Part shown: positions 1 through 64,000 of the stretch, in pieces
Numbering within the stretch: the stretch's first letter is position 1
Layout of the letters: every line of letters starts with the position of its first letter
Assembly (NCBI RefSeq): GCF_000427885.1
Contig: NZ_ATYW01000003.1
Coordinates: forward strand, 180,158 to 244,157
Direction of reading: 5' to 3'
Source of the DNA: Glycomyces tenuis DSM 44171
GTDB lineage: Bacteria; Actinomycetota; Actinomycetes; Mycobacteriales; Micromonosporaceae
DNA: 64,000 bases
The notes under the pieces: model-generated
Told to the model about the DNA's origin: nothing
The model's input: only the letters and a program-made list of their open reading frames with translations
Database searches by the model: none
Translations under genes and position numbers: made by a program

Positions 1-383
1 GCGAGGTTGAGCAGCGCCTCGTGCTGGACGCAGGCGGTGTACTCGTCCTCGCTGCGGCCGGGCCAGATCGGTTCGCCGATGATGCGCACCCGGCGGTCGG
101 GGTGCGCGTCGGTGAAGGCGTGCAGCACCCCGGGGATGATCCGCCCCGGGTTGGCGCCCACCTCGCCCATGTCGACCAGGAGGACGCGTTCGGCGGTGCC
201 GCCGAGTGCGCTCCGGATGGACTCCAGGTTGCGCTTCGGCACGGCGACCGCCACCGGCTCGTCGGCGGAGAGGCCCTTGTCGATGAACGGGATGGTGCCG
301 TTCAAGTACTCGTCGTCACTGGAGTAGAACAGCGCCGGGTGCTCAAACGGTTCCTCTGCCTCGACTGGGGGCGCTGAGGTCAT
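1..383 (-). CDS. MEDS-domain sensory/anti-sigma regulatory protein, C-terminus beyond window edge
   Basis: The gene runs leftwards off the window, so only the first 127 codons are visible. The residues read as a MEDS/DcmR-like domain: an early HPALFYSSDDEYL segment, then FIDKGLSADEPV, then a D-M-G-E motif and IGEPIWPGR near the cut. This domain is found in actinobacterial regulators that often carry a C-terminal HATPase domain; that part is not in view. The ATG overlaps the stop of the upstream STAS gene as ATGA, and its ribosome-binding site (AAAGGAG) lies inside the STAS gene, so the two are probably translationally coupled. The pairing suggests a partner-switching type signalling unit. The function is inferred from family and context only. 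Confidence 0.75.
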   Translation of the reverse strand, partial: MTSAPPVEAEEPFEHPALFYSSDDEYLNGTIPFIDKGLSADEPVAVAVPKRNLESIRSALGGTAERVLLVDMGEVGANPGRIIPGVLHAFTDAHPDRRVRIIGEPIWPGRSEDEYTACVQHEALLNL

Positions 384-790
384 TGGTCTCCTTTGAAGAT
401 GATCGCGGAAGCGCCGTCGGGCCACAGGACCTGCATCACCCGGAGCAGAGCGGCCGGAGCGTTCTGCACCACGAACCGGCGCCCCTCGGGCAGCAGGGCC
501 GCGACGTCCACCAGCAGCGCGGTGCCGCGGACGTCGATGAAGCTCAGCCCGGACAGGTCCAGCCGGATCTCGTCGCCGCGGCCCGACGCGCGCCGCAGCG
601 CCCGCTCCCAGGCCTCGTGGCCGTTCAAGTCGATCTCACCGGCGACCCGCAGGCCGACGGCTCCTCGTTCGCCGTATTCAGTGATGCGCAACGGACGGTC
701 CAAGTGTCGCTCCTCGGCTAGGGGTGGGTACGGCGTCCGCGTACTGGGCACGCGAGTGTCCGACAGCTCGTCGACCGCGTGTTCTGCCAT
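380..790 (-). CDS. STAS-domain protein, anti-sigma factor antagonist-like
   Basis: This 136-residue protein has a STAS domain over roughly residues 30-130, with the conserved strand-turn DLSGLSFIDVRG near the middle. In SpoIIAA/RsbV-type antagonists this turn carries a phosphorylated serine after F-x-D. Here the residues after FID are V-R-G, so the usual phospho-acceptor is absent. A start 27 bases further upstream is possible, but the ATG chosen gives MAEHAV and leaves an ordinary N-terminal tail. Its stop overlaps the start of the MEDS gene downstream. I infer a partner-switching regulator that may be controlled by ligand binding or expression rather than by phosphorylation. Confidence 0.8.
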   Translation of the reverse strand: MAEHAVDELSDTRVPSTRTPYPPLAEERHLDRPLRITEYGERGAVGLRVAGEIDLNGHEAWERALRRASGRGDEIRLDLSGLSFIDVRGTALLVDVAALLPEGRRFVVQNAPAALLRVMQVLWPDGASAIIFKGDQ

Positions 791-1011
791 CGCTTCACTT
801 CCGTATGGCCGCTGCATCCTGGTGACGCTCTCGGAAGCCGACGCCTCCCTGTTCCCCGCGCGGCGGAGTGAGGAGGCCGACGCGCCAACGGCGCCCGCCT
901 TACCGGTCCGGAGACCTCCGGCCGAAGGCAGAGGCGACCCGTTGCGACCTCGAATACTACCACCGGGTGCCGATACGGCACCATGCGCGCATGTCCGCCT
1001 CGACCGGGAGA

Positions 1012-1043
1012 GGCGGCCCGCCCGCCGCGCGAGCGGGCCCGCC
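1012..1043 (-). terminator. GC-rich stem-loop downstream of the coiled-coil membrane gene
   Basis: GGCGGCCCGC pairs with GCGGGCCCGCC about 11 bases later with one bulge, just past the stop of the gene ending at 1052. A second small perfect hairpin (GGTGCCG, ATA, CGGCACC) sits at 966-982. No T-run follows either, so termination is inferred from position and stem strength. The rest of 791-1051 shows no gene. Confidence 0.4.
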
Positions 1044-1051
1044 GTCCGTGG

Positions 1052-1642
1052 TCAGAACACGTAGCCGGCGCAGCTGACGGAGACCTCTGCGAGCGCCGCG
1101 TCCTCTTCTTCCGAGCCGACCTCGGTGCCGTAGTAGGTCTGGAGGTCGTCGAGGCACGTCTGCATCGCCTCGATCTCGCCCACCTGCGACTCCAGGTCGC
1201 TCACCTGGCCTTCGAGCTCGGCGACCTGGTCTTCGGCCTCGGTGAGCTGGCTTTCGAGCTCCTCGGCGTCGGCGACCCGGCCTTCGAGATCGTCGATGGT
1301 CGAGGCCCGCTCGTCGGCCAGGTTCTCGGCGTCCTCGGTCTTCCCGTTCGCCTGGAACCACAGGATCCCGAACAGCACGGCGCCGACGAAGCACAGCGCC
1401 GAGGCGATGGCCAGCACCGGCAGGACCGGCGAGGACTTCGGCCCCCGCGGCGGGCCCGGCGGCAAGGGGCCCGGAGGCTGCGCCACCGGCTGCGTCGGCT
1501 GGTACGACGTCGTCGGCTGCGGCGGCTGGGGCTGCGGCGAGTAGCCGGGCGCGCCCGGCGACTGCGGTTGCTGATACGGCTGTTGCTGCTGGTTGTCGCC
1601 TGAGTCGCCGAAACTGTACTGGGGCGGCTGCGAATAGGCCAT
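1052..1642 (-). CDS. Membrane-anchored coiled-coil protein with Pro/Gln-rich N-terminus
   Basis: This 196-residue protein is not assigned to a named family. The first ~65 residues are rich in Gln, Pro, Gly and Tyr. One transmembrane segment follows (VLPVLAIASALCFVGAVLFG), then a heptad-like region (about residues 105-160) full of Glu, Asp, Leu and Val that reads as a coiled coil. The C-terminus contains two cysteines. The ATG chosen (MAYSQPPQ) has GGAG a few bases upstream; a longer reading to 1681 has no better site. The arrangement resembles actinobacterial surface or division-associated membrane proteins with disordered cytoplasmic heads, but no function can be named. Confidence 0.75.
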   Translation of the reverse strand: MAYSQPPQYSFGDSGDNQQQQPYQQPQSPGAPGYSPQPQPPQPTTSYQPTQPVAQPPGPLPPGPPRGPKSSPVLPVLAIASALCFVGAVLFGILWFQANGKTEDAENLADERASTIDDLEGRVADAEELESQLTEAEDQVAELEGQVSDLESQVGEIEAMQTCLDDLQTYYGTEVGSEEEDAALAEVSVSCAGYVF

Positions 1643-1732
1643 GATGAGGGCTCCAAACCTATGGGGGCACTGCAAGCCCATTTTAGTGCGGTTCTGCCAG
1701 TCCGACGCCGGGGAGGATCCCGCGGTTCCGTG

Positions 1733-1755
1733 TCACGGGGCGCCTTCGCCCGTGA
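1733..1755 (-). terminator. Hairpin after the siderophore permease gene
   Basis: TCACGGG pairs with CCCGTGA across a nine-base loop, about 50 bases beyond the stop at 1804. It lies between two genes on the minus strand, so it could end the iron-uptake operon. No T-tract is present. Confidence 0.4.
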
Positions 1756-1803
1756 TGAGCTGCGGCCGCTCCGTCACTCGTCCCGAATCCGAGGCCCGGG
1801 CGG

Positions 1804-3897
1804 TCAGGCCGCGCGGGCGCGCCCGCGCCACAGCAGCCAGATGAAGTACGGCGTCCCGATCAGCGCGCACACCAGGCCGGCCGGGATCTGCGCCGGGGCG
1901 ATCACCGTGCGGCCCAGAGTGTCCGCGACGCTCACCAGCAGCACTCCCAAGAGGACCGACACCGGCAGCACCCGCGTGTGGCGCGAGCCCACGAGCCCCC
2001 TCGCCAGATGCGGCGCGACCAGGCCCACGAACGCGATCACCCCGACCACGGCCACGGCCGCCGCCGTCAGCACCGCCGCCGCGGCCAGCAGCAGCAAGCG
2101 GGTCCGCTCCAGGCGGACGCCGAGCACCCGAGGCGTGTCGTCGTCCAGCGACAGCAGGTCGATCTCGCGGCGGCGCGAGACCAGGAACGGCACGATCACC
2201 ACCAGGGCCGCGGCCAGCGGGATGAGCCGGTCCGCGGTGCGCCCGTACGTGGTGCCCGACAGCCAGGTCATCGCCTTCGGCGTGTTCCACGGATCGGAGT
2301 ACAGGATGATGAGCGTGACGACCGCCATGCCGAACGCGGCGGCGCCGATGCCGATGAGGACCAGCCTGGAGGTGTCCAGGCCCCCGCGCCACGCCAGCGA
2401 GTAGACGATCGCGAAGGCCCCGAGGCCGCCGACCGCCGCGAACGCGGTGACCGTCCACGATCCGGCGTCCGGCGCGAGCGTGATGACCGCGACCGCGCCC
2501 ACCCCGGCCCCGGCGGTGACGCCGATGATGCCCGGCTCGGCGAGCGGGTTGCGGCACACGCCCTGCGTGACCGCTCCGGCGGCGGCCAGGGCCGCGCCCG
2601 CGAGCACCGCCGCGAGCACGCGCGGGTAGCGCTGGTCGATGATCCACGTGTAGGCCGAGCCGGTGCGGCCCTGCACCCAGTTCCAGATGTCGCCGCCCAA
2701 GAGCAGCTGATCGCCCATGAGCATCCCGGCGACCACCGCCGCGGCGGCGGCCGCCGACAGCCCGGCGACGATGAGGCCGAACGCGAGCCGGCCGCGGTTC
2801 GCCGCGCCGTGGAGCATCGCCGGGCGGTCCTCGCCGCCCGCGCCGGTCATCCGGCGCGCCAGCCACACCATGACGGTCACGCCGAGCAGCGTGGTCGCCA
2901 CCCCGACCGGGATGAAGACGCCGCGTTCGGCGCCGACCGCCGCCCGCAGCGCCACGTCGGCGCCGACGATGACGACCGCCCCGCACAGGCCGCTGAACGG
3001 CAGCAGGACCCTGTGCGGCATGAGGCCGGGCACGCGCTGGGCGACCAGGCGCGCCGCGACCGGCGCGGCCAGTCCGGCGAAGCCGATCGGGCCGGCCACG
3101 GTCACCGCGCACGCGGCCAGGAGCAGCGCGGCCACGACCGCGAGGAGCCGGGTGCGCCTGACGTGGACGCCGAGGCTGGAGGCGGTGTCGTCGCCCAGGC
3201 GCATGATGTCGAGCTTGGCGCCGATCGCGACGGCGCCTCCCACGGCGAGGACCACCAGCGGCGCGGTCTGGAGGATCGGCGCGAAGCCGGTGAGCGTCAG
3301 GTTCCCCGAGCCCCACGCGAACAGGCCGATCGTCTCCTGCTGGAACAAGATGAGCAGGAGTGAGACCATGGCGTTCGCGGCCATCGCGGTCGCCGAGCCG
3401 GCGAGGATGAGCCTGGTGGTGGCCGAGCCGCCGCCCGATGCCATGGCGAGCACGAGCGCCGCGGTGGCGATCGCGCCGAGGAAGGCCACGCCGACGCCCG
3501 AGAGCAGCGGCAGCGAGATGCCGAAGGCGGCGACGACGGTGACGGCCAGGTACGCCCCGGCGTTCACCGCGAGCGTGTCGGGGCTGGCCAGGGGGTTGCG
3601 GGCGACCGACTGGAGCAGGCCGCCCGAGACGCCCAGGGCGATGCCGACGAGGACGCCCGCGGCCAGGCGCGGCAGGCGGGCCCCTGACAGGACGTTCCAC
3701 ACTCCCTGGTCGGCCGCGCCGACGAGCAGGCGCAGCAGGTCGCCGGTGTCGACCGCCGAGGTGCCCTGCGTGAGGTGGAGAGCCGCCAGCGCGACCAGGA
3801 CCCCGGCGGTGACAGTGAACATCGTCGCCGTAGGAAGGAAGCGGGTGCTCGCGGCCGGGGTCTCCGGTCGCGCCGGCGGTGTCAGGGTGCGGCTCAA
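1804..3897 (-). CDS. Iron-siderophore ABC transporter permease, two FecCD domains fused
   Basis: This protein of about 697 residues contains two complete FecCD permease units in one chain, like FhuB of E. coli, where most actinobacteria use two separate genes. Each half shows the family signatures: R-NPLA-P after the second helix (VARNPLASPDTL and VCRNPLAEPGII), many hydrophobic segments, and the G-x-x-x-P-H/A turn late in each half (FAGLAAPVAARL; FVGLVAPHLARGL). The start is a TTG that overlaps the stop of the binding-protein gene as TTGA; an ATG 75 bases inside (MFTVTAG) has no ribosome-binding site and would leave an abrupt N-terminus. It is the third gene of the operon with the ATPase and binding lipoprotein and should form the membrane channel for ferric-siderophore import. 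Confidence 0.88.
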   Translation of the reverse strand: MSRTLTPPARPETPAASTRFLPTATMFTVTAGVLVALAALHLTQGTSAVDTGDLLRLLVGAADQGVWNVLSGARLPRLAAGVLVGIALGVSGGLLQSVARNPLASPDTLAVNAGAYLAVTVVAAFGISLPLLSGVGVAFLGAIATAALVLAMASGGGSATTRLILAGSATAMAANAMVSLLLILFQQETIGLFAWGSGNLTLTGFAPILQTAPLVVLAVGGAVAIGAKLDIMRLGDDTASSLGVHVRRTRLLAVVAALLLAACAVTVAGPIGFAGLAAPVAARLVAQRVPGLMPHRVLLPFSGLCGAVVIVGADVALRAAVGAERGVFIPVGVATTLLGVTVMVWLARRMTGAGGEDRPAMLHGAANRGRLAFGLIVAGLSAAAAAAVVAGMLMGDQLLLGGDIWNWVQGRTGSAYTWIIDQRYPRVLAAVLAGAALAAAGAVTQGVCRNPLAEPGIIGVTAGAGVGAVAVITLAPDAGSWTVTAFAAVGGLGAFAIVYSLAWRGGLDTSRLVLIGIGAAAFGMAVVTLIILYSDPWNTPKAMTWLSGTTYGRTADRLIPLAAALVVIVPFLVSRRREIDLLSLDDDTPRVLGVRLERTRLLLLAAAAVLTAAAVAVVGVIAFVGLVAPHLARGLVGSRHTRVLPVSVLLGVLLVSVADTLGRTVIAPAQIPAGLVCALIGTPYFIWLLWRGRARAA

Positions 3898-4889
3898 CTC
3901 GCGTAGACCTCGGCGTAGAAGTCGAGGAAGAGCTCGCACGAGCGCGGGCCGCCGAACATCCAGGCGCCGTCGGGCACCTTGTACAGCTCGCCCTCCTCGA
4001 CGAACGACAGGCCGTCCCAGATGGCGTTGCCCGCGAGCGTCTCGGTGAAGATGCCGTCCCCGGCCGAGTCGTTGTAGATGAACTTGAGCTCGGTCTCGGT
4101 GAACTGGGCCATGCCCTCGACGTCGGTGGCGCCCAGGCCCCAGAGCTCGTCGGTCTCGCCGGTCCAGGCGTTCGTCAGCCCGACGGCCCCGGCGAGCGCG
4201 CCGGGCATGGATCCGGCGCCGAAGGGCCGGATGGAGATCGTCGAGCCGTCGTCCCAGGCGTCGGCGAACAGGTACGGGGTCTCGCCGGTGCCGGCGGCCT
4301 CGATCGCGGAGGCGACCTCCTCGACCTTCGCGTCGAAGTCGGCTAGGAGCGCCTCGGCCTCGTCGTTCCTGCCCAGCAGGTCGGCGATCATGGTGACGTC
4401 GGACTTCAGGCGGGCGACGTTGTCGGCCGCGTCCGAGCCCTGGACGACCAGGACCGTGGTGAACTCCTCGAGCTGGGGGATGAGGGCCTCGTCGTCGGTC
4501 TCCATGATGACCAGGTCCGGGCTGAGCCCGGCGATGGAGTCGACGGACGGCTCCTGGCGGGTGCCGACTTCGGCGACGGTGTCGTCGAGCGGCACGGCCG
4601 TGCCGACCCAGGTCCGGTAGCCCTCGACGTCGGCGGCGCCGGCGGGCATGAGGCCGAGGCTGGCGACGATCTCGGTCTCGGCCCATTCGAGGGTCACGAC
4701 GGTCTCGGCGGGCGCTTCGAGCTCGACGGTCTCGCCGCGGGCGTCCACGGTGGAGACCGGCCCGGCCGCGGCGGCGGTCTCGTCGTCGCCTCCGCCGGTC
4801 TCCTCGGTGGTGCCGCAGGCGGCGGTGGCGAGGAGGGCCGCCGCGGCGAGTGCCGCGGGCACGGCGGCGCGCAGGTGGTGGTTCGTCAT
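3894..4889 (-). CDS. Siderophore-binding lipoprotein of an iron ABC importer
   Basis: This 331-residue protein begins with a lipoprotein signal peptide: positive MTNHHLR, an Ala/Leu core, and ATAAC with the lipid-bearing cysteine at residue 25. A Gly/Asp/Glu-rich linker follows, then a FecB/FepB-type periplasmic-binding fold. Visible markers are ETVVTLEWAETEIVASLGL, LSPDLVIM and a C-terminal FYAEVYAS. It would deliver ferric siderophore to the fused permease. It lies between the ATPase and permease genes, 12 bases after the former and overlapping the latter by four bases, so the three are one operon. The siderophore specificity cannot be read from the sequence. Confidence 0.88.
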   Translation of the reverse strand: MTNHHLRAAVPAALAAAALLATAACGTTEETGGGDDETAAAAGPVSTVDARGETVELEAPAETVVTLEWAETEIVASLGLMPAGAADVEGYRTWVGTAVPLDDTVAEVGTRQEPSVDSIAGLSPDLVIMETDDEALIPQLEEFTTVLVVQGSDAADNVARLKSDVTMIADLLGRNDEAEALLADFDAKVEEVASAIEAAGTGETPYLFADAWDDGSTISIRPFGAGSMPGALAGAVGLTNAWTGETDELWGLGATDVEGMAQFTETELKFIYNDSAGDGIFTETLAGNAIWDGLSFVEEGELYKVPDGAWMFGGPRSCELFLDFYAEVYAS

Positions 4890-4901
4890 CGGGTTCCTTC
4901 G

Positions 4902-5723
4902 TTATTCGGCGGCGGCCACGAGCCGTCGGCTGTGCTTGCCGATGGGGCGGGTCGTGAGCAGACCGGTGGTGGGATCGGTGTCGACCTCGATGTCGATGCC
5001 GTAGGCGGTGGTGAGGTTCGCGGGGGTGAGGACCTCGGCGGGCGTGCCGGCGGCCTTGACGCGGCCGTCGTGGAGCAGGACGGCGCGGTCGGCGACGGCG
5101 GCGGCCTGGTCGAGGTCGTGGAGGACGACGCCGACGGCGGTGCCGTGCTCGTCGGCCAGGTCGCGGATGAGGTCGAGGATCTCCACCTGGTAGCGCAGGT
5201 CGAGATAGGTGGTGGGCTCGTCGAGCAGGAGCGTGTCGGTGTCCTGGGCGAGGCAGGAGGCGAGCCAGACCCGCTGGCGCTCACCGCCGGAGAGCGTCTC
5301 GAGGCCGCGCTCGGCCATGTCGGCGACGCCGCAGATGTCCATGGCCCGGTCGACGGCGGCGGGGCCGTCCTCGTCGCCCGAGCGCCAGCGGCCCCGGTAG
5401 GGGTGGCGCCCGTAGCCGACGACGTCGACGACGCGGACACCGCCGGGCACGGGCCTGGACTGGGCGAGCAGGGAGACGCGCCGGGCGAAGTCCTTGGGGC
5501 CCAGAGCGGCGGCGAGCGTGCCGTCGGCGAAGGCGATCTCGCCGGCGCTCGGCCGGTGGAGCCGGGCCAGGGAGCGCAGCAGGGTGGACTTGCCGCTGCC
5601 GTTGGGGCCGAGGAGGGCGGTGACCTCGCCGCCGCGCAGTTCGATGTCGGCGCCGTGCACGACGGTCTCGCCGAAGTAGGCGAGTTCCAGGGCGCGGCCG
5701 CTCAGTCCGGCGTCGTCAAGCAT
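4902..5723 (-). CDS. Iron-siderophore ABC transporter ATP-binding protein
   Basis: This 273-residue ATPase has Walker A GPNGSGKST at 39-47, Q-loop Gln88, signature LSGGERQR at 144-151, Walker B LLLDEP at 165-170 and H-loop His202. The spacing is that of FecE/FhuC-type ATPases. It energises the fused permease encoded downstream. It is the first gene of the operon. No Shine-Dalgarno sequence precedes the ATG; instead an iron box lies directly against the start codon, which suggests a leaderless transcript repressed by an IdeR/DmdR-type regulator when iron is plentiful. Confidence 0.9.
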   Translation of the reverse strand: MLDDAGLSGRALELAYFGETVVHGADIELRGGEVTALLGPNGSGKSTLLRSLARLHRPSAGEIAFADGTLAAALGPKDFARRVSLLAQSRPVPGGVRVVDVVGYGRHPYRGRWRSGDEDGPAAVDRAMDICGVADMAERGLETLSGGERQRVWLASCLAQDTDTLLLDEPTTYLDLRYQVEILDLIRDLADEHGTAVGVVLHDLDQAAAVADRAVLLHDGRVKAAGTPAEVLTPANLTTAYGIDIEVDTDPTTGLLTTRPIGKHSRRLVAAAE

Positions 5724-5724
5724 G

Positions 5725-5743
5725 TAGGTAAGGCTAGCCTATC
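5725..5743 (-). promoter_or_regulatory. Iron box (DtxR/IdeR-type operator)
   Basis: TAGGTAAGGCTAGCCTATC is a 19-base near-palindrome that closely follows the actinobacterial iron-box consensus TTAGGTTAGGCTAACCTAA. It sits one base upstream of the ATG of the siderophore ATPase and includes a plausible -10 element (TAGGCT on the minus strand). Iron-bound IdeR/DmdR would block transcription here. Confidence 0.85.
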
Positions 5744-5872
5744 TTTTCGGCTCGGCGAAAGAGGGCGGCCGCCGCAGAGGCGAAGATGACACGCGAGCGG
5801 GTGAATCCCGTGCCGCGCTATGGACTTGCCGTGACATATCGGGTCGACTGGTTCTGGACGGCGGTGTGCCGG

Positions 5873-5898
5873 CGCACCCCGTGCCGGTGCGGGGTGCG
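5873..5898 (+). promoter_or_regulatory. 8-bp inverted repeat in the leader of the HTH gene
   Basis: CGCACCCC and GGGGTGCG are perfectly complementary across a ten-base loop, ending 41 bases before the ATG of the small HTH gene. It could be a leader structure or a terminator; there is no T-run. Confidence 0.35.
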
Positions 5899-5939
5899 GC
5901 TTCGCGGCCCGAGGGACCGCCGTAGAGGAAAGGACGAGC

Positions 5940-6188
5940 ATGACACCGGATGTGAAGGTGGAGCCTTCGAGTGTCGCCATGGACGAGATCTGGACCGTCG
6001 AGCGCGTCAAGGCGCTCGGGGTCATGACGAACGTCGAGACGGCCGCGCAGATCCTCGGGATCGGGCGGACGGTCGCCTACCGGCTGGCCAAGGACGGCGA
6101 GTTCCCCGTCCAGGTCCTCAGGATCGGGCACAGCTACCGGGTTCCGGTACTGCGCCTGCTCGAACTGCTCGGCGCCGAGGAGGGGTAG
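5940..6188 (+). CDS. Small excisionase/MerR-like helix-turn-helix DNA-binding protein
   Basis: This 82-residue protein has about 25 leading residues and then one HTH_17/excisionase-type winged helix: MTNVETAAQILGIGRTVAYR as the helix-turn-helix and a wing (VQVLRIGHSYRVPV). Such proteins are either phage or plasmid excisionases or small chromosomal regulators of the BldC type. No integrase, attachment site or phage gene lies nearby, so a chromosomal regulator is more likely. GAGGAAAGGA lies eight bases upstream of the ATG. It stands alone between the iron operon (divergent) and an Smr gene on the other strand. Confidence 0.75.
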   Translation: MTPDVKVEPSSVAMDEIWTVERVKALGVMTNVETAAQILGIGRTVAYRLAKDGEFPVQVLRIGHSYRVPVLRLLELLGAEEG

Positions 6189-6226
6189 GCGCCGCCGGTG
6201 CCGCGAGGGGGCGCGGCACCGGGCGG

Positions 6227-6493
6227 TCACCGCCGCTTCTTGTGCTTGAAGTGCACGAACAGGCGGCCGAAGTTCTTGGAGTCCTTGTCGACGCGGTGGT
6301 AGAGCGCCTTGACGTCCTTCTGGTCGAGGAACCGCAGCACCTTCTTCTTGAGCTGCCCCGAGCCCTTGCCGGGGATGATCTCGACGGTGTCGATCCTCTT
6401 CGCGATCGCCTCGTCGATGACGTCCCGCAGCGCGCGGTCGATCTGGTCGCCCTTGTTGTAGATGTCGTGCAGGTCCAGCACCAGTTTCGCCAT
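6227..6493 (-). CDS. Small Smr-domain protein
   Basis: This 88-residue protein is essentially one Smr domain, as at the C-terminus of MutS2. It shows LDLHDIYNKGDQ at the start, which corresponds to the LDLHG motif, and IIPGKGSGQLKKKV at 39-52, which corresponds to the H-G-x-G-x-G motif. The usual histidine of that second motif is a proline. Smr domains bind or cut nucleic acid. The gene lies 32 bases downstream of the cation diffusion facilitator and may share its transcript. Confidence 0.8.
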   Translation of the reverse strand: MAKLVLDLHDIYNKGDQIDRALRDVIDEAIAKRIDTVEIIPGKGSGQLKKKVLRFLDQKDVKALYHRVDKDSKNFGRLFVHFKHKKRR

Positions 6494-6525
6494 GCGTCGA
6501 GCTTGCCAGAACCGGCGGTGGGCCG

Positions 6526-7446
6526 CTACTCCGCGCTCTCCCGCCGCAGGTCCGGCTCCAGGTAGATCCTCGTCGCGATCGGCACGGCCGCGCGGATACG
6601 GTCCTCGGCGGCGTTGATCTCGGCGGCGATCTGCTCGCCGCTCTCGGAGTTCTGCACGCCGATCTTCGCGGCCACCAGCAGCTCGTCGGGCCCGATGTGC
6701 AGCGTCTTGAGGTGGATGATGTCGGTGATCTCCTCGCCTTCGAGGATTGCGGCCTCGATCGCCTTGATGTGCTCCAAGGTGGCCGACTCGCCGAGGAGCA
6801 GGCTCTTGGTCTCGATGGCCAGCACGACCGCGATCACGACGAGCAGCACGCCGATGACGATGGTGCCGAGGGCGTCGAAGATCGGCTCGCCGGTGATGAC
6901 GGCCAGGCCCACGCCGAGCAGCGCCGCGATCAGGCCGACGAGCGCGCCGATGTCCTCCAGCAGGACCACGGGCAGCTCGGGCGACTTCGCGCCGCGCACG
7001 AACTGGACCCACGACTTCCGCCCGCGCACCGCGTTCGACTCCTGGACGGCCGTGCGCAGCGAGAAGATCTCCAGGACGATCGCGATGACGAGCACGACGA
7101 TCGCGACCATCGGCGACTCGAGTTCGTGCGGATCGGACAGCTTGTGGTAGCCCTCGTAGAGCGCGTACAGGCCGCCGACGCTGAACAGCACGATCGCGAC
7201 GATGAAGGAGTAGATGTACCGCTCGCGCCCGTACCCGAACGGGTGGGCTGGGCTCGCCTCGCGCTTGGCCCGCTTGCCGCCGAGCAGCAGCAGCCCCTGG
7301 TTGGAGGCGTCGGCCACCGAGTGGACGCCCTCGGCCAGCATCGACGCCGAGCCGGTGATCCCGGCGGCGACGAATTTGCTGATCGCGATGCCCGTGTTCG
7401 CCAAGAGGGCCGCCATGACCGCCTTGGTGCCGCCTTCTGTCGCCAT
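6526..7446 (-). CDS. Cation diffusion facilitator family metal exporter
   Basis: This 306-residue membrane protein has the CDF features: about six hydrophobic segments, the HSVAD metal-site motif (H42, D46) in the second helix, and GALVGLIAALLGVG in the fifth. The cytoplasmic C-terminal domain carries LHIGPDELLVAAKIGV. It exports a divalent cation (zinc, iron, cobalt or manganese) by proton antiport; the metal cannot be told from the sequence. AAAGGA precedes the ATG by 11 bases. A 7-bp inverted repeat upstream at 7483-7504 may be its operator. Confidence 0.88.
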   Translation of the reverse strand: MATEGGTKAVMAALLANTGIAISKFVAAGITGSASMLAEGVHSVADASNQGLLLLGGKRAKREASPAHPFGYGRERYIYSFIVAIVLFSVGGLYALYEGYHKLSDPHELESPMVAIVVLVIAIVLEIFSLRTAVQESNAVRGRKSWVQFVRGAKSPELPVVLLEDIGALVGLIAALLGVGLAVITGEPIFDALGTIVIGVLLVVIAVVLAIETKSLLLGESATLEHIKAIEAAILEGEEITDIIHLKTLHIGPDELLVAAKIGVQNSESGEQIAAEINAAEDRIRAAVPIATRIYLEPDLRRESAE

Positions 7447-7797
7447 GTGCTCGCCATTCCTTTCGTCGGGGTGCGAGAACGAGTGTGGCATGACCTCGCC
7501 ACACGCCTGCGACGAGTCCGCGCCGGGCCGCCTGGCGGGACGGCCGCGACCGGGCCGGGAACCGGGCCGCGGTGCTAATCTCGAAGGAGCGGCCACGCCC
7601 CGGGTGCTTCGGCGTCCGGACAGGGCGACGGCCCTGCGCACCGCCAGGGGACGGGCGACGTCCGTCCCGGCCGAGGCGAACTCGGCCCCTGCGCAGACCC
7701 CGCCCGCGTCGCCGCCGCACGGACCGAGTGGTGGACCGGTTCCGGCATAGAAGACCCAGCCGGGTCGTGCCGAGAACCGAGACCGAAAGGCCGTGCC
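7447..7797. promoter_or_regulatory. Divergent promoter region between the metal exporter and MFS genes
   Basis: This 351-base stretch holds no convincing gene. It carries the inverted repeat at 7483-7504 near the metal exporter and, at the other end, GAAAGG eight bases before the GTG of the MFS gene. CCGGGCCG is repeated near 7550-7570. The two promoters themselves could not be placed with confidence. Confidence 0.5.
7483..7504 (-). promoter_or_regulatory. Candidate operator for the metal exporter gene
   Basis: GTGTGGC and GCCACAC form a perfect inverted repeat with an eight-base spacer, 37 bases upstream of the exporter ATG. Position and symmetry fit a dimeric repressor site. No metal regulator gene is adjacent. 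Confidence 0.4.
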
Positions 7798-9024
7798 GTG
7801 ACCGTCCTCGAACGCGTCCGCCCCACCCACTCCACCGTCCAGCGCGCCACCTTCAAGCAGTGGCTGTCCGTGGCCGCCGTCGCCCTCGGCGTCTTCGTCG
7901 TCATGACCGCCGAGATGCTCCCCGTCGGCCTGCTGAGCCCCATCGGCGCCGAGCTCGGCGTCAGCGCCGGCACCGCCGGCCTCATGATCACCGTCCCCGG
8001 CCTGGTCGCGGCCGTCGCCGCCCCGGTGAGCACCGTCCTGACCGGCCGCGCCGACCGCCGCCTCGTCCTCCTCGCCCTGGCCGCGCTCGTGGCCGCCGCG
8101 AACTTCGGCGCCGCCGCCGTCGACGACTTCGGCCTCATGCTCGCCGCCCGCGTCCTGGTCGGCCTCAGCATCGGCGCGTTCTGGTCGGTCGCCGGCGGCA
8201 TCGCCCTGCGGCTGGTGCCCGAGGCGTCCGTGCCGCGGGCCACCGCCGCCGTCTACGGCGGCATCGGCGCCGCGACCGTCCTGGGCGTCCCGGCCGGCAC
8301 CTTCGTCGGCGGGCACCTCGGCTGGCGGGCCGCCCTGGTCGTCCTCGGCGTCCTGAGCCTGGCCGTGCTCGCCGCGATCGCCCTCCTGGTCCCGAAGCTG
8401 CCCTCGACCGGCGCCGTCCGCTTCGCCTCGCTCGCCCGCATGGTGCGCCGCAACGCGGGCGTGCGCACCGGCCTGGCCCTGACGTTCCTCATCGTCTCGG
8501 GCCACTTCGTCGCCTACACCTACATCGGCCCCATCCTGGCCGCGAACGGCGTCGCGGGCGGCGCCGTCGGCGGCCTGCTCATGGCCTTCGGCGTCGCCGC
8601 GCTCGCCGCCACCGTCGCCTCCGGCTCGCTCATCGGCTCCCGCCTGCGGCCCACCCTGTTCGCCGTCGCCGCCGCGATGGCCCTGGCCATGGCGCTCATG
8701 GCCTTCGCCGTCGGCAGCGTGTCAGCGGCCGCGGCCGTCCTGCTCCTGTGGGGCCTGGGCTACGGCATGGTCTCCCCGGCCGTGCAGACCTGGTACCTGC
8801 GTGCCGCCCCCGGCGAAGCCGAGGCCGCGACCTCGCTGAACACGATGATGTTCAACCTCTCGATCGCGGTCGGCTCCTTCGGCGGCGGCCTGGTCGTCGA
8901 CGCCTCGGCCGCGCCGGACGTGCTGTGGATCGGCGCGCTCCTGCTCGTCCCGGTCGCGCTGCTAGTCCGCCGGGGCTGGGCGAGCGGCCCGGCCGGTGGG
9001 AGAATGGGGTTCCGCGCCGACTGA
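7798..9024 (+). CDS. MFS drug/sugar efflux transporter (AraJ/YdhP-like)
   Basis: This 408-residue protein has twelve predicted membrane segments. The early TAEMLPVGLLSPI motif marks the AraJ/SotB/YdhP branch of DHA1 transporters. LTGRADRR in the loop between helices 2 and 3 corresponds to MFS motif A, and GVPAGTFVGGHLGWR follows later. These carriers expel drugs, arabinose-type sugars or metabolites by proton antiport; the substrate is unknown. The start is a GTG with GAAAGG upstream. A LysE-type exporter follows 11 bases downstream, so the two are probably one transcript. Confidence 0.88.
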   Translation: MTVLERVRPTHSTVQRATFKQWLSVAAVALGVFVVMTAEMLPVGLLSPIGAELGVSAGTAGLMITVPGLVAAVAAPVSTVLTGRADRRLVLLALAALVAAANFGAAAVDDFGLMLAARVLVGLSIGAFWSVAGGIALRLVPEASVPRATAAVYGGIGAATVLGVPAGTFVGGHLGWRAALVVLGVLSLAVLAAIALLVPKLPSTGAVRFASLARMVRRNAGVRTGLALTFLIVSGHFVAYTYIGPILAANGVAGGAVGGLLMAFGVAALAATVASGSLIGSRLRPTLFAVAAAMALAMALMAFAVGSVSAAAAVLLLWGLGYGMVSPAVQTWYLRAAPGEAEAATSLNTMMFNLSIAVGSFGGGLVVDASAAPDVLWIGALLLVPVALLVRRGWASGPAGGRMGFRAD

Positions 9025-9035
9025 GGGAGCCGCCG

Positions 9036-9653
9036 ATGACCGCACTGCTGGTGTTCGCGACCGCGATCCTGGTGGCCTCGATCGTGCCCGGCCCCGACTT
9101 CGTCATGGTCACCCGCAACACCATGCTGAGCGGCCGGGTGAGCGGGATGTGGACGGCCCTGGGCGTCGCGCTCGGCGTCAGCGTCTGGGTGGTGCTCACC
9201 GCCGCCGGGCTGGCGGCGCTGCTCGCCGCCTCGGCCGCCGCGTTCACCGCCGTCAAGCTCGCGGGCGCCGCCTACCTCGTCTATCTCGGCGTCCGCTCGA
9301 TCGTCGCGGCCCTCAAGGACCGCTCCAAGCCGGTCGTCGAGGTCGAGCTGGAGCGGCAGATGAGCCGGTGGGCGGCGTTCCGCTCGGGGCTCTTGTGCAA
9401 CCTGCTCAACCCGAAGGCGGCCGTGTTCTTCACGGCGCTGATGCCGCAGTTCATCGGCGGCGGCGCCCACTGGACGTACGTCGGGGAGCTCGCGGCGGTG
9501 GCGATGGCCGCGAACGGCCTGTGGTTCCTGGTGCTGGCCAACCTCGTCGGCCTGATGCGCCGCTTCCTCACCCGCCCGAAGGTGCGGGCGTGGATCAACG
9601 GCGTCACCGGCGGGATCATGGTGGCCCTGGGTCTGCGGGTGGCCGCGAACTAG
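9036..9653 (+). CDS. LysE/RhtB family amino-acid exporter
   Basis: This 205-residue membrane protein has the LysE signature VPGPDFVMVTRNTM at 17-30, LGVRS after the third helix, and LLNPKAAVFFTALMPQF at 123-139. Five to six membrane segments are seen. Family members export amino acids or homoserine lactone-like compounds. GAGGG stands before the ATG and the gene directly follows the MFS transporter gene. A hairpin at 9680-9694 lies between it and the convergent sigma-factor gene. Confidence 0.9.
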   Translation: MTALLVFATAILVASIVPGPDFVMVTRNTMLSGRVSGMWTALGVALGVSVWVVLTAAGLAALLAASAAAFTAVKLAGAAYLVYLGVRSIVAALKDRSKPVVEVELERQMSRWAAFRSGLLCNLLNPKAAVFFTALMPQFIGGGAHWTYVGELAAVAMAANGLWFLVLANLVGLMRRFLTRPKVRAWINGVTGGIMVALGLRVAAN

Positions 9654-9679
9654 AGCCGCCCACCACCACCCGAACCAGT

Positions 9680-9694
9680 CGCCGCTTCGCGGCG
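9680..9694. terminator. Small hairpin between convergent genes
   Basis: CGCCGC, TTC, GCGGCG is a perfect six-base stem between the ends of the LysE gene and the convergent sigma-factor gene. It could serve either strand. There is no T-run, so this is tentative. Confidence 0.35.
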
Positions 9695-9708
9695 GCGATC
9701 CGTGCCGC

Positions 9709-10644
9709 TCACCAGAGCTCGCGGAGGGGCTCGCCGTGCTCGCGCCGCCCCCATTCCTCGTTGACGCGGCCGATCCTGGCCGGGAAGGCCATGCCGCGCA
9801 CGGCCGCGATCTTGTCGCCGCGGAGCTCCAGGATCAGCATGCCCACCACCCGACCGTCGAGTGCCGCGATCATCGCGGGGGAGCCGTTGACCATCCCGGT
9901 GTGGATCGCCGGAGTGCCGCCGACCAGCCGCCGCTTCGTCGGGGTCGGCCTGAACGCGGCCTGTACGGCGGCGGCGATCCGCTCGGGGACCGAGAGCCGC
10001 ACCAGCTTCTCCGCCAGCCCAGCGCCGTCGGAGACCGCGGTCGCGTCGTCGGTCAGCAGCGCCACCAGCCGTTCGGTGCGGCCCGAGGCGGCAGCCTCCA
10101 CGAATGCCTCCACGACGCGCTGCGCCAGGGCCCGGTCGACCTCCGCAGTGCCGCCCTGGCGGGTGACGTGGCGCCTGGCCCTGAGGGCGTGCTGCTGGCT
10201 GGCGGACTCGGTGATGTCGAGGATCTCGGCGATCTCGGCGTGGCTGTGGGAGAAGGCCTCGCGCAGGACGTAGACGGCCCGCTCGACCGGCGGGAGGCGC
10301 TCCAGGAGCGTCAGCACCGCCAAGCTCACCGATTCGCGCTGCTCGGCGGTGTCGGCCGGTCCCAGCATCGGGTCGCCCTCCAGGAGCGGCTCGGGCAGCC
10401 AGTCGCCGACCGCGCGCTCACGCCTGGCCTGCGCCGAGCGGAGCCGGTCCAGCGAGAGGTTCGTGACGATCTTCGTCAGCCACGCCTCGGGCACCTCGAT
10501 GCGCCCGACGTCGGCGGCCTGCCAGCGCAGGAACGCGTCCTGCACCACGTCCTCGGCGTCGGCCGCGGAACCGAGCAGACGGTACGCCAGCGAGGCCAAC
10601 CGGTCCCGGTTGGCCTCGAAGCGTTCCACGGTGGCGGTGTCCAT
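9709..10644 (-). CDS. ECF41 (SigJ-like) sigma factor with SnoaL-like C-terminal domain
   Basis: This 311-residue protein has region 2 (about residues 10-75: LAYRLLGSAADAEDVVQDAFLRW) and region 4 (about 105-160: LPPVERAVYVLREAFSHSHAEIAEI). It then has a C-terminal SnoaL/NTF2-like domain of some 130 residues that marks the ECF41 group. In that group the C-terminal extension controls activity in place of a separate anti-sigma factor, and a DGGGK-type motif is conserved. Here the motif reads SDGAG. ECF41 genes usually lie next to an oxidoreductase, epimerase or carboxymuconolactone decarboxylase gene that they control, and here an FAD oxidoreductase ends 10 bases upstream. The ATG giving MDTATVERF was preferred to one 30 bases further upstream. 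Confidence 0.9.
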   Translation of the reverse strand: MDTATVERFEANRDRLASLAYRLLGSAADAEDVVQDAFLRWQAADVGRIEVPEAWLTKIVTNLSLDRLRSAQARRERAVGDWLPEPLLEGDPMLGPADTAEQRESVSLAVLTLLERLPPVERAVYVLREAFSHSHAEIAEILDITESASQQHALRARRHVTRQGGTAEVDRALAQRVVEAFVEAAASGRTERLVALLTDDATAVSDGAGLAEKLVRLSVPERIAAAVQAAFRPTPTKRRLVGGTPAIHTGMVNGSPAMIAALDGRVVGMLILELRGDKIAAVRGMAFPARIGRVNEEWGRREHGEPLRELW

Positions 10645-10654
10645 ACAGGCGACT

Positions 10655-11872
10655 CTAGGTGGATACCGCCTCATCGGAGCGGGCGGGCGCGGTTTTCGCG
10701 GCGGAGCGGCCGGGAGCGGCCGCCAGGCGGTGCCTGCGGGTCGGGCGCCCGTAGGTCGGGTGGCCGACGTTCCACACGGTGCCCCTGAGGACGAACGCCT
10801 TGAAGTGCGCGGCTGGGCGGCCCCGAAGCGCCCAGCCCTTCGACCGCGCCTGGCCGTCGACCGCCTGGAAGACCGCGTCCTTCGGGCCGAGGCTGATGCA
10901 GTTGCCGAGGTACGCCAGCGGCGTGTTCGCCCCTTTGCGCCCGGTCAGGTCCTTCAGGATGGCGGCCGTCGCCCGCATGGAGGTGAATCCCGCCGAAGCG
11001 CAGCTCATCGGCAGCGGCCGGCCGTGCTTGTCGATGGCGCAGACGCTGTCGCCGGCGGCGTAGACCTCCGGGTGCGAGACCGACCGCATTTCGGCGTCGA
11101 CGGTGATGCGGCCGTCGTCCTCGACGGCGAGGCCGCTGGCCGCGGCGATGGGGTGGACGGCGAAGCCGGCCGCCCACACGACCGCGTCGGTGTCGAAGGC
11201 GGTGCCGTCGGCGGCGACGGCACCGGTGGCCGTGACGCGTTCGATGGGCGTCCGCTCATGGACCTCGATCCCGAGCCGGTCGAAGGCACGCAGCAGGTGC
11301 GGGCGGGCCTTGGGGCCCAGCCAGCCGCCGAGTTCGCCGTCGGTGGCGAGGGCGACCTGGAGGCCGGGCCGGAGGGCGGCGATCTCGGTGGATCCCTCGA
11401 TCGCGGTCAGGTTGCCGCCGACGAACAGGACTTTCCCGTGTTCGCCCAGTTCGTCCAGGCGCTCGCGCAGGCGCAGCGCCGAGGGCCGTCCGGCGATGTG
11501 GAAGGCGTGCTCGGCGACGCCCGGGACGCCGTGGTCGGCGACGCTGCTGCCGAGCGTGTAGAGCAGCGTGTCGTATTCGAGCCGGTCGACGCCCTCGTCG
11601 TCGACGACGGTGACGGTCCGGTGGTCGGGGTCGACGGCGGTGACGCGCGCCACTCGAAGCCTGGCGCCGGTGCCCTCGAAGATCTCCTCCAGCCGGTGTC
11701 GACGCAGCTCGTGTCCGGCGGCGAGCTCGTGGAGGCGCAGCCGCTCGACGAAGTCGGCTTCGGCGTTCACGACGGTGATCTCGAAGTCGTCGGGGTGGAG
11801 ATGGCGGGCGAGGTATCCGGCGGCGTAGCCCCCCGCGTATCCGGCGCCGAGGACGATGATGTGGTGTCGCAT
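10655..11872 (-). CDS. FAD-dependent NADH dehydrogenase-like oxidoreductase
   Basis: This 405-residue flavoprotein belongs to the type II NADH dehydrogenase/Pyr_redox_2 group. It has an FAD-binding GAGYAG at 9-14, a second dinucleotide site with VLFVGGN in the middle, and the C-terminal FAD motif VYAAGDSV. A basic, Ala-rich tail of about 35 residues follows the last fold element. It lies upstream of the ECF41 sigma factor with a 10-base gap, so it is very likely cotranscribed and may be the sigma factor's target. The electron acceptor cannot be inferred. Confidence 0.88.
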   Translation of the reverse strand: MRHHIIVLGAGYAGGYAAGYLARHLHPDDFEITVVNAEADFVERLRLHELAAGHELRRHRLEEIFEGTGARLRVARVTAVDPDHRTVTVVDDEGVDRLEYDTLLYTLGSSVADHGVPGVAEHAFHIAGRPSALRLRERLDELGEHGKVLFVGGNLTAIEGSTEIAALRPGLQVALATDGELGGWLGPKARPHLLRAFDRLGIEVHERTPIERVTATGAVAADGTAFDTDAVVWAAGFAVHPIAAASGLAVEDDGRITVDAEMRSVSHPEVYAAGDSVCAIDKHGRPLPMSCASAGFTSMRATAAILKDLTGRKGANTPLAYLGNCISLGPKDAVFQAVDGQARSKGWALRGRPAAHFKAFVLRGTVWNVGHPTYGRPTRRHRLAAAPGRSAAKTAPARSDEAVST

Positions 11873-11905
11873 GCCCTTGCTCCTGTCTGTTTCGCTTGCC
11901 CTCTG

Positions 11906-11932
11906 AACGGGACAGCGCCGAAATCCATGACA
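11906..11932 (-). promoter_or_regulatory. Candidate ECF41-type promoter for the oxidoreductase-sigma operon
   Basis: On the minus strand TGTCATG is followed, after 16 bases, by CGTT. The published ECF41 promoter has TGTCACA at -35 and CGTC at -10, so this is a close but imperfect match, about 34 bases before the oxidoreductase ATG. It would give autoregulation of the sigma factor. Confidence 0.4.
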
Positions 11933-11935
11933 GGA

Positions 11936-11960
11936 CCCTGTTATGGCTTCCATCACAGGG
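11936..11960. promoter_or_regulatory. 25-bp near-perfect palindrome between divergent genes
   Basis: CCCTGTTATGG and CCATCACAGGG are inverted copies that differ at a single base, with a three-base spacer. The site lies between the oxidoreductase operon and the divergent methyltransferase gene and touches the -35 side of the candidate ECF41 promoter. It looks like a dimeric regulator site serving one or both genes. Confidence 0.5.
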
Positions 11961-12023
11961 AAGCGCGGCGGGCCCGGTGAAAACCGCTGGCGGTCGCGCC
12001 GCCCGTGGGCGAGGATCGAGGCC

Positions 12024-12836
12024 ATGAGCCAATGGGAGATCGAGCGGGAGATCAAGGCGTACTACGAGCTGGGCGGCGAGCGCGAGCGCCTGAAGTCGAG
12101 CGCGGGCGGGCGCCTGGAGTTCATCCGCGTGCAGGAGCTGCTGCGCCGCGTCCTGCCCGGAACGGGCCTCGACGTGCTCGACGTCGGCGGCGCCACCGGC
12201 GTCCACGCCGAATGGCTGGCCGCCGACGGCCACAAGGTGACCCTCGTCGATCCGGTGGCGAGCCAGGTGGCCGTGGCCGCCGAACTGCCCGGCGTCGAGG
12301 CGAAGCTCGGCGACGCCCGCGCCCTGCCGTGCGAGGACGCCTCCTTCGACGCGGTCCTGCTCATGGGCCCGCTGTACCACCTGACCGAGCGGGAGCACCG
12401 CGTCCGGGCCCTGCGCGAGGCGCGCCGCGTCGCCCGCCCCGGCGCCGTGGTGGCCGCGGTGACGATCAACCGCACCGCGGGCTGGTCCGACTGGCTGCTG
12501 TGGAACGCCGAGGGCACCGTCCACTCGATCTCGGCAGCCGAGAGCCTCCGCGTGCTCCGGGAAGGCGACCTGCGCTTCTTCGACCACGACATCTTCACCA
12601 CGGCCTACCTGCACCACCCCGGTGACGTCGCCGAGGAGTTCGCCGCCGCCGGCATGGCCGGACCCGCCCAGTACGCCGTGCAGGGCTTCCCCGGCTACAT
12701 GCCGGAGCTGAGGGCGATCATCGACGACGAGGAGGCGCGCGAGCACCTCTTGGAAGGACTGCGCGTGATCGAGTCCGAGCCGTCCCTCCTGGGGGCCAGC
12801 AACCACCTGCTGACCGTGGCCCGCGTGCCGAGCTGA
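12024..12836 (+). CDS. Class I SAM-dependent methyltransferase
   Basis: This 270-residue protein has SAM motif I LDVGGATGVHA around residues 52-62, motif II VTLVDP near 74-79 and the post-motif SFDAVLLMGPLYHLTE. This is the pattern of UbiE/Methyltransf_11-type enzymes. The substrate cannot be deduced. The ATG (MSQWEIER) has GAGG upstream; a longer reading to 11943 would start inside the palindrome and lacks a site. It is transcribed away from the oxidoreductase/sigma operon. Confidence 0.85.
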   Translation: MSQWEIEREIKAYYELGGERERLKSSAGGRLEFIRVQELLRRVLPGTGLDVLDVGGATGVHAEWLAADGHKVTLVDPVASQVAVAAELPGVEAKLGDARALPCEDASFDAVLLMGPLYHLTEREHRVRALREARRVARPGAVVAAVTINRTAGWSDWLLWNAEGTVHSISAAESLRVLREGDLRFFDHDIFTTAYLHHPGDVAEEFAAAGMAGPAQYAVQGFPGYMPELRAIIDDEEAREHLLEGLRVIESEPSLLGASNHLLTVARVPS

Positions 12837-12943
12837 GCGGCCCGACGCCGCCGCCCTGTCGGCACGGAATCGACCGCCTCGGACGTCCCGGTCTTGTCAA
12901 GTTTGCGACACCTCCGGGGGACGTGCGCGGTCGGCGCGGTCGC

Positions 12944-12949
12944 TAGTGT
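12944..12949 (+). promoter_or_regulatory. -10 element placing the transcript start at the Trypco2 ATG
   Basis: TAGTGT lies seven bases before the ATG at 12956 and no ribosome-binding site is present. A transcript from this -10 would begin at or next to the start codon and be leaderless, which is common in actinobacteria. The -35 region is weak. Confidence 0.4.
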
Positions 12950-12955
12950 CGTGTG

Positions 12956-13270
12956 ATGGAACCGATTCCCCTCAGCTCGGCCCTGGCCGAGATCAGGAGA
13001 GAGCTCAAGATCGCCAAACTCACCAGCGATGAGGAACTCAAGCTCGAAGTCCAGGAGGTCGAGCTCGAACTGACCATGGACCTCGGCGAGGTGAAGCGCA
13101 AGGACGGCGGGATCTCGCTGTTCAACGTGGTCAGCTTCAACGGCGGCAAGGACGAGAACAGCGCCAACCAACACCGCATCAAGCTGGTGCTGAAGCCCAC
13201 CTTCGACGAGGGGGACGGCGGCGGACCCTCCACCTTGAACCTGTCCGCGAGCGAGCCGATCGACGACTAG
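12956..13270 (+). CDS. Trypco2-domain protein (trypsin co-occurring domain 2)
   Basis: This 104-residue protein matches the small Trypco2 family. It has the opening I-P-L-S-S-A-L-A-E-I-R-R-E-L helix, then LKLEVQEVELELTM, a glycine turn, and HRIKLVLKPTF near the end. In described genomes such proteins lie next to trypsin-like peptidase-NTPase genes in proposed biological conflict systems, and here exactly such a gene follows 178 bases downstream. The protein has no enzymatic motif and is probably a binding or sensing partner of that protease-NTPase. A GTG one codon upstream is an alternative start. The C-terminal 20 residues are acidic and probably disordered. Confidence 0.8.
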   Translation: MEPIPLSSALAEIRRELKIAKLTSDEELKLEVQEVELELTMDLGEVKRKDGGISLFNVVSFNGGKDENSANQHRIKLVLKPTFDEGDGGGPSTLNLSASEPIDD

Positions 13271-13448
13271 CGGTATGCGGACACCCCCTTCGGCGCCGGT
13301 GAGATACAGCGTCCGTCCGGCCCGGTTGGAACACCTCAAGGAGCTGCGGGATTTCGTCTCAGGAGGCGGGCGAAGGACGACGGGAGAGCGCGAACGGCTC
13401 AGGACGACTGTTCGTTCCGGAGACTCCATGGAGCCGGGGGAGTGAACG

Positions 13449-16400
13449 ATGAGCGGGATTGGGTTCGGGCAGTTGGAGGCCCGCGTCGTCGAGGTCAAGA
13501 CCGTCGTCTCGGGGGCGGACGGCCGCCGCCTCCATACCCTCAGCGGCTACCTTGTCGCGGACGGCCTGGTCCTCACCTGCGCTCACGATGTCATTGCGGC
13601 CGAGTCGGTCTCTACTCGCCTCGCGACCGGCGACCGCGAGCTCACCGCCGAGGTCATCTGGCCGCTTCCCTCCGACGGCCCGATCGACTCCGACGTCCTC
13701 GATGTCGCACTGCTGCACGCCGAGGGACTCAAGGCCCCCATCGACCAGCACCCCGTCTGGGCCGAGTACTCCGGATTCATCGGCGCCGTCGGCGCCCACG
13801 GCATCGGCTTCCCCTGGGCGTCCAAGGACACCGAACGCTTCCACTCGACACCGGTGGACGGCACCTTCCTCCCCGGTGAGGGCAAGACCCGCAACGCCAT
13901 GGTGTTCTCGGTGACCTCGACACTCCCCGCCGACGCCACCACCTGGGCCGGGCTCTCCGGCGCCATGATCCGCGACGACCACGGCCGCCTCCTCGGCATC
14001 GCCGCCAAACTCCTGCCCGCCTGGAGGGACAAGTTCCTCCTCGTCCCCGCGCCCCTCATCCTCGGCCAACCCCGCCTGCGGCGACTCCTCGGCGACCCCC
14101 GGCCGCACACGATCGCCTCCGAAGACCCGCTCATCAAACCCGCCTTCGAGCCGCTCGGCGAGGAGACCGACTTCAAGCTCATCACCGCCCGCTACGGCCA
14201 GGTCCCCTTCGTCGAGGCGAGCCACGGCGACGTGCTCGACGAACTGGCCGACTGGTGCAACGAACCGCAACGCCCCCAAGGGCCTCCGCTGCTCCGAGAA
14301 GCGAAGCGGACAGGCGCGCCCGACGTCGCCGTCCGGATCCTCCTGGGCCCCGGCGGTTCCGGGAAGACCCGCCTCGCCGCCGAGCTCTGCCGACGCCTCC
14401 AAGACGACCGGGAACGGCACTGGCTGGCGGGCTTCGCGCGCGAGGACGACACCGCCCGCTGGGAGTCCTTCCAAGCTCGGCAGTCGACGCTCATCGTCTT
14501 CGACTACGTGGAGCGCCCGGCCATCGCCGCGAAGGTCGCCGCCCTCCTGACCCGGCTCGACGAGTTGGGCTCCGCGCTCATGGGCCCGGTCCGCGTGCTG
14601 CTCGTGTCGCGCTCGACCACCAACTGGTACGACCAGGTGGACGACTACGGCCGGGGCGTCCTGAGCCGACGCCTCAGGATCGAGGGCGACTCCGCGAAGG
14701 TGACGCTCGCTCAGCAGCCCTTCGACCGGGAGCTGAAACGCCTCCACTTCAAGGCCGCGTTCGAGCGCTTCGCCGTGGGCCCGATCGACGGCCTCGCAAT
14801 GGACGACGCGGTGGACGCCGCCGTCGATGGCGCGATGGACGGCGTGATGGACGATCACCTCGGCGTGGTCGAGCACGACCACTACGACTCCCCGCTGCTG
14901 GTCCACATCGCCGCACTGCTCGCCGCGCGCAGCGGCGGCGTGCCCTCGGCATCACCGGACCGTCTGCGGGACGCCCTGCTCGACCACCTGATTCGCAGGG
15001 AGAGGCGCCAGCGCTGGGCGAGCGTGAACGGGCTGACGACGAGCTCGGTTCCCCTCGAAGAGAACGACCAGGCCCTGCACGCGATCGCGATCACGACCCT
15101 CACCGAGCCGACGCCGACCGAAGCGGCGGAGTTCCTGAAGTGCTCGCCGCTCTGGGAGGACCTCTACAACGTCAACCGCAGAGACGCCGTGAAGGCCGCA
15201 CTGCGGCTGTACCCCGGCGGCCAGACGGAAGGCGGACGGCCGACGAGGATCGCACCGATCGAGCCGGACCTGGTCGCCGAGCGGCTCCTGGTCACGGTCG
15301 ACGACCTCGGTGAGCTCATCGAGGGCCTTCTGCATCAGCCGCTCACCGCCCATCACTATGCGCGGCTGCTCCACATCCTCGCGCTCACGAACGACCACTA
15401 CCCGAAGGCCGCAGAGCATTTCGAGAAGGTCCTGGGCAAGCTCCTGGTGACCGCCGGGGCGGACGCGGAAGGTGACGCGGAGAACCGCGCCGAAGGCGGC
15501 GAATCGACGGCCGCCGTGCTCGGCCAGACGCTTCCACGCCTGATCGAGGGAGCGATCAGGCAGGTGCGAGACGGGCACGATCCGACCATGGCCAAGATGC
15601 TGACGGGCGCACTGCGTTCGATGGCGGGAAACGAGCAGGTCGAGCAGATGGCCGCCGACACCGTGTTCGTCCAATGCGAGGGGCATCCGGAACTGGTGCT
15701 GTTGCGGCGGACGCTCTATGAGCTGGCGAGCGAGCACTTCCGTCGCAGCGATCCGCGCGGAGCGAGCCTGCGGGGCACGCTCGAAGGGCTCATCGACGCA
15801 CTGCTTGAGTTGGACGAGGGCTCGGAGGCCTTCGAAGTCCTCAAGAAGCTCGAAGGCGCACGATGGTTTCCAGATTTCCTCGGCGCACGCGTCTACGCGG
15901 TCGAGCACGCTCGTTTCGACAAGCTGCTCTCCCTACTGCTGAGGGAAGGGAAGGTCAGTGAAGCGTTCTGGGCCTTCACCATGGTGATTCGCTCCTGGGG
16001 AGTCGCGCAGGAAGGCACGGTGTACCGGTGGGGCATCGATGTGTTCACGGAGTTCGACTCAGAGTTCTGGAATTCGAACCGATTTGCCCAGGTCATCGCG
16101 CCACTGCGGAACGAGTCTCTGTCCCAGTTGACTCCATGGGACGGCGACAGCGTAGATCCGGAATTGCTTGTTCGTGTGCTGGAGGGCATCAAAGACGAGC
16201 TCCTCCGGTCAGGACGGCTCCTCGAAGCGCTTCGGGTCGGCACCAAGGTCCTGAAGCTCCGTGACTTCGATGTGGCGCAGTGGCTGTTGCTCGACCACAT
16301 CGCGGACCAAGTCTGGGAGTCGGGTTCAGAGGCCTTCTCAGACGAGTTCATGCAGGAGTTCAGCGAGCTTCGCCGAAGGGTTGCCATAGCACGTCCCGGC

Positions 16401-18281
16401 CACGCTGAAGAGCATGTCGCCGCGCTTGAGAAGGACGGCAATCGATACGCGGGGCGTGGCATGTGGAGCGAAGCGAGCCGGTGTTTCTGGGACGCGACCC
16501 AGATTCGGCGGGACCTGCTGGACAGGTCGAACCCACAAAGCCGATTCCGCCTGATCGCCGCTCTGGACGACTATCTCGCCGTGACCCCTGTTGAGAACAA
16601 TCGGATAGCGTTCACGATCGACGTCCTCGTCGGTCAGTGGGAGGCGCTGGCGGGCCTGGACCCGGCCTACGAGATCGGTCACGCCATAGCCCTGGAGGAG
16701 CAGAGCCTGGACCGGTGGGCCGTCGACCCCGGTGCGGATGCTGTGAGCATCATGCGGAAGGCCGAACGCATTCGCCGGTATCACGCGTTTCTCAATCTGG
16801 ATGATCATCGCGCGCTGGAGTTGCTCTACCCCCGCGAAGCGCAGGCTTTCAAGAGGGTCGGCGAACGGCGACTGGCGAAGCGGATCACCTGGAGCTTCAG
16901 GCACCTGCAGGAGATGGTCGACGCATACCCCGGTGGCGAGTTTCTGCTTGCGCTGTACCTTGAGCGACAAACCGCGGCTTTGGCCGCAGAGGGGAAGCAT
17001 GCGGAGGCCCGCAGATCGGCCAACGCGATCATCCGGCTTCACAGGAAGATGAACGATGAGATGAAGCGCGCCTATGCGAGCCACCGCGCCGACGCGCTGA
17101 TGAACCTGTGCGGGCTGGAGAAGCAGGCGGAGAACTGGATCAAAGCCGGTTCGGCGGCCGAGCGAGCGGCCAAGATCTGCCGTGCGAACACCGAGCGGGG
17201 CCTGGAGTTCAAGGTGAGGCTTGCGCACGCCCTGACCGAGGCGGCCAACATGCACAACGCGCAGTCCCACGGCCTCCTCGGGCTGCCGGTGGCCAGAGAG
17301 GCGGTGGAACTGTTGCGTGAGCTGCTGGATCAGAGTCCGCGTCATCGGAGTTCCCTGGCCGGGGCGCTCATGGTCTGGGCTCGCTCCGCAACGCAATCGG
17401 TGGTGGAGCGGGGGAAGGCCGTGGCGGCGGCTGAGGAGGCGGTCGAGATCTATCGGGCGCTGGCGGAAGAAGATCCGTCGAAGCAGACCATGTTCGAGGA
17501 TTACCTCGGGCGGCTGTCCACGATCAAGGACAAGGTCGCCGGGAAGACCGGGTTATCCGCTGGGAGGGCCGCGATCGATGGAACGTCTCCTCCTGCTTGG
17601 CTGCTCCGGTGCCGGCAAGACGACGCTGGCCCTGGAGCTGTCGCTCATCCTGGATCTGCCTGTGGCGCATCTCGACGAGCTGCGCTACGACCGGTCTTGG
17701 AACGAGGCCGCGCCGGAGGACTTCGCCGCGAGTCAGCGGCGGCTGCTCGACCGGTCCCGCTTGATCTGCGACGGCAACTACCTCTCCACGCTCCCGCAGC
17801 GTCTGGCATGGGCCGATACCGTGATCTGGCTCGACTACGGCCCGATCCGCTGTCTGCGCCGGGTGTTCGCCCGACGTCTGCGGTACGGACCGGGACAGCA
17901 CGGCAACGGCGTCTTCGTTCGCCTCAATCGGCCCTTCCTGCGGTACGTCGCGACCTACCGGCGCGACCATGCTCCGCGCGTCCGGGCGGCCCTCGACCGC
18001 TACGCCGGCGACTGCGACGTCATCGTCCTGCGCCGCCCACGCCAGACCGCGGCCTTCCTCAAGCGGCTCCGTCGCGAACGGCAGGAGGGCGAGGGAGCCT
18101 GAAGCCAGCCCCGCCATCGGCTCACAGGATGAAGCTGTACACGAGGGTGAACGTGCTGAAGATCAGCATTCCCGTGGCGTTGAGGAAGAGGTTGCGGCCG
18201 AAGTCCCGCTCCCGCAGATGCATCGTGATGGCGATGACGAAGTACAGGACCAGGGCGGCCGAGGTCACCGCTCCGAGGTAG
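13449..18281 (+). CDS. Trypsin-like protease - STAND-type NTPase - helical-repeat protein
   Basis: The open frame encodes 1610 residues. Residues 1-215 are a trypsin-like domain with a likely triad of His46 (LTCAHDV), Asp85 (VLDVALL) and Ser170 (WAGLSGAM). An NTPase follows with Walker A GPGGSGKT at 300-307, Walker B LIVFDYVE at 348-355 and a sensor-like VLLVSRS at 383-389. Residues 451-469 are a low-complexity Asp/Val/Met stretch. From about 550 to 1370 the chain reads as TPR-like helical repeats. Up to about 17560 composition fits real coding. Beyond that it turns Arg/Pro/Ala-rich while a P-loop gene occupies another frame, so the last ~235 residues are probably not native: a stop has been lost, or a frameshift or sequence error lies near 17530-17580. 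GGGGGAG precedes the ATG. With the upstream Trypco2 gene it forms a probable conflict/signalling pair in which nucleotide-driven oligomerisation switches on proteolysis (inference). Confidence 0.8.
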   Translation: MSGIGFGQLEARVVEVKTVVSGADGRRLHTLSGYLVADGLVLTCAHDVIAAESVSTRLATGDRELTAEVIWPLPSDGPIDSDVLDVALLHAEGLKAPIDQHPVWAEYSGFIGAVGAHGIGFPWASKDTERFHSTPVDGTFLPGEGKTRNAMVFSVTSTLPADATTWAGLSGAMIRDDHGRLLGIAAKLLPAWRDKFLLVPAPLILGQPRLRRLLGDPRPHTIASEDPLIKPAFEPLGEETDFKLITARYGQVPFVEASHGDVLDELADWCNEPQRPQGPPLLREAKRTGAPDVAVRILLGPGGSGKTRLAAELCRRLQDDRERHWLAGFAREDDTARWESFQARQSTLIVFDYVERPAIAAKVAALLTRLDELGSALMGPVRVLLVSRSTTNWYDQVDDYGRGVLSRRLRIEGDSAKVTLAQQPFDRELKRLHFKAAFERFAVGPIDGLAMDDAVDAAVDGAMDGVMDDHLGVVEHDHYDSPLLVHIAALLAARSGGVPSASPDRLRDALLDHLIRRERRQRWASVNGLTTSSVPLEENDQALHAIAITTLTEPTPTEAAEFLKCSPLWEDLYNVNRRDAVKAALRLYPGGQTEGGRPTRIAPIEPDLVAERLLVTVDDLGELIEGLLHQPLTAHHYARLLHILALTNDHYPKAAEHFEKVLGKLLVTAGADAEGDAENRAEGGESTAAVLGQTLPRLIEGAIRQVRDGHDPTMAKMLTGALRSMAGNEQVEQMAADTVFVQCEGHPELVLLRRTLYELASEHFRRSDPRGASLRGTLEGLIDALLELDEGSEAFEVLKKLEGARWFPDFLGARVYAVEHARFDKLLSLLLREGKVSEAFWAFTMVIRSWGVAQEGTVYRWGIDVFTEFDSEFWNSNRFAQVIAPLRNESLSQLTPWDGDSVDPELLVRVLEGIKDELLRSGRLLEALRVGTKVLKLRDFDVAQWLLLDHIADQVWESGSEAFSDEFMQEFSELRRRVAIARPGHAEEHVAALEKDGNRYAGRGMWSEASRCFWDATQIRRDLLDRSNPQSRFRLIAALDDYLAVTPVENNRIAFTIDVLVGQWEALAGLDPAYEIGHAIALEEQSLDRWAVDPGADAVSIMRKAERIRRYHAFLNLDDHRALELLYPREAQAFKRVGERRLAKRITWSFRHLQEMVDAYPGGEFLLALYLERQTAALAAEGKHAEARRSANAIIRLHRKMNDEMKRAYASHRADALMNLCGLEKQAENWIKAGSAAERAAKICRANTERGLEFKVRLAHALTEAANMHNAQSHGLLGLPVAREAVELLRELLDQSPRHRSSLAGALMVWARSATQSVVERGKAVAAAEEAVEIYRALAEEDPSKQTMFEDYLGRLSTIKDKVAGKTGLSAGRAAIDGTSPPAWLLRCRQDDAGPGAVAHPGSACGASRRAALRPVLERGRAGGLRRESAAAARPVPLDLRRQLPLHAPAASGMGRYRDLARLRPDPLSAPGVRPTSAVRTGTARQRRLRSPQSALPAVRRDLPARPCSARPGGPRPLRRRLRRHRPAPPTPDRGLPQAAPSRTAGGRGSLKPAPPSAHRMKLYTRVNVLKISIPVALRKRLRPKSRSRRCIVMAMTKYRTRAAEVTAPR
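17578..18102 (+). CDS. Small P-loop kinase, 'topology modulation protein'/FlaR-like
   Basis: This 174-residue protein has Walker A GCSGAGKTT at 8-16, then HLDELRYD and LICDGNYLSTLPQRL, as in adenylate-kinase-like proteins named topology modulation protein or FlaR. The YRRD and LRRPRQTAAFLKRL C-terminus also fits. The ATG has GGGAGG upstream, and codon third positions are strongly GC, so this is the real coding frame here even though the protease-NTPase frame stays open across it. The physiological substrate of this family is unknown. Confidence 0.82.
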   Translation: MERLLLLGCSGAGKTTLALELSLILDLPVAHLDELRYDRSWNEAAPEDFAASQRRLLDRSRLICDGNYLSTLPQRLAWADTVIWLDYGPIRCLRRVFARRLRYGPGQHGNGVFVRLNRPFLRYVATYRRDHAPRVRAALDRYAGDCDVIVLRRPRQTAAFLKRLRRERQEGEGA

Positions 18282-18481
18282 GGCAGCCAGATCCCGATGA
18301 TCAGACCCGCAGCGGCGGCCAGCTTGATCGGCGTGAAGACCCACCACCAACGGCGGGGGAAGTTGACGCCTTCGAGGCACCTGGCGATGAACGCGACCGG
18401 CCGGATGCACAGCAGGCCATCGAAGAACGAGGCGATGGCCAGGACGATGACCGGCCATACAGGGTCAGGAAGAGAACTCAT
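18122..18481 (-). CDS. DoxX-like small membrane protein
   Basis: This 119-residue protein has four hydrophobic segments, with FIARCLEGVNFPRRWWW and FTPIKLAAAAGLIIG between the first and second. The P-I-K-L-A-AAGL motif is typical of DoxX-like (DoxX_2) membrane proteins, whose role is poorly known. The ATG is directly preceded by an inverted repeat at 18484-18506 and no ribosome-binding site is visible, so the mRNA may be leaderless and repressor-controlled. It converges with the P-loop kinase gene. Confidence 0.78.
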   Translation of the reverse strand: MSSLPDPVWPVIVLAIASFFDGLLCIRPVAFIARCLEGVNFPRRWWWVFTPIKLAAAAGLIIGIWLPYLGAVTSAALVLYFVIAITMHLRERDFGRNLFLNATGMLIFSTFTLVYSFIL

Positions 18482-18483
18482 AC

Positions 18484-18506
18484 GAGAACCGTATCATCGG
18501 ATTCTC
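18484..18506 (-). promoter_or_regulatory. Inverted repeat at the start of the DoxX-like gene
   Basis: GAGAACCG and CGGATTCTC are inverted copies with one extra base, around a TATCAT centre, two bases upstream of the ATG. The position suggests an operator overlapping the promoter. Confidence 0.4.
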
Positions 18507-18573
18507 GGAAAATGCCTCGGAAAGCGGTGCCCGGCGGTATGCGCAGGGACTTGCCCGCCCCGGGCCGCCCTCG

Positions 18574-19140
18574 TCACGGCTTGAGCATGAACCGGCCCGA
18601 CTTCAATCCGGCGGCGACCTCTGCGACGGTCTGCTCCACGCTCTGGTCGCTCGAATCGATCGCATGGCCTTCGAGCTCGCCGAGGTCCTGGAACATCCCG
18701 TGCATGTCGGTGACCGGTTCGACCTGTGTGAGCTCGTCGCCTCCTCGCGGAGTCGCCCTGGCGAGCAGCACCTCCAGCCGAGGGCGCAGGACGAGGTAAT
18801 GCAGGACGAGACCCCGCTCGCGGCAAGCCGATTCGAACCAGTCGAGCGCCCACAGCCCGAAGACGCCCTCGAGAACGGTGTCGTAGCCGCCCACGGCATA
18901 GGCGCACGCCGCTTCGGCCATGACGCTCATGACGACTCTGTTCTGACGATCGGATTCGGGAAGATAGGGCGGGATGTAGCCCTTGCGGATCCAGCTGTAG
19001 AAGGTGTCGGTGTGCGACAGGACCGTGGGTCGCTCGAAGGTCGCGACGAAGGCCTCGGAGACCGTGGATTTTCCCGATCCCGGCGGCCCGGACAGCAGGA
19101 TCAGGTCACCCGGCGGCATCGCGGTGGCGGCGTTCGGCAA
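18574..19140 (-). CDS. P-loop kinase-like protein (AAA_33/chloramphenicol phosphotransferase-like)
   Basis: This 188-residue protein has Walker A SGPPGSGKST at 17-26, then TVLSHTDTFYSWIRKGYIPP and a region with RPRLEVLLARATPRG that resembles the lid of small kinases. It is of the general type of chloramphenicol or shikimate kinase-like phosphotransferases; the substrate is unknown. The start is a TTG with GAGGAG seven bases upstream; an ATG seven codons inside (MPPGD) lacks such a site. It is the second small P-loop gene within 1.5 kb of the protease-NTPase. Confidence 0.78.
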   Translation of the reverse strand: MPNAATAMPPGDLILLSGPPGSGKSTVSEAFVATFERPTVLSHTDTFYSWIRKGYIPPYLPESDRQNRVVMSVMAEAACAYAVGGYDTVLEGVFGLWALDWFESACRERGLVLHYLVLRPRLEVLLARATPRGGDELTQVEPVTDMHGMFQDLGELEGHAIDSSDQSVEQTVAEVAAGLKSGRFMLKP

Positions 19141-19150
19141 TGCGGGCTCC

Positions 19151-19495
19151 TCAGGATCGGGTGACGCTGGAAGAGCCTATCGGCGGAGCATGTTGGAATC
19201 CAGGCGATTTACGGTGCACGACTGCGGCGCGCCTGGTGGCGGTCCTCGTTAACGAGACGGTCTTCAGGAGGGCCGCGAAGTCGGAGGTGCTGAGGTCGAA
19301 GACCGGGGACTTGTGGCCGAGCTTAGAGTCACGGACCTGGAAACCGGCGGTGAGGTGGCGGGCCTCGACGCAGTTCGCGCTCGAAGCGTTGTCACTCCGG
19401 GAGCTCTTCCTCCAGGACTGGCGGCACTCAACGCAGTCGGCGCTGGAGCCGTTGGCGCTTCGGGAACTCTTCCGCCAGCCTGTGAACTCAGCCAT
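19151..19495 (-). CDS. DUF397 protein with duplicated N-terminal half
   Basis: This 114-residue protein carries the DUF397 signature W-R-K-S-S-R-S followed by C-V-E and V-R-D-S-K. The first half is present twice in tandem: WRKSSRSANGSSADCVEC at residues 7-24 and WRKSSRSDNASSANCVEA at 28-45, a 21-residue period. About 30 residues (SLTRTATRRAAVV and on) extend past the normal family end at LLKTV and may come from a frameshift near the end. DUF397 proteins are small partners of XRE/DUF5753 regulators. The start lies inside the regulator gene upstream with an eight-base overlap, so the two are coupled. Confidence 0.85.
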   Translation of the reverse strand: MAEFTGWRKSSRSANGSSADCVECRQSWRKSSRSDNASSANCVEARHLTAGFQVRDSKLGHKSPVFDLSTSDFAALLKTVSLTRTATRRAAVVHRKSPGFQHAPPIGSSSVTRS

Positions 19496-20297
19496 CGAGG
19501 TACCTTCCGATCGGTATCGCGCCCTTCCAAAGGACGTCCAGAACCTGATCATACAAGGCAAGTTTCTCGGGTTCCACGATGTGACGGCTCTGATCGATGG
19601 ATTCGACATACACGAAAGCAGGGCCAGCTCCGGTACGCCCATCTGGCTGAAAGATCTCAAAGGCATGCAGCGCTTCATGTGGTTCCGCTACGACTCGGAC
19701 CTCGTTGTTCGGCAGGTGAGCTACCTCGCAAAGCCGTTGCAGTTGAGCGCTCCTCTCATCTGTTGTGAGGCGATCGAGGTTCTCGATTGCGAAGGCAGGA
19801 ACCAGGAACTTTCCGCGAGGGAAGTCGTTCCGGCCGAAGAAGACCGCGATGCGTCGCTCCTTGCGCTTCCAGTGCTTGATCTTGAGCGCTGCTCCCTCGC
19901 GCGGTTCTGCGAGCTGCTTCATGTGGTAGGCCTCGGTTTGGAGGAGCGCAGGAATTAGAAGAGGATCCCACTTGGTGATAACACCGTAGGTACGCTCGCC
20001 ACCCTCGATGATGAAGATGTTGCGCTTGTTGAGGTCTGAGACGAGCCCCGGGCCGAGATGGAGCTGTTCGGTGACGTGCTCCAGGAACTCCGCCCGCTCC
20101 TTCTCGGCCCCGAGCTTCTTGCAGATGTGGGCCACATTGCCGACATCCGGGAGCCTCTGGCCCCGCTCCCAGTAGCTGATGGTGTTCTCGTGCTTCCTGA
20201 TGGCATCGCCGAGCCACCTTTGTGACCGGCCCGCTTCCAATCGGATCGCGAGCAGCTCCGCAGTCACGTACCACTCGATCAGTTCTGAGAATCCCAT
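19488..20297 (-). CDS. XRE-family regulator with DUF5753 domain
   Basis: This 269-residue protein has an N-terminal helix-turn-helix (about 14-75: LEAGRSQRWLGDAIRKHENT, then ISYWERGQRLP) and a C-terminal DUF5753 ligand/partner domain with the marker EGGERTYGVITKWDPLLIPA followed by LLQTEAYH. This family occurs in many copies in differentiating actinobacteria next to DUF397 genes and is thought to work as a regulator/partner pair. The base composition is lower in GC than in flanking housekeeping genes. Repeated ATTGTGGG elements at 20401-20444, upstream of its start, are candidate binding sites. Confidence 0.88.
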   Translation of the reverse strand: MGFSELIEWYVTAELLAIRLEAGRSQRWLGDAIRKHENTISYWERGQRLPDVGNVAHICKKLGAEKERAEFLEHVTEQLHLGPGLVSDLNKRNIFIIEGGERTYGVITKWDPLLIPALLQTEAYHMKQLAEPREGAALKIKHWKRKERRIAVFFGRNDFPRGKFLVPAFAIENLDRLTTDERSAQLQRLCEVAHLPNNEVRVVAEPHEALHAFEIFQPDGRTGAGPAFVYVESIDQSRHIVEPEKLALYDQVLDVLWKGAIPIGRYLDG

Positions 20298-20644
20298 TGA
20301 GCCTCCCGCTATTCAGGCTGAATGCTGATGGTAACCGATCATCGCATGTTGCGGTACATACAGATCGAGCGGTATCTCCACAAAGCTGTCCGATTGGCGA
20401 CCCACAATGAATGGCCTAAAAGATTGTGGGACGGCCGTTGTGGGAATCACCTCTCCGCAGCTGAATATGGGGGTTGACAAAGCTCTTGAGCAGCCTAAAC
20501 GTGCCTTATCTTTAGTGCATCGCGAATCGCGACATGCGACTCGCGAACGGTGGGGAAGCCCGGGGGCCGCGAGCCTCCCGAAGACATATCGCGGCCTCCG
20601 GGTACAACTCCATAGGGCTCATTCAAATCCGCAATGGAGGACCA
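20298..20644. promoter_or_regulatory. Divergent control region between the XRE regulator and a small unknown gene
   Basis: This 347-base region of lower GC holds no convincing gene. It contains CCCACAAT at 20401-20408, ATTGTGGG at 20423-20430 and GTTGTGGG at 20437-20444. A TTGACA at 20474-20479 with TAAACG 16 bases later is a usable rightward promoter. A cluster of TCGCGA repeats follows at about 20520-20550. GGAGG stands before the next ATG. Confidence 0.5.
20401..20444. repeat. Inverted and direct ATTGTGGG repeats
   Basis: CCCACAAT and ATTGTGGG form a perfect 8-bp inverted repeat with a 14-base spacer, and a further GTTGTGGG follows after six bases. The cluster lies about 100 bases upstream of the XRE regulator start and fits an autoregulatory operator. 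Confidence 0.45.
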
Positions 20645-20962
20645 ATGCGCTACCCGAGTGTTCAAGGTTTTCAAGGGCGCCGTCCGTCGCCTCAGGCCGA
20701 TGAGGTCGAAATAGGCGTCACCGTCGTCGGTTCCACACGAGTGAGGGTGATCCTGGATCCCGATTGGGCGTCGCTGGTGTGCCTGCGCGTCGCGCCCGGC
20801 GAAGCAGTGCAGTATCTCGGCGTCGTCACCGGCGCCGACACCGACACGCCGAACCTGCGCCTCACGACCGAGCAGTCCTGGCGCTTCCCGACCCCCGAGA
20901 TTCGAGAGTCCCTGCGCGGCTCGGTCCTGGCGCTGTTCGCGGCCTGGAAGGAGCGGCAGTGA
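20645..20962 (+). CDS. Unknown small protein, first of a two-gene unit
   Basis: This 105-residue protein is not recognised. It has VEIGVTVVGSTRVRVILDPD and LRVAPGEAVQYLGVVTG in the middle and ends with LFAAWKERQ. No signal peptide or membrane segment is seen. GGAGG precedes the ATG at a good distance. Its stop overlaps the GTG of the next gene (GTGA), so the two are translationally coupled. It is divergent from the XRE/DUF397 pair and may be under that regulator's control, which is inference from position only. Confidence 0.7.
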   Translation: MRYPSVQGFQGRRPSPQADEVEIGVTVVGSTRVRVILDPDWASLVCLRVAPGEAVQYLGVVTGADTDTPNLRLTTEQSWRFPTPEIRESLRGSVLALFAAWKERQ

Positions 20963-21348
20963 GTCAGGACGTCTACTTGGGGGAGTTCCGACGCGGTCCG
21001 GCGATCTTCACGGTCTTCGACACGAGCGGAGCGGACGGCGGACACACCGGCGAATCCACCAGCGCACCGGCCGATGGTTCGACCGGCGGTCCGGCCGATG
21101 AACCGGTCGGCTTCACCGAGAGGTCGGCCGACGGATCCGCCCGCAGTCTCACCGGCGGTCCCAGCGACAGACCCGCGAGCACGGGCCGCCGCTTCCGCGT
21201 CGATTGCAGCGACGGCAACGGCCCCGGCGAGGTCTGCACTTTCACCTCCGATGAATCCCCGACCTGGCGCGGGGCCTGGAACGGCGACGAGTGGTGCGTG
21301 TGGATCGAGGCCGAGGCCCGCAAGGTCGTCAAGCAGCCCGAGCGCTGA
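20959..21348 (+). CDS. Unknown small protein with Ser/Thr/Gly/Pro-rich middle
   Basis: This 129-residue protein is not recognised. Residues 1-20 (DVYLGEFRRGPAIFTVFD) and 75-129 (FRVDCSDG..., WRGAWNGDEWCVWIEAEARK) look structured. Residues 24-72 are low-complexity, with repeated GPADG/GGPADEP/GGPSDRP elements, and look disordered. The GTG start overlaps the stop of the previous gene and has GGAAGGAG upstream. The even shape of the two ends suggests one small domain interrupted by a repeat insertion. Confidence 0.65.
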   Translation: MSQDVYLGEFRRGPAIFTVFDTSGADGGHTGESTSAPADGSTGGPADEPVGFTERSADGSARSLTGGPSDRPASTGRRFRVDCSDGNGPGEVCTFTSDESPTWRGAWNGDEWCVWIEAEARKVVKQPER

Positions 21349-21414
21349 CTGAACCCTGACCGGCTCCGGTCTCGCCGGGCGCCTTCCCACTGGTGCCGAA
21401 CTGCCCGGTCGGCC

Positions 21415-22104
21415 TCAGGCCAGTGCCAGTTCGGCGAGGCGCTCGGCGTGCAGCCGGGTCGAGTCGAACACCGGGACCGGGCTGTCCGAGGCGTTCACGA
21501 GCAGGGTGATCTCGGTGCAGCCGTAGATGATCCCCTCGCATCCCCGCTCGGCCAGACCGGTCATGACCCGCCGGTACGCCGCGCGGGACTCCTCGCGCAC
21601 GACACCGACGGTGAGTTCGCCGTAGATGACGTCGTGGACCGTCTCGCGGTCCGCCTCGGGCGGCACGACGACCTCGACGCCGTGCGCGGCCATGCGCTCG
21701 CGGTAGAAGCCCATCTCCATGGTGAACCGCGTGGCGAGCAGCCCGACCCGGTCCAGCCCGGCGGCCTTGACGCGGTCGGCGGTCGCGTCGACCAAGTGGA
21801 CGAAGGGCACCGCCACGGCCTCCTCGATCCGGTCGGCTACCAGATGCATCGTGTTGGTGCACAAGGCGATGAGCTCGGCGCCTCCGCGTTCGAGCGCGAG
21901 GGCCGCCGCGACGAGCCGCTCGCCCGCCGCCGACCAGTCGCCCGCGCGCTGCAAGGCCTCGATCTCGGCGAAGTCCACGGTGAACATGAGGCTCTCGGCG
22001 TTGTGCTGGCCGCCGAGCCTGGCCCGGACCTCCTGGTTGAGAAGGCGGTAGTACTCGGCCGAGGACTCCCAGGACATCCCGCCGATCAGACCGATGGTGC
22101 GCAT
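21415..22104 (-). CDS. Aspartate/glutamate racemase family protein
   Basis: This 229-residue protein has the two catalytic cysteines of cofactor-independent amino-acid racemases: Cys82 in LCTNTMH and Cys196 in YGCTEIT. It opens with TIGLIGGMSWESSAEYY, typical of aspartate racemase and EcL-DER type enzymes. It would interconvert L- and D-aspartate or a related acid. The gene stands alone, divergent from a nucleotidyltransferase gene. Confidence 0.9.
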   Translation of the reverse strand: MRTIGLIGGMSWESSAEYYRLLNQEVRARLGGQHNAESLMFTVDFAEIEALQRAGDWSAAGERLVAAALALERGGAELIALCTNTMHLVADRIEEAVAVPFVHLVDATADRVKAAGLDRVGLLATRFTMEMGFYRERMAAHGVEVVVPPEADRETVHDVIYGELTVGVVREESRAAYRRVMTGLAERGCEGIIYGCTEITLLVNASDSPVPVFDSTRLHAERLAELALA

Positions 22105-22315
22105 CGCGCCATTCTCCACCACGGGCCGCCGCCGCGCTCGATGACACGGCGGCGGCCGTGCTTGCCGGGCCGTGCGGGGCGCCCGCCGAACGGACCGGCG
22201 ACGAGCTGATCGCCGTCCGCGCCGATCGCTTCCGCATCCCCGAGCCGCTACCATTCGCGAAGGCGTCAGGCGGCCCGCCGCACCGCAACCCGTCGATTCC
22301 GGAGGCACCGAGGCG

Positions 22316-23104
22316 ATGAGTCCCACCAGCACCGACCAGGGCGGACCGGACCCGTGGGAGCTCGTCACGGCGCTGAAGCGATGGGCCGAGGACACCGACT
22401 GGGTGGACTGGGCCGAGCTCGCGGGCTCACTCGGACGCGGCGCCGGTGACGAGCTCTCCGACGTCGACGCCGGTATCGGCGTCCATGAACTGGCCGAGTC
22501 CGATGCGCGCATCGCCGAGGCGGCCGCGGCCGTCGCCTCCTTCGCGCCCGTCGCCGCCACCCTGCACCAGCGCTTGAACGGCAGCGTCGACCATCTCATC
22601 TGCGCCTACCGGGACGGCCGCCAGCTCTCCCTCGTCGTCGTCGACGAGACCGCCAGGCCCGGCCTGCCGCCGCAGGCCGCCGTGCTGGTCGACAAGTCGG
22701 GCCGGCTCTCCTCCGCGATGGATCGGAGCCGCTGGGACGCCGACGAGGCGACCGTCCGGGAATGGGCGTTCCTGGCGTGGATAGCGATCGGCGACGCCGC
22801 GCGCCACCGGCTCCGCGATCGCCCTTGGCGCGCACTGAAGGCGCTCGATGAAGCCCGCGACAACCTCTGGAAGCTCTGGGCCCACACCCTCGGCCTGGTG
22901 TTCCCCGTGCACGGCGCCGTGGCGGTCGAGAACGCGGACGCCGCACTGCCGTCCGGCATCGAGGAGACGCACCCCCGTGATCTGAGCCCCGCAGAACTGC
23001 ACCGGGCGCTGGCCGCGGTCGGTCGTCTCCTGGAGCCTTACACCACCGGGGACCTGTCGGCCCTGGCCGAGACGGTCGGGCGCCGCCTCGCCCTCCTCGG
23101 CTGA
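22316..23104 (+). CDS. Nucleotidyltransferase-fold protein
   Basis: This 262-residue protein shows the polymerase-beta-type nucleotidyltransferase motif G-S (38-39) followed by D-V-D (49-51) in GSLGRGAGDELSDVDAGI, then a helical C-terminal half. Such proteins resemble aminoglycoside nucleotidyltransferases and other antibiotic or small-molecule transferases. The target is not known. GGAGG stands 10 bases before the ATG. It converges with a VOC protein gene. Confidence 0.78.
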   Translation: MSPTSTDQGGPDPWELVTALKRWAEDTDWVDWAELAGSLGRGAGDELSDVDAGIGVHELAESDARIAEAAAAVASFAPVAATLHQRLNGSVDHLICAYRDGRQLSLVVVDETARPGLPPQAAVLVDKSGRLSSAMDRSRWDADEATVREWAFLAWIAIGDAARHRLRDRPWRALKALDEARDNLWKLWAHTLGLVFPVHGAVAVENADAALPSGIEETHPRDLSPAELHRALAAVGRLLEPYTTGDLSALAETVGRRLALLG

Positions 23105-23120
23105 GCGGTCTTCGCCGCGT

Positions 23121-23870
23121 TCAGGCGGCCGGTTCGGGGACCCGGGAGGTGATGCAGTATTCGAGTCCAGCCGGGTCGCGCATGACCTGCCAGTGCTCGA
23201 AGCGCTCGACCGGGACGGCCCCGAGCTCGTTGTGCCGCACCGTCTCGGCCTCGACGTCCGAGCAGGCCAGGTCGATGTGCGCGGTGACCGGTTCGCCCAC
23301 CCCGACCTCCTCGCGGCGTTGCAGCAGGATCTCCAGCGGCATGCCCCGCGGCCGTTCGAGCCGTTCGAACTCCGGCCGCCTGCTCGGCAGGCCCCGCCGC
23401 CCGGTGAACGCCTTCCAGAAGTCCCGTTCGCGCTCGTAGCCGACCCAGGGGATGTCGATGCAGATCTGGTCGGCGATGCTCCGCTGGCCTCCCGGCCACT
23501 CGACCGGCGAGGGCACCCGCGATTCGCCGTGGTGCGCCACCAGGCAGAACGGGAAGCCGCCGGGGGAGCTGAGGACCGTGACCTCCCCCTGCTCCTCGGC
23601 GACGACGCTCGCGCCGAGCGCGGTCGCCCGCTCGGCCGCGGCGGCCACATCGTCCACGTGCAGGTCGAGATGATTGCCGCCCTTGCCGGAACGGACGCGC
23701 TGCACGCGCAGGCACGCGTCGCCCTCGGTGGGGATCAGCGTCGCGAACTCGCCGCCCGGCCCGCGCGGCTCCGACAGGTCCGCGTCGGTCGCCTCGACCC
23801 AGAACTCGACGCCGGTCTCGAAGGTCTCGGCGGGGAAGTCCCAGAACGCCGTCATCCATCGAATCGCCAT
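23121..23870 (-). CDS. Two-domain VOC (glyoxalase-like) protein
   Basis: This 249-residue protein has two VOC half-modules. The first (residues 5-113) has NHLDLHVDDVAAAAERATAL and FPFCLV, and the second (about 130-245) has ICIDIPWVGYERERDFWKAF, AHIDLACSD and RDPAGLEYCIT. These are the paired betaalphabeta repeats that bind a metal or ligand in glyoxalases and bleomycin-type resistance proteins. No adjacent gene gives a substrate. Confidence 0.82.
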   Translation of the reverse strand: MAIRWMTAFWDFPAETFETGVEFWVEATDADLSEPRGPGGEFATLIPTEGDACLRVQRVRSGKGGNHLDLHVDDVAAAAERATALGASVVAEEQGEVTVLSSPGGFPFCLVAHHGESRVPSPVEWPGGQRSIADQICIDIPWVGYERERDFWKAFTGRRGLPSRRPEFERLERPRGMPLEILLQRREEVGVGEPVTAHIDLACSDVEAETVRHNELGAVPVERFEHWQVMRDPAGLEYCITSRVPEPAA

Positions 23871-23990
23871 ACCCGGAGTCTAAGGGCCGCCCGAGGTCTT
23901 CGGACCGTTCCGGCGTGACCGCCTGTCGTACAGTTGGACCGGGCCACCCTGCCCGGCCCGAATCCCTCCCCGGATCGAAGGAGCACCCTC

Positions 23991-24494
23991 GTGAAGTGGC
24001 TTGACAAGAAGATCAAGGCTTACCAAGACAAGGCTTTCGAGACGTTCGAGCAGATGCAGAACGTTCCGCCGGAGCAGCGCCAGGCGGCGCAGATGAACAT
24101 CGTCCAAGGCGCCCAGGGGCACTACGACCCGTCCGCGGCGGCAGCGCTCAGCAACCCCGAGACGGCCGCGTTCCTGGCCCTGCCGCAGGCCGAGCAGCTG
24201 CGCCAGCAGCAGGAACTCCAGGCATACGGCCAGAAGCTCAGGGCGCTGTGGGAGAACGGCACCGACGCGGAGCTGACGATCACCTCGCTCGAACCCACCG
24301 GCGTCGTCCTGGGAGGGCAGCGCCAGTTCACGATCGGCGTGCGGGTGACCGGCGCCGATGAGCCCTACGAGGCCGCGTGCGTGCAGGTGATCCCCGCCCC
24401 GATGCAGGCCCAGTACACCGTCGGCGCCCGCTTCAAGGGCAAGGTCGACCCCAGCGACCGCGCCGAGGTCGGGATCTTCGAACGGATCGGCTGA
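23991..24494 (+). CDS. Unknown cytoplasmic protein with a beta-rich C-terminal domain
   Basis: This 167-residue protein is not recognised. Residues 1-85 are helical and Gln/Ala-rich (FEQMQNVPPEQRQAAQMN, LPQAEQLRQQQELQ) and residues 95-165 look beta-rich (AELTITSLEPTGVVLGG, FTIGVRVTGA, ARFKGKVDPSDRAEVGIFER). The start is a GTG with GAAGGAG upstream. It lies three bases before the following membrane-protein gene and is surely in the same operon. Confidence 0.72.
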   Translation: MKWLDKKIKAYQDKAFETFEQMQNVPPEQRQAAQMNIVQGAQGHYDPSAAAALSNPETAAFLALPQAEQLRQQQELQAYGQKLRALWENGTDAELTITSLEPTGVVLGGQRQFTIGVRVTGADEPYEAACVQVIPAPMQAQYTVGARFKGKVDPSDRAEVGIFERIG

Positions 24495-24497
24495 GCC

Positions 24498-25349
24498 GTG
24501 GACCCGTTCCCCGCCCGCGGGGCGGCGCGGCGCGGCGGCCCGGAGCAATGGCGCCGCGCCCGCGCGTCGCTGGTGGTGCTCATCCCCGTGGCGGTGGCCC
24601 TGTGGGCCCTGGCCGGTTACGCCTCGGTCTCGTTCCTCGACACCTTCCGGCTCATGGCCGTCAACGACATCGGCGGCTGGGGCGAGGGGACGGCCGGGCT
24701 GGCCGGCGGGATCATGCTGTTCGTCGGCGCGGTCTTCGCCGCCTCGTTCCTCGGCTTCGCCGTGGGGCGGCGGTCCACCGCCGCGTTCGCCACGTTCAAG
24801 GCGGGAGGGCTTCTGAGCAGAGCCGCCGCGTTCGGCGGCGTGACCGTGGGGCTGCTCGTCGCCTGGGCCTCGGACCGGTGGACGCGGCCGACGGCGGTGG
24901 GGCGCTTCGTCTCCGAACAGGACGGCGACTCGGACTGGGGCGCGCCCGCCTGGGCCGCCTACCACGCGCCATGGCTGCTGCCGCTGGTCTTCGGCGGTGT
25001 CGCGGTGGTCTGCCTGCTGCGGTTCGCCCGGTCCCACGACCGCGAGCGCTGGGCGGGCACCAAAGCGGCGGAGATGAAGGAGCACGGGGTCAACATGCCG
25101 GGGACCATCACCCGGGTCGAGTTCACCGGCACCTGGATCATGGGGGACCCGCAGTTCGCGGTCACGGTCAGCTACGTGGGCAAGCACGGGCCGCGGCAGG
25201 CGACCGAGCGGTTCACCGCCTCCGTCGTGAACGCCCCTGTCCGAGGCGGGCAGGCGGACGTCTGGTACGACCCGCTCGGCGATGAGGACGTGGTGCTCAT
25301 CGAACTGACCGAGAGCAGCTCCAGCTACATGGTCGACCCGTCCCGCTGA
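24498..25349 (+). CDS. Integral membrane protein with DUF3592-like C-terminal domain
   Basis: This 283-residue protein has about four hydrophobic segments within residues 25-175, and a C-terminal domain (about 195-283) with GTITRVEFTGTWIMGDPQF, VTVSYVGKHG and QADVWYDPLGDEDVVLIE. That domain resembles the DUF3592-type beta domain found in actinobacterial membrane proteins. The function is unknown. The start is a GTG three bases after the preceding gene. Its 3' end overlaps the convergent TetR gene by 25 bases. Confidence 0.72.
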   Translation: MDPFPARGAARRGGPEQWRRARASLVVLIPVAVALWALAGYASVSFLDTFRLMAVNDIGGWGEGTAGLAGGIMLFVGAVFAASFLGFAVGRRSTAAFATFKAGGLLSRAAAFGGVTVGLLVAWASDRWTRPTAVGRFVSEQDGDSDWGAPAWAAYHAPWLLPLVFGGVAVVCLLRFARSHDRERWAGTKAAEMKEHGVNMPGTITRVEFTGTWIMGDPQFAVTVSYVGKHGPRQATERFTASVVNAPVRGGQADVWYDPLGDEDVVLIELTESSSSYMVDPSR

Positions 25350-25984
25350 GAGGCGCCGGTCGCCTCACCTGCGCTTCCGGGCGCCAGGAGCCGCCTCAGC
25401 GCCTCCATCTGCGCGACCGCCACCTGGCGCAGCTCGTCCTCGCCGAGTGCGTCCATGTGGGCGATCGACCATTCGTCCATCGCCCACAGCACCGCGCCGA
25501 CCAGGTGGCGCTGCAAGGAGACCGGCAGCTCGTCGTCCACGGCGCCCACCGCCCGGCCCGCCTCCAGGGCCCGGTCGATCCAGGCGTCGATGCGGCCCCT
25601 GGTCTCGCCGAGGGACGCGGGGGCGTCGGGCAGGTAGAACAGCTTCGCCAGCGCCGCGAAGGCCGGGTGCTCCGTGCCCGCCAGCGCCAGGCGGTCGGTC
25701 AGCTCCTCGACGCGGCCCCAGAAGTCGCCGGAGGCGAGCTCGGCCGCCTCGGGCAGATCGAGGGCCTTCACCAGGGAGCCGCCGATGTCGCCGATCACGG
25801 CGTCGAACAGGGCCTCCTTGGAGTCGAAGTAGTGGTAGAACGAGCTCTTGCTCATGCCCTGGCCGCGGATGATGCGGTTGAGGGAGGCGCGCTCGTACCC
25901 GGCCTCGGCGAACTCCGCCGCCGCCGCCTCCAGCAGCGCCCGCCGCCGGTCCGGCGCCAGCACCCCCGTCTCGCGTCGTGTCAT
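25325..25984 (-). CDS. TetR-family repressor, divergent from an FAD monooxygenase
   Basis: This 219-residue protein has an N-terminal TetR helix-turn-helix (about 15-60: EFAEAGYERASLNRIIRGQG, then MSKSSFYHYFDSKEAL) and a helical ligand-binding domain. It is divergent from the FAD-dependent monooxygenase gene, and two copies of a strong inverted repeat lie in the 86-base space between them. The obvious reading is that it represses itself and the monooxygenase until a substrate binds. The ligand is unknown. Confidence 0.88.
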   Translation of the reverse strand: MTRRETGVLAPDRRRALLEAAAAEFAEAGYERASLNRIIRGQGMSKSSFYHYFDSKEALFDAVIGDIGGSLVKALDLPEAAELASGDFWGRVEELTDRLALAGTEHPAFAALAKLFYLPDAPASLGETRGRIDAWIDRALEAGRAVGAVDDELPVSLQRHLVGAVLWAMDEWSIAHMDALGEDELRQVAVAQMEALRRLLAPGSAGEATGASQRDGSTM

Positions 25985-26006
25985 GGCGACCAGCATAACA
26001 ACGACT

Positions 26007-26059
26007 GTGGACCACCCGGTCCAATCTTGTGCTACCTTTGAGTGGACCACCCGGTCCAC
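26007..26059. promoter_or_regulatory. Twin TetR operators, GTGGACC-N4-GGTCCAC
   Basis: Two copies of the same site lie 35 bases apart: 26007-26024 (one mismatch in the last base) and 26042-26059 (perfect). Each is GTGGACC, ACCC, GGTCCAC. They occupy the shared control region of the TetR gene and the monooxygenase gene, with a possible -10 (TACCTT) between them. Confidence 0.85.
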
Positions 26060-26070
26060 AGATGAGGGGA

Positions 26071-27291
26071 ATGACCGTGCTCGACCAGACTCCAGTGCAG
26101 GCGCAGATCGACGCCTCGCGCGGCGACCGGCTCCGCGTGCTCGTCGTCGGCGCGGGCGTCGCCGGACTGACGACCGCCCAACTGCTGCGCCGCCGCGGCC
26201 TCCACCCCGTCCTGATCGAGCGGGCCGGGCCCGACGCCCCCAGCGGCTACATGCTCGGGCTCATGCCGCTCGTGGACCCGGTGCTGAAGGCTCTCGGCGT
26301 CGTCGAGGAGTACGTGGCCGCCAGCGTCTACATGGACCGCTACCGCATCAGGGGCCGCCACGGCGCGCTCATCAACCGGTACTCGCTCGGCGGCCTGTTC
26401 GACGTCTACGGCGACTACCGGGGCATCAGCCGCGGCGAGCTCATGCGCGTGCTCGCCTCCCGCGGCGGCACCGTCAGCCACCGGTCCACCGTCACCGCGC
26501 TCGAACGGCGCGGGCGGGCCGTCACCGCCGTCGTCGACACCGGCGAGGCGGCGGTCGAGGCCGAGTTCGACGCGGTGATCGTCGCCGACGGGCTCCACTC
26601 CGCCACCCGCGGCCTCGTGCTCCGGCCCGAGCAGGTCACCGCCTACGACACCGGCTGGGGCGGCTGGGTCGTCTGGACCGACGCCGACGACGACACCGAC
26701 CTGGGCGAAGAGCTCTGGGGCGCGGGCTCCTTCGTCGGCACCTACCCCGTCAAGGACCTCATCGGCACCATCATCTGCTGCTCGAACGAGCACCGCGCCG
26801 CCGGACTCGAGGCGTTCGTCGCCGAACTGCGCGCCGACATCCCCGAGGCCGGGCCGCGCATCGACCGCGTGCTCACCGAGGCCGTCGACGGCCGCGAGAC
26901 CTACTTCTGGTCCCTGACCGACTGCCGCAGCGACGACTGGTCGGTCGGGCGCATCGGCCTGGTCGGCGACGCCGCCGCCGGGTTCCTGCCCACCGCCGGC
27001 ATCGGCGCGGGCATGGCCATGGAGTCCGCCTGGGTCCTGGCCGAACACCTCGCCGACTGCGACGCCGACGGCGTCGAGGCGGCCCTGGCCGGCTACGAAC
27101 GGACCCAGCGCCCCAGGGTCGAAGCCGCCCAGACCAACTCACGGCAGCTCGCGAAGCTGCTGTTCAACGAGAGCGGCACGGCCGCGGCCGTCCGCGACCT
27201 CGCCACGCGCTTCATCCCGCTCACGACGGCCTTGCGCCCCATCCGCAAGCTCCTCGAAGACCGGCCCGCGGGGCTTTCCCGAGCCCGATGA
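26071..27291 (+). CDS. FAD-dependent monooxygenase (PHBH/TetX-type)
   Basis: This protein of about 406 residues has an N-terminal FAD site VVGAGVAGLTTAQLLRR (GAGVAG at 27-32) and the second FAD motif GLVGDAAAGFLPTAGIGAG near residue 305. This is the pattern of class A flavin monooxygenases that hydroxylate phenols, polyketides or antibiotics. GAGGGG is too close to the ATG at 26071 but well spaced for a GTG at 26077, so the true start may be two codons later. Control by the divergent TetR protein is strongly suggested. The substrate is unknown. Confidence 0.88.
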   Translation: MTVLDQTPVQAQIDASRGDRLRVLVVGAGVAGLTTAQLLRRRGLHPVLIERAGPDAPSGYMLGLMPLVDPVLKALGVVEEYVAASVYMDRYRIRGRHGALINRYSLGGLFDVYGDYRGISRGELMRVLASRGGTVSHRSTVTALERRGRAVTAVVDTGEAAVEAEFDAVIVADGLHSATRGLVLRPEQVTAYDTGWGGWVVWTDADDDTDLGEELWGAGSFVGTYPVKDLIGTIICCSNEHRAAGLEAFVAELRADIPEAGPRIDRVLTEAVDGRETYFWSLTDCRSDDWSVGRIGLVGDAAAGFLPTAGIGAGMAMESAWVLAEHLADCDADGVEAALAGYERTQRPRVEAAQTNSRQLAKLLFNESGTAAAVRDLATRFIPLTTALRPIRKLLEDRPAGLSRAR

Positions 27292-27308
27292 CAGTGCGAC
27301 ACTGAGAC

Positions 27309-28166
27309 ATGCGCTGGATCCGCCTCGGCCTCGTGGCCGCCTTCCTCCTGGCCGCCGCGGCCTCCGCCCTCGCGGGCGGCCTCGCCCGCGGCGGCGGCGA
27401 ACCGGCCTCGGCGCAGCCGGTGCCGCCGTCCGCGCCGCCCGAGCTGAGCGCCACCGCCGAGATCCGGCGCTCCTTCCTCGAACCCGGCACCGTCGCCATC
27501 GCCGTCACCAACCACGGCCCGGCGCCGGTCCGCGTGACCGGCGTCGAACTGCGCAGCGACTCCTTCGCCCCGCTCGGCACCCAGGCGTTCGACGCCACCG
27601 TCCCGCCCAGCGTCAACCCGCGCGACCTCCTCACCGACTACGGCGCGGCCCAGTGCCCCGACGGCGTCGACTCCACCGCCGCGCCGTCGTCGGTCCTCCT
27701 CGACGTCGAGACCGAGGACGGCACCGCCCACCAGGTCCTCGCCGAGCTGCCCCACCCCAACGGCGTCCTCGACCGGCTCCTCAAGGAGGCCTGCGCCGCC
27801 GAGTTCCTCGCCCAGAACGCCGAAGTCGCACTCGGCGAACTCGTCCGCGCCGCCGACGGCACCCTCGACGCCGCGCTGACCGTGGAGGCCGTCGGCGACG
27901 CCGCCGTCGAGGCCACCGAGGTGCGCGGCTCGGTCCTATTCGAGATCACCGCCTCCGAGCTGCCCGGCCGGGCGGTCGGGCTCCACTTCGACGCCCACCG
28001 CTGCGAGGGCCACGCCGTCGGCGACGCCAAGCAGCCGTTCGCGTTCACCGTCTGGATCGCCGTCGACGGCGGCGAACCGGTCCCCGGGCCCGTCCCGGTC
28101 GGCGAGGCGCAGCGGGAGGCCCTGTACGCCATGCTCGACGAACGGTGCGGACACACCGAGGACTGA
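27309..28166 (+). CDS. Secreted or membrane-anchored protein of unknown function
   Basis: This 285-residue protein begins with a basic residue pair and a hydrophobic Ala/Leu segment (LGLVAAFLLAAAASALAGG), either a signal peptide or a single anchor. No lipobox cysteine follows. The remainder is soluble, with beta-like segments (VAIAVTNHGPAPVRVTGVEL, LDAALTVEAVGDAAV) that recall two Ig-like or CARDB-type repeats and four cysteines. It is 17 bases after the monooxygenase gene, so the two may share a transcript. No function can be given. Confidence 0.7.
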   Translation: MRWIRLGLVAAFLLAAAASALAGGLARGGGEPASAQPVPPSAPPELSATAEIRRSFLEPGTVAIAVTNHGPAPVRVTGVELRSDSFAPLGTQAFDATVPPSVNPRDLLTDYGAAQCPDGVDSTAAPSSVLLDVETEDGTAHQVLAELPHPNGVLDRLLKEACAAEFLAQNAEVALGELVRAADGTLDAALTVEAVGDAAVEATEVRGSVLFEITASELPGRAVGLHFDAHRCEGHAVGDAKQPFAFTVWIAVDGGEPVPGPVPVGEAQREALYAMLDERCGHTED

Positions 28167-28210
28167 TTTGAATGAGGCGGCGGGGCCCGTGCGGACGTAC
28201 GCTTGAGGGC

Positions 28211-29434
28211 GTGGGTGATCGCACGGATACCACTTGTGACGAGGCGCGCCGTCGGCGGGCGGGTCTGGTCGACAAGTTGCGCGAGCGCGGATCCATCCGG
28301 ACCGCCGCCGTCGGGGACGCGATGCTCGCCGTGCCCAGGCACCGCTTCGTCCCCGAGGCCCCGCTCAGGGCCGCCTACGCCGACGACGCCTTCGTCACCA
28401 AGCGCAACAACGAAGGCGACGCCCTCAGCTCCGCCTCCCAACCGGCCATCGTGGCCGAGATGCTCGAACAGCTCGACGTCGGACCGGGCCACAAGGTGCT
28501 CGAGATCGGCGCCGGCACCGGATACAACGCCGCGCTCCTGGACTCCCTGGTCGGACCGGACGGCTCGGTGGCCACCGTGGACCTCGACGCCGACACGGTC
28601 AAGCGGGCGCGGGAGGCCCTCGACGCCGTCGGCCACGGGCGCGTCCGCGTCGTCCAGGGCGACGGCGAGGCCGGCCTGGCCGACGGCGCGCCGTACGACC
28701 GCATCATCGTCACCGTCGGCACCTGGGACCTCCCGCCCGCCTGGTGGGACCAGCTCGCCGAGGGCGGACGGCTCGTCGCGCCGCTCCAGATCCGCGGCTC
28801 GGAGCACTCCGTCGCCTTCGACTACACCGACGGGGTCCTGCGCAGCCGCTCCGTCATCGCCTGCGGCTTCATGCCGATGCGCGGCATCGGCTCCCACGAG
28901 AGCCAGGCCGTGGAGCTGTCCGAGGGCCGCATCATCACCTTCCACGCCGACAAGGAGGTCGAGGCCGCCGGCGCCCGCGGTGTGCTCGACGAGCGCGGCA
29001 CCACCGTCTGGACCGGCGTCCGCATCACGCCGGGGGAGGACACCGCGCAGCTCTCGCTGTGGCTGGCGTGCGCGTTCAGCGGCTACGGGCGCATGAGCGC
29101 GCCCTTCGGCGACCACGGGAAGCCGCGGCTCATGCTCCGCTGGGGCAACCCGGCCGTGGCCGACGGCGCCGCCTTCGCGTACGTGGCCTGCCGCCGCGGC
29201 CCGGACGTCAACGGCGCCAGTGGGAGCGATATCGAAGTCGGCGTGTGCGGGCACGGGCCGGGCGGCGCCGCGCTCGCCGGGCGCGTCGCCGCCGAGGTGG
29301 CCGTCTGGGACCGGGAATGCCGCGGTGACGTCCGCCTCCAGATCGAGGCGTACCGGGCCGGCGTCGGCCCCACCGTCGAAGGCCGCTTCGTCGTCCCCAA
29401 GCGCCACAGCAGGCTTGCGATCCGCCTCGCGTAG
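28211..29434 (+). CDS. PCMT-like methyltransferase, FxLD-system type
   Basis: This 407-residue protein has a protein-L-isoaspartate methyltransferase-like core. ASQPAIVAEMLEQL is followed by SAM motif I VLEIGAGTGYNAALL and then YDRIIVTVGTWDLP. A C-terminal region of about 190 residues is found in the actinobacterial 'methyltransferase, FxLD system' proteins. Those are often linked to lanthipeptide-like clusters, but no precursor, LanB/LanC or protease gene lies here. The start is a GTG (VGDRTD); no good ribosome site precedes it, and a longer ATG reading to 28172 is possible. Confidence 0.8.
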   Translation: MGDRTDTTCDEARRRRAGLVDKLRERGSIRTAAVGDAMLAVPRHRFVPEAPLRAAYADDAFVTKRNNEGDALSSASQPAIVAEMLEQLDVGPGHKVLEIGAGTGYNAALLDSLVGPDGSVATVDLDADTVKRAREALDAVGHGRVRVVQGDGEAGLADGAPYDRIIVTVGTWDLPPAWWDQLAEGGRLVAPLQIRGSEHSVAFDYTDGVLRSRSVIACGFMPMRGIGSHESQAVELSEGRIITFHADKEVEAAGARGVLDERGTTVWTGVRITPGEDTAQLSLWLACAFSGYGRMSAPFGDHGKPRLMLRWGNPAVADGAAFAYVACRRGPDVNGASGSDIEVGVCGHGPGGAALAGRVAAEVAVWDRECRGDVRLQIEAYRAGVGPTVEGRFVVPKRHSRLAIRLA

Positions 29435-29745
29435 CCGTGCCCCTCTTCTTGTTCGGCCCCTTCGTATTCCGCATGGTGCATCCGTCGAGCCGATCGGGTA
29501 TGGTGAAAGTTTCGGCGATTCCGACCACCGCGCCTCCCGTCCCCTACTGTGATCTCGGCCCCGACCGCCGCGGCCCGAGGCCGCGAACGGCGCTGTGACC
29601 GGGGGCTTCGAGAAAAGGGGTTGTCCTTCGGGGTTACCTTCGCTGCACTGACAATTTCGGGAACTTCGTCATGGCCGACCCCTGAACGAAACCCGCCGAC
29701 CTTCGCGTGAATCCGCCCATCGCGCGCCTAGAAAGGATTCCTCCG
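29435..29745. other. Intergenic region before the CASTOR/POLLUX-type channel gene
   Basis: This 311-base region holds no convincing gene. It has a hairpin at 29569-29585 (CGCGGCC, CGA, GGCCGCG) that may end the methyltransferase transcript. It ends with GAAAGGA nine bases before the next ATG. A promoter for the channel gene must lie here but could not be placed. Confidence 0.5.
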
Positions 29746-31626
29746 ATGGCCGACCCCACTTTCCGGCAGCGTGCGCGCTATTGGTTCGACAACACGATGT
29801 CGAAGGGCACCAAAGCGCTCATCGGATGGCTGACCGTCATCACGCTGGCGCTCACCGCGATCGGCGCCCTCCTGCTCGTCGCCACCGCCTCGGGCGACGG
29901 CGGCCTTCTCAATACACTGTGGACATCGTTCATTCACATCCTCGACGCGGGCACCATCACCGGCGCCGCCGACGTCGGCCTCCCGTTCATGGTCATCATG
30001 TTCGTCACCACCATCGGCGGACTGGTGATCCTCTCCTCGCTCGTCGGTGTCCTCACCACCGGTCTCGACGCGAAACTCGAAGAGCTGCGAAAGGGCCGCT
30101 CCTTCGTCGTCGAGAAGGACCACACCCTCATTCTCGGATGGTCGGACCAGGTGTTCATCGTCATAGCGGAACTGGTGGGGGCCAATGAGAGCGAGAAAGG
30201 CGCCTGCATCGTGATCCTCGCCGACCGCGACAAGGTCGAAATGGAGGACGAGGTCCGCACGAAGATCCCCGACCTCAAGGGCACCAAGGTCGTCTGCCGC
30301 ACCGGCGACCCGGCCGACCCCGCCGACATCGCCATCGTCAACCCCGGCCAGGCCAAGAGCATCATGATGCTCACCTCCGACGAGGACGACCCCGACGCCC
30401 AGCTCGTGCGCAGCCTCCTCGCCGTCACCCAGGGCGGCCAGAACACCCAGATCGGCTGCCACGTCGTCGGCGCCGTCGTCGAGGGCCGCAACCTCCCCGC
30501 GGCCCGCCTCGCGGGCGGGCGCATGGCCCACCTCGTCGACGCCAACGACCTCATGGCCCGCCTGATGGTCCAGACCTGCCGCCAGTCCGGCCTGTCCGTG
30601 GTCTACACCGACCTGCTCGACTTCGGCGGCGACGAGATCTACATGGTCGAGGAGCCCGCGCTCTTCGGGCGGCCGCTCGGCCAGGCCATGCACTCCTACC
30701 GCACCTCCTCGCTGCTGGGCGTGCTCACCCGCGAGGGCGTCTGCCACATCAACCCGCCGGCGAACGCCCAGCTCCAGCCCGGCGACAAGCTCATCCTCAT
30801 CGCCGCCGACGACAGCGCGATCGTCCTGGACGGCACGCCCCCGGCCATCGACGAGAGCGCCATCGTCGCCCGCGGCGAGGCCGGGAACCGCCCCGAGCGG
30901 ACCCTCATCCTCGGCTGGAACGCCCGCTCGCGCATGATCCTCGAACAGCTCGACCAGTACGTCGTCCCCGGCTCGGTCACCGACCTCGTCACCGACCACC
31001 CCGCCGCGGCCGACGCCGTCCGCAGGATCGGGCCCGCCATGCGCGTCCAGGCCCTGAACTTCAAGGAAGAGGACCCCACCGACCGGCGGCTGCTCGAATC
31101 GCTGGGGGTCGGCACGTACAACCACATCATCGCCCTGTGCTCCGACGACGTCGAGGCGAAACTGGCCGACTCCAAGACCCTGGTGACCCTGCTCCACCTG
31201 CGCGACATGGCGCAGCGGGCGAACACCCGCTTCAAGGTCGTCTCCGAGATGGCCGACGACCGCAACCGCGCCCTCGCCCAGGTCACCCAGGCCGACGACT
31301 TCATCGTCAGCGACAAGCTCATCAGCCTGCTGCTCACCCAGACCGCCGAGAACCCGCACCTGTCGGCCGTGTTCGGGCAGCTGTTCAGCCCCGAGGGCTC
31401 CGAGATCTACCTCAAGCCGTGCGACCACTACGTCCGCACCGGCGTGCCGGTGAACTTCTACACCGTCGCCGAGAGCGCCAGGCGGCGCGGCGAGCTCGCC
31501 ATCGGCTACCGGCAGGTCGCGCTCGCCCAGCAGGCCCCCGGGTACGGCGTGGTGCTCAACCCCGACAAGGCCCAGCAGGTGGTGCTCCAGCCCGGCGACA
31601 AGGTCATCGTCCTGGCCGAGGACTGA
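29746..31626 (+). CDS. CASTOR/POLLUX-related ion channel/transporter protein
   Basis: This 626-residue membrane protein matches the CASTOR/POLLUX-type family. It has two hydrophobic segments (about 25-47 and 80-105) around a pore-like stretch (SFIHILDAGTITGAAD). Two Rossmann-like regulatory modules follow, beginning HTLILGWSDQVFIVIAELV and RTLILGWNARSRMILEQL. Plant CASTOR and POLLUX are nuclear-envelope ion channels; the bacterial relatives have unknown physiology. The RCK-like double module suggests ligand-gated cation flux. GAAAGGA precedes the ATG. An ABC exporter gene follows after 111 bases. Confidence 0.87.
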   Translation: MADPTFRQRARYWFDNTMSKGTKALIGWLTVITLALTAIGALLLVATASGDGGLLNTLWTSFIHILDAGTITGAADVGLPFMVIMFVTTIGGLVILSSLVGVLTTGLDAKLEELRKGRSFVVEKDHTLILGWSDQVFIVIAELVGANESEKGACIVILADRDKVEMEDEVRTKIPDLKGTKVVCRTGDPADPADIAIVNPGQAKSIMMLTSDEDDPDAQLVRSLLAVTQGGQNTQIGCHVVGAVVEGRNLPAARLAGGRMAHLVDANDLMARLMVQTCRQSGLSVVYTDLLDFGGDEIYMVEEPALFGRPLGQAMHSYRTSSLLGVLTREGVCHINPPANAQLQPGDKLILIAADDSAIVLDGTPPAIDESAIVARGEAGNRPERTLILGWNARSRMILEQLDQYVVPGSVTDLVTDHPAAADAVRRIGPAMRVQALNFKEEDPTDRRLLESLGVGTYNHIIALCSDDVEAKLADSKTLVTLLHLRDMAQRANTRFKVVSEMADDRNRALAQVTQADDFIVSDKLISLLLTQTAENPHLSAVFGQLFSPEGSEIYLKPCDHYVRTGVPVNFYTVAESARRRGELAIGYRQVALAQQAPGYGVVLNPDKAQQVVLQPGDKVIVLAED

Positions 31627-31737
31627 GGTCCTACGACCGGCGTCGAGGTCCGTTCTACGACTCTGGGACGAGGGCGATGTCGGCCCCACCGGGTAGCGTC
31701 GATGCCAACCGCAAGCACCCAGCGGAGGAAACCACCC

Positions 31738-33555
31738 ATGACTGCTGTCAGCACGGTCGAGACCGCTCCGGCCGAACCGCCACCGTCCCCGGAGAAGCCG
31801 GCCGAAACCGCCGCCGCCGAACCGCCCGAGAAGGCCCCGATCGGCCGGCTGTGGGCGTACGCCCGCCAGCACCTGCGCCTGCTCCTCATCGGCGGGGCGC
31901 TCTCGTTCCTGGGCGGGATCACCGGCCTGGTCCAGCCCCTCATCGCCATGGACGTCATCGAGGCGCTCTCCGACGACACGTCCCTGCGCGGGCCGCTGAT
32001 CCTGCTCGGCGCGGTCGTCCTCGTCGGCGGCGCCCTCAGCGCCCTGGGCCCCTACCTGATGCAGATCGCCGGCCAGGACGTGGTCCTGACCGTGCGCCGC
32101 CGCGTCATCGGCACGCTCGTGCGCCTCAAGGTGGCCGAGGTCGACCGGCTGCGCCCCGGCGACCTGGTCTCCCGGCTCACCTCCGACACGAACCTGCTGC
32201 GCACCGTCGCCAGCACCACCGTCATCGGCGGCGTCACCGACTCGTTCATGATCGTCGGCGGCATCGCCCTCATGGCCTGGCTCGACCCGATCCTGTTCGG
32301 CACCACCATGGCGATGGTCGTGCTGGTGACCGTGACGATGCTGTTCATCATGCCGCGCATCCAGAACGCCACCGTGGAGTCCCAGACGGCGCTGGGGGAC
32401 ATGGGCTCGCTGCTGGAGCGCGTCTTCACCGCCTTCCGGACCGTCAAGGCCTCCAGCGCCGAGGAGCACGAGATCCGGCGCCTCGACGAGGCCGCGCGGA
32501 CCGCCCGCGACAAGGGCGTGCGCGCCTCGTTCTGGGAGGCCCTGGCCGGCGTGGTCGCGTTCCTGCCGGTCAACCTCGCGTTCCTGATGGTGCTCGGCGT
32601 CGGCGGCGCCCGCGTCGCGTCCGGTTCGATGGGCGTCGACACGCTCATCGGCTTCCTGCTGCTGCTGTTCTACCTCATGGGGCCGGTCAACGGCCTGATC
32701 GCGTCGCTCTCGCAGCTCCAGACCGGCCTGGCGGCCGTCAAGCGGGTCGAGGACGTCGCCGATCTCGACGCCGAGGCGCCCACGAACGGCACCGTCGTCG
32801 AGACCGGTGACGGCCCTGCGCGCGTGGCCTTCCGGGACGTCACCTTCCGCTACGCCGACGACCTCCCGTACGTCCACCACGGGATCACCTTCGAGTCCAG
32901 CGGAAGCGGCCTGACCGCGCTGGTCGGCCCCTCCGGGGCCGGCAAGACCACGGTGTTCTCGCTCATCGAGCGGTTCTACCCGGCCACCAGCGGTACGGTC
33001 ACCGTCGACGGCCGCGAGGTCGGCGACTGGCCGCTGGCCGCCCTGCGCCGCATGATCGGCTACGTCGAGCAGGACGCGCCGGTCCTGCACGGGACGCTGC
33101 GCGAGAACCTCGTCATGGCCGCGCCCGGGGCCTCCGACGAGGAGGTCGAGGACGTCGTCAAGCTCGCGCGCCTGAGCGACCTGGTCGGCCGCCTGCCCGA
33201 CGGCCTCGATTCGCAGATCGGCTACCGGGGCATGACGATCTCGGGCGGGGAGCGGCAGCGGGTGGCGATCGCCCGGGCGCTGCTGCGCAAGCCGCGGCTG
33301 CTGCTGCTGGACGAGGCCACCTCGCAGCTCGACGCCGCCAACGAGGCCGCGCTCAAGCAGGTCATGCTCGACGCCGCCGCGCGCACGAACGTGCTCGTGG
33401 TGGCGCACCGGCTGTCGACGGTGACCAGCGCCGACCAGATCGTGGTGCTCGACGCCGGGCGGGTGCGGGCCGTGGGCCCGCACGCCGAGCTGGTCGAGAC
33501 CGACGAGCTGTACCGGGATCTGGCGGCCTCCCAGCTGCTCACCGCCGAGCGGTAG
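31738..33555 (+). CDS. ABC exporter half-transporter (membrane domain + ATPase)
   Basis: This 605-residue protein has a Pro/Glu/Ala-rich N-terminal tail of about 35 residues, six hydrophobic segments up to about 345 and an ATPase domain. The latter has Walker A VGPSGAGKTT, signature ISGGERQR, Walker B LLLLDEATSQLD and H-loop VAHRLSTV. The layout is that of type IV homodimeric exporters (MsbA/LmrA/BmrA type) for drugs, lipids or peptides. A strong GGAGGAAA site precedes the ATG. A 40-base perfect palindrome downstream is its likely terminator. Confidence 0.9.
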   Translation: MTAVSTVETAPAEPPPSPEKPAETAAAEPPEKAPIGRLWAYARQHLRLLLIGGALSFLGGITGLVQPLIAMDVIEALSDDTSLRGPLILLGAVVLVGGALSALGPYLMQIAGQDVVLTVRRRVIGTLVRLKVAEVDRLRPGDLVSRLTSDTNLLRTVASTTVIGGVTDSFMIVGGIALMAWLDPILFGTTMAMVVLVTVTMLFIMPRIQNATVESQTALGDMGSLLERVFTAFRTVKASSAEEHEIRRLDEAARTARDKGVRASFWEALAGVVAFLPVNLAFLMVLGVGGARVASGSMGVDTLIGFLLLLFYLMGPVNGLIASLSQLQTGLAAVKRVEDVADLDAEAPTNGTVVETGDGPARVAFRDVTFRYADDLPYVHHGITFESSGSGLTALVGPSGAGKTTVFSLIERFYPATSGTVTVDGREVGDWPLAALRRMIGYVEQDAPVLHGTLRENLVMAAPGASDEEVEDVVKLARLSDLVGRLPDGLDSQIGYRGMTISGGERQRVAIARALLRKPRLLLLDEATSQLDAANEAALKQVMLDAAARTNVLVVAHRLSTVTSADQIVVLDAGRVRAVGPHAELVETDELYRDLAASQLLTAER

Positions 33556-33650
33556 CGGACGCTCCACACAGGGCCCACGCCGGCCGGCGTCGAGGAGTCC
33601 GCTCTTCGGCGGTGCCGCGGTCGCGCCGGGTTCTCGGCATCGTTTCCTCG

Positions 33651-33690
33651 CGGCCGGGCCGCCACGCGCATGCGCGTGGCGGCCCGGCCG
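33651..33690 (+). terminator. 40-bp perfect palindrome, transcription terminator
   Basis: CGGCCGGGCCGCCACGCGCA is followed directly by its exact reverse complement, giving a 40-base uninterrupted palindrome, then TTTCC. It lies about 95 bases past the stop of the ABC exporter gene and before the sugar-binding protein gene. As RNA it folds into a very stable hairpin. Confidence 0.75.
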
Positions 33691-33830
33691 TTTCCGTATC
33701 GAAATTCAGAGGGCTTGACTCTGGGCCGGTATGGCGTCAGGATGTCATGTAGTAAGCGGTTCCCGTTGAGTTTTGAGGCTATATGAGGAGGTATGGACCG
33801 TGATTTCTGCACCAGCGTTGATAGGTTATA

Positions 33831-33842
33831 GAAACCGGTTCC
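33831..33842. promoter_or_regulatory. LacI-type operator candidate upstream of the sugar-binding protein
   Basis: GAAACCGGTTCC is a palindrome around a central CG with one mismatch pair, the form of many LacI-family sugar operators. It lies 147 bases upstream of the binding-protein ATG. A LacI-type gene lies 11 kb away at 45185-46228; a link is only a guess. Confidence 0.4.
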
Positions 33843-33988
33843 ATAGCTTCGTGGCGCCGGTCGACCCGGGCCGCACCGGCCGCACCGGCGCTCGGCGAAC
33901 ACCGTCGGGCTCGGCGGGGAGGCGGCCGTTCGCCTCTCCGGCCCGCCCATTCCGAACCCCGAATCCCCCCCCAGAGAGAAGGAACGAC

Positions 33989-35317
33989 ATGAACGACACC
34001 AGCGGACTGCGACGGCGCACGCTCGCCAAGGCCGGTCTCGGCGCGGCGGCGGCCGCGCCGCTGCTCGCCGCCTGCGGGGGCGGTGACGAGGGCGGCGACT
34101 CCGGCCCGGTCACCCTGAAGCTGTGGAGCGACAAGGCGGGCATGGCCGACGCCATCGCGGCGTTCAACGAGGCCCACGACGTCGACGACGTCCAGATCGA
34201 GTACGTCGAGGTGCCCGCCGCCGAGATGGTCAACCAGGTCAACCAGGCCGTCGAGGCCGGCGACGCCGACGGCGCGCCCGACCTGTTCCAGAGCGACAAT
34301 CGCAACGGCGCCGAACTGCTGGCCCAGCAGCAGGTCGTCGACATCGGCGCGATGCTCGAGCCGCACGCCGAGGCGCTCGACCCCTCGGCGATCGCGGGCC
34401 TGACGATCGGCGACATCGTCTACGGCGTCCCCAACATGCGCAACCCCCACTTCGTCATGGTGTGGCAGCCCGCCTTCGACGAGGCCGGCCTGGCGGTGCC
34501 GACCACCTGGGAGGAGGTCGTCGAGACCGGCAGGGAGCTGAAGCAGGACGGCCGCCACATCTTCAACTTCGCCGGCGAGGACCCCTCGACGTGGATGAAC
34601 ATGGCCTGGCAGGCCGGCGCCCGCTGGTATCAGATCGACGGCGAGGCATGGAGGATCGAGATCGACTCCGAGCCGAGCCGCTACGCGGCCGAGATCGTCC
34701 AGCAGCTGTTCGACGACGAGCTGGTCGAGAAGATCTCCTACGCCGACTACGCGGCGATGATGCAGGAGTACGACCAGGGCAACATCGTGCTGCGCCAGAC
34801 CTCCACCTGGCAGCTGGCCGGCCACCAGGCCAACATGAGCGCGACGCTCGGGCAGTGGGCCCTCGCGCCGAACCTCGGCATCATGGGCGCCGAGCCGGTC
34901 TCGGCGGGGGACACCGCCGGGCTCATGGTCACCTCCCTGAGCGAGCACCCCGAGCGGGCCGTCGAAGCCGCCGTGTGGCTGTGCACCAACGAGGCTGCGG
35001 TGTCCATCATGGCCGCCCCGGACACCGGCTCGGGCTGGTACCCGGCGGTCGGGGACACCGAGCCGTACCTCGACGCCGTGGTGCCCTCAGAGCTCCTCGG
35101 CGAGAACGCCGAGGGGGCCGTGCCGGTGATCCTGGAGTCGGCCGTGTTCGCCGAGGGCTGGATCTACGGCCCGAACTCGACCTCGATGTACGAGGAGCTG
35201 GCCGACCAGTGGGGCAAGGCGATGGCCGGCGACATCGAGTTCGTCGACATCCTGCCCCACATGCAGGAGTGGACGGTGAACGACCTGAAGGACCGGGGCA
35301 TCAGCGTCGCCGAGTGA
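33989..35317 (+). CDS. Extracellular sugar-binding lipoprotein (family 1 solute-binding protein)
   Basis: This 442-residue protein has a twin-arginine-like basic start (GLRRRTLAKAG), a hydrophobic core and the lipobox LLAAC with the lipid-bearing cysteine at residue 29. The mature part reads as a MalE/UgpB-type family 1 binding protein (LKLWSDKAGMADAIAAFNEA, GVPNMRNPHFVMVWQP, GLMVTSLSEHPERAVEAAVW). It should bind a sugar or oligosaccharide. No permease or ATPase gene of this importer class lies nearby, so it must use transporter subunits encoded elsewhere or act as a sensor. Control by a LacI-type regulator is suggested by the upstream operator. Confidence 0.87.
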   Translation: MNDTSGLRRRTLAKAGLGAAAAAPLLAACGGGDEGGDSGPVTLKLWSDKAGMADAIAAFNEAHDVDDVQIEYVEVPAAEMVNQVNQAVEAGDADGAPDLFQSDNRNGAELLAQQQVVDIGAMLEPHAEALDPSAIAGLTIGDIVYGVPNMRNPHFVMVWQPAFDEAGLAVPTTWEEVVETGRELKQDGRHIFNFAGEDPSTWMNMAWQAGARWYQIDGEAWRIEIDSEPSRYAAEIVQQLFDDELVEKISYADYAAMMQEYDQGNIVLRQTSTWQLAGHQANMSATLGQWALAPNLGIMGAEPVSAGDTAGLMVTSLSEHPERAVEAAVWLCTNEAAVSIMAAPDTGSGWYPAVGDTEPYLDAVVPSELLGENAEGAVPVILESAVFAEGWIYGPNSTSMYEELADQWGKAMAGDIEFVDILPHMQEWTVNDLKDRGISVAE

Positions 35318-35364
35318 GGCGATGCGGCCGAGGCGGGTTTCCATGGCGCCTCGGCCGCACGCCT

Positions 35365-36342
35365 CTATCGGGTGTTGCGAGCGATGCTCTTGGAGACCTC
35401 GTCGAGCCGGTTCAGCTCCATGTCGGAGAGCTTGATCTCGGCGGCGGCGGCGGACTCGGCGGCCTGTTCGGGGCGCGAGGCCCCGGGGATGGCGACCACG
35501 GTGTCGCCGTAGAAGGTCACGAGCCAGGCGAGCGCGATCTGGCTCACCGTCACGCCGTGGGCGGCGGCGACGGCCTTCAGCTCGTCGATGAGCGGGGCGG
35601 TGCGCTCCAGCTCTTTGCGGTTGAACCGGCCGATGAGGCGGCGGATCGGCTTGACCGAGGCCAGCCGCTCCGGCTCGTCGTGGAACTTGCCGGTGAGCAT
35701 GCCGGACCGCAAGGGCGAGAAGGCGATGAGGGTGACGCCGAATTCCCGCGCGGTCTTGAGCACGCCGTTGCGCTCGGCCTCGCGATGCAGCAGGCTCAAC
35801 TGGATCTGGTTGGAGGCCAACGACATGCCGTGCGAGCGCAGGACGGCCCTGCTGCGCTCCATCTGCTTCGCGCTGAAGCTGCTGACGCCGATCGAGGCGA
35901 TCCTGCCCTCGCTCTGGAGGCGGGCCATGGCCTCGACCTGGCTCGAGATGGGGGAGAGGCTCCCCCACGGCATGTGGATCTGGTGGAGGTCGATCGGGAA
36001 GCCCTGGAGGGCGTCGATGCGGTCCTGGACGGTGGCGCCGATGCTGCGGGCGCTGCGGCCCAGCGGCGGCCACTTGGTGGCGACGGTGACCTCGCCGGGG
36101 CGGACGCCGAGCTCGTGGAGTGCGGTGGTCAGGGCCCGTTCGGAGTGGCCGTGGCCGTACATCTCCGCGGTGTCGAACCAGTTGACGCCGCTCTCCATGG
36201 AGGTGCGGACGATGTCGGTGACGGTCTCCTGCGCGGTGGGCGCATAGAAGCTGCCTCCGGCGCCGACGTTGCTGAACTGCATGCAGCCCAGTCCGATCGG
36301 CGTGAGCTCGAAGTCGGTGGTGCCGAGTCTGCGGGTGTTCAT
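35365..36342 (-). CDS. Aldo/keto reductase
   Basis: This 325-residue protein shows the aldo-keto reductase tetrad: Asp in WFDTAEMYG, Tyr in the same motif, Lys in VATKWPP and His in LHQIHMP. The C-terminal NADPH-binding part has IPGASRPEQAAE. It reduces aldehydes or ketones with NADPH; the substrate is not known. It is divergent from a TetR gene, with a 22-base palindrome between them, so its expression is probably controlled by that repressor. Confidence 0.9.
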   Translation of the reverse strand: MNTRRLGTTDFELTPIGLGCMQFSNVGAGGSFYAPTAQETVTDIVRTSMESGVNWFDTAEMYGHGHSERALTTALHELGVRPGEVTVATKWPPLGRSARSIGATVQDRIDALQGFPIDLHQIHMPWGSLSPISSQVEAMARLQSEGRIASIGVSSFSAKQMERSRAVLRSHGMSLASNQIQLSLLHREAERNGVLKTAREFGVTLIAFSPLRSGMLTGKFHDEPERLASVKPIRRLIGRFNRKELERTAPLIDELKAVAAAHGVTVSQIALAWLVTFYGDTVVAIPGASRPEQAAESAAAAEIKLSDMELNRLDEVSKSIARNTR

Positions 36343-36358
36343 GCGACGCTCCCGAGAA

Positions 36359-36380
36359 GATGAGACAATAGTGTCTCATC
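36359..36380. promoter_or_regulatory. TetR operator between aldo/keto reductase and TetR genes
   Basis: GATGAGACA and TGTCTCATC are perfect inverted copies around ATAG. An additional TGTCTC half-site lies at about 36394-36399, nearer the TetR gene. The position, 17 bases upstream of the reductase start, fits repression of both genes. Confidence 0.8.
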
Positions 36381-36415
36381 ATGATACACACATGTCTCTC
36401 ACATAGGCTACCGGC

Positions 36416-36979
36416 ATGATCAGACGTCCCGACCTGCGCGATCGCACCGCCACGGGCATCCTCGACGCGGCGGCGCAGGTGTTCAGCGAGCGCGGCGAGG
36501 CCGCGAGTATGGCCGAGGTCGCCTCGGCCGCCGGGGTCGGCCGGGCCACGCTGTACCGCTACTTCCCGAGCCGGCAGGCGCTGCTGAACGGCCTCGTCGA
36601 GCTGGCCTTCGCCGAACTCCAAGCGCGCGTCGCCGACGCCGAACTGGACACCGTGGACGTCCGCGAAGGGCTCTCCCGGCTGTGCCGCGGCTTCATGACC
36701 GCCGGGACCCGCTTCGCGTTCATGGCCCGGATGGGCGGCGAGCCCGCCGACAAGGACCCCGAGACCGAGCACGAGATCGCCAGGCCCATCCGCGAACTGC
36801 TCCGGCGCGGCGTCGCCGACGGGACGCTGCGCGGCGACATCCCCACCGAGATCCTGTTCTCGCTGTTCACCGGCCTCATCCAGAACTCCCTGCGACTCAT
36901 GGCCGGAGGCGAGCTCGGCCCCGAGCAGGCCAGCGCCGCCGTCATCGCCGTCTTCTTCGACGGCGCCGCCGCGGCCTGA
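36416..36979 (+). CDS. TetR-family regulator
   Basis: This 187-residue protein has an N-terminal TetR helix-turn-helix (about 10-55: VFSERGEAASMAEVASAAGV, then GRATLYRYFPSRQAL) and a helical C-terminal domain. It is divergent from the aldo/keto reductase gene and probably binds the palindrome at 36359-36380. No ligand can be inferred. Confidence 0.88.
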   Translation: MIRRPDLRDRTATGILDAAAQVFSERGEAASMAEVASAAGVGRATLYRYFPSRQALLNGLVELAFAELQARVADAELDTVDVREGLSRLCRGFMTAGTRFAFMARMGGEPADKDPETEHEIARPIRELLRRGVADGTLRGDIPTEILFSLFTGLIQNSLRLMAGGELGPEQASAAVIAVFFDGAAAA

Positions 36980-37008
36980 GGCGCCTGATCCGCCCGATTT
37001 CGACGAGC

Positions 37009-37030
37009 GTTCAAGCGCCGTTCACGATCG
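37009..37030 (+). promoter_or_regulatory. PHO box upstream of the glycerophosphodiesterase gene
   Basis: GTTCAAGCGCC and GTTCACGATCG are two adjacent 11-base direct repeats, each starting GTTCA, as in actinobacterial PhoP sites built on GTTCACC units. They lie 68 bases upstream of the ATG. Phosphate starvation would induce the gene through PhoR-PhoP. Confidence 0.65.
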
Positions 37031-37097
37031 GGCAGTGTGCGCGACGGCCGCGGCCGCTGTACTGGAAGCCCCAGACCCCGAACGAGAAGAGGACCGA

Positions 37098-38180
37098 ATG
37101 TCCCGCAAGGGTGCGCTCCTTCGCGGCCTCGCCGCCGCCGCGGCGGCCGTCGCCGCACTGGGCGTCGCGGCCGCCCCGGCCGCCGCCGAGCCGAACCACG
37201 GCGAGTCGAGCCACGGCGAGTCGAGCCACGGGCACGCCGACGAGCCGATCGTCATCGCCCACCGAGGCGCCAGCGGCTACCTCCCCGAGCACACGCTGGA
37301 GGCCTACCAGCTCGCCGTCGCCCTCGGCGCCGACGTCGTCGAGCCCGACCTCGTGCTCACCGCCGACGGCGAGCTGCTGGCCCGCCACGAGCCGATGCTG
37401 AGCGGCACCACCGACGTCGCCGAACACCCCGAGTTCGCCGACCGCAAGACCACCAAGACGATCGACGGGCAGCCCGTCACCGACTGGTTCGCCGACGACT
37501 TCACCCTCGCCGAGCTCAAGACCCTCCGCGCCGAGGAGCGCATCCCCGAGCTGCGCCCGCAGAGCGCCGCCTGGGACGGGAAGTTCGAGCTCGTCACCTA
37601 CGACGAGGTGCTCGACTACGTCGACGGGCTCGGCCGCGAGGTCATCACCTACCCGGAGATGAAGCACCCCAGCTACTACAAGGAGCAGGGGCTGAGCATC
37701 GAGGACGCGCTGGCCGACCTGCTCGAGGAGCGTGAGCTCGACGAGGAGGACTCCCCGGTGTGGGTCCAGTCCTTCGAGTACCCGAGCCTGGTCGAGATCG
37801 ACGAGCGCATCGACAACCCGGTCGGGCTGAACATCGGCGGCTCGGGCGAGATCTCCGACGCCGACCTGGACCTGTACGCCGCCACGCTCGACACGATCAG
37901 CCTCAACAAGGACCGCATCGTGCCGCGGGACGAGGACGGCTACCTGCTGGAGCCGACCGACGTGGTCGAGCGCGCGCACGAGCGCGGCCTCGAGGTGCAC
38001 GTGTGGACGTTCCGCAACGAGAACTCCTTCCTGCCCGCCGACTTCCGTAAGGGCCCCAAGGAGGCGAAGTGGGGGCACTACCGCGCCGAGTACGAGCTGT
38101 TCTTCGAACTCGGGGTGGACGCGGTGTTCAGCGACTACCCGGACAAGGCCGTGGCCGCACGATACTGGTCGAAGTTCTAA
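37098..38180 (+). CDS. glpQ: Secreted glycerophosphodiester phosphodiesterase
   Basis: This 360-residue protein has a Sec signal peptide (cleavage near Ala30), then a short His/Ser/Glu/Gly repeat (HGESSHGESSHGHA), then the GDPD domain. The latter shows the catalytic HRGASG at 55-60, EPDL at 82-85 and RHEP at 96-99. It splits glycerophosphodiesters into glycerol-3-phosphate and an alcohol outside the cell. An upstream PHO box fits the known induction of such enzymes by phosphate shortage. A strong hairpin follows the gene. The gene symbol is by similarity to GlpQ. Confidence 0.9.
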   Translation: MSRKGALLRGLAAAAAAVAALGVAAAPAAAEPNHGESSHGESSHGHADEPIVIAHRGASGYLPEHTLEAYQLAVALGADVVEPDLVLTADGELLARHEPMLSGTTDVAEHPEFADRKTTKTIDGQPVTDWFADDFTLAELKTLRAEERIPELRPQSAAWDGKFELVTYDEVLDYVDGLGREVITYPEMKHPSYYKEQGLSIEDALADLLEERELDEEDSPVWVQSFEYPSLVEIDERIDNPVGLNIGGSGEISDADLDLYAATLDTISLNKDRIVPRDEDGYLLEPTDVVERAHERGLEVHVWTFRNENSFLPADFRKGPKEAKWGHYRAEYELFFELGVDAVFSDYPDKAVAARYWSKF

Positions 38181-38198
38181 CCCAGGACTCGACTCCCA

Positions 38199-38238
38199 CC
38201 GAGGGGCCGTCCCCAGCCGCCGGGGGACGGCCCCTCGG
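38199..38238 (+). terminator. 16-bp perfect hairpin after glpQ
   Basis: CCGAGGGGCCGTCCCC and GGGGACGGCCCCTCGG pair perfectly across an eight-base loop, 19 bases past the stop of glpQ. No T-run follows. Confidence 0.7.
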
Positions 38239-38419
38239 CCGTGCCGTGCGGGAGCCCCGAGCCGAGGCGGCGCCGCTCGCGGCGGCACGGCCGCGCGCCG
38301 ACGATTTCGATGTGCCGAGGCGGGAACCGGTCGGGCCGGGCGCGCGGCCGCTGTGGTCAGTGTGAGAAGGCCGCGTGCGGCGGCGGGGCCTTGTCGGAGG
38401 CGGCTGCCACGATGGACCG

Positions 38420-38752
38420 ATGAGCGAACAGGCGATCCCGATCCTCCGAGTCGAGGACGCCGCCGCGGCGGTGCGGTGGTACGAGCGGCTGGGCTTCACC
38501 AAGCGGTGGGAGCACCGCTTCGAGCCGGGCCTCCCGGCGTTCGCCGAAGTGGCCCGCGGGGAGGTGGCGCTGTTCCTGTCCGAACACGAGGGCGACGCCC
38601 ACCCGGACGGAGTGGTGTACCTGCGGCTGAACGACGTGGACGACATCGCGGCCCGCTTCGGGACGCGGGCGGAGGACACCGAGTGGGGCACCCGTGAGTT
38701 CGAACTGCGGGACCCGGACGGCAACCGGCTGCGCATCGGCATGGAACGCTGA
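38420..38752 (+). CDS. Single-domain VOC (bleomycin-resistance-like) protein
   Basis: This 110-residue protein is one VOC unit: ILRVEDAAAAVRWYERLGF at the start, EVALFLSEH in the middle and REFELRDPDGNRLRIGMER at the end. This pattern matches small glyoxalase/bleomycin-resistance family proteins, which work as dimers. The ligand is unknown. No classical ribosome site precedes the ATG. Confidence 0.8.
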   Translation: MSEQAIPILRVEDAAAAVRWYERLGFTKRWEHRFEPGLPAFAEVARGEVALFLSEHEGDAHPDGVVYLRLNDVDDIAARFGTRAEDTEWGTREFELRDPDGNRLRIGMER

Positions 38753-38861
38753 GCCCTCGCGGCCGCGCGCAGAACACCGCCGGACGGTCGAAGCCGCCTC
38801 GAGTGCCGAGGCGCATGGATGGCCGTTCGGACGGTCGCCGACCGGCCGCGGCGGCACGGCC

Positions 38862-39455
38862 CTAGCGGCGCAGTTCCAGTTCGAAGTGGACTGTCTCGAA
38901 GGGCTCCGAGTGGGCCCCCGGGCCGAAGGTCTCGCCCGAGACGAGCCGCTCGTCGAAGACGACCGCGCCGCGCCTCGACCAGAACTCCACCGCCCCCGGC
39001 GTGCGCGCGTCGGTGTGCAGGTAGACGCCGGTGTACCGCTCTCGCGTGCCGATGAAGTCCAGGCACGCGTCCACCAGCGCGCCCGCCAGGCCCCTCCTGC
39101 GGTGCTCGGGCCGCACGTAGACCCGGTACAGGCTCGCCGTCCGCCCCGCCTCGAACCGCTCGGCCACCTCCGGCGGATGCGGCGGCGAGCTCGGCGTCTG
39201 CCCCCGCACCCCGGCCGTCCCCACCACGGCGCCGTCCCGCTCGGCCACGAACAGCGCGTTGTCCTCCGGCGCCAGGTAGTACGACTCCAGATCGATGATG
39301 TCGGAGTGCCACTGCGGCAGGTAGCCGTGCCCGAAATCGCGGTAGACCGTGTCGAGCATGACCGAGCGGGCCTGCGCCAGGTCATCGGCCTCCGCTCGCC
39401 TCAAGACGTAATCCCGTACACCCCGGCCTCCGGGCGCGGTCGCAAGACTGGACAT
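38862..39455 (-). CDS. GNAT-family acetyltransferase
   Basis: This 197-residue protein has the GNAT acetyl-CoA motif YVRPEHRRRGLAGALVDAC (R/Q-x-x-G-x-A loop) and an N-terminal YVLRRAEADDLAQAR segment. It transfers an acetyl group to an unknown amine. Its start is divergent from the nickel/peptide importer and lies close to the inverted repeat at 39465-39485, so it may share that regulation. Confidence 0.85.
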   Translation of the reverse strand: MSSLATAPGGRGVRDYVLRRAEADDLAQARSVMLDTVYRDFGHGYLPQWHSDIIDLESYYLAPEDNALFVAERDGAVVGTAGVRGQTPSSPPHPPEVAERFEAGRTASLYRVYVRPEHRRRGLAGALVDACLDFIGTRERYTGVYLHTDARTPGAVEFWSRRGAVVFDERLVSGETFGPGAHSEPFETVHFELELRR

Positions 39456-39464
39456 GCGTGCCAG

Positions 39465-39485
39465 TATTGCATGCGATTTGCAATA
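39465..39485. promoter_or_regulatory. Fur-family (Nur/Zur-like) metal box
   Basis: TATTGCA and TGCAATA are perfect inverted copies around a seven-base spacer. Read as TTGCAT, GCGAT, TTGCAA it fits the Streptomyces Nur consensus tTGCaa-N5-ttGCAA. It lies between the GNAT gene and the importer lipoprotein gene. A copy of ATGCGATT is repeated 24 bases further right. Confidence 0.6.
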
Positions 39486-39521
39486 AGAACTTGTATGCGA
39501 TTAGAGATGAAGGTCACTGCG

Positions 39522-41012
39522 ATGCCTTTGAACCGCCGCGTCCTCCTCGGCGCCACCGGCCCCATCGCCCTCGGCGGCCTCCTGGCCGGCGCCGGATGCT
39601 TCTCCGGCGGTGAGGGCGAATCCGACCGCCTCACCATCGCCATGGCCCTCGCCCCCGCCGCGGGCCTGTCCCCGCACTCCGACGACGCCTTCCTCCTCGC
39701 CCGCTGGGCCGTCGCCGAGACCCTCGTCGGCCTCGAGACCGACGGCACCGCCACCCCGCGGCTCGCCGCCGACTGGACCCGGATCGACGACACCACCTGG
39801 GAGTTCACCCTCCGCGACGACGTCGTCTTCCACGACGGCACCGCCCTCGACGCCGAGACCGCCGCCCGCAGCCTCAACGCGGCGGCCGAGGCGGCCGCCG
39901 TCCCGCGCGTCATCGACGGCGTCGGCCTCACTGCCGAGGCCACCGGGAAGCACACCCTGGCCGTCGCCACCGCCGCGCCCGACCCCGTGCTGCCGCAGCG
40001 GCTCTCCAGCCCGCAGCTCGCCGTCCTCGCCGCCGCGGCCTTCGAAGGCGAGACCGCCGACAGCGCCGTTGTCAACCCTGTCGGCCACGCCACCGGCCCC
40101 TTCCGTATCACCGAGGCCACCACCACCGGCGCGGCCATGGAACGCCACGACGACTACTGGGGCGAGCCGGCCGCCATGGACGGCTTCGACGCCGACTACG
40201 TCCCCGACGCCGCCACCCGCGTCGCCGCCCTCCGCTCCGGCGAGGCCGACGTCATCGAGGCCGTCCCCTACGCCCAGATCGAGACCCTCGACGCCGAGCG
40301 CCTCCAGGACGCCCCCACCGCCAGAACCGTCAGCTTCTACCTCAACACCGCCGCCGGGCCCCTGGCCGAGCCCGCCATGCGGGCGGCCGTCGCCGCCGCG
40401 ATCGACCCCGCCCCGATCGTCGACGACATCTACGAGGGCCGCGCCGACGCCCCCGCGGGGCTCTTCGGGCCCGCCCTGGCCTGGGCCGCCGACCACCGCG
40501 CCCACGAGCTGCCCGCCCCGGCCGAAGTGGACGGCCAGACGCTGACCATCGCCACCTACTCCAACCGCGCCGAACTGCCCGAGACGCTCACCGTCTTGGC
40601 CTCGCAGCTCGAAGCGGCGGGCTTCACCGTCGAGACCGAGGTGAGGGACTACAACGACATCGAGCCCGACATGCTCGCCGGCGCCTTCGACGCGGTCCTG
40701 ATGTCCCGCTCGGTCGTCCAGGACTCCGGCGACCCCTACACCTACCTGGACAGCGACTTCACCTCGGACGGCGGCTTCAACGTCTCCCAGCTCGCCGACG
40801 CGGCCGTCGACGAGGCCGTTGCCGCCATCGCCCTCGCCGAAGGCGACCGCCGGGCCGCGGCGCTCGACGCCGAGGCCGCCGTCCTCGCCACGGGCGCCGT
40901 CGTCCCCGTCGCCCACGAGCGCCTCGTCGTCGGCGTCTCCGAGCGCGTCGCGAACGTCGCCTCCGACCCGCGCGAGCTCGAGATCATCACCGCCGAGACC
41001 ACGCTGGAGTGA
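39522..41012 (+). CDS. Nickel/oligopeptide-type binding lipoprotein (SBP family 5)
   Basis: This 496-residue protein has a lipoprotein signal (MPLNRRVLLGATGPIALGG, lipobox with Cys26). The mature family 5 domain has AETLVGLETDGTATPRLAAD, WEFTLRDDVVFHDGTALDAE and FRITEATTTGAAMERHDDYW. Family 5 proteins bind peptides, nickel chelates or opines. The metal box upstream points to nickel or another metal (inference). The ATG chosen has GAAGG upstream; a reading 27 bases longer lacks it. The fused permease gene follows after seven bases. Confidence 0.87.
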   Translation: MPLNRRVLLGATGPIALGGLLAGAGCFSGGEGESDRLTIAMALAPAAGLSPHSDDAFLLARWAVAETLVGLETDGTATPRLAADWTRIDDTTWEFTLRDDVVFHDGTALDAETAARSLNAAAEAAAVPRVIDGVGLTAEATGKHTLAVATAAPDPVLPQRLSSPQLAVLAAAAFEGETADSAVVNPVGHATGPFRITEATTTGAAMERHDDYWGEPAAMDGFDADYVPDAATRVAALRSGEADVIEAVPYAQIETLDAERLQDAPTARTVSFYLNTAAGPLAEPAMRAAVAAAIDPAPIVDDIYEGRADAPAGLFGPALAWAADHRAHELPAPAEVDGQTLTIATYSNRAELPETLTVLASQLEAAGFTVETEVRDYNDIEPDMLAGAFDAVLMSRSVVQDSGDPYTYLDSDFTSDGGFNVSQLADAAVDEAVAAIALAEGDRRAAALDAEAAVLATGAVVPVAHERLVVGVSERVANVASDPRELEIITAETTLE

Positions 41013-41019
41013 CCCGCCC

Positions 41020-42747
41020 GTGCGCACCCTCAAGGGCCTGACCTTCCGGGCCTGCGCCCTGCTCGCCCTCCTCGCCGCCATCGGATTCCTGCCCTGGATC
41101 GCCGACCGCGACCCCGCCCTGACCGTCCTGCGCGCCCGCTACTCCGGCAGGGAGTCCACCCCGGAGGCGCTCACCGCCGTCCGCGCCGATCTCGGCCTCG
41201 ACGCCGGGCCGTGGCCGCTGCTGCGCGACTGGCTCACCGGGCTCGCCCGCGGCGACCTCGGCACCTCGTGGGTCACCGACCGGCCCGTCGCCGAGACCGT
41301 CTGGCCCGCGCTGGGCGTCTCGCTCACGCTCATGGGGGCGGCCCTCGCCGTGGTGCTCGCCGTGACCGCCGCCGCCTGCGCCCCGGCGCTGGCGCGGGCC
41401 GCCGAGGGCAAGCCGTCCCGGCCCGGCGGCGTCGCGGTGGCCTCGCTCGTGGCCCTCCCCGACTTCCTCGTCGCCACCCTCGGCATCGCCGTCTTCGCCA
41501 CCTGGGCGGGCCTGCTGCCCGCCTACGGCCTCGACACGCCGGTCCACCTGATCCTGCCCGCCCTCGCGATGGGCCTGCCCGGCGGCGGCGTGCTCGCCCG
41601 GCTCTGCCGCGACGCGATCGGGACGACGGCGGGCGAGGACTGGGTGCGGCAGTGGCGGTCCTCCGGATACCGGCGCTCGCGCATCGTCCGCGGGCTGCTC
41701 AAACGCGCCGTCCCGCCCGTGCTCCCGCAGTTCGCGATCGTCGCGGTCAGCATCACCGGCAGTGCCGTGGCCGTCGAGACGGTCTTCGCGATCCCCGGGC
41801 TCGGGCGCGCCGCGCTGGCCGCCGCCGACGCGCAGGACCTGCCGATCCTCCAGGCGTGCATGGCGTTCCTCATCGGCCTGGGCTTCGCGGGCGGGATGCT
41901 CGCCCGCCTCGCCTCCCGCCGCCTGGGCGGGCCCGCGCTCGAAGGCGCCGCCGCGGCGCTCGCGCCTCCGGCCCGCGGCGGCCGGGGCCGCGGCATCGTC
42001 TGGATCGCGGCGACGGCCGGTCCGCTGCTGCTCGCCGTCGCCTTCGGACTCGCGCGCGCCGCCGACGAGGTGGCGACCGGCTCGCGCCTGGCCGGGCCGT
42101 CCTGGGCGCATCCGCTCGGCACCGACCCGCTCGGGCGCGACGTGCTCGCCAGGCTCGGACATGGGGCGCTGTGGACTGTCGGGGCGGCGGTGGCGGCCTG
42201 CGCCCTGGCCTACCTGATCGCCCTGGCGCTCGGCTTCGCGCCGCGGGCGGCGCACCCGCTGGCGGAGGCGGTGAACTCCTTCCCGGTGGCCATCGCGGGC
42301 ATCCTCGTGGTGGTCGCCTTCGGGCGCGGCCAGTTCGGGGCGGTGCTGGCCGTCACGGCGGTGTCGTGGCCGCCCCTGGCCGCGCACGCGGCCGAACTCG
42401 TGGCCGCCGCCCGCGCCGCCGGGCACCTCGAGGCGCGGCGCGCGCTCGGCGCCGGCCCGCTGTGGATGCTCAGGCGCCACGTGCTGCCGCTGGTGGTCCG
42501 GCCGCTGGCCTCCCACGCGGGGCTGCGCCTGCCCGGTATGGCCCTCGGCATCGCCTCGCTCGGCTTCCTCGGCCTCGGCGCGGGCGCCGACTCGCCCGAG
42601 TGGGGCGCGAGCCTGGCGCGGGCCATGCCCTATCTCGAACGGGCGCCGCTGGCGACCCTCGCCCCGGCCGCGGCCATGATCGCGCTGACCCTCGCGGTCA
42701 TGGCCGTCGTGTCACTGCCGGCCCGCGCTAAGCGGCCTCGGCCATGA
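41020..42747 (+). CDS. Fused double permease of a nickel/peptide ABC importer (NikB-NikC type)
   Basis: This 575-residue protein contains two binding-protein-dependent permease domains in one chain. The first has the EAA-type loop WVRQWRSSGYRRSRIVRGLL and a periplasmic loop early on (RARYSGRESTPEALTAVRAD), as in NikB/DppB. The second has HPLGTDPLGRDVLARL and EARRALGAGPLWMLRRHVLP, as in NikC/DppC. In other bacteria these are two genes. The usual ATPase genes (NikD/NikE type) do not follow; instead a VOC gene converges and overlaps the 3' end by 20 bases. The importer therefore needs ATPase subunits from another locus, or it is a reduced system. Confidence 0.85.
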   Translation: MRTLKGLTFRACALLALLAAIGFLPWIADRDPALTVLRARYSGRESTPEALTAVRADLGLDAGPWPLLRDWLTGLARGDLGTSWVTDRPVAETVWPALGVSLTLMGAALAVVLAVTAAACAPALARAAEGKPSRPGGVAVASLVALPDFLVATLGIAVFATWAGLLPAYGLDTPVHLILPALAMGLPGGGVLARLCRDAIGTTAGEDWVRQWRSSGYRRSRIVRGLLKRAVPPVLPQFAIVAVSITGSAVAVETVFAIPGLGRAALAAADAQDLPILQACMAFLIGLGFAGGMLARLASRRLGGPALEGAAAALAPPARGGRGRGIVWIAATAGPLLLAVAFGLARAADEVATGSRLAGPSWAHPLGTDPLGRDVLARLGHGALWTVGAAVAACALAYLIALALGFAPRAAHPLAEAVNSFPVAIAGILVVVAFGRGQFGAVLAVTAVSWPPLAAHAAELVAAARAAGHLEARRALGAGPLWMLRRHVLPLVVRPLASHAGLRLPGMALGIASLGFLGLGAGADSPEWGASLARAMPYLERAPLATLAPAAAMIALTLAVMAVVSLPARAKRPRP

Positions 42748-43516
42748 CGCCGAAGGCGGCCCCGCCCGGCGCCCTGATCGCGGCCACCCGCAGCATCGGC
42801 ACGTCGGAGGGCGGGGAGACGACCTCGCCGCCGAGCTCCTCGGCCATGGCGCACGTCTCGTCGGCGTTCGCGACGGCGAACATGACCTCCCACTGCGGCG
42901 CCAGCTCCCGCTCGGCGCCCTCGGCGGGGTGGCAGCCGCCGAACTCGCCCTTGCCCCCCTCGGCGCTCAGGGCCGCGTAGGGGCGCGGGTCCTTCGGGTC
43001 GGTCCACGGCGGGACGACGACGCTCCAGCCGAGCAGGTCGGCGTAGAACCGCATGGCCTCGGCCGGGACGCCGTCGTAGTTGTACTCGAACCACGAAGCG
43101 GCGCGCGGCTCCTGGTAGGCCTTGAAGCCCGGGCCCTCGCCGATCGGCTGGAGCAGGCCGAACTCGGCGCCGTTCGGGTCGGCGAGCATCGCGAACTTCA
43201 TGTCCCCGCCCACCTCGGCGGGCGCCTCGACGACTGCCCCGCCGAGCTTCTCGGCCCGGGCCGCGGCGGCCTCGCAGTCGGCGACGTGGAAGCTCAGGTG
43301 CCATCGGCCGGGGGCCTCCCCGGGAACGATGCCCGCCACGGAGCGGCCCTCGTCGCCGTCCCCGCCGAGGAGCAGTTCGGTGTAGTGCCCGAACTCCTCG
43401 CCGTAGTCCCGTGCGCTCCAGCCGAACAGGCCCGCGTAGAAGGCGGTGTCTCCGGCCAGGTCGGGGGTGGTCGAGTCGACCCAGATCGGTGCGCCGAGTG
43501 GGATCTCTCCTGCCAT
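42728..43516 (-). CDS. Two-domain VOC protein, first of a tandem pair
   Basis: This 262-residue protein has two VOC modules, similar to the actinobacterial 27-30 kDa antigen type (Cfp30B-like). Each module holds W-V-D/F-E-Y, F-Y-A-G/D-L-F/L-G-W and DPNGAEFGL or APGGAAFGV. It shares the start pattern MxxxIPLGAPxWVD with the next gene upstream at 43651, so the two are tandem paralogues. AAGGAG precedes the ATG. The ligand is unknown. Confidence 0.85.
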   Translation of the reverse strand: MAGEIPLGAPIWVDSTTPDLAGDTAFYAGLFGWSARDYGEEFGHYTELLLGGDGDEGRSVAGIVPGEAPGRWHLSFHVADCEAAAARAEKLGGAVVEAPAEVGGDMKFAMLADPNGAEFGLLQPIGEGPGFKAYQEPRAASWFEYNYDGVPAEAMRFYADLLGWSVVVPPWTDPKDPRPYAALSAEGGKGEFGGCHPAEGAERELAPQWEVMFAVANADETCAMAEELGGEVVSPPSDVPMLRVAAIRAPGGAAFGVMAEAA

Positions 43517-43650
43517 GATGTGCAGCTCCTTCGCTGAAATCGTTGTGCTGACGCACAAACGGTGGCATGAGGGTCCGACATTCGCAGCGATTCCGATGTT
43601 TCTGCGGTTCAGGCCCGTTCAGCGGAGCCGCCGAAGGCCGCCCCGCCGGC

Positions 43651-44445
43651 TCAGACCGCCTCGGAGACGACGCCGAACATCGCCCCGGTGGGCGAGGCCA
43701 GCGTCGCGGTGCGCATCCCCGCCTCGTCGCCCGGCGGCACCGCCACCGAGCCGCCCGCCCCGACCGCGGAGGCGGCCACCCGGTCGACCGAGCCGACCGC
43801 GAAGCAGACGATCCATTGAGGAGCCGTCGGATCCGCCGCGGCGCGGCAGACGCCGAACTCGAAGCCGGACTCGCGCGTGCGCAGCTCCACCGGCGGAGCG
43901 AGCTCGTCCGGGTCCTCCGAGACGGCCTCCACCACCGACCAGTCCAGCAGCTCCGCGTAGAACTGCATCGCCTCGGCCGGGACGCCGTTGTACACGTACT
44001 CGAACCACGCGGCGGCGCCCGGCTCGCCGTACGCCATGAACCCCATGTCCTCGCGCAGCGGCTCGTACAGGCCGAACGTCCCGCCGTCGGGATCGCGCAT
44101 GCCGGCGAAGACCAGGTCGTCGCCGACGCGCATCGGGCTGGTGATCGTGGCGGCGCCGAGCTTCTCGGCCTCGGCGGCGGCCGAGACGCAGTCGCGCACG
44201 TGGAACGAGACGCCCCAGCCGGCGGGCTTGTCCGGCTGGTCGGACTGGTTCGGGGCCATCCCGGCGACGGCGCGGGCGCTCGCGACACTGGAGCCCAGGC
44301 AGAACTCGGTGTAGTGCCCGAACTCCTCGCCGCTGTCGAAGGTCGTCCAGCCGAACAGGCGGGTGTAGAAGGCCACTTCGGCGGCGAGGTCGGGGGTGTT
44401 GGCGTCCACCCAGACGGGGGCGCCGAGGGGTATGGAGGTCGGCAT
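43651..44445 (-). CDS. Two-domain VOC protein, second of a tandem pair
   Basis: This 264-residue protein has the same plan as its neighbour: IPLGAPVWVDANTPDLAAEV at the start, RDPDGGTFGLYEP at the end of the first module and ASPTGAMFGVVSEAV at the C-terminus. Several long segments (YGEPGAAAWFEYVYNGVPAE, FYTRLFGW) are near-copies of those in the gene at 42728. The ATG has AAGGAG eight bases upstream; a GTG two codons earlier is possible. Confidence 0.85.
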   Translation of the reverse strand: MPTSIPLGAPVWVDANTPDLAAEVAFYTRLFGWTTFDSGEEFGHYTEFCLGSSVASARAVAGMAPNQSDQPDKPAGWGVSFHVRDCVSAAAEAEKLGAATITSPMRVGDDLVFAGMRDPDGGTFGLYEPLREDMGFMAYGEPGAAAWFEYVYNGVPAEAMQFYAELLDWSVVEAVSEDPDELAPPVELRTRESGFEFGVCRAAADPTAPQWIVCFAVGSVDRVAASAVGAGGSVAVPPGDEAGMRTATLASPTGAMFGVVSEAV

Positions 44446-44624
44446 GTCCACCGCTCCTTCGCGGTCGGGTTCGCAGTCGCGGGAGCGCGCTGCCTGATCA
44501 CGGTCCCACGCGGGTGCGACCGCCGCAAGAGCCCCGGACCACCGTTCGCGGAGGGCCGGTCCGCGCGGCGTCGAACCGCCCCGCGGACCGGCCCGAAGGC
44601 TACTGGCGGCGCTGCTCCAGCAGC

Positions 44625-44701
44625 GCGTCCCGGCTATCTCTCTCGATCCGCTCGCAGAGCGTCGCGGCTATCCCTCTCGATCCGCTCGCAGCGCGTCGCG
44701 G
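44625..44701. repeat. 34-bp tandem repeat across the 3' end of mscL
   Basis: A 34-base unit beginning GCGTC and ending CTCGCAG(A/C) occurs at 44625-44658 and 44659-44692, and a third partial copy (GCGTCGCGG) follows. The mscL stop lies inside the second copy. Because 34 is not a multiple of three, the duplication shifts the frame and yields an earlier stop. Confidence 0.8.
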
Positions 44702-45054
44702 ATCTGCTCCAGGAGCACGATCTGCTCCTCGCGCTCGACGTGCTCCTCTTCCTCGGGGGTCATGAAGCGCTCGCGGAGCTTGTTGAACGGCAGGACGATC
44801 ACGAAGTACACGGCCGCGGCGGTCAGGAAGAAGACCAGCAGGCCGTTGATGAACAGGCCGTAGGGAAACTCGACGCCGTTGATCTCGAAGCTGCCGCCGA
44901 TGTCGGCGCCTCCGGTGGCCAGGGTGATGAGCGGGTTGAGGAAGGCGTCGCCGAACGAGGTGACCAGCGCGGTCAGCGCCGCCCCCATCACGACGGCCAC
45001 CGCCAGCTCGACGACGTTGCCACGCATCAGGAAGTCTTTGAAACCTTGGATCAT
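44668..45054 (-). CDS. mscL: Large-conductance mechanosensitive channel MscL
   Basis: This 128-residue protein is MscL by its N-terminal helix and first transmembrane segment (GFKDFLMRGNVVELAVAVVM), the periplasmic loop and the second membrane segment (GLFINGLLVFFLTAAAVYFV), followed by the LPFNKLRERF segment and a charged C-terminal helix. It opens under membrane tension to release solutes during osmotic down-shock. Its C-terminal end, DALRADREG, lies in the tandem repeat at 44625-44701. Readthrough in another frame suggests an ancestral end about 20 residues longer. Confidence 0.92.
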   Translation of the reverse strand: MIQGFKDFLMRGNVVELAVAVVMGAALTALVTSFGDAFLNPLITLATGGADIGGSFEINGVEFPYGLFINGLLVFFLTAAAVYFVIVLPFNKLRERFMTPEEEEHVEREEQIVLLEQIRDALRADREG

Positions 45055-45184
45055 GCCCAGAGTGTCGCATCCGTGTGCGCCCGAACAGGCGTTCCGCACC
45101 CAGGTGTCGGGGCAGTCGACCATTCGGAGGAGCGGAGAGCGGCGCCGTGGACGCCCGCCTTCACGAGCTCACGGGTCGATGCGG

Positions 45185-46228
45185 CTAGCGGCTCGGGGGA
45201 GGCCCCGAGGTCTCGCGGATGACCAGCTCGGGCGCCCGCCACGCCGGGGCCGGCTTCGGCACCGAGCTGTCGAGGCGGTGCCTGAGCAGCTCGAACGCGC
45301 CCCGCCCGACGTTCTCGAAGTCCTGGTTCACCGTGGTCAGCGCGGGCGTGGTGTACGCCGAGAACGGGGCGTTGTCGAAGCCGACGATGCTCAGGTCGCC
45401 GGGCACGTCCCGTCCGGTCAGGTACGCGGCGCGCAGCGTCGCGAGCGCGAGATCGTCGTTGCCGCACAGGATCGCCGTCACCGAGCGGTCCTCGACCAGC
45501 GGCCGCACGGCCTCGAACGCCTCGGAGATCGTCCACCCCGAGTGCACCATCGGCGGCAGGGTCCGCCCGGCCTCGCGCAGCGCGTCGGCCCAGCCTTCGG
45601 CGCGGTGCGACTTGCGGTCGGCCTCGGTGCCCAGGGCGGTGGGGATCGCCAGGTGGTGGACGGTCTGGTGGCCGAGGCCGAGCAGGTACCGGGTGGCCTC
45701 GGCGGCGATCTGGCCGTCGTCGAGGCCGATCAGCCACGGCTCGTCGTAGTGGTCGCCGGTGTACTCGCCGATGGCCACCAGCGCCTGCGGCTGGGCGGCC
45801 AGCAGCGTGCGCCGGGCGCGCATGCCCGCATCGTCGTGGGCGACGATGATGGTCGGCTCGCCGGCTCTGGGCAGCCGGGCGATGATGCTGGCGTCCGAGT
45901 GGGTCTCGTCGGGGTCGAGCACCGAGATCGAGACGCTCCAGCCCGCGGCGCGGGCGGCCTTCTCGATGCCGCGCAGCGAGGCCTCGGAGCCGTAGAGCGA
46001 GGTGTCGGCGGTGAGGACGGTGACCGACTGCGCCGCCCCGCCCGCGAGGGTCCGGGCCAGCCGGTTGGGGCGGTACCCGAGTTCCTCGATGGCCGCCAGC
46101 ACCCGGTCGCGGGTGGTCGGGGCCACGCGTGGCGAGCTGTTGACGACCCGCGAGACGGTCTGGTGCGAGACGCCGGCCAGTTTGGCCACGTCCCATATGC
46201 TGGCTGCCTTCTTCGGCTCAACGCTCAT
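45185..46228 (-). CDS. LacI-family transcriptional regulator
   Basis: This 347-residue protein has the LacI DNA-binding head (IWDVAKLAGVSHQTVSRVVN, residues 11-30, then RVLAAIEELGYRPNRLARTL) and a periplasmic-binding-like effector domain ending in DFENVGRGAFELLRHRL. It should repress a sugar uptake or catabolic gene set until sugar binds. No such operon is adjacent; candidate targets include itself (TGTCCGC repeats upstream) and the sugar-binding lipoprotein at 33989. Confidence 0.9.
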   Translation of the reverse strand: MSVEPKKAASIWDVAKLAGVSHQTVSRVVNSSPRVAPTTRDRVLAAIEELGYRPNRLARTLAGGAAQSVTVLTADTSLYGSEASLRGIEKAARAAGWSVSISVLDPDETHSDASIIARLPRAGEPTIIVAHDDAGMRARRTLLAAQPQALVAIGEYTGDHYDEPWLIGLDDGQIAAEATRYLLGLGHQTVHHLAIPTALGTEADRKSHRAEGWADALREAGRTLPPMVHSGWTISEAFEAVRPLVEDRSVTAILCGNDDLALATLRAAYLTGRDVPGDLSIVGFDNAPFSAYTTPALTTVNQDFENVGRGAFELLRHRLDSSVPKPAPAWRAPELVIRETSGPPPSR

Positions 46229-46767
46229 TGCGGTCGGTCACCTTCTGCCTACTTTGAGATTGTCCGCCACCCGGCGCGGACACCGCGGGGCCGCCGTCCT
46301 GTCGGATGCACGCTTGCCAGCGTAGATCGCATCGGCCCGCCCGTCTGTCGCGGTGTCCGCACCGGACCGCCGCGGTATGAGCACGATCTCGTAACGAACA
46401 GGCCAATGCAAGGTGTATTCCACGAGTGCCCGAACCATCGCCTCGGCGGCCCCGCCCGCCCCTCCAGTGCCTGCGGACACGCCTCGGGCAGGCCATGTGA
46501 GGCCGAGTTCACACGCTCGAAATCTTTCGCGACAGCTTTTTAACACAGCGGCTCGGGTCGCGTAACACGCCGCGGTGAAGCTGACATGACTCCGGTAGGT
46601 AGGAGAATCACGCGCCGGCCGCTCGCCGCCGATCCGATCGGCGGCCCGCCGGGCCATGACGGCCTCTCGGCCGGCGCGTGACCCCTGCTCCCGAGCACCG
46701 TCGCTCCCCTCGAAGCCGGACCAGAACCGAAGCCCGACACATACCTATCTCTGGAGAGGAGGCGGCC
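46229..46767. promoter_or_regulatory. Divergent control region between the LacI gene and amt
   Basis: This 539-base region has no supported gene. Next to the LacI gene, TGTCCGC at 46261-46267 and GCGGACA at 46276-46282 form a 7-bp inverted repeat with an eight-base spacer; TGTCCGC recurs at 46354-46360. The amt side (46500-46580) is less GC-rich and carries GlnR-like motifs. GAGAGGAGG precedes the amt ATG. Confidence 0.55.
46508..46544 (+). promoter_or_regulatory. GlnR-like double box upstream of amt
   Basis: TTCAC, six bases, GAAAT, five bases, GCGAC, six bases, TTAAC resembles the actinobacterial GlnR pattern of alternating gTnAC and GaAAC units. A GTAAC follows at 46562-46566. Nitrogen limitation would activate amt through GlnR. 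The match is imperfect. Confidence 0.4.
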
Positions 46768-48066
46768 ATGCCCGAGCTCGACACAGGCAACAACGCCTGG
46801 ATCCTGATCTCCGCCGCCCTTGTTCTGCTCATGACGCCCGGCCTCGCCCTGTTCTACGGCGGCCTGACGCGGGCCAAGAGCGTCATCAACATGATGATGA
46901 AGTGCCTGGTCGCCCTCGGCATCGTCTCGATCGTCTGGGTCCTGGTCGGCGAGTCCATCGCCATCGGCGACGGCTCCGGCGACCACCCGCTGTTCGGCGA
47001 CCTCAGCACCAACTTCGGCCTGGAGTACGTGACCGACCTCGGCACGGTCGACGGCGGCGTCTCGGCCGGCGCGATGTCGGCCTTCGGCATGATGTTCGCC
47101 ATCATCACCGTCGCCCTCATCGCCGGGGCCGTGGCCGACCGCATGAAGTTCAGCGCCTGGGTCGTGTTCGCCACCGCCTGGGTCGTCCTGGTCTACGCGC
47201 CCGTCGCCTACTGGGTGTGGGGCGGCGGCTGGATCGAGGACCTGGGCGTCCTCGACTTCGCGGGTGGAACGGCGGTCCACGCCAACGCCGGAGCCGCAGC
47301 CCTCGGCCTCGCGCTCGTCGTCGGACGCCGCATCGGCTGGAAGGACGGCAACTTCGCGCCGCACAACCTGCCGCTGGTCGTCATCGGCACCGGCCTGCTG
47401 TGGTTCGGCTGGTTCGGCTTCAACGCCGGCTCGGCGTTCGTCTCCGACGCCTACGCCGGCCTGGCCCTGCTCAACACGCAGGTCGCCACCGCCGCCGCGA
47501 TCCTCGGCTGGCTCCTGGTCGACCGCATCCGCGGCATCAAGCCGTCGGTGCTCGGCGCCTGCTCCGGCGTCATCGCCGGTCTCGTGGCCATCACCCCGGC
47601 GGCCGGCCTGGTGACGCCGCTCGGCGCGATCGCCCTCGGCGCCATCGCCGGTGTCATCTGCCCGCTGGCCGTCGGCCTGAAGCACAAGCTCGGCTACGAC
47701 GACGCGCTCGACGTGGTCGGCCTGCACATGGTCGCCGGCATCTGGGGCTCGATCGCGGTCGGCCTGTTCGCCACCGCGGAGATCGCCGGAGAGGCCGGCC
47801 TGTTCTTCGGCGGCGACTTCAGTTTCTTCGCCAACCAGGTCATCGCGGTGCTGGCCGTGGTCGCCTACTCGTTCATCGTGGCGCTCATCATCGGCCTGGT
47901 CCTGAAGTTCACCATGGGCGTCAGGATCAGCGAAGAGGAGGAGCTCGCGGGCATCGACGCCGCCCAGCACGGCGAGGCCGGCTACGACCTGCCCGTCAAC
48001 GGCGAGGCCCTCGGCAACGGCATCGGATCGCCCGCCGCCGAGGTCCCCGAGAAGGTCCAGGCCTGA
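46768..48066 (+). CDS. amt: Ammonium transporter Amt
   Basis: This 432-residue membrane protein has eleven hydrophobic segments and the twin pore histidines His171 (GGTAVHANAG) and His320 (VVGLHMVAGIWGS). The usual DFAGGTAVHANAGAAALG motif is intact. It carries ammonium into the cell when nitrogen is low. In many actinobacteria amt is followed by glnB/glnK and glnD; here only a hairpin and then ffh follow, so the PII partner, if present, is elsewhere. A GlnR-like control region lies upstream. Confidence 0.95.
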   Translation: MPELDTGNNAWILISAALVLLMTPGLALFYGGLTRAKSVINMMMKCLVALGIVSIVWVLVGESIAIGDGSGDHPLFGDLSTNFGLEYVTDLGTVDGGVSAGAMSAFGMMFAIITVALIAGAVADRMKFSAWVVFATAWVVLVYAPVAYWVWGGGWIEDLGVLDFAGGTAVHANAGAAALGLALVVGRRIGWKDGNFAPHNLPLVVIGTGLLWFGWFGFNAGSAFVSDAYAGLALLNTQVATAAAILGWLLVDRIRGIKPSVLGACSGVIAGLVAITPAAGLVTPLGAIALGAIAGVICPLAVGLKHKLGYDDALDVVGLHMVAGIWGSIAVGLFATAEIAGEAGLFFGGDFSFFANQVIAVLAVVAYSFIVALIIGLVLKFTMGVRISEEEELAGIDAAQHGEAGYDLPVNGEALGNGIGSPAAEVPEKVQA

Positions 48067-48089
48067 CGGCCCCGGCGTTCCGCTCGGAC

Positions 48090-48125
48090 GGACGGCCGCC
48101 CAGCTCCCCGGCTGGGCGGCCGTCC
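48090..48125 (+). terminator. 15-bp perfect hairpin after amt
   Basis: GGACGGCCGCCCAGC and GCTGGGCGGCCGTCC pair perfectly across a six-base loop, 23 bases past the amt stop, followed by TCTTC. It separates amt from ffh. Confidence 0.7.
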
Positions 48126-48197
48126 TCTTCGCGTTCGACGGCAAGGCCGTTAAGCTCGTAGGGATAGCTGCAATGACCACCACCGAGAGGTTCGCCC

Positions 48198-49730
48198 GTG
48201 TTCGACGCCCTGTCAGAACGACTGTCGGGAATCTTCGAGTCCATCCGCGGCAAGGGCCGCCTGACCGAAGCTGACATCGACGCCACCGCCCGCGAGATCC
48301 GCCTCGCGCTGCTCGAGGCGGACGTCGCCCTCCCCGTGGTGAAGAGCTTCATCGCCCAGGTCAAGGAGCGATGCAAGGGCGCCGAGGTCTCCAAGGCGCT
48401 CAACCCCGCCCAGCAGATCGTCAAGATCGTCAACGAGGAGCTCGTGGCGATCCTCGGCGGCGAGACCAGGCGCCTGAACTACGCCAAGCAGCCCCCGACG
48501 GTCATCATGCTCGCCGGCCTCCAGGGCGCCGGCAAGACCACCCTCGCCGGGAAGCTCGCCAAGCACCTCAAGAGCGAGGGCCACTCGCCGCTGCTCGTCG
48601 CCGCCGACCTCCAGCGGCCGAACGCGGTCGGGCAGCTCCAGATCATCGCCGAGCGGGCCGGCGTCGCGATCTACGCGCCCGAGCCCGGGTCGGGCGTCGG
48701 CGACCCGATCAAGGTCGCCACCGACTCGGTCGACGAGGCCAAGCGGGCCGGACGCGACGTGGTCATCATCGACACCGCCGGCCGCCTCGGCGTCGACGAG
48801 GAGATGATGGCCCAGGCCCGCGACATCCGCGACGCCACCGAGCCCGACGAGGTCGTCTTCGTCATCGACGCCATGATCGGCCAGGACGCGGTCAACACCG
48901 CCGAGGCCTTCCGCGACGGCGTCGGCATCACCGGCGTGGTCCTCTCCAAGCTCGACGGCGACGCCCGCGGCGGCGCCGCCCTGTCGGTGCGCCACGTCAC
49001 CGGCCAGCCGATCCTCTTCGCCTCCACCGGCGAGAAGCTCGAGGACTTCGACGTCTTCCACCCCGACCGGATGGCCTCGCGCATCCTCGGCATGGGCGAC
49101 ATGCTCACCCTCATCGAGCAGGCCGAGGCCGCCTTCGAGGACGAGCAGAAGGAGGAGATGACCCAGAAGCTCCTCCAGGGCGAGGACTTCACCCTCGAGG
49201 ACTTCCTCGAGCAGATGCAGGCCATCCGCAAGATGGGGCCGATCGGCAACATCCTCAAGATGATGCCGGGCATGGGCCAGATGAAGGACCAGATCGACTC
49301 CATCGACGACAAGCAGATCGACCGCACCACCGCGATCATCCGCTCGATGACGCCCGCGGAGCGGCGCAACTCCAAACTCATCAACGGCTCGCGGCGCCTG
49401 CGCATCGCCAACGGCTCGGGCGTGACCGTCTCCGAGGTCAACCAGCTGCTCACCCGGTTCAAGGACGCGCAGAAGATGATGCGCCAGATGGGCGGCGCCA
49501 TGGGCCTGCCCGGCGGGGGCGGGAGCAAGGCCACCAAGTCGCCCTACGGCAAGCGCAAGGGCAAGAAGGGCAAGAAGAAGGTCGTGCGCCGCGGCGGCGG
49601 CCGCCCGGCCGGGGCCCCGCAGCTGCCCGCCGGGATGCCCGGCGAGATGCCCGACCTCTCCAAGTTGAACCAGGGCGACGTGCCCGACATCGACATCAAC
49701 GAGTTCCTGAAGCAGCAGAAGAAGAAGTAG
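48198..49730 (+). CDS. ffh: Signal recognition particle protein Ffh
   Basis: This 510-residue GTPase has the N-terminal helical domain, G1 GLQGAGKTT at 107-115, DTAGR near 190 and SKLDGDARGG near 250. The methionine-rich M domain (LEQMQAIRKMGPIGNILKMM and on) follows, then a Lys/Arg-rich and Gly/Pro-rich tail of about 75 residues longer than in E. coli. With 4.5S RNA it binds signal sequences and delivers ribosomes to FtsY. The start is a GTG with GAGAGG upstream. Confidence 0.97.
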   Translation: MFDALSERLSGIFESIRGKGRLTEADIDATAREIRLALLEADVALPVVKSFIAQVKERCKGAEVSKALNPAQQIVKIVNEELVAILGGETRRLNYAKQPPTVIMLAGLQGAGKTTLAGKLAKHLKSEGHSPLLVAADLQRPNAVGQLQIIAERAGVAIYAPEPGSGVGDPIKVATDSVDEAKRAGRDVVIIDTAGRLGVDEEMMAQARDIRDATEPDEVVFVIDAMIGQDAVNTAEAFRDGVGITGVVLSKLDGDARGGAALSVRHVTGQPILFASTGEKLEDFDVFHPDRMASRILGMGDMLTLIEQAEAAFEDEQKEEMTQKLLQGEDFTLEDFLEQMQAIRKMGPIGNILKMMPGMGQMKDQIDSIDDKQIDRTTAIIRSMTPAERRNSKLINGSRRLRIANGSGVTVSEVNQLLTRFKDAQKMMRQMGGAMGLPGGGGSKATKSPYGKRKGKKGKKKVVRRGGGRPAGAPQLPAGMPGEMPDLSKLNQGDVPDIDINEFLKQQKKK

Positions 49731-49756
49731 CACACCGACGTCGAGCGCGAGGCGAC

Positions 49757-50866
49757 ATGACCGACAGCCGTGCGACCGGGGGCGGAGCTCGCCCGCTTCA
49801 CATGCGGGTGGTCTGGCTGCCCGACGACACCGTCCGCGACCTCTACGTCGACGGCGACCGGATCACCTTCGAGCCGGTGCCGGGCGCCGAGACCGTCGCC
49901 ACCGGCGGCTACGCCCTGCCGGGCCTGGTCGACGCCCACTGCCACATCGGCATCAGGCGCGGGGCCGCGCCGATCGAGAGCCTCGACGAGGCCCGCTCGC
50001 TCGCCCACACCGACCGCGACGCGGGCGTCCTGGCCATCCGCGACGCCGGATCGCCGTTCCCCTACCCCGAGCTCGTCGGCGAGGACGGCATGCCGCGCCT
50101 CATCCGCGCCGGGCACCACGTCGCCGCCTCCAAGCGCTACCTGAGGGGCATCGGCCTCGAATGCGAACCTGACGAGGTCGTGGGCGCGCTGGCCCGGCAG
50201 GCGAAGCTCGGCGACGGCTGGGTCAAGCTCGTCGGCGACTGGATCGACCGCTCCAAGGGCGACCTCGCCCCCAGCTTCGAGCCCGAGGTCCTGACCGCCG
50301 CTATCCACGCCGCCCAGGCCGAGGGCGCCAAGGTCGCCGTCCACACCTTCTCCGAGGAGGCCATCGCCTGCGTCGTCGAGGCCGGGGCCGACTCGATCGA
50401 GCACGGCACGGGGCTGTCGGTCGAGCTGCTCGACCGGATGGCCGCCCAGGGCACCGCGCTCGTGCCGACCATGATCAACATCGAGACCTTCGACGACATC
50501 GCCGCCGGAGCCGACGCCAAGTTCCCCGCCTACGCCGCGCACATGCGGCGCCTGAAGGCCGGATTCGCCGAGGTCGTGCGCGCCGCCTGGGAGGCGGGCG
50601 TGCCGGTCTACCTCGGCACCGACGCGGGCGGCGGCATCGACCACGGCCTGGCCGCCGAGGAGATGCACCTGCTGCACACCGAGGCCGGGATCCCCGCCGC
50701 GGAGGTGCTCGCCGCCTCCTCCTGGCGGGCCCGCCAGTGGCTCGGCCTGCCGCCCGAGCTCGGCGACGTCGTCGTCTACGACTCCGATCCGCGAACCGGG
50801 CTCGCCGCCGTCCGCGAACCGCGGCTGATCGTCCTGCGGGGGCGCCTGGTCCACCGCCGCCTGTGA
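49757..50866 (+). CDS. Amidohydrolase family protein
   Basis: This 369-residue protein has the metal-binding HxH of the amidohydrolase barrel in GLVDAHCHIG (His61, His63), then HTFSEEA (His196), EHGTG (His216) and GTDAGGG (Asp289). It probably hydrolyses an amide or lactam bond in an unknown substrate with a bound metal. It starts 26 bases after ffh and may be cotranscribed. From memory, an amidohydrolase gene also follows ffh in Mycobacterium tuberculosis. Confidence 0.85.
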   Translation: MTDSRATGGGARPLHMRVVWLPDDTVRDLYVDGDRITFEPVPGAETVATGGYALPGLVDAHCHIGIRRGAAPIESLDEARSLAHTDRDAGVLAIRDAGSPFPYPELVGEDGMPRLIRAGHHVAASKRYLRGIGLECEPDEVVGALARQAKLGDGWVKLVGDWIDRSKGDLAPSFEPEVLTAAIHAAQAEGAKVAVHTFSEEAIACVVEAGADSIEHGTGLSVELLDRMAAQGTALVPTMINIETFDDIAAGADAKFPAYAAHMRRLKAGFAEVVRAAWEAGVPVYLGTDAGGGIDHGLAAEEMHLLHTEAGIPAAEVLAASSWRARQWLGLPPELGDVVVYDSDPRTGLAAVREPRLIVLRGRLVHRRL

Positions 50867-50959
50867 GGGCCGGACCCGAAAACGCATTCCCCGAAGCTGG
50901 CGGGCCTCGTATAAGGTGAAGCTCGATGTGTCCGCCCCATCAAAGGAAGTTGTGAAGCA

Positions 50960-51286
50960 ATGGCCTACCCACCAATGCCGCCCCAGCAGCCCGGCTACCA
51001 GCAGCCCCCCGCAGCCCCGAAGAACGGGATGGGCACCTCCGGGCTCGTCCTCGGCATCATCGGCGCCCTCGGGGGCCTGTTCATCCCCTGCATCGGCTGG
51101 ATCCTCGGCATCCTCGCCGTCATCTTCGGCGCCGTCGGCACCTCCCGCGTCAACAAGGGCGAGGCCAACAACAAGGGCGCCGCCACGACCGGGCTCATCC
51201 TCGGCATCGCCGCGATCGTGCTCGCGACGCTCGCCATGTTCTTCTGGGCCGACGTCAACGCCGACCTGATGGACCAGTACCAATAG
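50960..51286 (+). CDS. DUF4190 small membrane protein
   Basis: This 108-residue protein has a Pro/Gln-rich head of about 22 residues and two hydrophobic segments (SGLVLGIIGALGGLFIPCIG and GLILGIAAIVLATLAMFF). Between them lies a basic/Asn-rich linker (TSRVNKGEANNKGAATTG) typical of DUF4190. The role is unknown. AAGGAAG precedes the ATG. The next gene encodes a longer homologue. Confidence 0.82.
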   Translation: MAYPPMPPQQPGYQQPPAAPKNGMGTSGLVLGIIGALGGLFIPCIGWILGILAVIFGAVGTSRVNKGEANNKGAATTGLILGIAAIVLATLAMFFWADVNADLMDQYQ

Positions 51287-51394
51287 CTCCCTGCCCATAG
51301 CGTGAGCGGCCGGACACCCCTCGCCGCCACCTGTGGCCGGGTTGGCTATCGTGAACGCCTGTGTCGTTTCCGCCCGAGCAGAGAGTTTGAAGCG

Positions 51395-51892
51395 ATGACG
51401 TATCCCCCGCCTCCGGACCAGTCCGGCCAGGGCGGTTTCCAGTACGATCCGTACGGCAACCAGCCCGGTTCCCAGCCGCCCAGCCCCCAAGGCGGAGGCT
51501 ACAGCCCCCAACCCCAGCAGCCGGGATACCCGCCGCAGCCGCAGCCCGGATACCAGGCGCAGCAGCCCGCTTACGGTCCGCCGCAGATGCCCCCTGCGTA
51601 CGGCGCCCCGATGATGCAGCAGCCGAAGAACGGGCTCGGCGTCGCCGGCATGGTCACCGGCATCATCGGCATCGTCCTCTTCTGGTGCGGGATCGTCGGC
51701 ATCGTCCTGGCGATCCTCGCCGTCGTCTTCGGCGGCGTCGGCATCGCCCGGGCGAACCGCGGCGAAGCCACCAACAAGGGCATGGCCACCGCCGGTGTCG
51801 TCCTCGGCGTCATCACGCTGGCCTTGGACATCGTCTACTGGATCTGGTGGGGGTCGGTCTGGGGCGCCGCGATGACCAGCAGCATGTACTGA
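51395..51892 (+). CDS. DUF4190 membrane protein with long Pro/Gln-rich head
   Basis: This 165-residue protein repeats the plan of the gene before it: two hydrophobic segments around a basic linker (GIARANRGEATNKGMATAG), here after a head of about 75 residues built of YPPQPQPGYQ-like repeats. The two genes are tandem paralogues. The Pro/Gln/Gly/Tyr-rich head is probably disordered and cytoplasmic. The function is unknown. Confidence 0.8.
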   Translation: MTYPPPPDQSGQGGFQYDPYGNQPGSQPPSPQGGGYSPQPQQPGYPPQPQPGYQAQQPAYGPPQMPPAYGAPMMQQPKNGLGVAGMVTGIIGIVLFWCGIVGIVLAILAVVFGGVGIARANRGEATNKGMATAGVVLGVITLALDIVYWIWWGSVWGAAMTSSMY

Positions 51893-51950
51893 TCGAAGCG
51901 ACGACGTCCGGCGGCGCGAGCACGAGCTCGCGCCGCCGGACGCGTGTCCG

Positions 51951-52307
51951 CTAGAAGCGGACCAGGCAGAAGGGGTGCCCCGCCGGGTCGGCGAAGACCC
52001 GGAAGCCCTCGCCGCCGCCCTCGAGGCGCCTCGCGCCGAGCTCCAGCACCGCCCGCTCGCCCTCGTCGAGGTCGTCGACCCTCACGTCGATGTGCATCTG
52101 CTGGTGGACCTCCGGGTCCGGCCAGGTCGGGGTGCGGTAGACCTCGGCCTGCTGGAAGGCGATCCCGGGCCGGTCGGCGGCGTCGCCGATGACCACCCAG
52201 TCGCCGTCGTCCTGCACCTGCACCATGCCGAGCAGTTCGCGGTAGAACGCGGAGAGCCGCTGCGGATCAGGGCAGTCGATGATGAGTCCGTGCCATTTTC
52301 CTATCAT
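51951..52307 (-). CDS. VOC family protein
   Basis: This 118-residue protein is one VOC unit: WHGLIIDCPDPQRLSAFYRE followed by LLGM at the start, then HQQMHIDVRVDDLDEGERAV and FADPAGHPFCLVRF at the end. The ligand is unknown. It stands between the DUF4190 gene (convergent) and tatB. It is the fifth VOC gene in the window. Confidence 0.85.
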   Translation of the reverse strand: MIGKWHGLIIDCPDPQRLSAFYRELLGMVQVQDDGDWVVIGDAADRPGIAFQQAEVYRTPTWPDPEVHQQMHIDVRVDDLDEGERAVLELGARRLEGGGEGFRVFADPAGHPFCLVRF

Positions 52308-52365
52308 CCAGGCAGTGTCGCAGGCGCGTGTGACATGCGCGGCCCGTACGGGGGCGAACGGCGGC

Positions 52366-52815
52366 TCAGGTGGCGTCGTCGTAGCGGTTCGCGGCCCGCT
52401 CGCCGGTCGACTCGCCGCCGACGGCCTTCGAAGCGCTCCCGCGGACGCGGCTGCCGTTCACCTTGCGCCGGGTGTCCTCGATGCCGCGGGTGGTCTCCTC
52501 GAGGTCGTCCTTGAGCGGCTTGGTGCCCTCCTGGAGGTCCTTCATCGTGGCCTTGAGCGGGTTGGTCAGCATCTCCTGGTCCTCTTCGCTCAGGATGTGC
52601 TTGCGGACGAAGGTCTTGGGGTTGAGGTCCTCGGGCTTGATGTCGGTGCCGATCTCGCGGCTGAGGTCGGAGGCGGCGTTCGAGGCCATCTGGCGGGCCT
52701 TGGCGATGAACCGGCGGAGGTTGCGCAGCGCCTCGGGCAGCTTGTCGGGGCCCCACAGGAAGATGGCGATGAGGATGATGACGAGGAACTCGACTCCTCC
52801 GAAACCTCCGAACAC
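52366..52815 (-). CDS. tatB: Twin-arginine translocase subunit TatB
   Basis: This 149-residue protein begins VFGGFGGVEFLVIILIAIFL, a single transmembrane helix, then the TatA/B hinge WGPDKLPEALRNLRR, an amphipathic helix and a long charged C-terminal region. Length and the GPDKLPE hinge favour TatB over TatA. The start is a GTG with GGGAGG upstream; a longer reading to 52878 would place about 20 non-conserved residues before the membrane helix. It sits beside htrA, as in mycobacteria. Confidence 0.88.
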   Translation of the reverse strand: MFGGFGGVEFLVIILIAIFLWGPDKLPEALRNLRRFIAKARQMASNAASDLSREIGTDIKPEDLNPKTFVRKHILSEEDQEMLTNPLKATMKDLQEGTKPLKDDLEETTRGIEDTRRKVNGSRVRGSASKAVGGESTGERAANRYDDAT

Positions 52816-52994
52816 CCTGACCTCCCTGACGCCGACGAATCTTCGCCAAGAGTATTCGCTTGCCGGAACGAATGCCAAGGCGGCCCGCGCGGGGTCTCGG
52901 CGAGGTCACGGCTCGTACGTCCGCGCGCACGCGGATCAGGCGTCGGCTCGGGACGCGCCCTCACCGGGTGAAGACGCACGCCCGCGCCGCGGCG

Positions 52995-54257
52995 TCAGTC
53001 GGCGGCCGCGGCCAGGGTCACCTGGGCGCTGTGCTCCTGGCCGTCGCGCTCGTAGACCACGGTCACCGTGGTGCCCGGCGCGAGCTTGCGGACGAGCGCG
53101 ATCAGCTCCGTGTTCTCGGTGACGGTCTTGCCGTCGAAGCTGGTCAGCACGTCGCCGTTCTGGAGGCCCGCCTCCGCGGCCGGGGAGTCCGGCAGGATCT
53201 CGCTCAAGACCACGCCGACGCCCAGCTCCTCGTCGCCCAGCTCGGCACCGAGCACCGTGTGCGAGGCCGAGCCGGTCGCGATGATCTCGTCGGCGATGCG
53301 CTTGGCCTGGTTGATCGGGATCGCGAAGCCGATGCCGATGCTCCCGGCCTGCTCGCCTTCGGCGGCCGTCGAGGCGATCGCCGTGTTGATGCCGATGACC
53401 TGCCCGGCGACGTCGGTGAGCGGCCCGCCGGAGTTGCCGGGATTGATCGCCGCGTCCGTCTGGATCGCGGCCATGACCGACTCGATCTCGCCGGTGGAGT
53501 CCTGCGTCAGGACCGGCCGGTCGATCGCCGAGACGATCCCCTCGGTGACGGTCGAGGACAGCCCGAGCGGCGCGCCGATCGCGAGCACCGGGTCGCCCAC
53601 GGCCATTTGGTCGGAGTCGGCCAGGACCATCGCCGGATGGTCCTCGCCGTCGATCTTCAGGACGGCCACATCGGAGTCCGGGTCCGAGCCGACGACGTCG
53701 GCCGTGGCGACCTCGCCGTCGTTGAACAGGACCTCCAGCTGCTCGGCCGGTTCAGTGCCGCCGCCGACCACCACGTGGTGGTTGGTCATGATGTAGCCGT
53801 CGTCGCTGACGATGAAGCCCGAGCCGTTGCCGCCGCCGGGGGTCAGCACCGTGACCACCGAGGGCATGATGCCCTCGACGACCCCGGCCACCGAGTCGGG
53901 CGCGCGGTCGACCTGCGGCTGGGCGCCGGTGATGGTGCCGCCGAGGGCGTCCGTGCGGGTCGCCCAGATGCCGATGGCGGCCCCGAGGGTCCCGGCGACG
54001 AGCGCCACGACCGCCGAGACGGCGACGACCAGGCCGAGGCCGGCGCGCGGCGCCGTCGCCGGACGGGGCCGGAGCGGCTCGATCGGGGGAGCGACGGGGG
54101 CCGGCCTGGTCTCGATGACGGCGTGGCTGGCGGGGTCGCGCCAGGGGTCGGCGGGGGCTTCGGGGTTCCACCAGGCCGAGGTCTGCCGCCCGACCGGCCG
54201 GTGCTCCGGGGGAGGAGCGCCGGGGGAGGCCTGGGGTTGGTCGGTGCCGTAGCTCAT
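52995..54257 (-). CDS. htrA: Membrane-anchored HtrA/DegP-type serine protease
   Basis: This 420-residue protein has a Pro-rich cytoplasmic head, a transmembrane segment (about 72-98), and a trypsin-like domain with triad His161 (TNHHVV), Asp196 (DSDVAVLK) and Ser276 (GNSGGP). A C-terminal PDZ domain (about 325-415) includes LPDSPAAEAGLQNGDVL. It degrades or refolds damaged exported proteins. It lies upstream of tatB on the same strand with a 180-base gap. Confidence 0.95.
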   Translation of the reverse strand: MSYGTDQPQASPGAPPPEHRPVGRQTSAWWNPEAPADPWRDPASHAVIETRPAPVAPPIEPLRPRPATAPRAGLGLVVAVSAVVALVAGTLGAAIGIWATRTDALGGTITGAQPQVDRAPDSVAGVVEGIMPSVVTVLTPGGGNGSGFIVSDDGYIMTNHHVVVGGGTEPAEQLEVLFNDGEVATADVVGSDPDSDVAVLKIDGEDHPAMVLADSDQMAVGDPVLAIGAPLGLSSTVTEGIVSAIDRPVLTQDSTGEIESVMAAIQTDAAINPGNSGGPLTDVAGQVIGINTAIASTAAEGEQAGSIGIGFAIPINQAKRIADEIIATGSASHTVLGAELGDEELGVGVVLSEILPDSPAAEAGLQNGDVLTSFDGKTVTENTELIALVRKLAPGTTVTVVYERDGQEHSAQVTLAAAAD

Positions 54258-54432
54258 GTCTTGTCCCCTCGTGGGTACGGCCTGCGCTGGTGGACGTCCG
54301 CTGAGCGCCGATCGGCTGGAGCCGGTCCGGCAGGGGCCCGTTCCGTTGGTCCCATTGTCGCCTACGGCCGCAAGAACGGCACACGGATCCGCATCGGGGT
54401 GATCCTCACCGGTCCGTTCGCGCGCATAGCGA

Positions 54433-54466
54433 AGACTCGCCTCAAACGCGTGCCCGAGGCGAGTCT
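54433..54466 (-). terminator. Hairpin after the DUF3117 gene
   Basis: AGACTCGCCTC and GAGGCGAGTCT pair perfectly across a twelve-base loop, 52 bases beyond the DUF3117 stop on the minus strand and upstream of htrA. Confidence 0.65.
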
Positions 54467-54518
54467 CCAGTGTCCGTTCGGCGGTGGGGTGTGCGCCGGG
54501 TGGGGTGCTTGGCGTCGA

Positions 54519-54686
54519 CTACTCGAGTGCGCCTTGGAGCTCTTTGTTGAGCGTCTCGGCTTCCTCCGGAGTCATTTCGACCACGAGCCGGCCTCCGCCT
54601 TCCAGCGGGACCCGCATGATGACGCCGCGGCCCTCCTGGGTAACCTCCAACGGACCATCACCAGTCCGCGGCTTCATGGCCGCCAT
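54519..54686 (-). CDS. DUF3117 small protein
   Basis: This 55-residue protein is nearly all one conserved unit: MAAMKPRTGDGPLEVTQEGR, then VIMRVPLEGGGRLVVEMTPE and LNKELQGALE. It is a typical DUF3117 protein, found throughout Actinobacteria with unknown function. The ATG has GAGGGGAGA upstream; a start seven codons earlier is less likely. A hairpin follows. Confidence 0.9.
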   Translation of the reverse strand: MAAMKPRTGDGPLEVTQEGRGVIMRVPLEGGGRLVVEMTPEEAETLNKELQGALE

Positions 54687-54858
54687 ATTCGTCTCCCCTC
54701 GATCCAAGGTCGCAGGTTGCGACTCGACGTTGCTAGATCAAGTTTCCCCGATGACATGGGCGAGAGCCAACTCGCCCCTCCGGGTATGTGACAAAGTTCC
54801 GGAGAAATCGCCCATAAGAGTCAAACAGGGCATATGGAATCGTGCCTGGATAGAGGGC

Positions 54859-55359
54859 TTATTCCTCGGGGTCCTGTTCGTGCTCGACACCGAGGAGGAA
54901 CGCGGTGCCGTCGATCTCGCGGCCGTAGGGGGCGACGAACGTCGGCAGCTCCGTCGGGCCCAGCGAGCGGACATAGGACCAGAACCGGCGCACGGCCTCG
55001 GCCCGGTCCACGGCCTCGATCGGGATCGACAGCGTCACCAGCCAGTCGCTGCGGCGCTCGGCCGTCGGCAGCGCGCCGACCAGCGAGCCCCACGCGGCCT
55101 CGTCCAGCGGCGCCCAGCCCTCCTCGGGCCCTTCGAGCGGCACGGCGGCCTCGGACGGCTCCTCGAGGCGGCGGCGGTAGGCGACGGCCTCGCCCTCGAC
55201 CCGGCCCAGTGCGAAGACCCCGCCGGGGCCCGCCAGGGCCACCTCGTCGCCGTCCTCGGCGCCCGCGGGGACACCGGCGGCGGACTTGACCGAGTCGACC
55301 TCATAGGCCTGTTGCTCAGTGAAGTCGTCCTCGTTCAACACCAGCAGCCAATAACGCAT
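54859..55359 (-). CDS. Unknown protein, last gene of the FtsK-type module
   Basis: This 166-residue protein is not recognised. It starts MRYWLLVLNEDDFTEQQAYE and ends in an acidic tail (EHEQDPEE). The middle has GDEVALAGPGGVFALGRVEG and a later part has SDWLVTLSIPIEAVDRAEA and FWSYVRSLGP. The opening resembles the first strand of small restriction-linked EVE/PUA-like domains, but the rest does not support that. It lies 81 bases after the DivIVA-like gene on the same strand. Confidence 0.65.
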   Translation of the reverse strand: MRYWLLVLNEDDFTEQQAYEVDSVKSAAGVPAGAEDGDEVALAGPGGVFALGRVEGEAVAYRRRLEEPSEAAVPLEGPEEGWAPLDEAAWGSLVGALPTAERRSDWLVTLSIPIEAVDRAEAVRRFWSYVRSLGPTELPTFVAPYGREIDGTAFLLGVEHEQDPEE

Positions 55360-55440
55360 CGTCCAATCCCATCACGTTCGCGCCGCGCGGCCTCGCCGTG
55401 CCCGGCCCGCCGCGCCGTGCCTCACTCCCGACCGGGAGCC

Positions 55441-55794
55441 CTACCGCTCGGCGTCCGCCTCGGCGGCCGGAGCCTCGCCCTCGTCCGCGCCGGAGCGCTC
55501 GACGCCGGCCAGCTCCTTCTCCAACTCCGCCAGCATCTCGTCGCGGCGCCCGATCTCCCAGGCGAGCCGGTTCAGGGCCGCGTCCACCTGATCCATGCGG
55601 TAGCCGCGCAGGCCCGTGTCGAAGCGCAGCGAGCCGACCTTCTCCTCGGTCACCGCCTCCTCCTCGTCCAGGCCCGGAGGCGCGCCCTCGGCCTCGTCGT
55701 CTTGCAGGCCGTCCCGGCCGGTGGCCCAGACGACGATCGAGAACGCGATCCACACGCCGATGGCCGCGACCACGACCGGCAGCACCAAGCTCAC
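55441..55794 (-). CDS. Membrane-anchored DivIVA-domain-like protein
   Basis: This 117-residue protein has one transmembrane segment at the N-terminus (LVLPVVVAAIGVWIAFSIVV), an acidic linker, and then RFDTGLRGYRMDQVDAALNR followed by LAWEIGRRDEML. The latter is the DivIVA-type helix motif (F-x-x-x-x-x-G-Y-x-x-x-x-V-D). Such proteins mark curved membrane or poles. The GTG chosen has GGAGGG four bases upstream. It starts 18 bases after the coiled-coil membrane gene. Confidence 0.78.
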   Translation of the reverse strand: MSLVLPVVVAAIGVWIAFSIVVWATGRDGLQDDEAEGAPPGLDEEEAVTEEKVGSLRFDTGLRGYRMDQVDAALNRLAWEIGRRDEMLAELEKELAGVERSGADEGEAPAAEADAER

Positions 55795-55812
55795 AGGACC
55801 CTCCAAAGGCTC

Positions 55813-56469
55813 TCACGCGAAGAACGCGACATAAGCGAACAGCGCCATTGTGACGACCGCGAGCGTCACTCCGAGACGCGGGTTGTGGGGCACGACCGCC
55901 TTGATCGGCTTCCCGGCCCGGTCGTACATCGGCACGCGCGGCTTGTTGGCCGCCCCCACCAGCACATATCCCACCAGCGCGGCCAGGACCGGAGGCAGGA
56001 AGGCGACCCACCACGAGGAGTCCCCGCCGCCGGTGGCGCGCAGCCAGATCAGCTGCCCCGAGAAGCAGACGGCCATCGCGGCGCCGTAGACGAGCAGTTC
56101 GCGCACGACGTGGTGCGCGCGCGGCAGGAGCGTGGGGCGCTGCGCCGCCCGCATCGTCGCCAGGCGCGCGTCCCCGGCCTCCCGCAGGCGCACCCGCGCG
56201 TCCCGCAGGACGGTCTCCACCTCGCCGTCCGCGCCGTCGCCTCCCTGGGCGGCCGGCGGGGCGGGCGCCAGATCGGGCACGGGGCGCCGCAGCGCCGCGC
56301 AGCCCTCGGCGAGCGAGGCGACCTCCTCGTCGAGCTCGGTCCGCAGCGCCTCCAGGGCCTGGCGCCGCCGCGCGAGCCGCTTGCCCGTCCGCTCGGCGCC
56401 CGCCGCGGTGTCGGCGTCCAGCTTCGCCAGCTCGTGGACGAGCTCGTTGTAGTCGTTCAGGGCGTTCAC
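55813..56469 (-). CDS. Coiled-coil protein with about three membrane segments
   Basis: This 218-residue protein is not recognised. The first half is helical and charged (ERTGKRLARRRQALEALRTE followed by LDEEVASLAEG), then three hydrophobic segments (about 120-140, 153-172 and 197-217). GAGGAG stands eight bases before the GTG. It directly follows the FtsK-like gene with a 22-base gap. It is a good candidate for the membrane partner of that soluble ATPase. Confidence 0.7.
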   Translation of the reverse strand: MNALNDYNELVHELAKLDADTAAGAERTGKRLARRRQALEALRTELDEEVASLAEGCAALRRPVPDLAPAPPAAQGGDGADGEVETVLRDARVRLREAGDARLATMRAAQRPTLLPRAHHVVRELLVYGAAMAVCFSGQLIWLRATGGGDSSWWVAFLPPVLAALVGYVLVGAANKPRVPMYDRAGKPIKAVVPHNPRLGVTLAVVTMALFAYVAFFA

Positions 56470-56491
56470 CGCGCAGCCTCCTCGATGACCA

Positions 56492-58996
56492 TCACCGGGT
56501 CCCGTACTCGTCGAGGCGGCCCGGCCTGACGTACGGCACCGCGAGCCGCTCGGTGCCCGCGTGCCGGTCGATGACCAGGCAGCGGTTCGCGCGCGGCTCC
56601 CAGCCGATGTTCGGATCGCCGGTGACCGCGCCCAGATCCGAGGCGGCCACGTTGAGGGCCACCAGGCCCGCGCAGTGCTCGCGGTTGGACGCCCCGCCGA
56701 TGTCGTCGAGGAAGCGCCTGGCCCCGCGCCACCAGCCGATCAGGTGCAGGCCCGTGGCCGGGCCGTGCAGCATGAGCTCGCGCAGCGCGCCGGGCGAGCC
56801 GTCGGCCCCGTCGGCGCCGAACCACACGAGGTAGGCCGGACCGGCGCGGTCCGCGAGGACCTCACCGGGCGCGAGGCTCCGGCAGCGGTGCCCGACCGAC
56901 TCCAGGGCCGCCAGCGCCCCGGCGGCCACGTCCTCGGCTCCGGCGGCGGTGGCCGCGATCAGGAACTCCACGCTCCCCGGCTCGTGCTGCTGCCCCAGCG
57001 AGGTCGCGGCGGCGGCCAGCACGTCGGCGGCGACCGGTGAGGTGCCCAGGACCGCCAGGTGGCGCCCGGGGCTGCGGTCGAAGTGGTAGCCGACGGTCGA
57101 GACGTCGACGTCCACGGCCCGGCCGAGCAGCGCCCGCGGCGTCGGCGACGGCCGCAGCGCCGCGTAGCTCGGGTCGTCGGCCAGGTGCTGCTCGTCGAAG
57201 CCGCGGAAGACGACCGGCCGCGCGTCGGACTCGCGCCGCTCCCACAGGCCGCGCCGCAGCGCGGCCAGGAGGTCCTCGGCGGACGAGGCGTCGGGGAAGG
57301 CCAGGGTGCGGTTGCGGCCCTTGACGCCGCCGGAGTCGTTGACGACGGCCTGCCCGAGGGTGATGGACTCGGCGGCGTAGTTGTCGTCGGCCAGCAGGTG
57401 CCTGGCGCCCGGCAGCGCCACCCGCAGCGGGAACTGCCCGAAGATCGAGTCCTTCTTGGCGTACAGCGCCTCGACGCCGGAGATCGTCTGCGAGGCGAGC
57501 ACCAGGTGGACGCCGTAGGAGCGGCCCTTGCGGGCCAGCTCCTCCAGGTGCGCCACCGCCTCGCGCGCGAGGCGGTCGTTGCCGGAGAACAGGACGTGGA
57601 ACTCGTCGACGACGGCGACGATGCGCGGCAGGCGCGCGTCCGGGCGCAGCTCGCGCAGCCGGGCGAGCCTGGTGGCCCCGGCCCGCTTCATCAGTCCCGC
57701 GCGTCTGGACAGCTCGGAGCGCAGCGCGCCGAGGACGGCGACGCCGTACTCGCGGTCGGACTCGACGCCGACGGCCCTGACGTGCGGGATCCACGACTCG
57801 TCGATCGCCGAGGGCGTGAACTCGGTGAACGAGACGCCCTCTTTGAAGTCGAGCAGGTACAGCTCCAGCTCCTCGGGGGAGTAGCGGGTGGCCAGGCCGT
57901 AGAGCACGTCGAGGAGGAACACGGTCTTGCCGCCGCCGGTGCGCCCGCCGATGAGCCAGTGCGGGGTCGCGTCGTCGAAGGAGACGGTGACGTCGCCGCC
58001 CGGGTCGCGCCCGATGACCGTGGACAGGCCCGCCCGGCTCGACTCCGTCCAGACCTCCTCGGGCACGAGGTCGGCGACGGTGAGCGTCGAGGCCTCCCGC
58101 CGCTGCTCGGCCCTCGCGTCGAACACGGCCCGCGTCAGGCTCGGCGACGGCGTCTGGTCGAGGCGGACCGGCAGCGGCAGCTCGCCGAGCCGGATCTCGT
58201 CCCCGCACGTCAGATACGTGGCGTGTTCGAGCGCGGGGAGGGTCTCGCCGCCCAGGGCGGTGCGCCAGCCGCACAGCACCAGGTGGGTGCGGGCGGCCGG
58301 GCCGGCGTGGGCGAGCGCGGCGAGGCGCTCGCGGACGCTCCTGCCGACCTGCGGGGGCATCCCGGCGACCATGACGAGGTGGAAGGGCCGGTTCGCGATC
58401 GACTGGCCGCGCGCGGCGATGTCGCGGACCTCCTGGAGGCGCTTCTCGGCGTCGGTGAGGACCCGGCCGAGGGCGAGGTGGTCGGTGGCGACATGGTCGG
58501 CGAGCCCGGCGTCGACCAGGGGCGTCGCGGGGGAGAAGACCTGGCCGAGCGTGACGCCGTCGACGAGGCTGAGCTCCAGGCCCGGGTAGGCCGCGACGAG
58601 GCGCACCAGGAGGCTCTGGAGGAGCCCGGCGACGCGCGGGTCGGCGGCGTCGGCGTCGACGGCGAGGTGCCCGCGGCCGAGCAGCTCGATCAGCGCGGGG
58701 AAGACCGGGTCGCCGTCGAGCTCGGCGACGCCGAGCCGCACTGCGCCCGAAGCAGGTTCGTCAGTCCATACCGGAGTACCGGGGGCGACGGTGTGGAGCT
58801 CGTCGCCGAGCCAGCCGCTCGCGGCGGCCTCGGCGGCCTGGCGCAGCCTGGCCGACAGCTCGCGGCGCCGCCGCGTCGTGTCGGTGACCGCCAGGTGCGA
58901 CTCCTCTTCCGCCAGCAGGCGTTCGGCGCGGTCGGCGAACCCGGCGACATCGCGCAGCGCCTGCGCCGCGCGCTCCAATTCGGTCCGCCAACTCAA
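56492..58996 (-). CDS. FtsK/SpoIIIE-type ATPase with coiled-coil N-terminus
   Basis: This 834-residue protein has a helical N-terminal part (ELERAAQALRDVAGFADRAE) and an FtsK-type ATPase domain with Walker A GGRTGGGKTVF (about 350-360), LYLLDFKEG and Walker B IVAVVDEFHVLF (about 458-470). A later domain (about 625-830) repeats the fold but has lost the Walker A lysine (LAVLGTSPVAADVL). No transmembrane segments are seen, unlike chromosomal FtsK. The start is a TTG with GGGAGG five bases upstream. It heads an operon with two membrane proteins and is preceded by tandem operator-like sites. It resembles T7SS EccC-like or FtsK-HerA pumps more than a division protein; its cargo is unknown. Confidence 0.82.
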   Translation of the reverse strand: MSWRTELERAAQALRDVAGFADRAERLLAEEESHLAVTDTTRRRRELSARLRQAAEAAASGWLGDELHTVAPGTPVWTDEPASGAVRLGVAELDGDPVFPALIELLGRGHLAVDADAADPRVAGLLQSLLVRLVAAYPGLELSLVDGVTLGQVFSPATPLVDAGLADHVATDHLALGRVLTDAEKRLQEVRDIAARGQSIANRPFHLVMVAGMPPQVGRSVRERLAALAHAGPAARTHLVLCGWRTALGGETLPALEHATYLTCGDEIRLGELPLPVRLDQTPSPSLTRAVFDARAEQRREASTLTVADLVPEEVWTESSRAGLSTVIGRDPGGDVTVSFDDATPHWLIGGRTGGGKTVFLLDVLYGLATRYSPEELELYLLDFKEGVSFTEFTPSAIDESWIPHVRAVGVESDREYGVAVLGALRSELSRRAGLMKRAGATRLARLRELRPDARLPRIVAVVDEFHVLFSGNDRLAREAVAHLEELARKGRSYGVHLVLASQTISGVEALYAKKDSIFGQFPLRVALPGARHLLADDNYAAESITLGQAVVNDSGGVKGRNRTLAFPDASSAEDLLAALRRGLWERRESDARPVVFRGFDEQHLADDPSYAALRPSPTPRALLGRAVDVDVSTVGYHFDRSPGRHLAVLGTSPVAADVLAAAATSLGQQHEPGSVEFLIAATAAGAEDVAAGALAALESVGHRCRSLAPGEVLADRAGPAYLVWFGADGADGSPGALRELMLHGPATGLHLIGWWRGARRFLDDIGGASNREHCAGLVALNVAASDLGAVTGDPNIGWEPRANRCLVIDRHAGTERLAVPYVRPGRLDEYGTR

Positions 58997-59012
58997 CACT
59001 GCCTCCCGGGGG

Positions 59013-59052
59013 GTCGCGCGGATGCGACTCTGACGTCGCACGGATGCGACTC
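59013..59052 (-). promoter_or_regulatory. Tandem GTCGC-N6-GCGAC sites upstream of the FtsK-type operon
   Basis: An 18-base unit occurs at 59013-59030 and 59035-59052, identical except for one base, a 22-base period or about two helical turns. Each contains GTCGC, six bases, GCGAC. A -10-like TAAGGT lies just upstream (59053-59058), so a repressor here would cover the transcript start. Confidence 0.6.
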
Positions 59053-59110
59053 ACCTTACCGGGAGCGGCTCACCTGTGTGATGACCGTGTGCCGGGCCGT
59101 CCACGGGGAG

Positions 59111-60370
59111 TCAGGGGCATGTGTAGAGGCCGAGTGCCAAGTCCGCCAGGTAGGCCGGGTCGTCGGCGCCGCACAGCTCCCGCGAGGAGTGCATCGACAG
59201 GATCGGCGCGCCGACGTCCACAGTCAGCACTCCCAGCTGGGTGCCGGAGAGCGGCCCGATCGTGGTGCCGCCGGGGATGTCGTTGCGGTTGACGTAGTAC
59301 TGCCACGGGATCCCGGCGCGCTCGGCCGCCGCGGTGAACACGGCCTGCTCCTCGGCTCCGGTGGCGTAGCGCTGGTTCGCGCTGACCTTGATCATGGGAC
59401 CGCCGTTCGGCATCGGGTGGTGGCCCGGCTCGTGCCGCTCGGCGTAGTTGGGGTGCAGGGCGTTGCCGGTGTCGGCCGACATCATCCGGGAGGCGGCCGT
59501 GATCCGCGCGAAGCGCTCGAAGTCGCCGCCCGCGACGCGGCGCAGGACGCTCTCCAGGAAGGGGCTCTGCGCGGCCGAGTAGGTCATCGAGCCGATCTCC
59601 TCGTAGTTGAAGGAGACGAACACCGGCGTCTGCTCGGCGTCCTCGGCGGCGATGAGCGCGGCGAGCCCGGCGTGGGTGCTCAGCAGGTTGTCCAGGCGCC
59701 AGGCGGCGAACAGCTCGCCGTCCTTGCCGAGGTAGGACGGCCGGTCGCAGGCCGCGGTGAACAGGTCGAAGCCGAGCACGTCCTTCGCCTCGACGCCCGC
59801 CTCGGCGGCCGCGAACTCCAGGAACTCGCCCGCGCGCGGCTCGCCGAGGCCCCACACGGGCGTGAACTGCGTCTGCGGGTTGAGCTTCTGGCCCTCCTCG
59901 TTGACCTTCCGGTCGAGGTGGATCGCCAGGCGCGGCACGCGCAGCACCGGCCGGTCGACGTGGACGAGCACGTGGGAGCCGTCGCGCATGACCAGCCGTC
60001 CGGCCACGCCGAGGTCCCGGTCGAGCCAGGTGTCGCGCGGGACGCCGCCGTAGACCTCGCAGGCGACCTGCTTCCAGCCGCCCGAGCCGGTGTCCGGCCT
60101 GGGCTTGACCTTCAGCGTCGGGGTGTCGGTGTGCGCGCCGAAGATCCGGAAGGCCTCCACCGGGCCGCCCTGGCGCCACGCGATGATCGAGCCGTCGCGG
60201 ACGACGTAGTAGCCGCCGCTCTCGCCGGGCCACGCGTCCGCCTCGCGGAGCCGCCGGAACCCGGCCGCCTCCAGCCTGGCCCCGGCCACGGCGCAGGCGT
60301 GGTACGGGGTGGGCGAGAGGCGGATGTACTCGGCGAGATCGTCGGTGTGGGACCGGTCGAACCGCGGCAT
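59111..60370 (-). CDS. M18-family aspartyl aminopeptidase
   Basis: This 419-residue protein matches M18 aminopeptidases (DAP/ApeB type). It has FRIFGAHTDTP with the first metal-binding His/Asp pair, RLDNLLSTHAGL with the bridging Asp, FNYEEIGS with the catalytic Glu pair and a C-terminal MHSSRELCG. It removes N-terminal Asp/Glu or other residues from peptides with two zinc ions. It is divergent from folP2, with a 49-base gap. Confidence 0.92.
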   Translation of the reverse strand: MPRFDRSHTDDLAEYIRLSPTPYHACAVAGARLEAAGFRRLREADAWPGESGGYYVVRDGSIIAWRQGGPVEAFRIFGAHTDTPTLKVKPRPDTGSGGWKQVACEVYGGVPRDTWLDRDLGVAGRLVMRDGSHVLVHVDRPVLRVPRLAIHLDRKVNEEGQKLNPQTQFTPVWGLGEPRAGEFLEFAAAEAGVEAKDVLGFDLFTAACDRPSYLGKDGELFAAWRLDNLLSTHAGLAALIAAEDAEQTPVFVSFNYEEIGSMTYSAAQSPFLESVLRRVAGGDFERFARITAASRMMSADTGNALHPNYAERHEPGHHPMPNGGPMIKVSANQRYATGAEEQAVFTAAAERAGIPWQYYVNRNDIPGGTTIGPLSGTQLGVLTVDVGAPILSMHSSRELCGADDPAYLADLALGLYTCP

Positions 60371-60419
60371 GGAGGCTCCTTCATTGGCGGGAATCGGGCG
60401 CGGCTGACAGCATAGACGA

Positions 60420-61283
60420 ATGCGCGTGTTGAAACTGGGGCGAAGGACGTTCGGTGAGGGCGACTACGCGGTCATGGCGATCGTGAACCGCACGCCCGAC
60501 TCCTTCTACGACGCCGGGGCCACCTTCGAGTTCGACGCGGCCCTGGCCGCCGTCGCGAACGCGGTGGCGAGCGGCGCCGACATCGTCGACGTCGGCGGCG
60601 TCAAGGCTGGCGACGGCCCCGAGGTGACCGCGGCCGAGGAGATCGACCGGGTCGTGCCCTTCGTGGCCGCCGTCCACGACGCCCACCCCGAGCTGGTGAT
60701 CTCGGTCGACACGTGGCGCGGCGAGGTCGCCCGCGAGGCCGTGGCGGCCGGAGCCGAGCTCATCAACGACACCTGGGCGGGCTGGGACCCGGGGGTGGTC
60801 AAGGTCGCCGCCGACACCGGCGCCGGGCTCGTCTGCTCCCACACCGGCGGGCTGGAGCCGCGGACCGTCGCGGAGCGGCCCGCCTACGGCGACGTCGTCG
60901 CCGAGGTGCGGGCCGAACTCGTGGCGCGCGCGGAGGCGGCCGTGGACGAGGGCGTCCGCGCCGACGGCATCCTCATCGACCCCACCCACGACTTCGGCAA
61001 GACCACCCACCACTCCCTGGAGCTGACCCGCAGGCTCGACGAGCTGACCGGGACCGGCTGGCCGACCTTGGTGGCCCTGTCCCGCAAGGACTTCGTCGGC
61101 GAGACCCTCGACCTGCCGGTGGACCGGCGCCTGAACGGCACCCTCGCGGCCACCGCCGTCTCGGCCTGGAACGGCGCCAGGGTCTTCCGCGCCCACGACG
61201 TGGCCGCCACCCGCGAGGTCCTCGACATGGTCGCCTCGATCAAGGGCCACCGACCCCCGAAGAACCCCCACCGGAGCCTGTAG
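60420..61283 (+). CDS. folP2: Dihydropteroate synthase paralogue FolP2
   Basis: This 287-residue protein has the DHPS barrel: MAIVNRTPDSFYDAG near 19-33, IVDVGGVKAGDGP, ISVDTWRGEVA, INDTWAG and the C-terminal RAHDVAATREVLDM. The second motif reads DVGGVKAG where true DHPS has DVGGESTRPG, which marks the FolP2 branch. In mycobacteria that branch is reported not to act as a normal DHPS. Its role is not settled; in mycobacteria the gene lies next to the LOG-family and gpgS genes, and here a LOG gene is 1.2 kb away. Confidence 0.9.
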   Translation: MRVLKLGRRTFGEGDYAVMAIVNRTPDSFYDAGATFEFDAALAAVANAVASGADIVDVGGVKAGDGPEVTAAEEIDRVVPFVAAVHDAHPELVISVDTWRGEVAREAVAAGAELINDTWAGWDPGVVKVAADTGAGLVCSHTGGLEPRTVAERPAYGDVVAEVRAELVARAEAAVDEGVRADGILIDPTHDFGKTTHHSLELTRRLDELTGTGWPTLVALSRKDFVGETLDLPVDRRLNGTLAATAVSAWNGARVFRAHDVAATREVLDMVASIKGHRPPKNPHRSL

Positions 61284-61350
61284 CACGCGCCGTTTGCAGA
61301 GGGTTCGTAGCATCGGGCGAATACCGCGGCCCCTTGGAGCGTGACCTCTC

Positions 61351-62481
61351 ATGACGGACACCGAACCCGCCGATGACGCCGTCGACGAACCCCCTTCCCG
61401 CCGGCGCGGGCGCCCGGTGCTGTGGGGTTCGGTGCTCATCGCGGTGGTCCTCGCCGTCGGCGCGGTCGTCCTCTGGCCCGAGCCCGACGAGCCCGGTCCG
61501 GGCGAGGAGGCCGTCGCGACGGTCGAGGCGTTCTTCACCGCCTTGGAGGACAAGGACGCCGAGACCGCGGTCTCGCTCATTGACGAGCTCGGCTTCCCGC
61601 ATGAAGAGGAAGACAGGGCCTTCCTGGTCCCCGAGGCCATCGGCGACGGCTGGGAGCTCGATTCGGCGACGCTGGATCGCGTGGAAGGCAGCTGGGCCTA
61701 TGTCCGGGCCGAGTTCTCGACCAATGTGGGCGATCGGAGCGGCGAATACACGGTGAAGTGGGACGCGAGCGGTGACTGGAAGCTGATCAACGTCCTCTCG
61801 CTGGTCCAGATGCAGCCGTCTCCGGCCCTGTACATGCACGTCAACGATGCGATCATGCCGGTAGACGTCTCCGTGGACAATCACCGCTGGTATCTGTTTC
61901 CCGGCGTCTACGAGTTCTACCGTTCGATACCGGGAGTCGTCGAGATGGAGGATCGGGAACCCGAGGTCCTGCTCGACCCGTTCTCCGACGGCGAGGGCAT
62001 CGATCACATCGTGGTGGGGCCGCCGTCGATGACGGTCGCGCCCGAATCGCTCGACGCCATCCAGGAGGTGGTCGACGAGCAGGTCTCGGAATGCCTGGCG
62101 TCGACCAGTGTCGAGCCCGCGCCGTGCCCGTTCCGGCACGCGATCCACGATCCGGTCAGCGCGGACGGCGAGGTCCTGGGCACATCGGACGAGGGCGTGT
62201 GGTCGATGGAGCACGAGCCGACCGTGACCGGCGCGGTATACGAGGAGCCCGAGGCCGACGTCGTGGAGGACTCGTTCCTCATCGAGACCGATCTGCCCGA
62301 GAATCCGGTGTCGCTCACCATGGAGCTGGAGGGCGGGCGGACGGTCACGCTCGAATGCGCGTTCCAGCCGGGAATATGGATCACCCGGCTCCGCAGCGAC
62401 GGCGAGACGGTCACGGTCGAGACGGAGCCCCGCGCCAACGCGGACGACTTCATCTCCTCGACGTGCGACGCCGAATTGTGA
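61351..62481 (+). CDS. Membrane-anchored protein of unknown function
   Basis: This 376-residue protein has a short acidic/basic cytoplasmic head, one transmembrane segment (LWGSVLIAVVLAVGAVVLWP) and a long outside part. Residues 55-135 resemble an NTF2/DUF4878-like fold (VATVEAFFTALEDKDAETAV, VKWDASGDWKLINV). The remainder contains beta-like segments and four cysteines (ECLAS, PCPFRH, LECAF, STCDAEL). The codon choice is more relaxed than in flanking genes. The function is unknown. Confidence 0.75.
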   Translation: MTDTEPADDAVDEPPSRRRGRPVLWGSVLIAVVLAVGAVVLWPEPDEPGPGEEAVATVEAFFTALEDKDAETAVSLIDELGFPHEEEDRAFLVPEAIGDGWELDSATLDRVEGSWAYVRAEFSTNVGDRSGEYTVKWDASGDWKLINVLSLVQMQPSPALYMHVNDAIMPVDVSVDNHRWYLFPGVYEFYRSIPGVVEMEDREPEVLLDPFSDGEGIDHIVVGPPSMTVAPESLDAIQEVVDEQVSECLASTSVEPAPCPFRHAIHDPVSADGEVLGTSDEGVWSMEHEPTVTGAVYEEPEADVVEDSFLIETDLPENPVSLTMELEGGRTVTLECAFQPGIWITRLRSDGETVTVETEPRANADDFISSTCDAEL

Positions 62482-62490
62482 GGCGGCTCC

Positions 62491-63177
62491 TCAGCCGGCC
62501 TTGCCCATGTGGGCGACGGCCTCGTCGAGGTCGTCGGTCAGGAGCATCAGGTCCACGTCCTTGTCGTTGATCTTGCGCTGCTCGACCATGCTGCTGCGCA
62601 GCCAGTCCACCAGGCCGCCCCAGTACGTCGTGCCGATGAGCGCGATCGGGAACCTGCCGACCTTCTCGGTCTGCACCAGCGTCAGCGACTCGAACAGCTC
62701 GTCCATCGTCCCGTAGCCGCCGGGCAGGGCGCAGAAGCCGCACGAGTACTTCAGGAACATGACCTTGCGGACGAAGAAGTAGTGGAAGTCCAGCTGGATG
62801 TCCACGTAGTCGTTGATGCCCTGCTCGAACGGCAGCTCGATGCCGAGCCCGACCGATTTGACGCCCGCCTCGGCCGCGCCCCGGTTGGCGGCCTCCATCG
62901 CGCCCGGCCCGCCGCCGGTGATGACCGAGAACCCGGCCTCGCCGAGCTTGCGGCCCAGCTCCACGCCGAGCTTGTACTCCTCGGAGTCGACCTCGGTCCG
63001 GGCCGAGCCGTAGACGCCGATGGCGTCGCCCAGCTCCGCCTCCTCGAGCGTGTCGAAGCCCTCCACGAACTCGGCCTGGATCTTCAGCGTCCGCCAGGAC
63101 GCCTTCTGCTTCCACTCGTCACTGCGGCTCGAGTCCAGCAGGTGCTCGTCGGCGGTGACGCGGCGCTTGATGGTCAT
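62491..63177 (-). CDS. LOG-family protein (Rossmann-fold, nucleotide phosphoribohydrolase-like)
   Basis: This 228-residue protein has the LOG signature PGGYGTMDE at 152-160, [18 protein letters not shown] near 88-105 and the RKVMF segment. In plants and some actinobacteria LOG enzymes release cytokinin base from its nucleotide; in bacteria they probably act more widely on nucleoside monophosphates. The start overlaps the dapE stop as ATGA, so the two are coupled, an order also seen near dapE in mycobacteria. Confidence 0.9.
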
Positions 63178-64000
63178 GATCTCCCCTTGACATAGGCGCG
63201 CAGCGCGTCCGCGCAGTCGCGGATGATGTCGATTTCAACGTGTTCGTCCTGTTTGTGGGCGAGGTTCGGGTCGCCCGGCCCGAAGTTGACGGCCGGGATC
63301 CCCAGCGTCGCGAAGCGCGCGACGTCGGTCCAGCCGAGCTTGGCGCGGAACTCGCCTCCGGCGGCGGCCACGAACTCGGCCGCCTCCGGCCGGTCCAGGC
63401 CCGGCCGGCACGACGGCGCCGAGTCGGTGATCTCGACGTCCCACCCGATGAAGACCTCCCGCAGGTGCGCCTCGGCGGCGGCCTCGTCCCGGTCGGGCGC
63501 GAAGCGGTAGTTCACCTCCACCCGGCACTCGTCGGGGATGACGTTCCCGGCGACGCCGCCGCCGATGGACACGGCGTTCAGCCCTTCGCGGTAGACGCAG
63601 CCGTCGACCTCGACCTCCCTGGCCCCGTAGGCGTTGAGGCGGTGCAGCACCCGCGCGGCGTCGTGGATCGCGTTCTTGCCGGTCCACGAGCGCGCCGAGT
63701 GGGCCCGTTTGCCGCGCACCGTGATCCGCGCCCGCATCGTCCCCTGGCACCCGGCCTCGACCATGCCGTACGTCGGCTCCAGGAGGATCGCGAAGTCGGC
63801 GGCCAGCAGCTCGGGCCGGGACTTCGAGAGCCGGTTGAGCCCGTTGCGCTCGGCCTCGATCTCCTCGCAGTCGTAGAACGCGAAGCTCAGGTCGAACTTC
63901 GGCTTCGGGACGGTGGCGGCGATCCACAGCGCCAGCGCCGTCCCCGACTTCATGTCGGAGGTCCCCAGGCCCCACAACCGATCGTCGTCGTCGAGGCGGG
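63174..64000 (-). CDS. dapE: Succinyl-diaminopimelate desuccinylase DapE, N-terminus beyond window edge
   Basis: The visible part is about 275 codons, without the start. It has [11 protein letters not shown] with a metal-binding Asp, the catalytic Glu pair in [29 protein letters not shown] followed by [10 protein letters not shown], and a C-terminal [15 protein letters not shown] with the last metal-binding His. It removes succinate from N-succinyl-L,L-diaminopimelate in lysine and peptidoglycan precursor synthesis, with two zinc ions. The N-terminal metal-binding segment lies to the right of the window. Confidence 0.93.

Follow-up and report, generated by a model that had tools for sequence, protein, structure and literature searches.

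A Trypco2 gene paired with a trypsin-STAND NTPase-helical repeat gene in Glycomyces tenuis: a candidate two-gene conflict system

In the window analysed here, a stretch of 64,000 bp from Glycomyces tenuis DSM 44171, a gene encoding a small Trypco2 protein precedes a gene for a giant protein in which a trypsin-like protease, a STAND-type NTPase and a long helical array follow one another (Table 1). The locus raises the question of what the small protein does, which part of its large neighbour it goes with, and whether the pair acts against intruders or in the regulation of the cell itself. The domains and the order of the pair had been read from motifs in a preliminary description of the same DNA, and both were supported here by PF19631, the protease triad, the Walker motifs and the helices of the structure model, with the NTPase profile remaining below its cut-off.

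Table 1 Features of the Trypco2-giant locus (positions in the window)
Feature	Position	Strand	Basis
Trypco2 gene, 104 aa	12956..13270	+	PF19631 E 5.3e-15; predicted helix, then beta strands
Large protein (giant), 1376 aa taken as the native-like stretch of the open frame	13449..17576	+	Frame and GC pattern; lengths of closest relatives
Trypsin-fold serine protease domain, about aa 12-230, His46/Asp85/Ser170	13482..14138	+	
STAND-type NTPase region, about aa 291-660	14319..15428	+	nSTAND_NTPase5 E 3.5e-4 (below cut-off); motif columns; relative P0005 has PF25199
Walker A; Walker B; Arg388	14346-14369; 14499-14513; 	+	Inside the STAND-type NTPase region
Alpha-helical TPR-like array, C-terminal half of the giant, poorly conserved	15264..17558	+	Model helices; TPR matches from the family profile
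Giant's frame continuing out of the native frame, without native counterpart	17577..18281	+	GC-position switch and overlapping gene
P-loop kinase-like gene, different frame	17578..18102	+	ORF; AAA_18 the sole match, E 0.0057, below cut-off
Accessory segment containing the pair	12843..23090	.	blastn blocks against relative G069; GC

The frame of the giant stays open to 18281 and runs through the kinase-like gene (ATG at 17578) in the wrong frame. Position-specific GC indicated that the frame changes from the bin 17349-17648 to the bin 17649-17948, and the giant's 12 closest relatives measure 1153-1405 aa; together with the start of the kinase-like gene, these put the native part at about 1370-1376 aa, so that the earlier estimate of about 1370 native residues was borne out. 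The missing stop may reflect real damage, a real fusion tail or an assembly error. The absence of a stop until 18281 and the read-through of another gene in the wrong frame would fit a decaying window copy, which lost its own end and whose protein no longer works while the family is still functional; this is unlikely, however, as the motifs are intact and the codon-position bias is kept over about 1370 codons, and the tail may be harmless or possibly an assembly error. The gap between the two genes (178 nt) is longer than in relatives, in which, where the usual order is kept, a few to about 60 nt separate the Trypco2 stop from the partner start as judged by eye.

PF19631 matched the window Trypco2 protein with 55.9 bits, against a curated cut-off of 24.2, over positions 1-78 of 78, and the protein was aligned with 14 further family members. 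Its predicted structure was of low confidence (mean pLDDT 51.8). In alignments of 35-37 copies, conservation was highest at L6, R14, L17, A20, V58 and L79, among which there was no evident catalytic set, a result that leans towards a regulator; no enzyme family was matched above cut-off in the profile searches. The name Trypco2 dates from 2020 and goes back to VMAP proteins that carry a trypsin and belong to MoxR-vWA ternary systems (Kaur et al. 2020, PMC7159879, accessible part). The preliminary description was right that the name reflects a link to trypsin, but wrong in attributing it to trypsin-NTPase fusions. The literature found on Trypco2, in its accessible parts, places it with VMAP-type and DGR-linked systems, and no experimental role for it was found in the literature searched.

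The N-terminal domain of the giant has the trypsin-like (chymotrypsin) fold with a His-Asp-Ser triad, from which proteolysis is predicted. In the structure model, the first long strand of the protease spans aa 13-22 and is preceded by just a four-residue helix. The VIA-align rows reach aa 1-220 at most, which is the part that this fold check covers. Among the further Foldseek hits of the giant were SAMD9 (E 2.3e-6, TM about 0.2) and long proteins built of helical repeats. For the NTPase, nSTAND_NTPase5 (PF25199) reached 20.9 bits against a curated cut-off of 34 in the window giant, while the precomputed annotation of the relatives P0005, P0014, P0018 and P0021 includes PF25199. STAND NTPases are marked by Walker A and Walker B motifs and by a conserved Arg that follows the next strand, and the window giant has GPGGSGKT, FDYVE and R388 at these places. 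Helices extend to aa 1190, where the model ends, and the TPR matches come from the family profile.

Mean identity of 15 relatives to the window giant was 41% over aa 1-230, 47% over aa 291-660 and 16% over aa 801-1370; the enzyme half is thus conserved and the arm variable, as would be expected if the arm meets varying targets. The triad was present in 36 of the 38 aligned Trypco2-linked partners, the remaining two being gapped at one residue, and all 23 aligned nSTAND5-like partners kept the P-loop Lys and the Walker B Asp, with the later Arg in 22 of them. Thus, both the protease and the NTPase activities look kept. The P-loop Lys is lost in relative P0004, and Cys replaces the active Ser in the distant relative P0018. 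By eye, hydrophobic C-terminal stretches stand in place of the repeats in P0002, P0003, P0004 and P0006. Among the giant relatives with organism names, 7/9 are from Glycomyces.

The neighbourhood survey across actinobacteria that had been proposed earlier confirmed the link between Trypco2 and trypsin. PF19631 was found in 12 of the 22 genomes of the genus sample, the window's included, at 14 loci, versus 24 of the 296 genomes of a class sample (window's included). A trypsin gene lies beside Trypco2 at 13/14 genus loci, again counting the window's, and at 12 of these 13 it is directly downstream on the same strand; at G099:C4, the giant lies upstream of Trypco2 with one opposite-strand gene between them. 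The Trypco2 gene of G110:C127 stands alone, and the single giant found in that genome lies elsewhere without Trypco2. Loci with both trypsin and NTPase parts numbered 11 in 10 genus genomes (window's included), and Trypco2 was adjacent at 10 of them. NTPase matches without a trypsin part had an adjacent Trypco2 in 0 of 4 cases; two of the four (G049:C25 and G114:C34) gave no trypsin match on scan, and the other two were short P-loop matches. At the three further genus Trypco2 loci (L065, L066 and L067), the trypsin was accompanied by a weak nSTAND5 match below cut-off. As both the trypsin fold and Trypco2 were recovered and the two are linked at nearly all of these trypsin-NTPase loci, the pairing put forward in the preliminary description held. 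In the family sample, some match to the giant was found in 30 of 101 genomes, mostly to short NTPase or repeat stretches; G013 and G026 have four full giant relatives, two with and two without (G013:C1a and G026:C26) adjacent Trypco2.

In the class sample, outside the window's own genome, 26 of 28 Trypco2 loci had a trypsin neighbour, and at 24 of the 28 the adjacent downstream frame on the same strand matched the trypsin profile (E < 0.01). At L090 and L100 the trypsin gene is head to head with Trypco2. No trypsin neighbour was found at L104 or L112, the latter being a partial Trypco2 match. The family NTPase profile matched in or beside the trypsin frame at 12 class loci, in two separate frames at L107, and a 13th match (E 0.0017) was at L112, without trypsin.

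Pfam scans of 16 class partners detected Trypsin_2 in all 16 at E 0.01, 13 of them above cut-off. Four have NACHT, one of which (L095) also has TPR, two have NB-ARC, and two have nSTAND5 below cut-off; CHAT with a weak AAA_16 match, a weak CHAT match, WD40 with weak NTPase matches, vWA, protein kinase with TPR, and Sel1 were each found in one partner, and two had no further domain. VMAP was found in none of the 16. Since the remaining domains of the partner differ between copies, the constant pair is Trypco2 and trypsin. In a quick trypsin tree of 36 rows, with 13 of its 33 inner branches open, 3 changes are required for the four copies fused to NACHT, with well supported branches forcing at least 2 of them, and the 8 partner labels need 8 changes where the least possible is 7; the label changes being one above the minimum, the exchange of partners shows mainly in how many types there are. 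Trypco2 distances correlated with those of the NTPase at r 0.79 and with those of the trypsin at r 0.76 (partial 0.45 and 0.33, 24 rows). As they follow the NTPase as well as the trypsin, co-divergence in this mirror-tree comparison does not single out the trypsin.

The Trypco2-linked trypsins have a WxGxSG signature at the active serine. The Trp, four residues before the Ser, was present in 34 of 37 of them and in 0/30 other trypsins from ten genomes, which were the best-scoring ones and largely HtrA-like (seven of the ten source genomes have Trypco2); 27 of these 30 read GNSGG, and three reads were unreliable. The signature was also found in three giants without adjacent Trypco2, and together with the HtrA-like controls this indicates that it marks a trypsin subfamily rather than adjacency. 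Perhaps, and we offer this tentatively, Trypco2 and the WxGxSG trypsin make up a portable protease cassette, combined in actinobacteria with a wide range of immune receptors (nSTAND5-like, NACHT, NB-ARC, CHAT, WD40 and kinase); they would then form an undescribed two-gene class of protease-NLR, with Trypco2 as the clamp that silences the protease until the receptor assembles.

Does a third gene belong to the unit? The 5-kb surroundings of 18 loci hold 146 predicted genes, among which only one cluster, of generic ABC ATPases, occurred in at least 3 genomes, and no nuclease or endonuclease gene recurred, in a comparison at E 1e-10 with a simple gene finder that misses genes, several giants included, and from which weakly conserved genes may escape. 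That no specific third gene recurs in this comparison fits a two-gene unit. An AVAST-like pro-nuclease partner was rejected, the neighbourhoods compared having no recurring nuclease. None of the 10 window neighbours scanned was recognisable as a known defence gene. PADLOC-DB, in which AVAST is among the systems, gave no match for either protein at E 1 (version 2.0.0, 5027 models).

We compared the pair with known systems, as far as the accessible parts of their descriptions go. The VMAP/MoxR-vWA pairs (PMC7159879, accessible part) are alike in that a Trypco gene neighbours a trypsin domain joined to a regulatory protein; unlike in those pairs, the window trypsin shares its protein with a STAND-type NTPase that looks active and with helical repeats. 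The VMAP/MoxR-vWA ternary system was rejected for the window, with no VMAP, MoxR or vWA match in the pair (VMAP in the giant at E 1) or among the 10 neighbours scanned. CARD-NLR systems such as LypABC (PMC13236601, accessible part) resemble the giant in carrying a trypsin-like peptidase and an ATPase or STAND NTPase in one protein, as do the trypsin-bDLD2-STAND proteins of NucA systems with their STAND NTPase (PMC7159879, accessible part). However, LypA has an N-terminal CARD of about 80 aa before the peptidase (PMC13236601, accessible part), whereas the window protease starts at about aa 12 and its structure model has no helical CARD before the peptidase. The bacterial Avs and bNACHT NLR-like proteins (PMC10907252, accessible part) share the layout of an N-terminal effector, a central STAND NTPase and a C-terminal sensor such as TPR; the window NTPase differs in being nearest to nSTAND5, and its effector is a predicted protease with a dedicated Trypco2 neighbour.

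We consider it reasonably probable that the two-gene unit is an NLR-like alarm, which would run from sensing by the arm through assembly of the NTPase to a switched-on protease, with Trypco2 setting the activity of the protease. We infer a role in defence: by analogy with NLR-like proteins, the variable helical-repeat arm would sense a molecule of the intruder and the NTPase would then assemble, so bringing the protease domains together and switching the protease on. Since Trypco2 goes with the trypsin domain rather than with any one type of NTPase, it most likely acts on the protease. Binding to the protease domain is likely, and would most probably keep it inactive until assembly or, alternatively, complete it.

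On the other hand, Trypco2 may be the substrate of the protease, cut by the trypsin on activation to release a fragment that serves as effector or signal, like the pro-nuclease of AVAST/Hachiman pairs. In AVAST and other nuclease-protease pairs (PMC12799240, accessible part), a trypsin-like protease is likewise fused to a defence protein, the partner gene is typically just upstream, the pair occurs in several unrelated systems, and the upstream pro-nuclease is activated by cleavage. This published cleavage of an upstream gene product by a switch-fused trypsin makes the substrate reading a serious rival, and the window has the same order, with a separate gene just upstream of the protease-fused switch. 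However, the partner in those pairs is an MBL-fold pro-nuclease, whereas Trypco2 is a small protein of about 100 aa with neither an evident catalytic set nor an enzyme family above cut-off, and we regard it as improbable that it is a substrate.

Trypsin-STAND fusions and Trypco2 are each already in print (PMC7159879, accessible part). The two-gene link of Trypco2 to nSTAND5-, NACHT- and NB-ARC-type proteins was not found in the literature searched, of which main texts were accessible in part and supplements may list it. With Trypco2 tracking trypsin across many switches and no specific third neighbour, the question narrows to two proteins that lend themselves to expression and assay, and the alarm reading of the pair suggests that bacterial NLR-like immunity has a protease branch, running alongside the nuclease-protease pairs.

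The location of the pair bears on whether it serves defence or the cell itself. The methyltransferase gene just upstream of it is matched in 19 of the 22 genus genomes (E 1e-40 or better). In G069, which has the most similar methyltransferase (81%), the glyoxalase-like gene found at 23121 in the window directly follows the methyltransferase; blastn blocks between the window and G069 stop at 12842 and restart at 23091 in the window and abut in G069, from which 10.2 kb including the pair are missing. This may be a gain in the window or a loss in G069. The segment has a GC content of 0.668 versus 0.719 in the rest of the window, and has a direct repeat of 9 nt on its two sides (at 12832 and 23100), although a 9-mer is also shared by 42 of 2000 randomly drawn pairs of 40-nt stretches. 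The interval varies, holding in G109 a CHAT protein that weakly matches TPR and in G110 a Trypco2 gene, and in most other genomes read the methyltransferase is soon followed by genes located beyond 27,000 in the window.

Such accessory behaviour is of the kind seen for conflict genes. A cellular regulator of development or stress, in which the STAND protease would cut a host regulator rather than act against phages, would fit the lack of any match to a known defence family and the neighbours outside the segment, which look like ordinary metabolic and transport genes. We find it hard to reconcile, however, with the patchy presence of the pair, its accessory segment, the low C-terminal conservation, the differing partners and the plasmid copies, and regard it as doubtful. 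No phage record matched the pair at E 1e-5. Among plasmid records at E 1e-10, the Trypco2-partner pair was found on two Streptomyces plasmids, both typed as non-mobilizable, with its genes overlapping by 8 nt or lying 14 nt apart.

When the same interval, from the methyltransferase gene to the PCMT gene, was compared between genomes, it was found to hold the Trypco2/trypsin-NTPase pair in the window and, in G109, a CHAT protein that also matches TPR weakly. The occupation of one interval by the pair in the former and by the CHAT protein in the latter suggests that it is a site at which conflict-type genes are taken up. Within the accessory segment that carries the pair in the window, overlapping DUF397 and XRE/DUF5753 genes were also detected, and G116 has genes resembling them on the downstream side of its methyltransferase gene. 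The same segment encodes a P-loop kinase, with weak matches to the AAA_33, chloramphenicol phosphotransferase-like and zeta toxin families.

In four relatives of the giant protein (P0002, P0003, P0004 and P0006), inspection by eye showed the last repeats replaced by several hydrophobic, membrane-like C-terminal stretches; in P0004, the Walker A motif was altered as well.

Elsewhere, DnaJ-, Hsp70- and GrpE-like genes immediately follow the pair in G105, according to a visual reading of the listed gene starts. One Trypco2/TPR-protein pair is carried on a plasmid; nearby are an ISAzo13 transposase and a gene whose annotation reads "dsDNA nuclease domain-containing protein".

Coordinates of the described features
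Feature	Locus	Position
P-loop kinase	window	18574-19119
DUF397 and XRE/DUF5753 genes	window	19151-20297
DnaJ-, Hsp70-, GrpE-like genes	L077 (G105:C53)	13106-16221
CHAT protein in the methyltransferase-to-PCMT interval	L123 (G109:C23)	2393-5653
Region of the plasmid-borne pair	L160 (NZ_CP108614.1)	60090-69955
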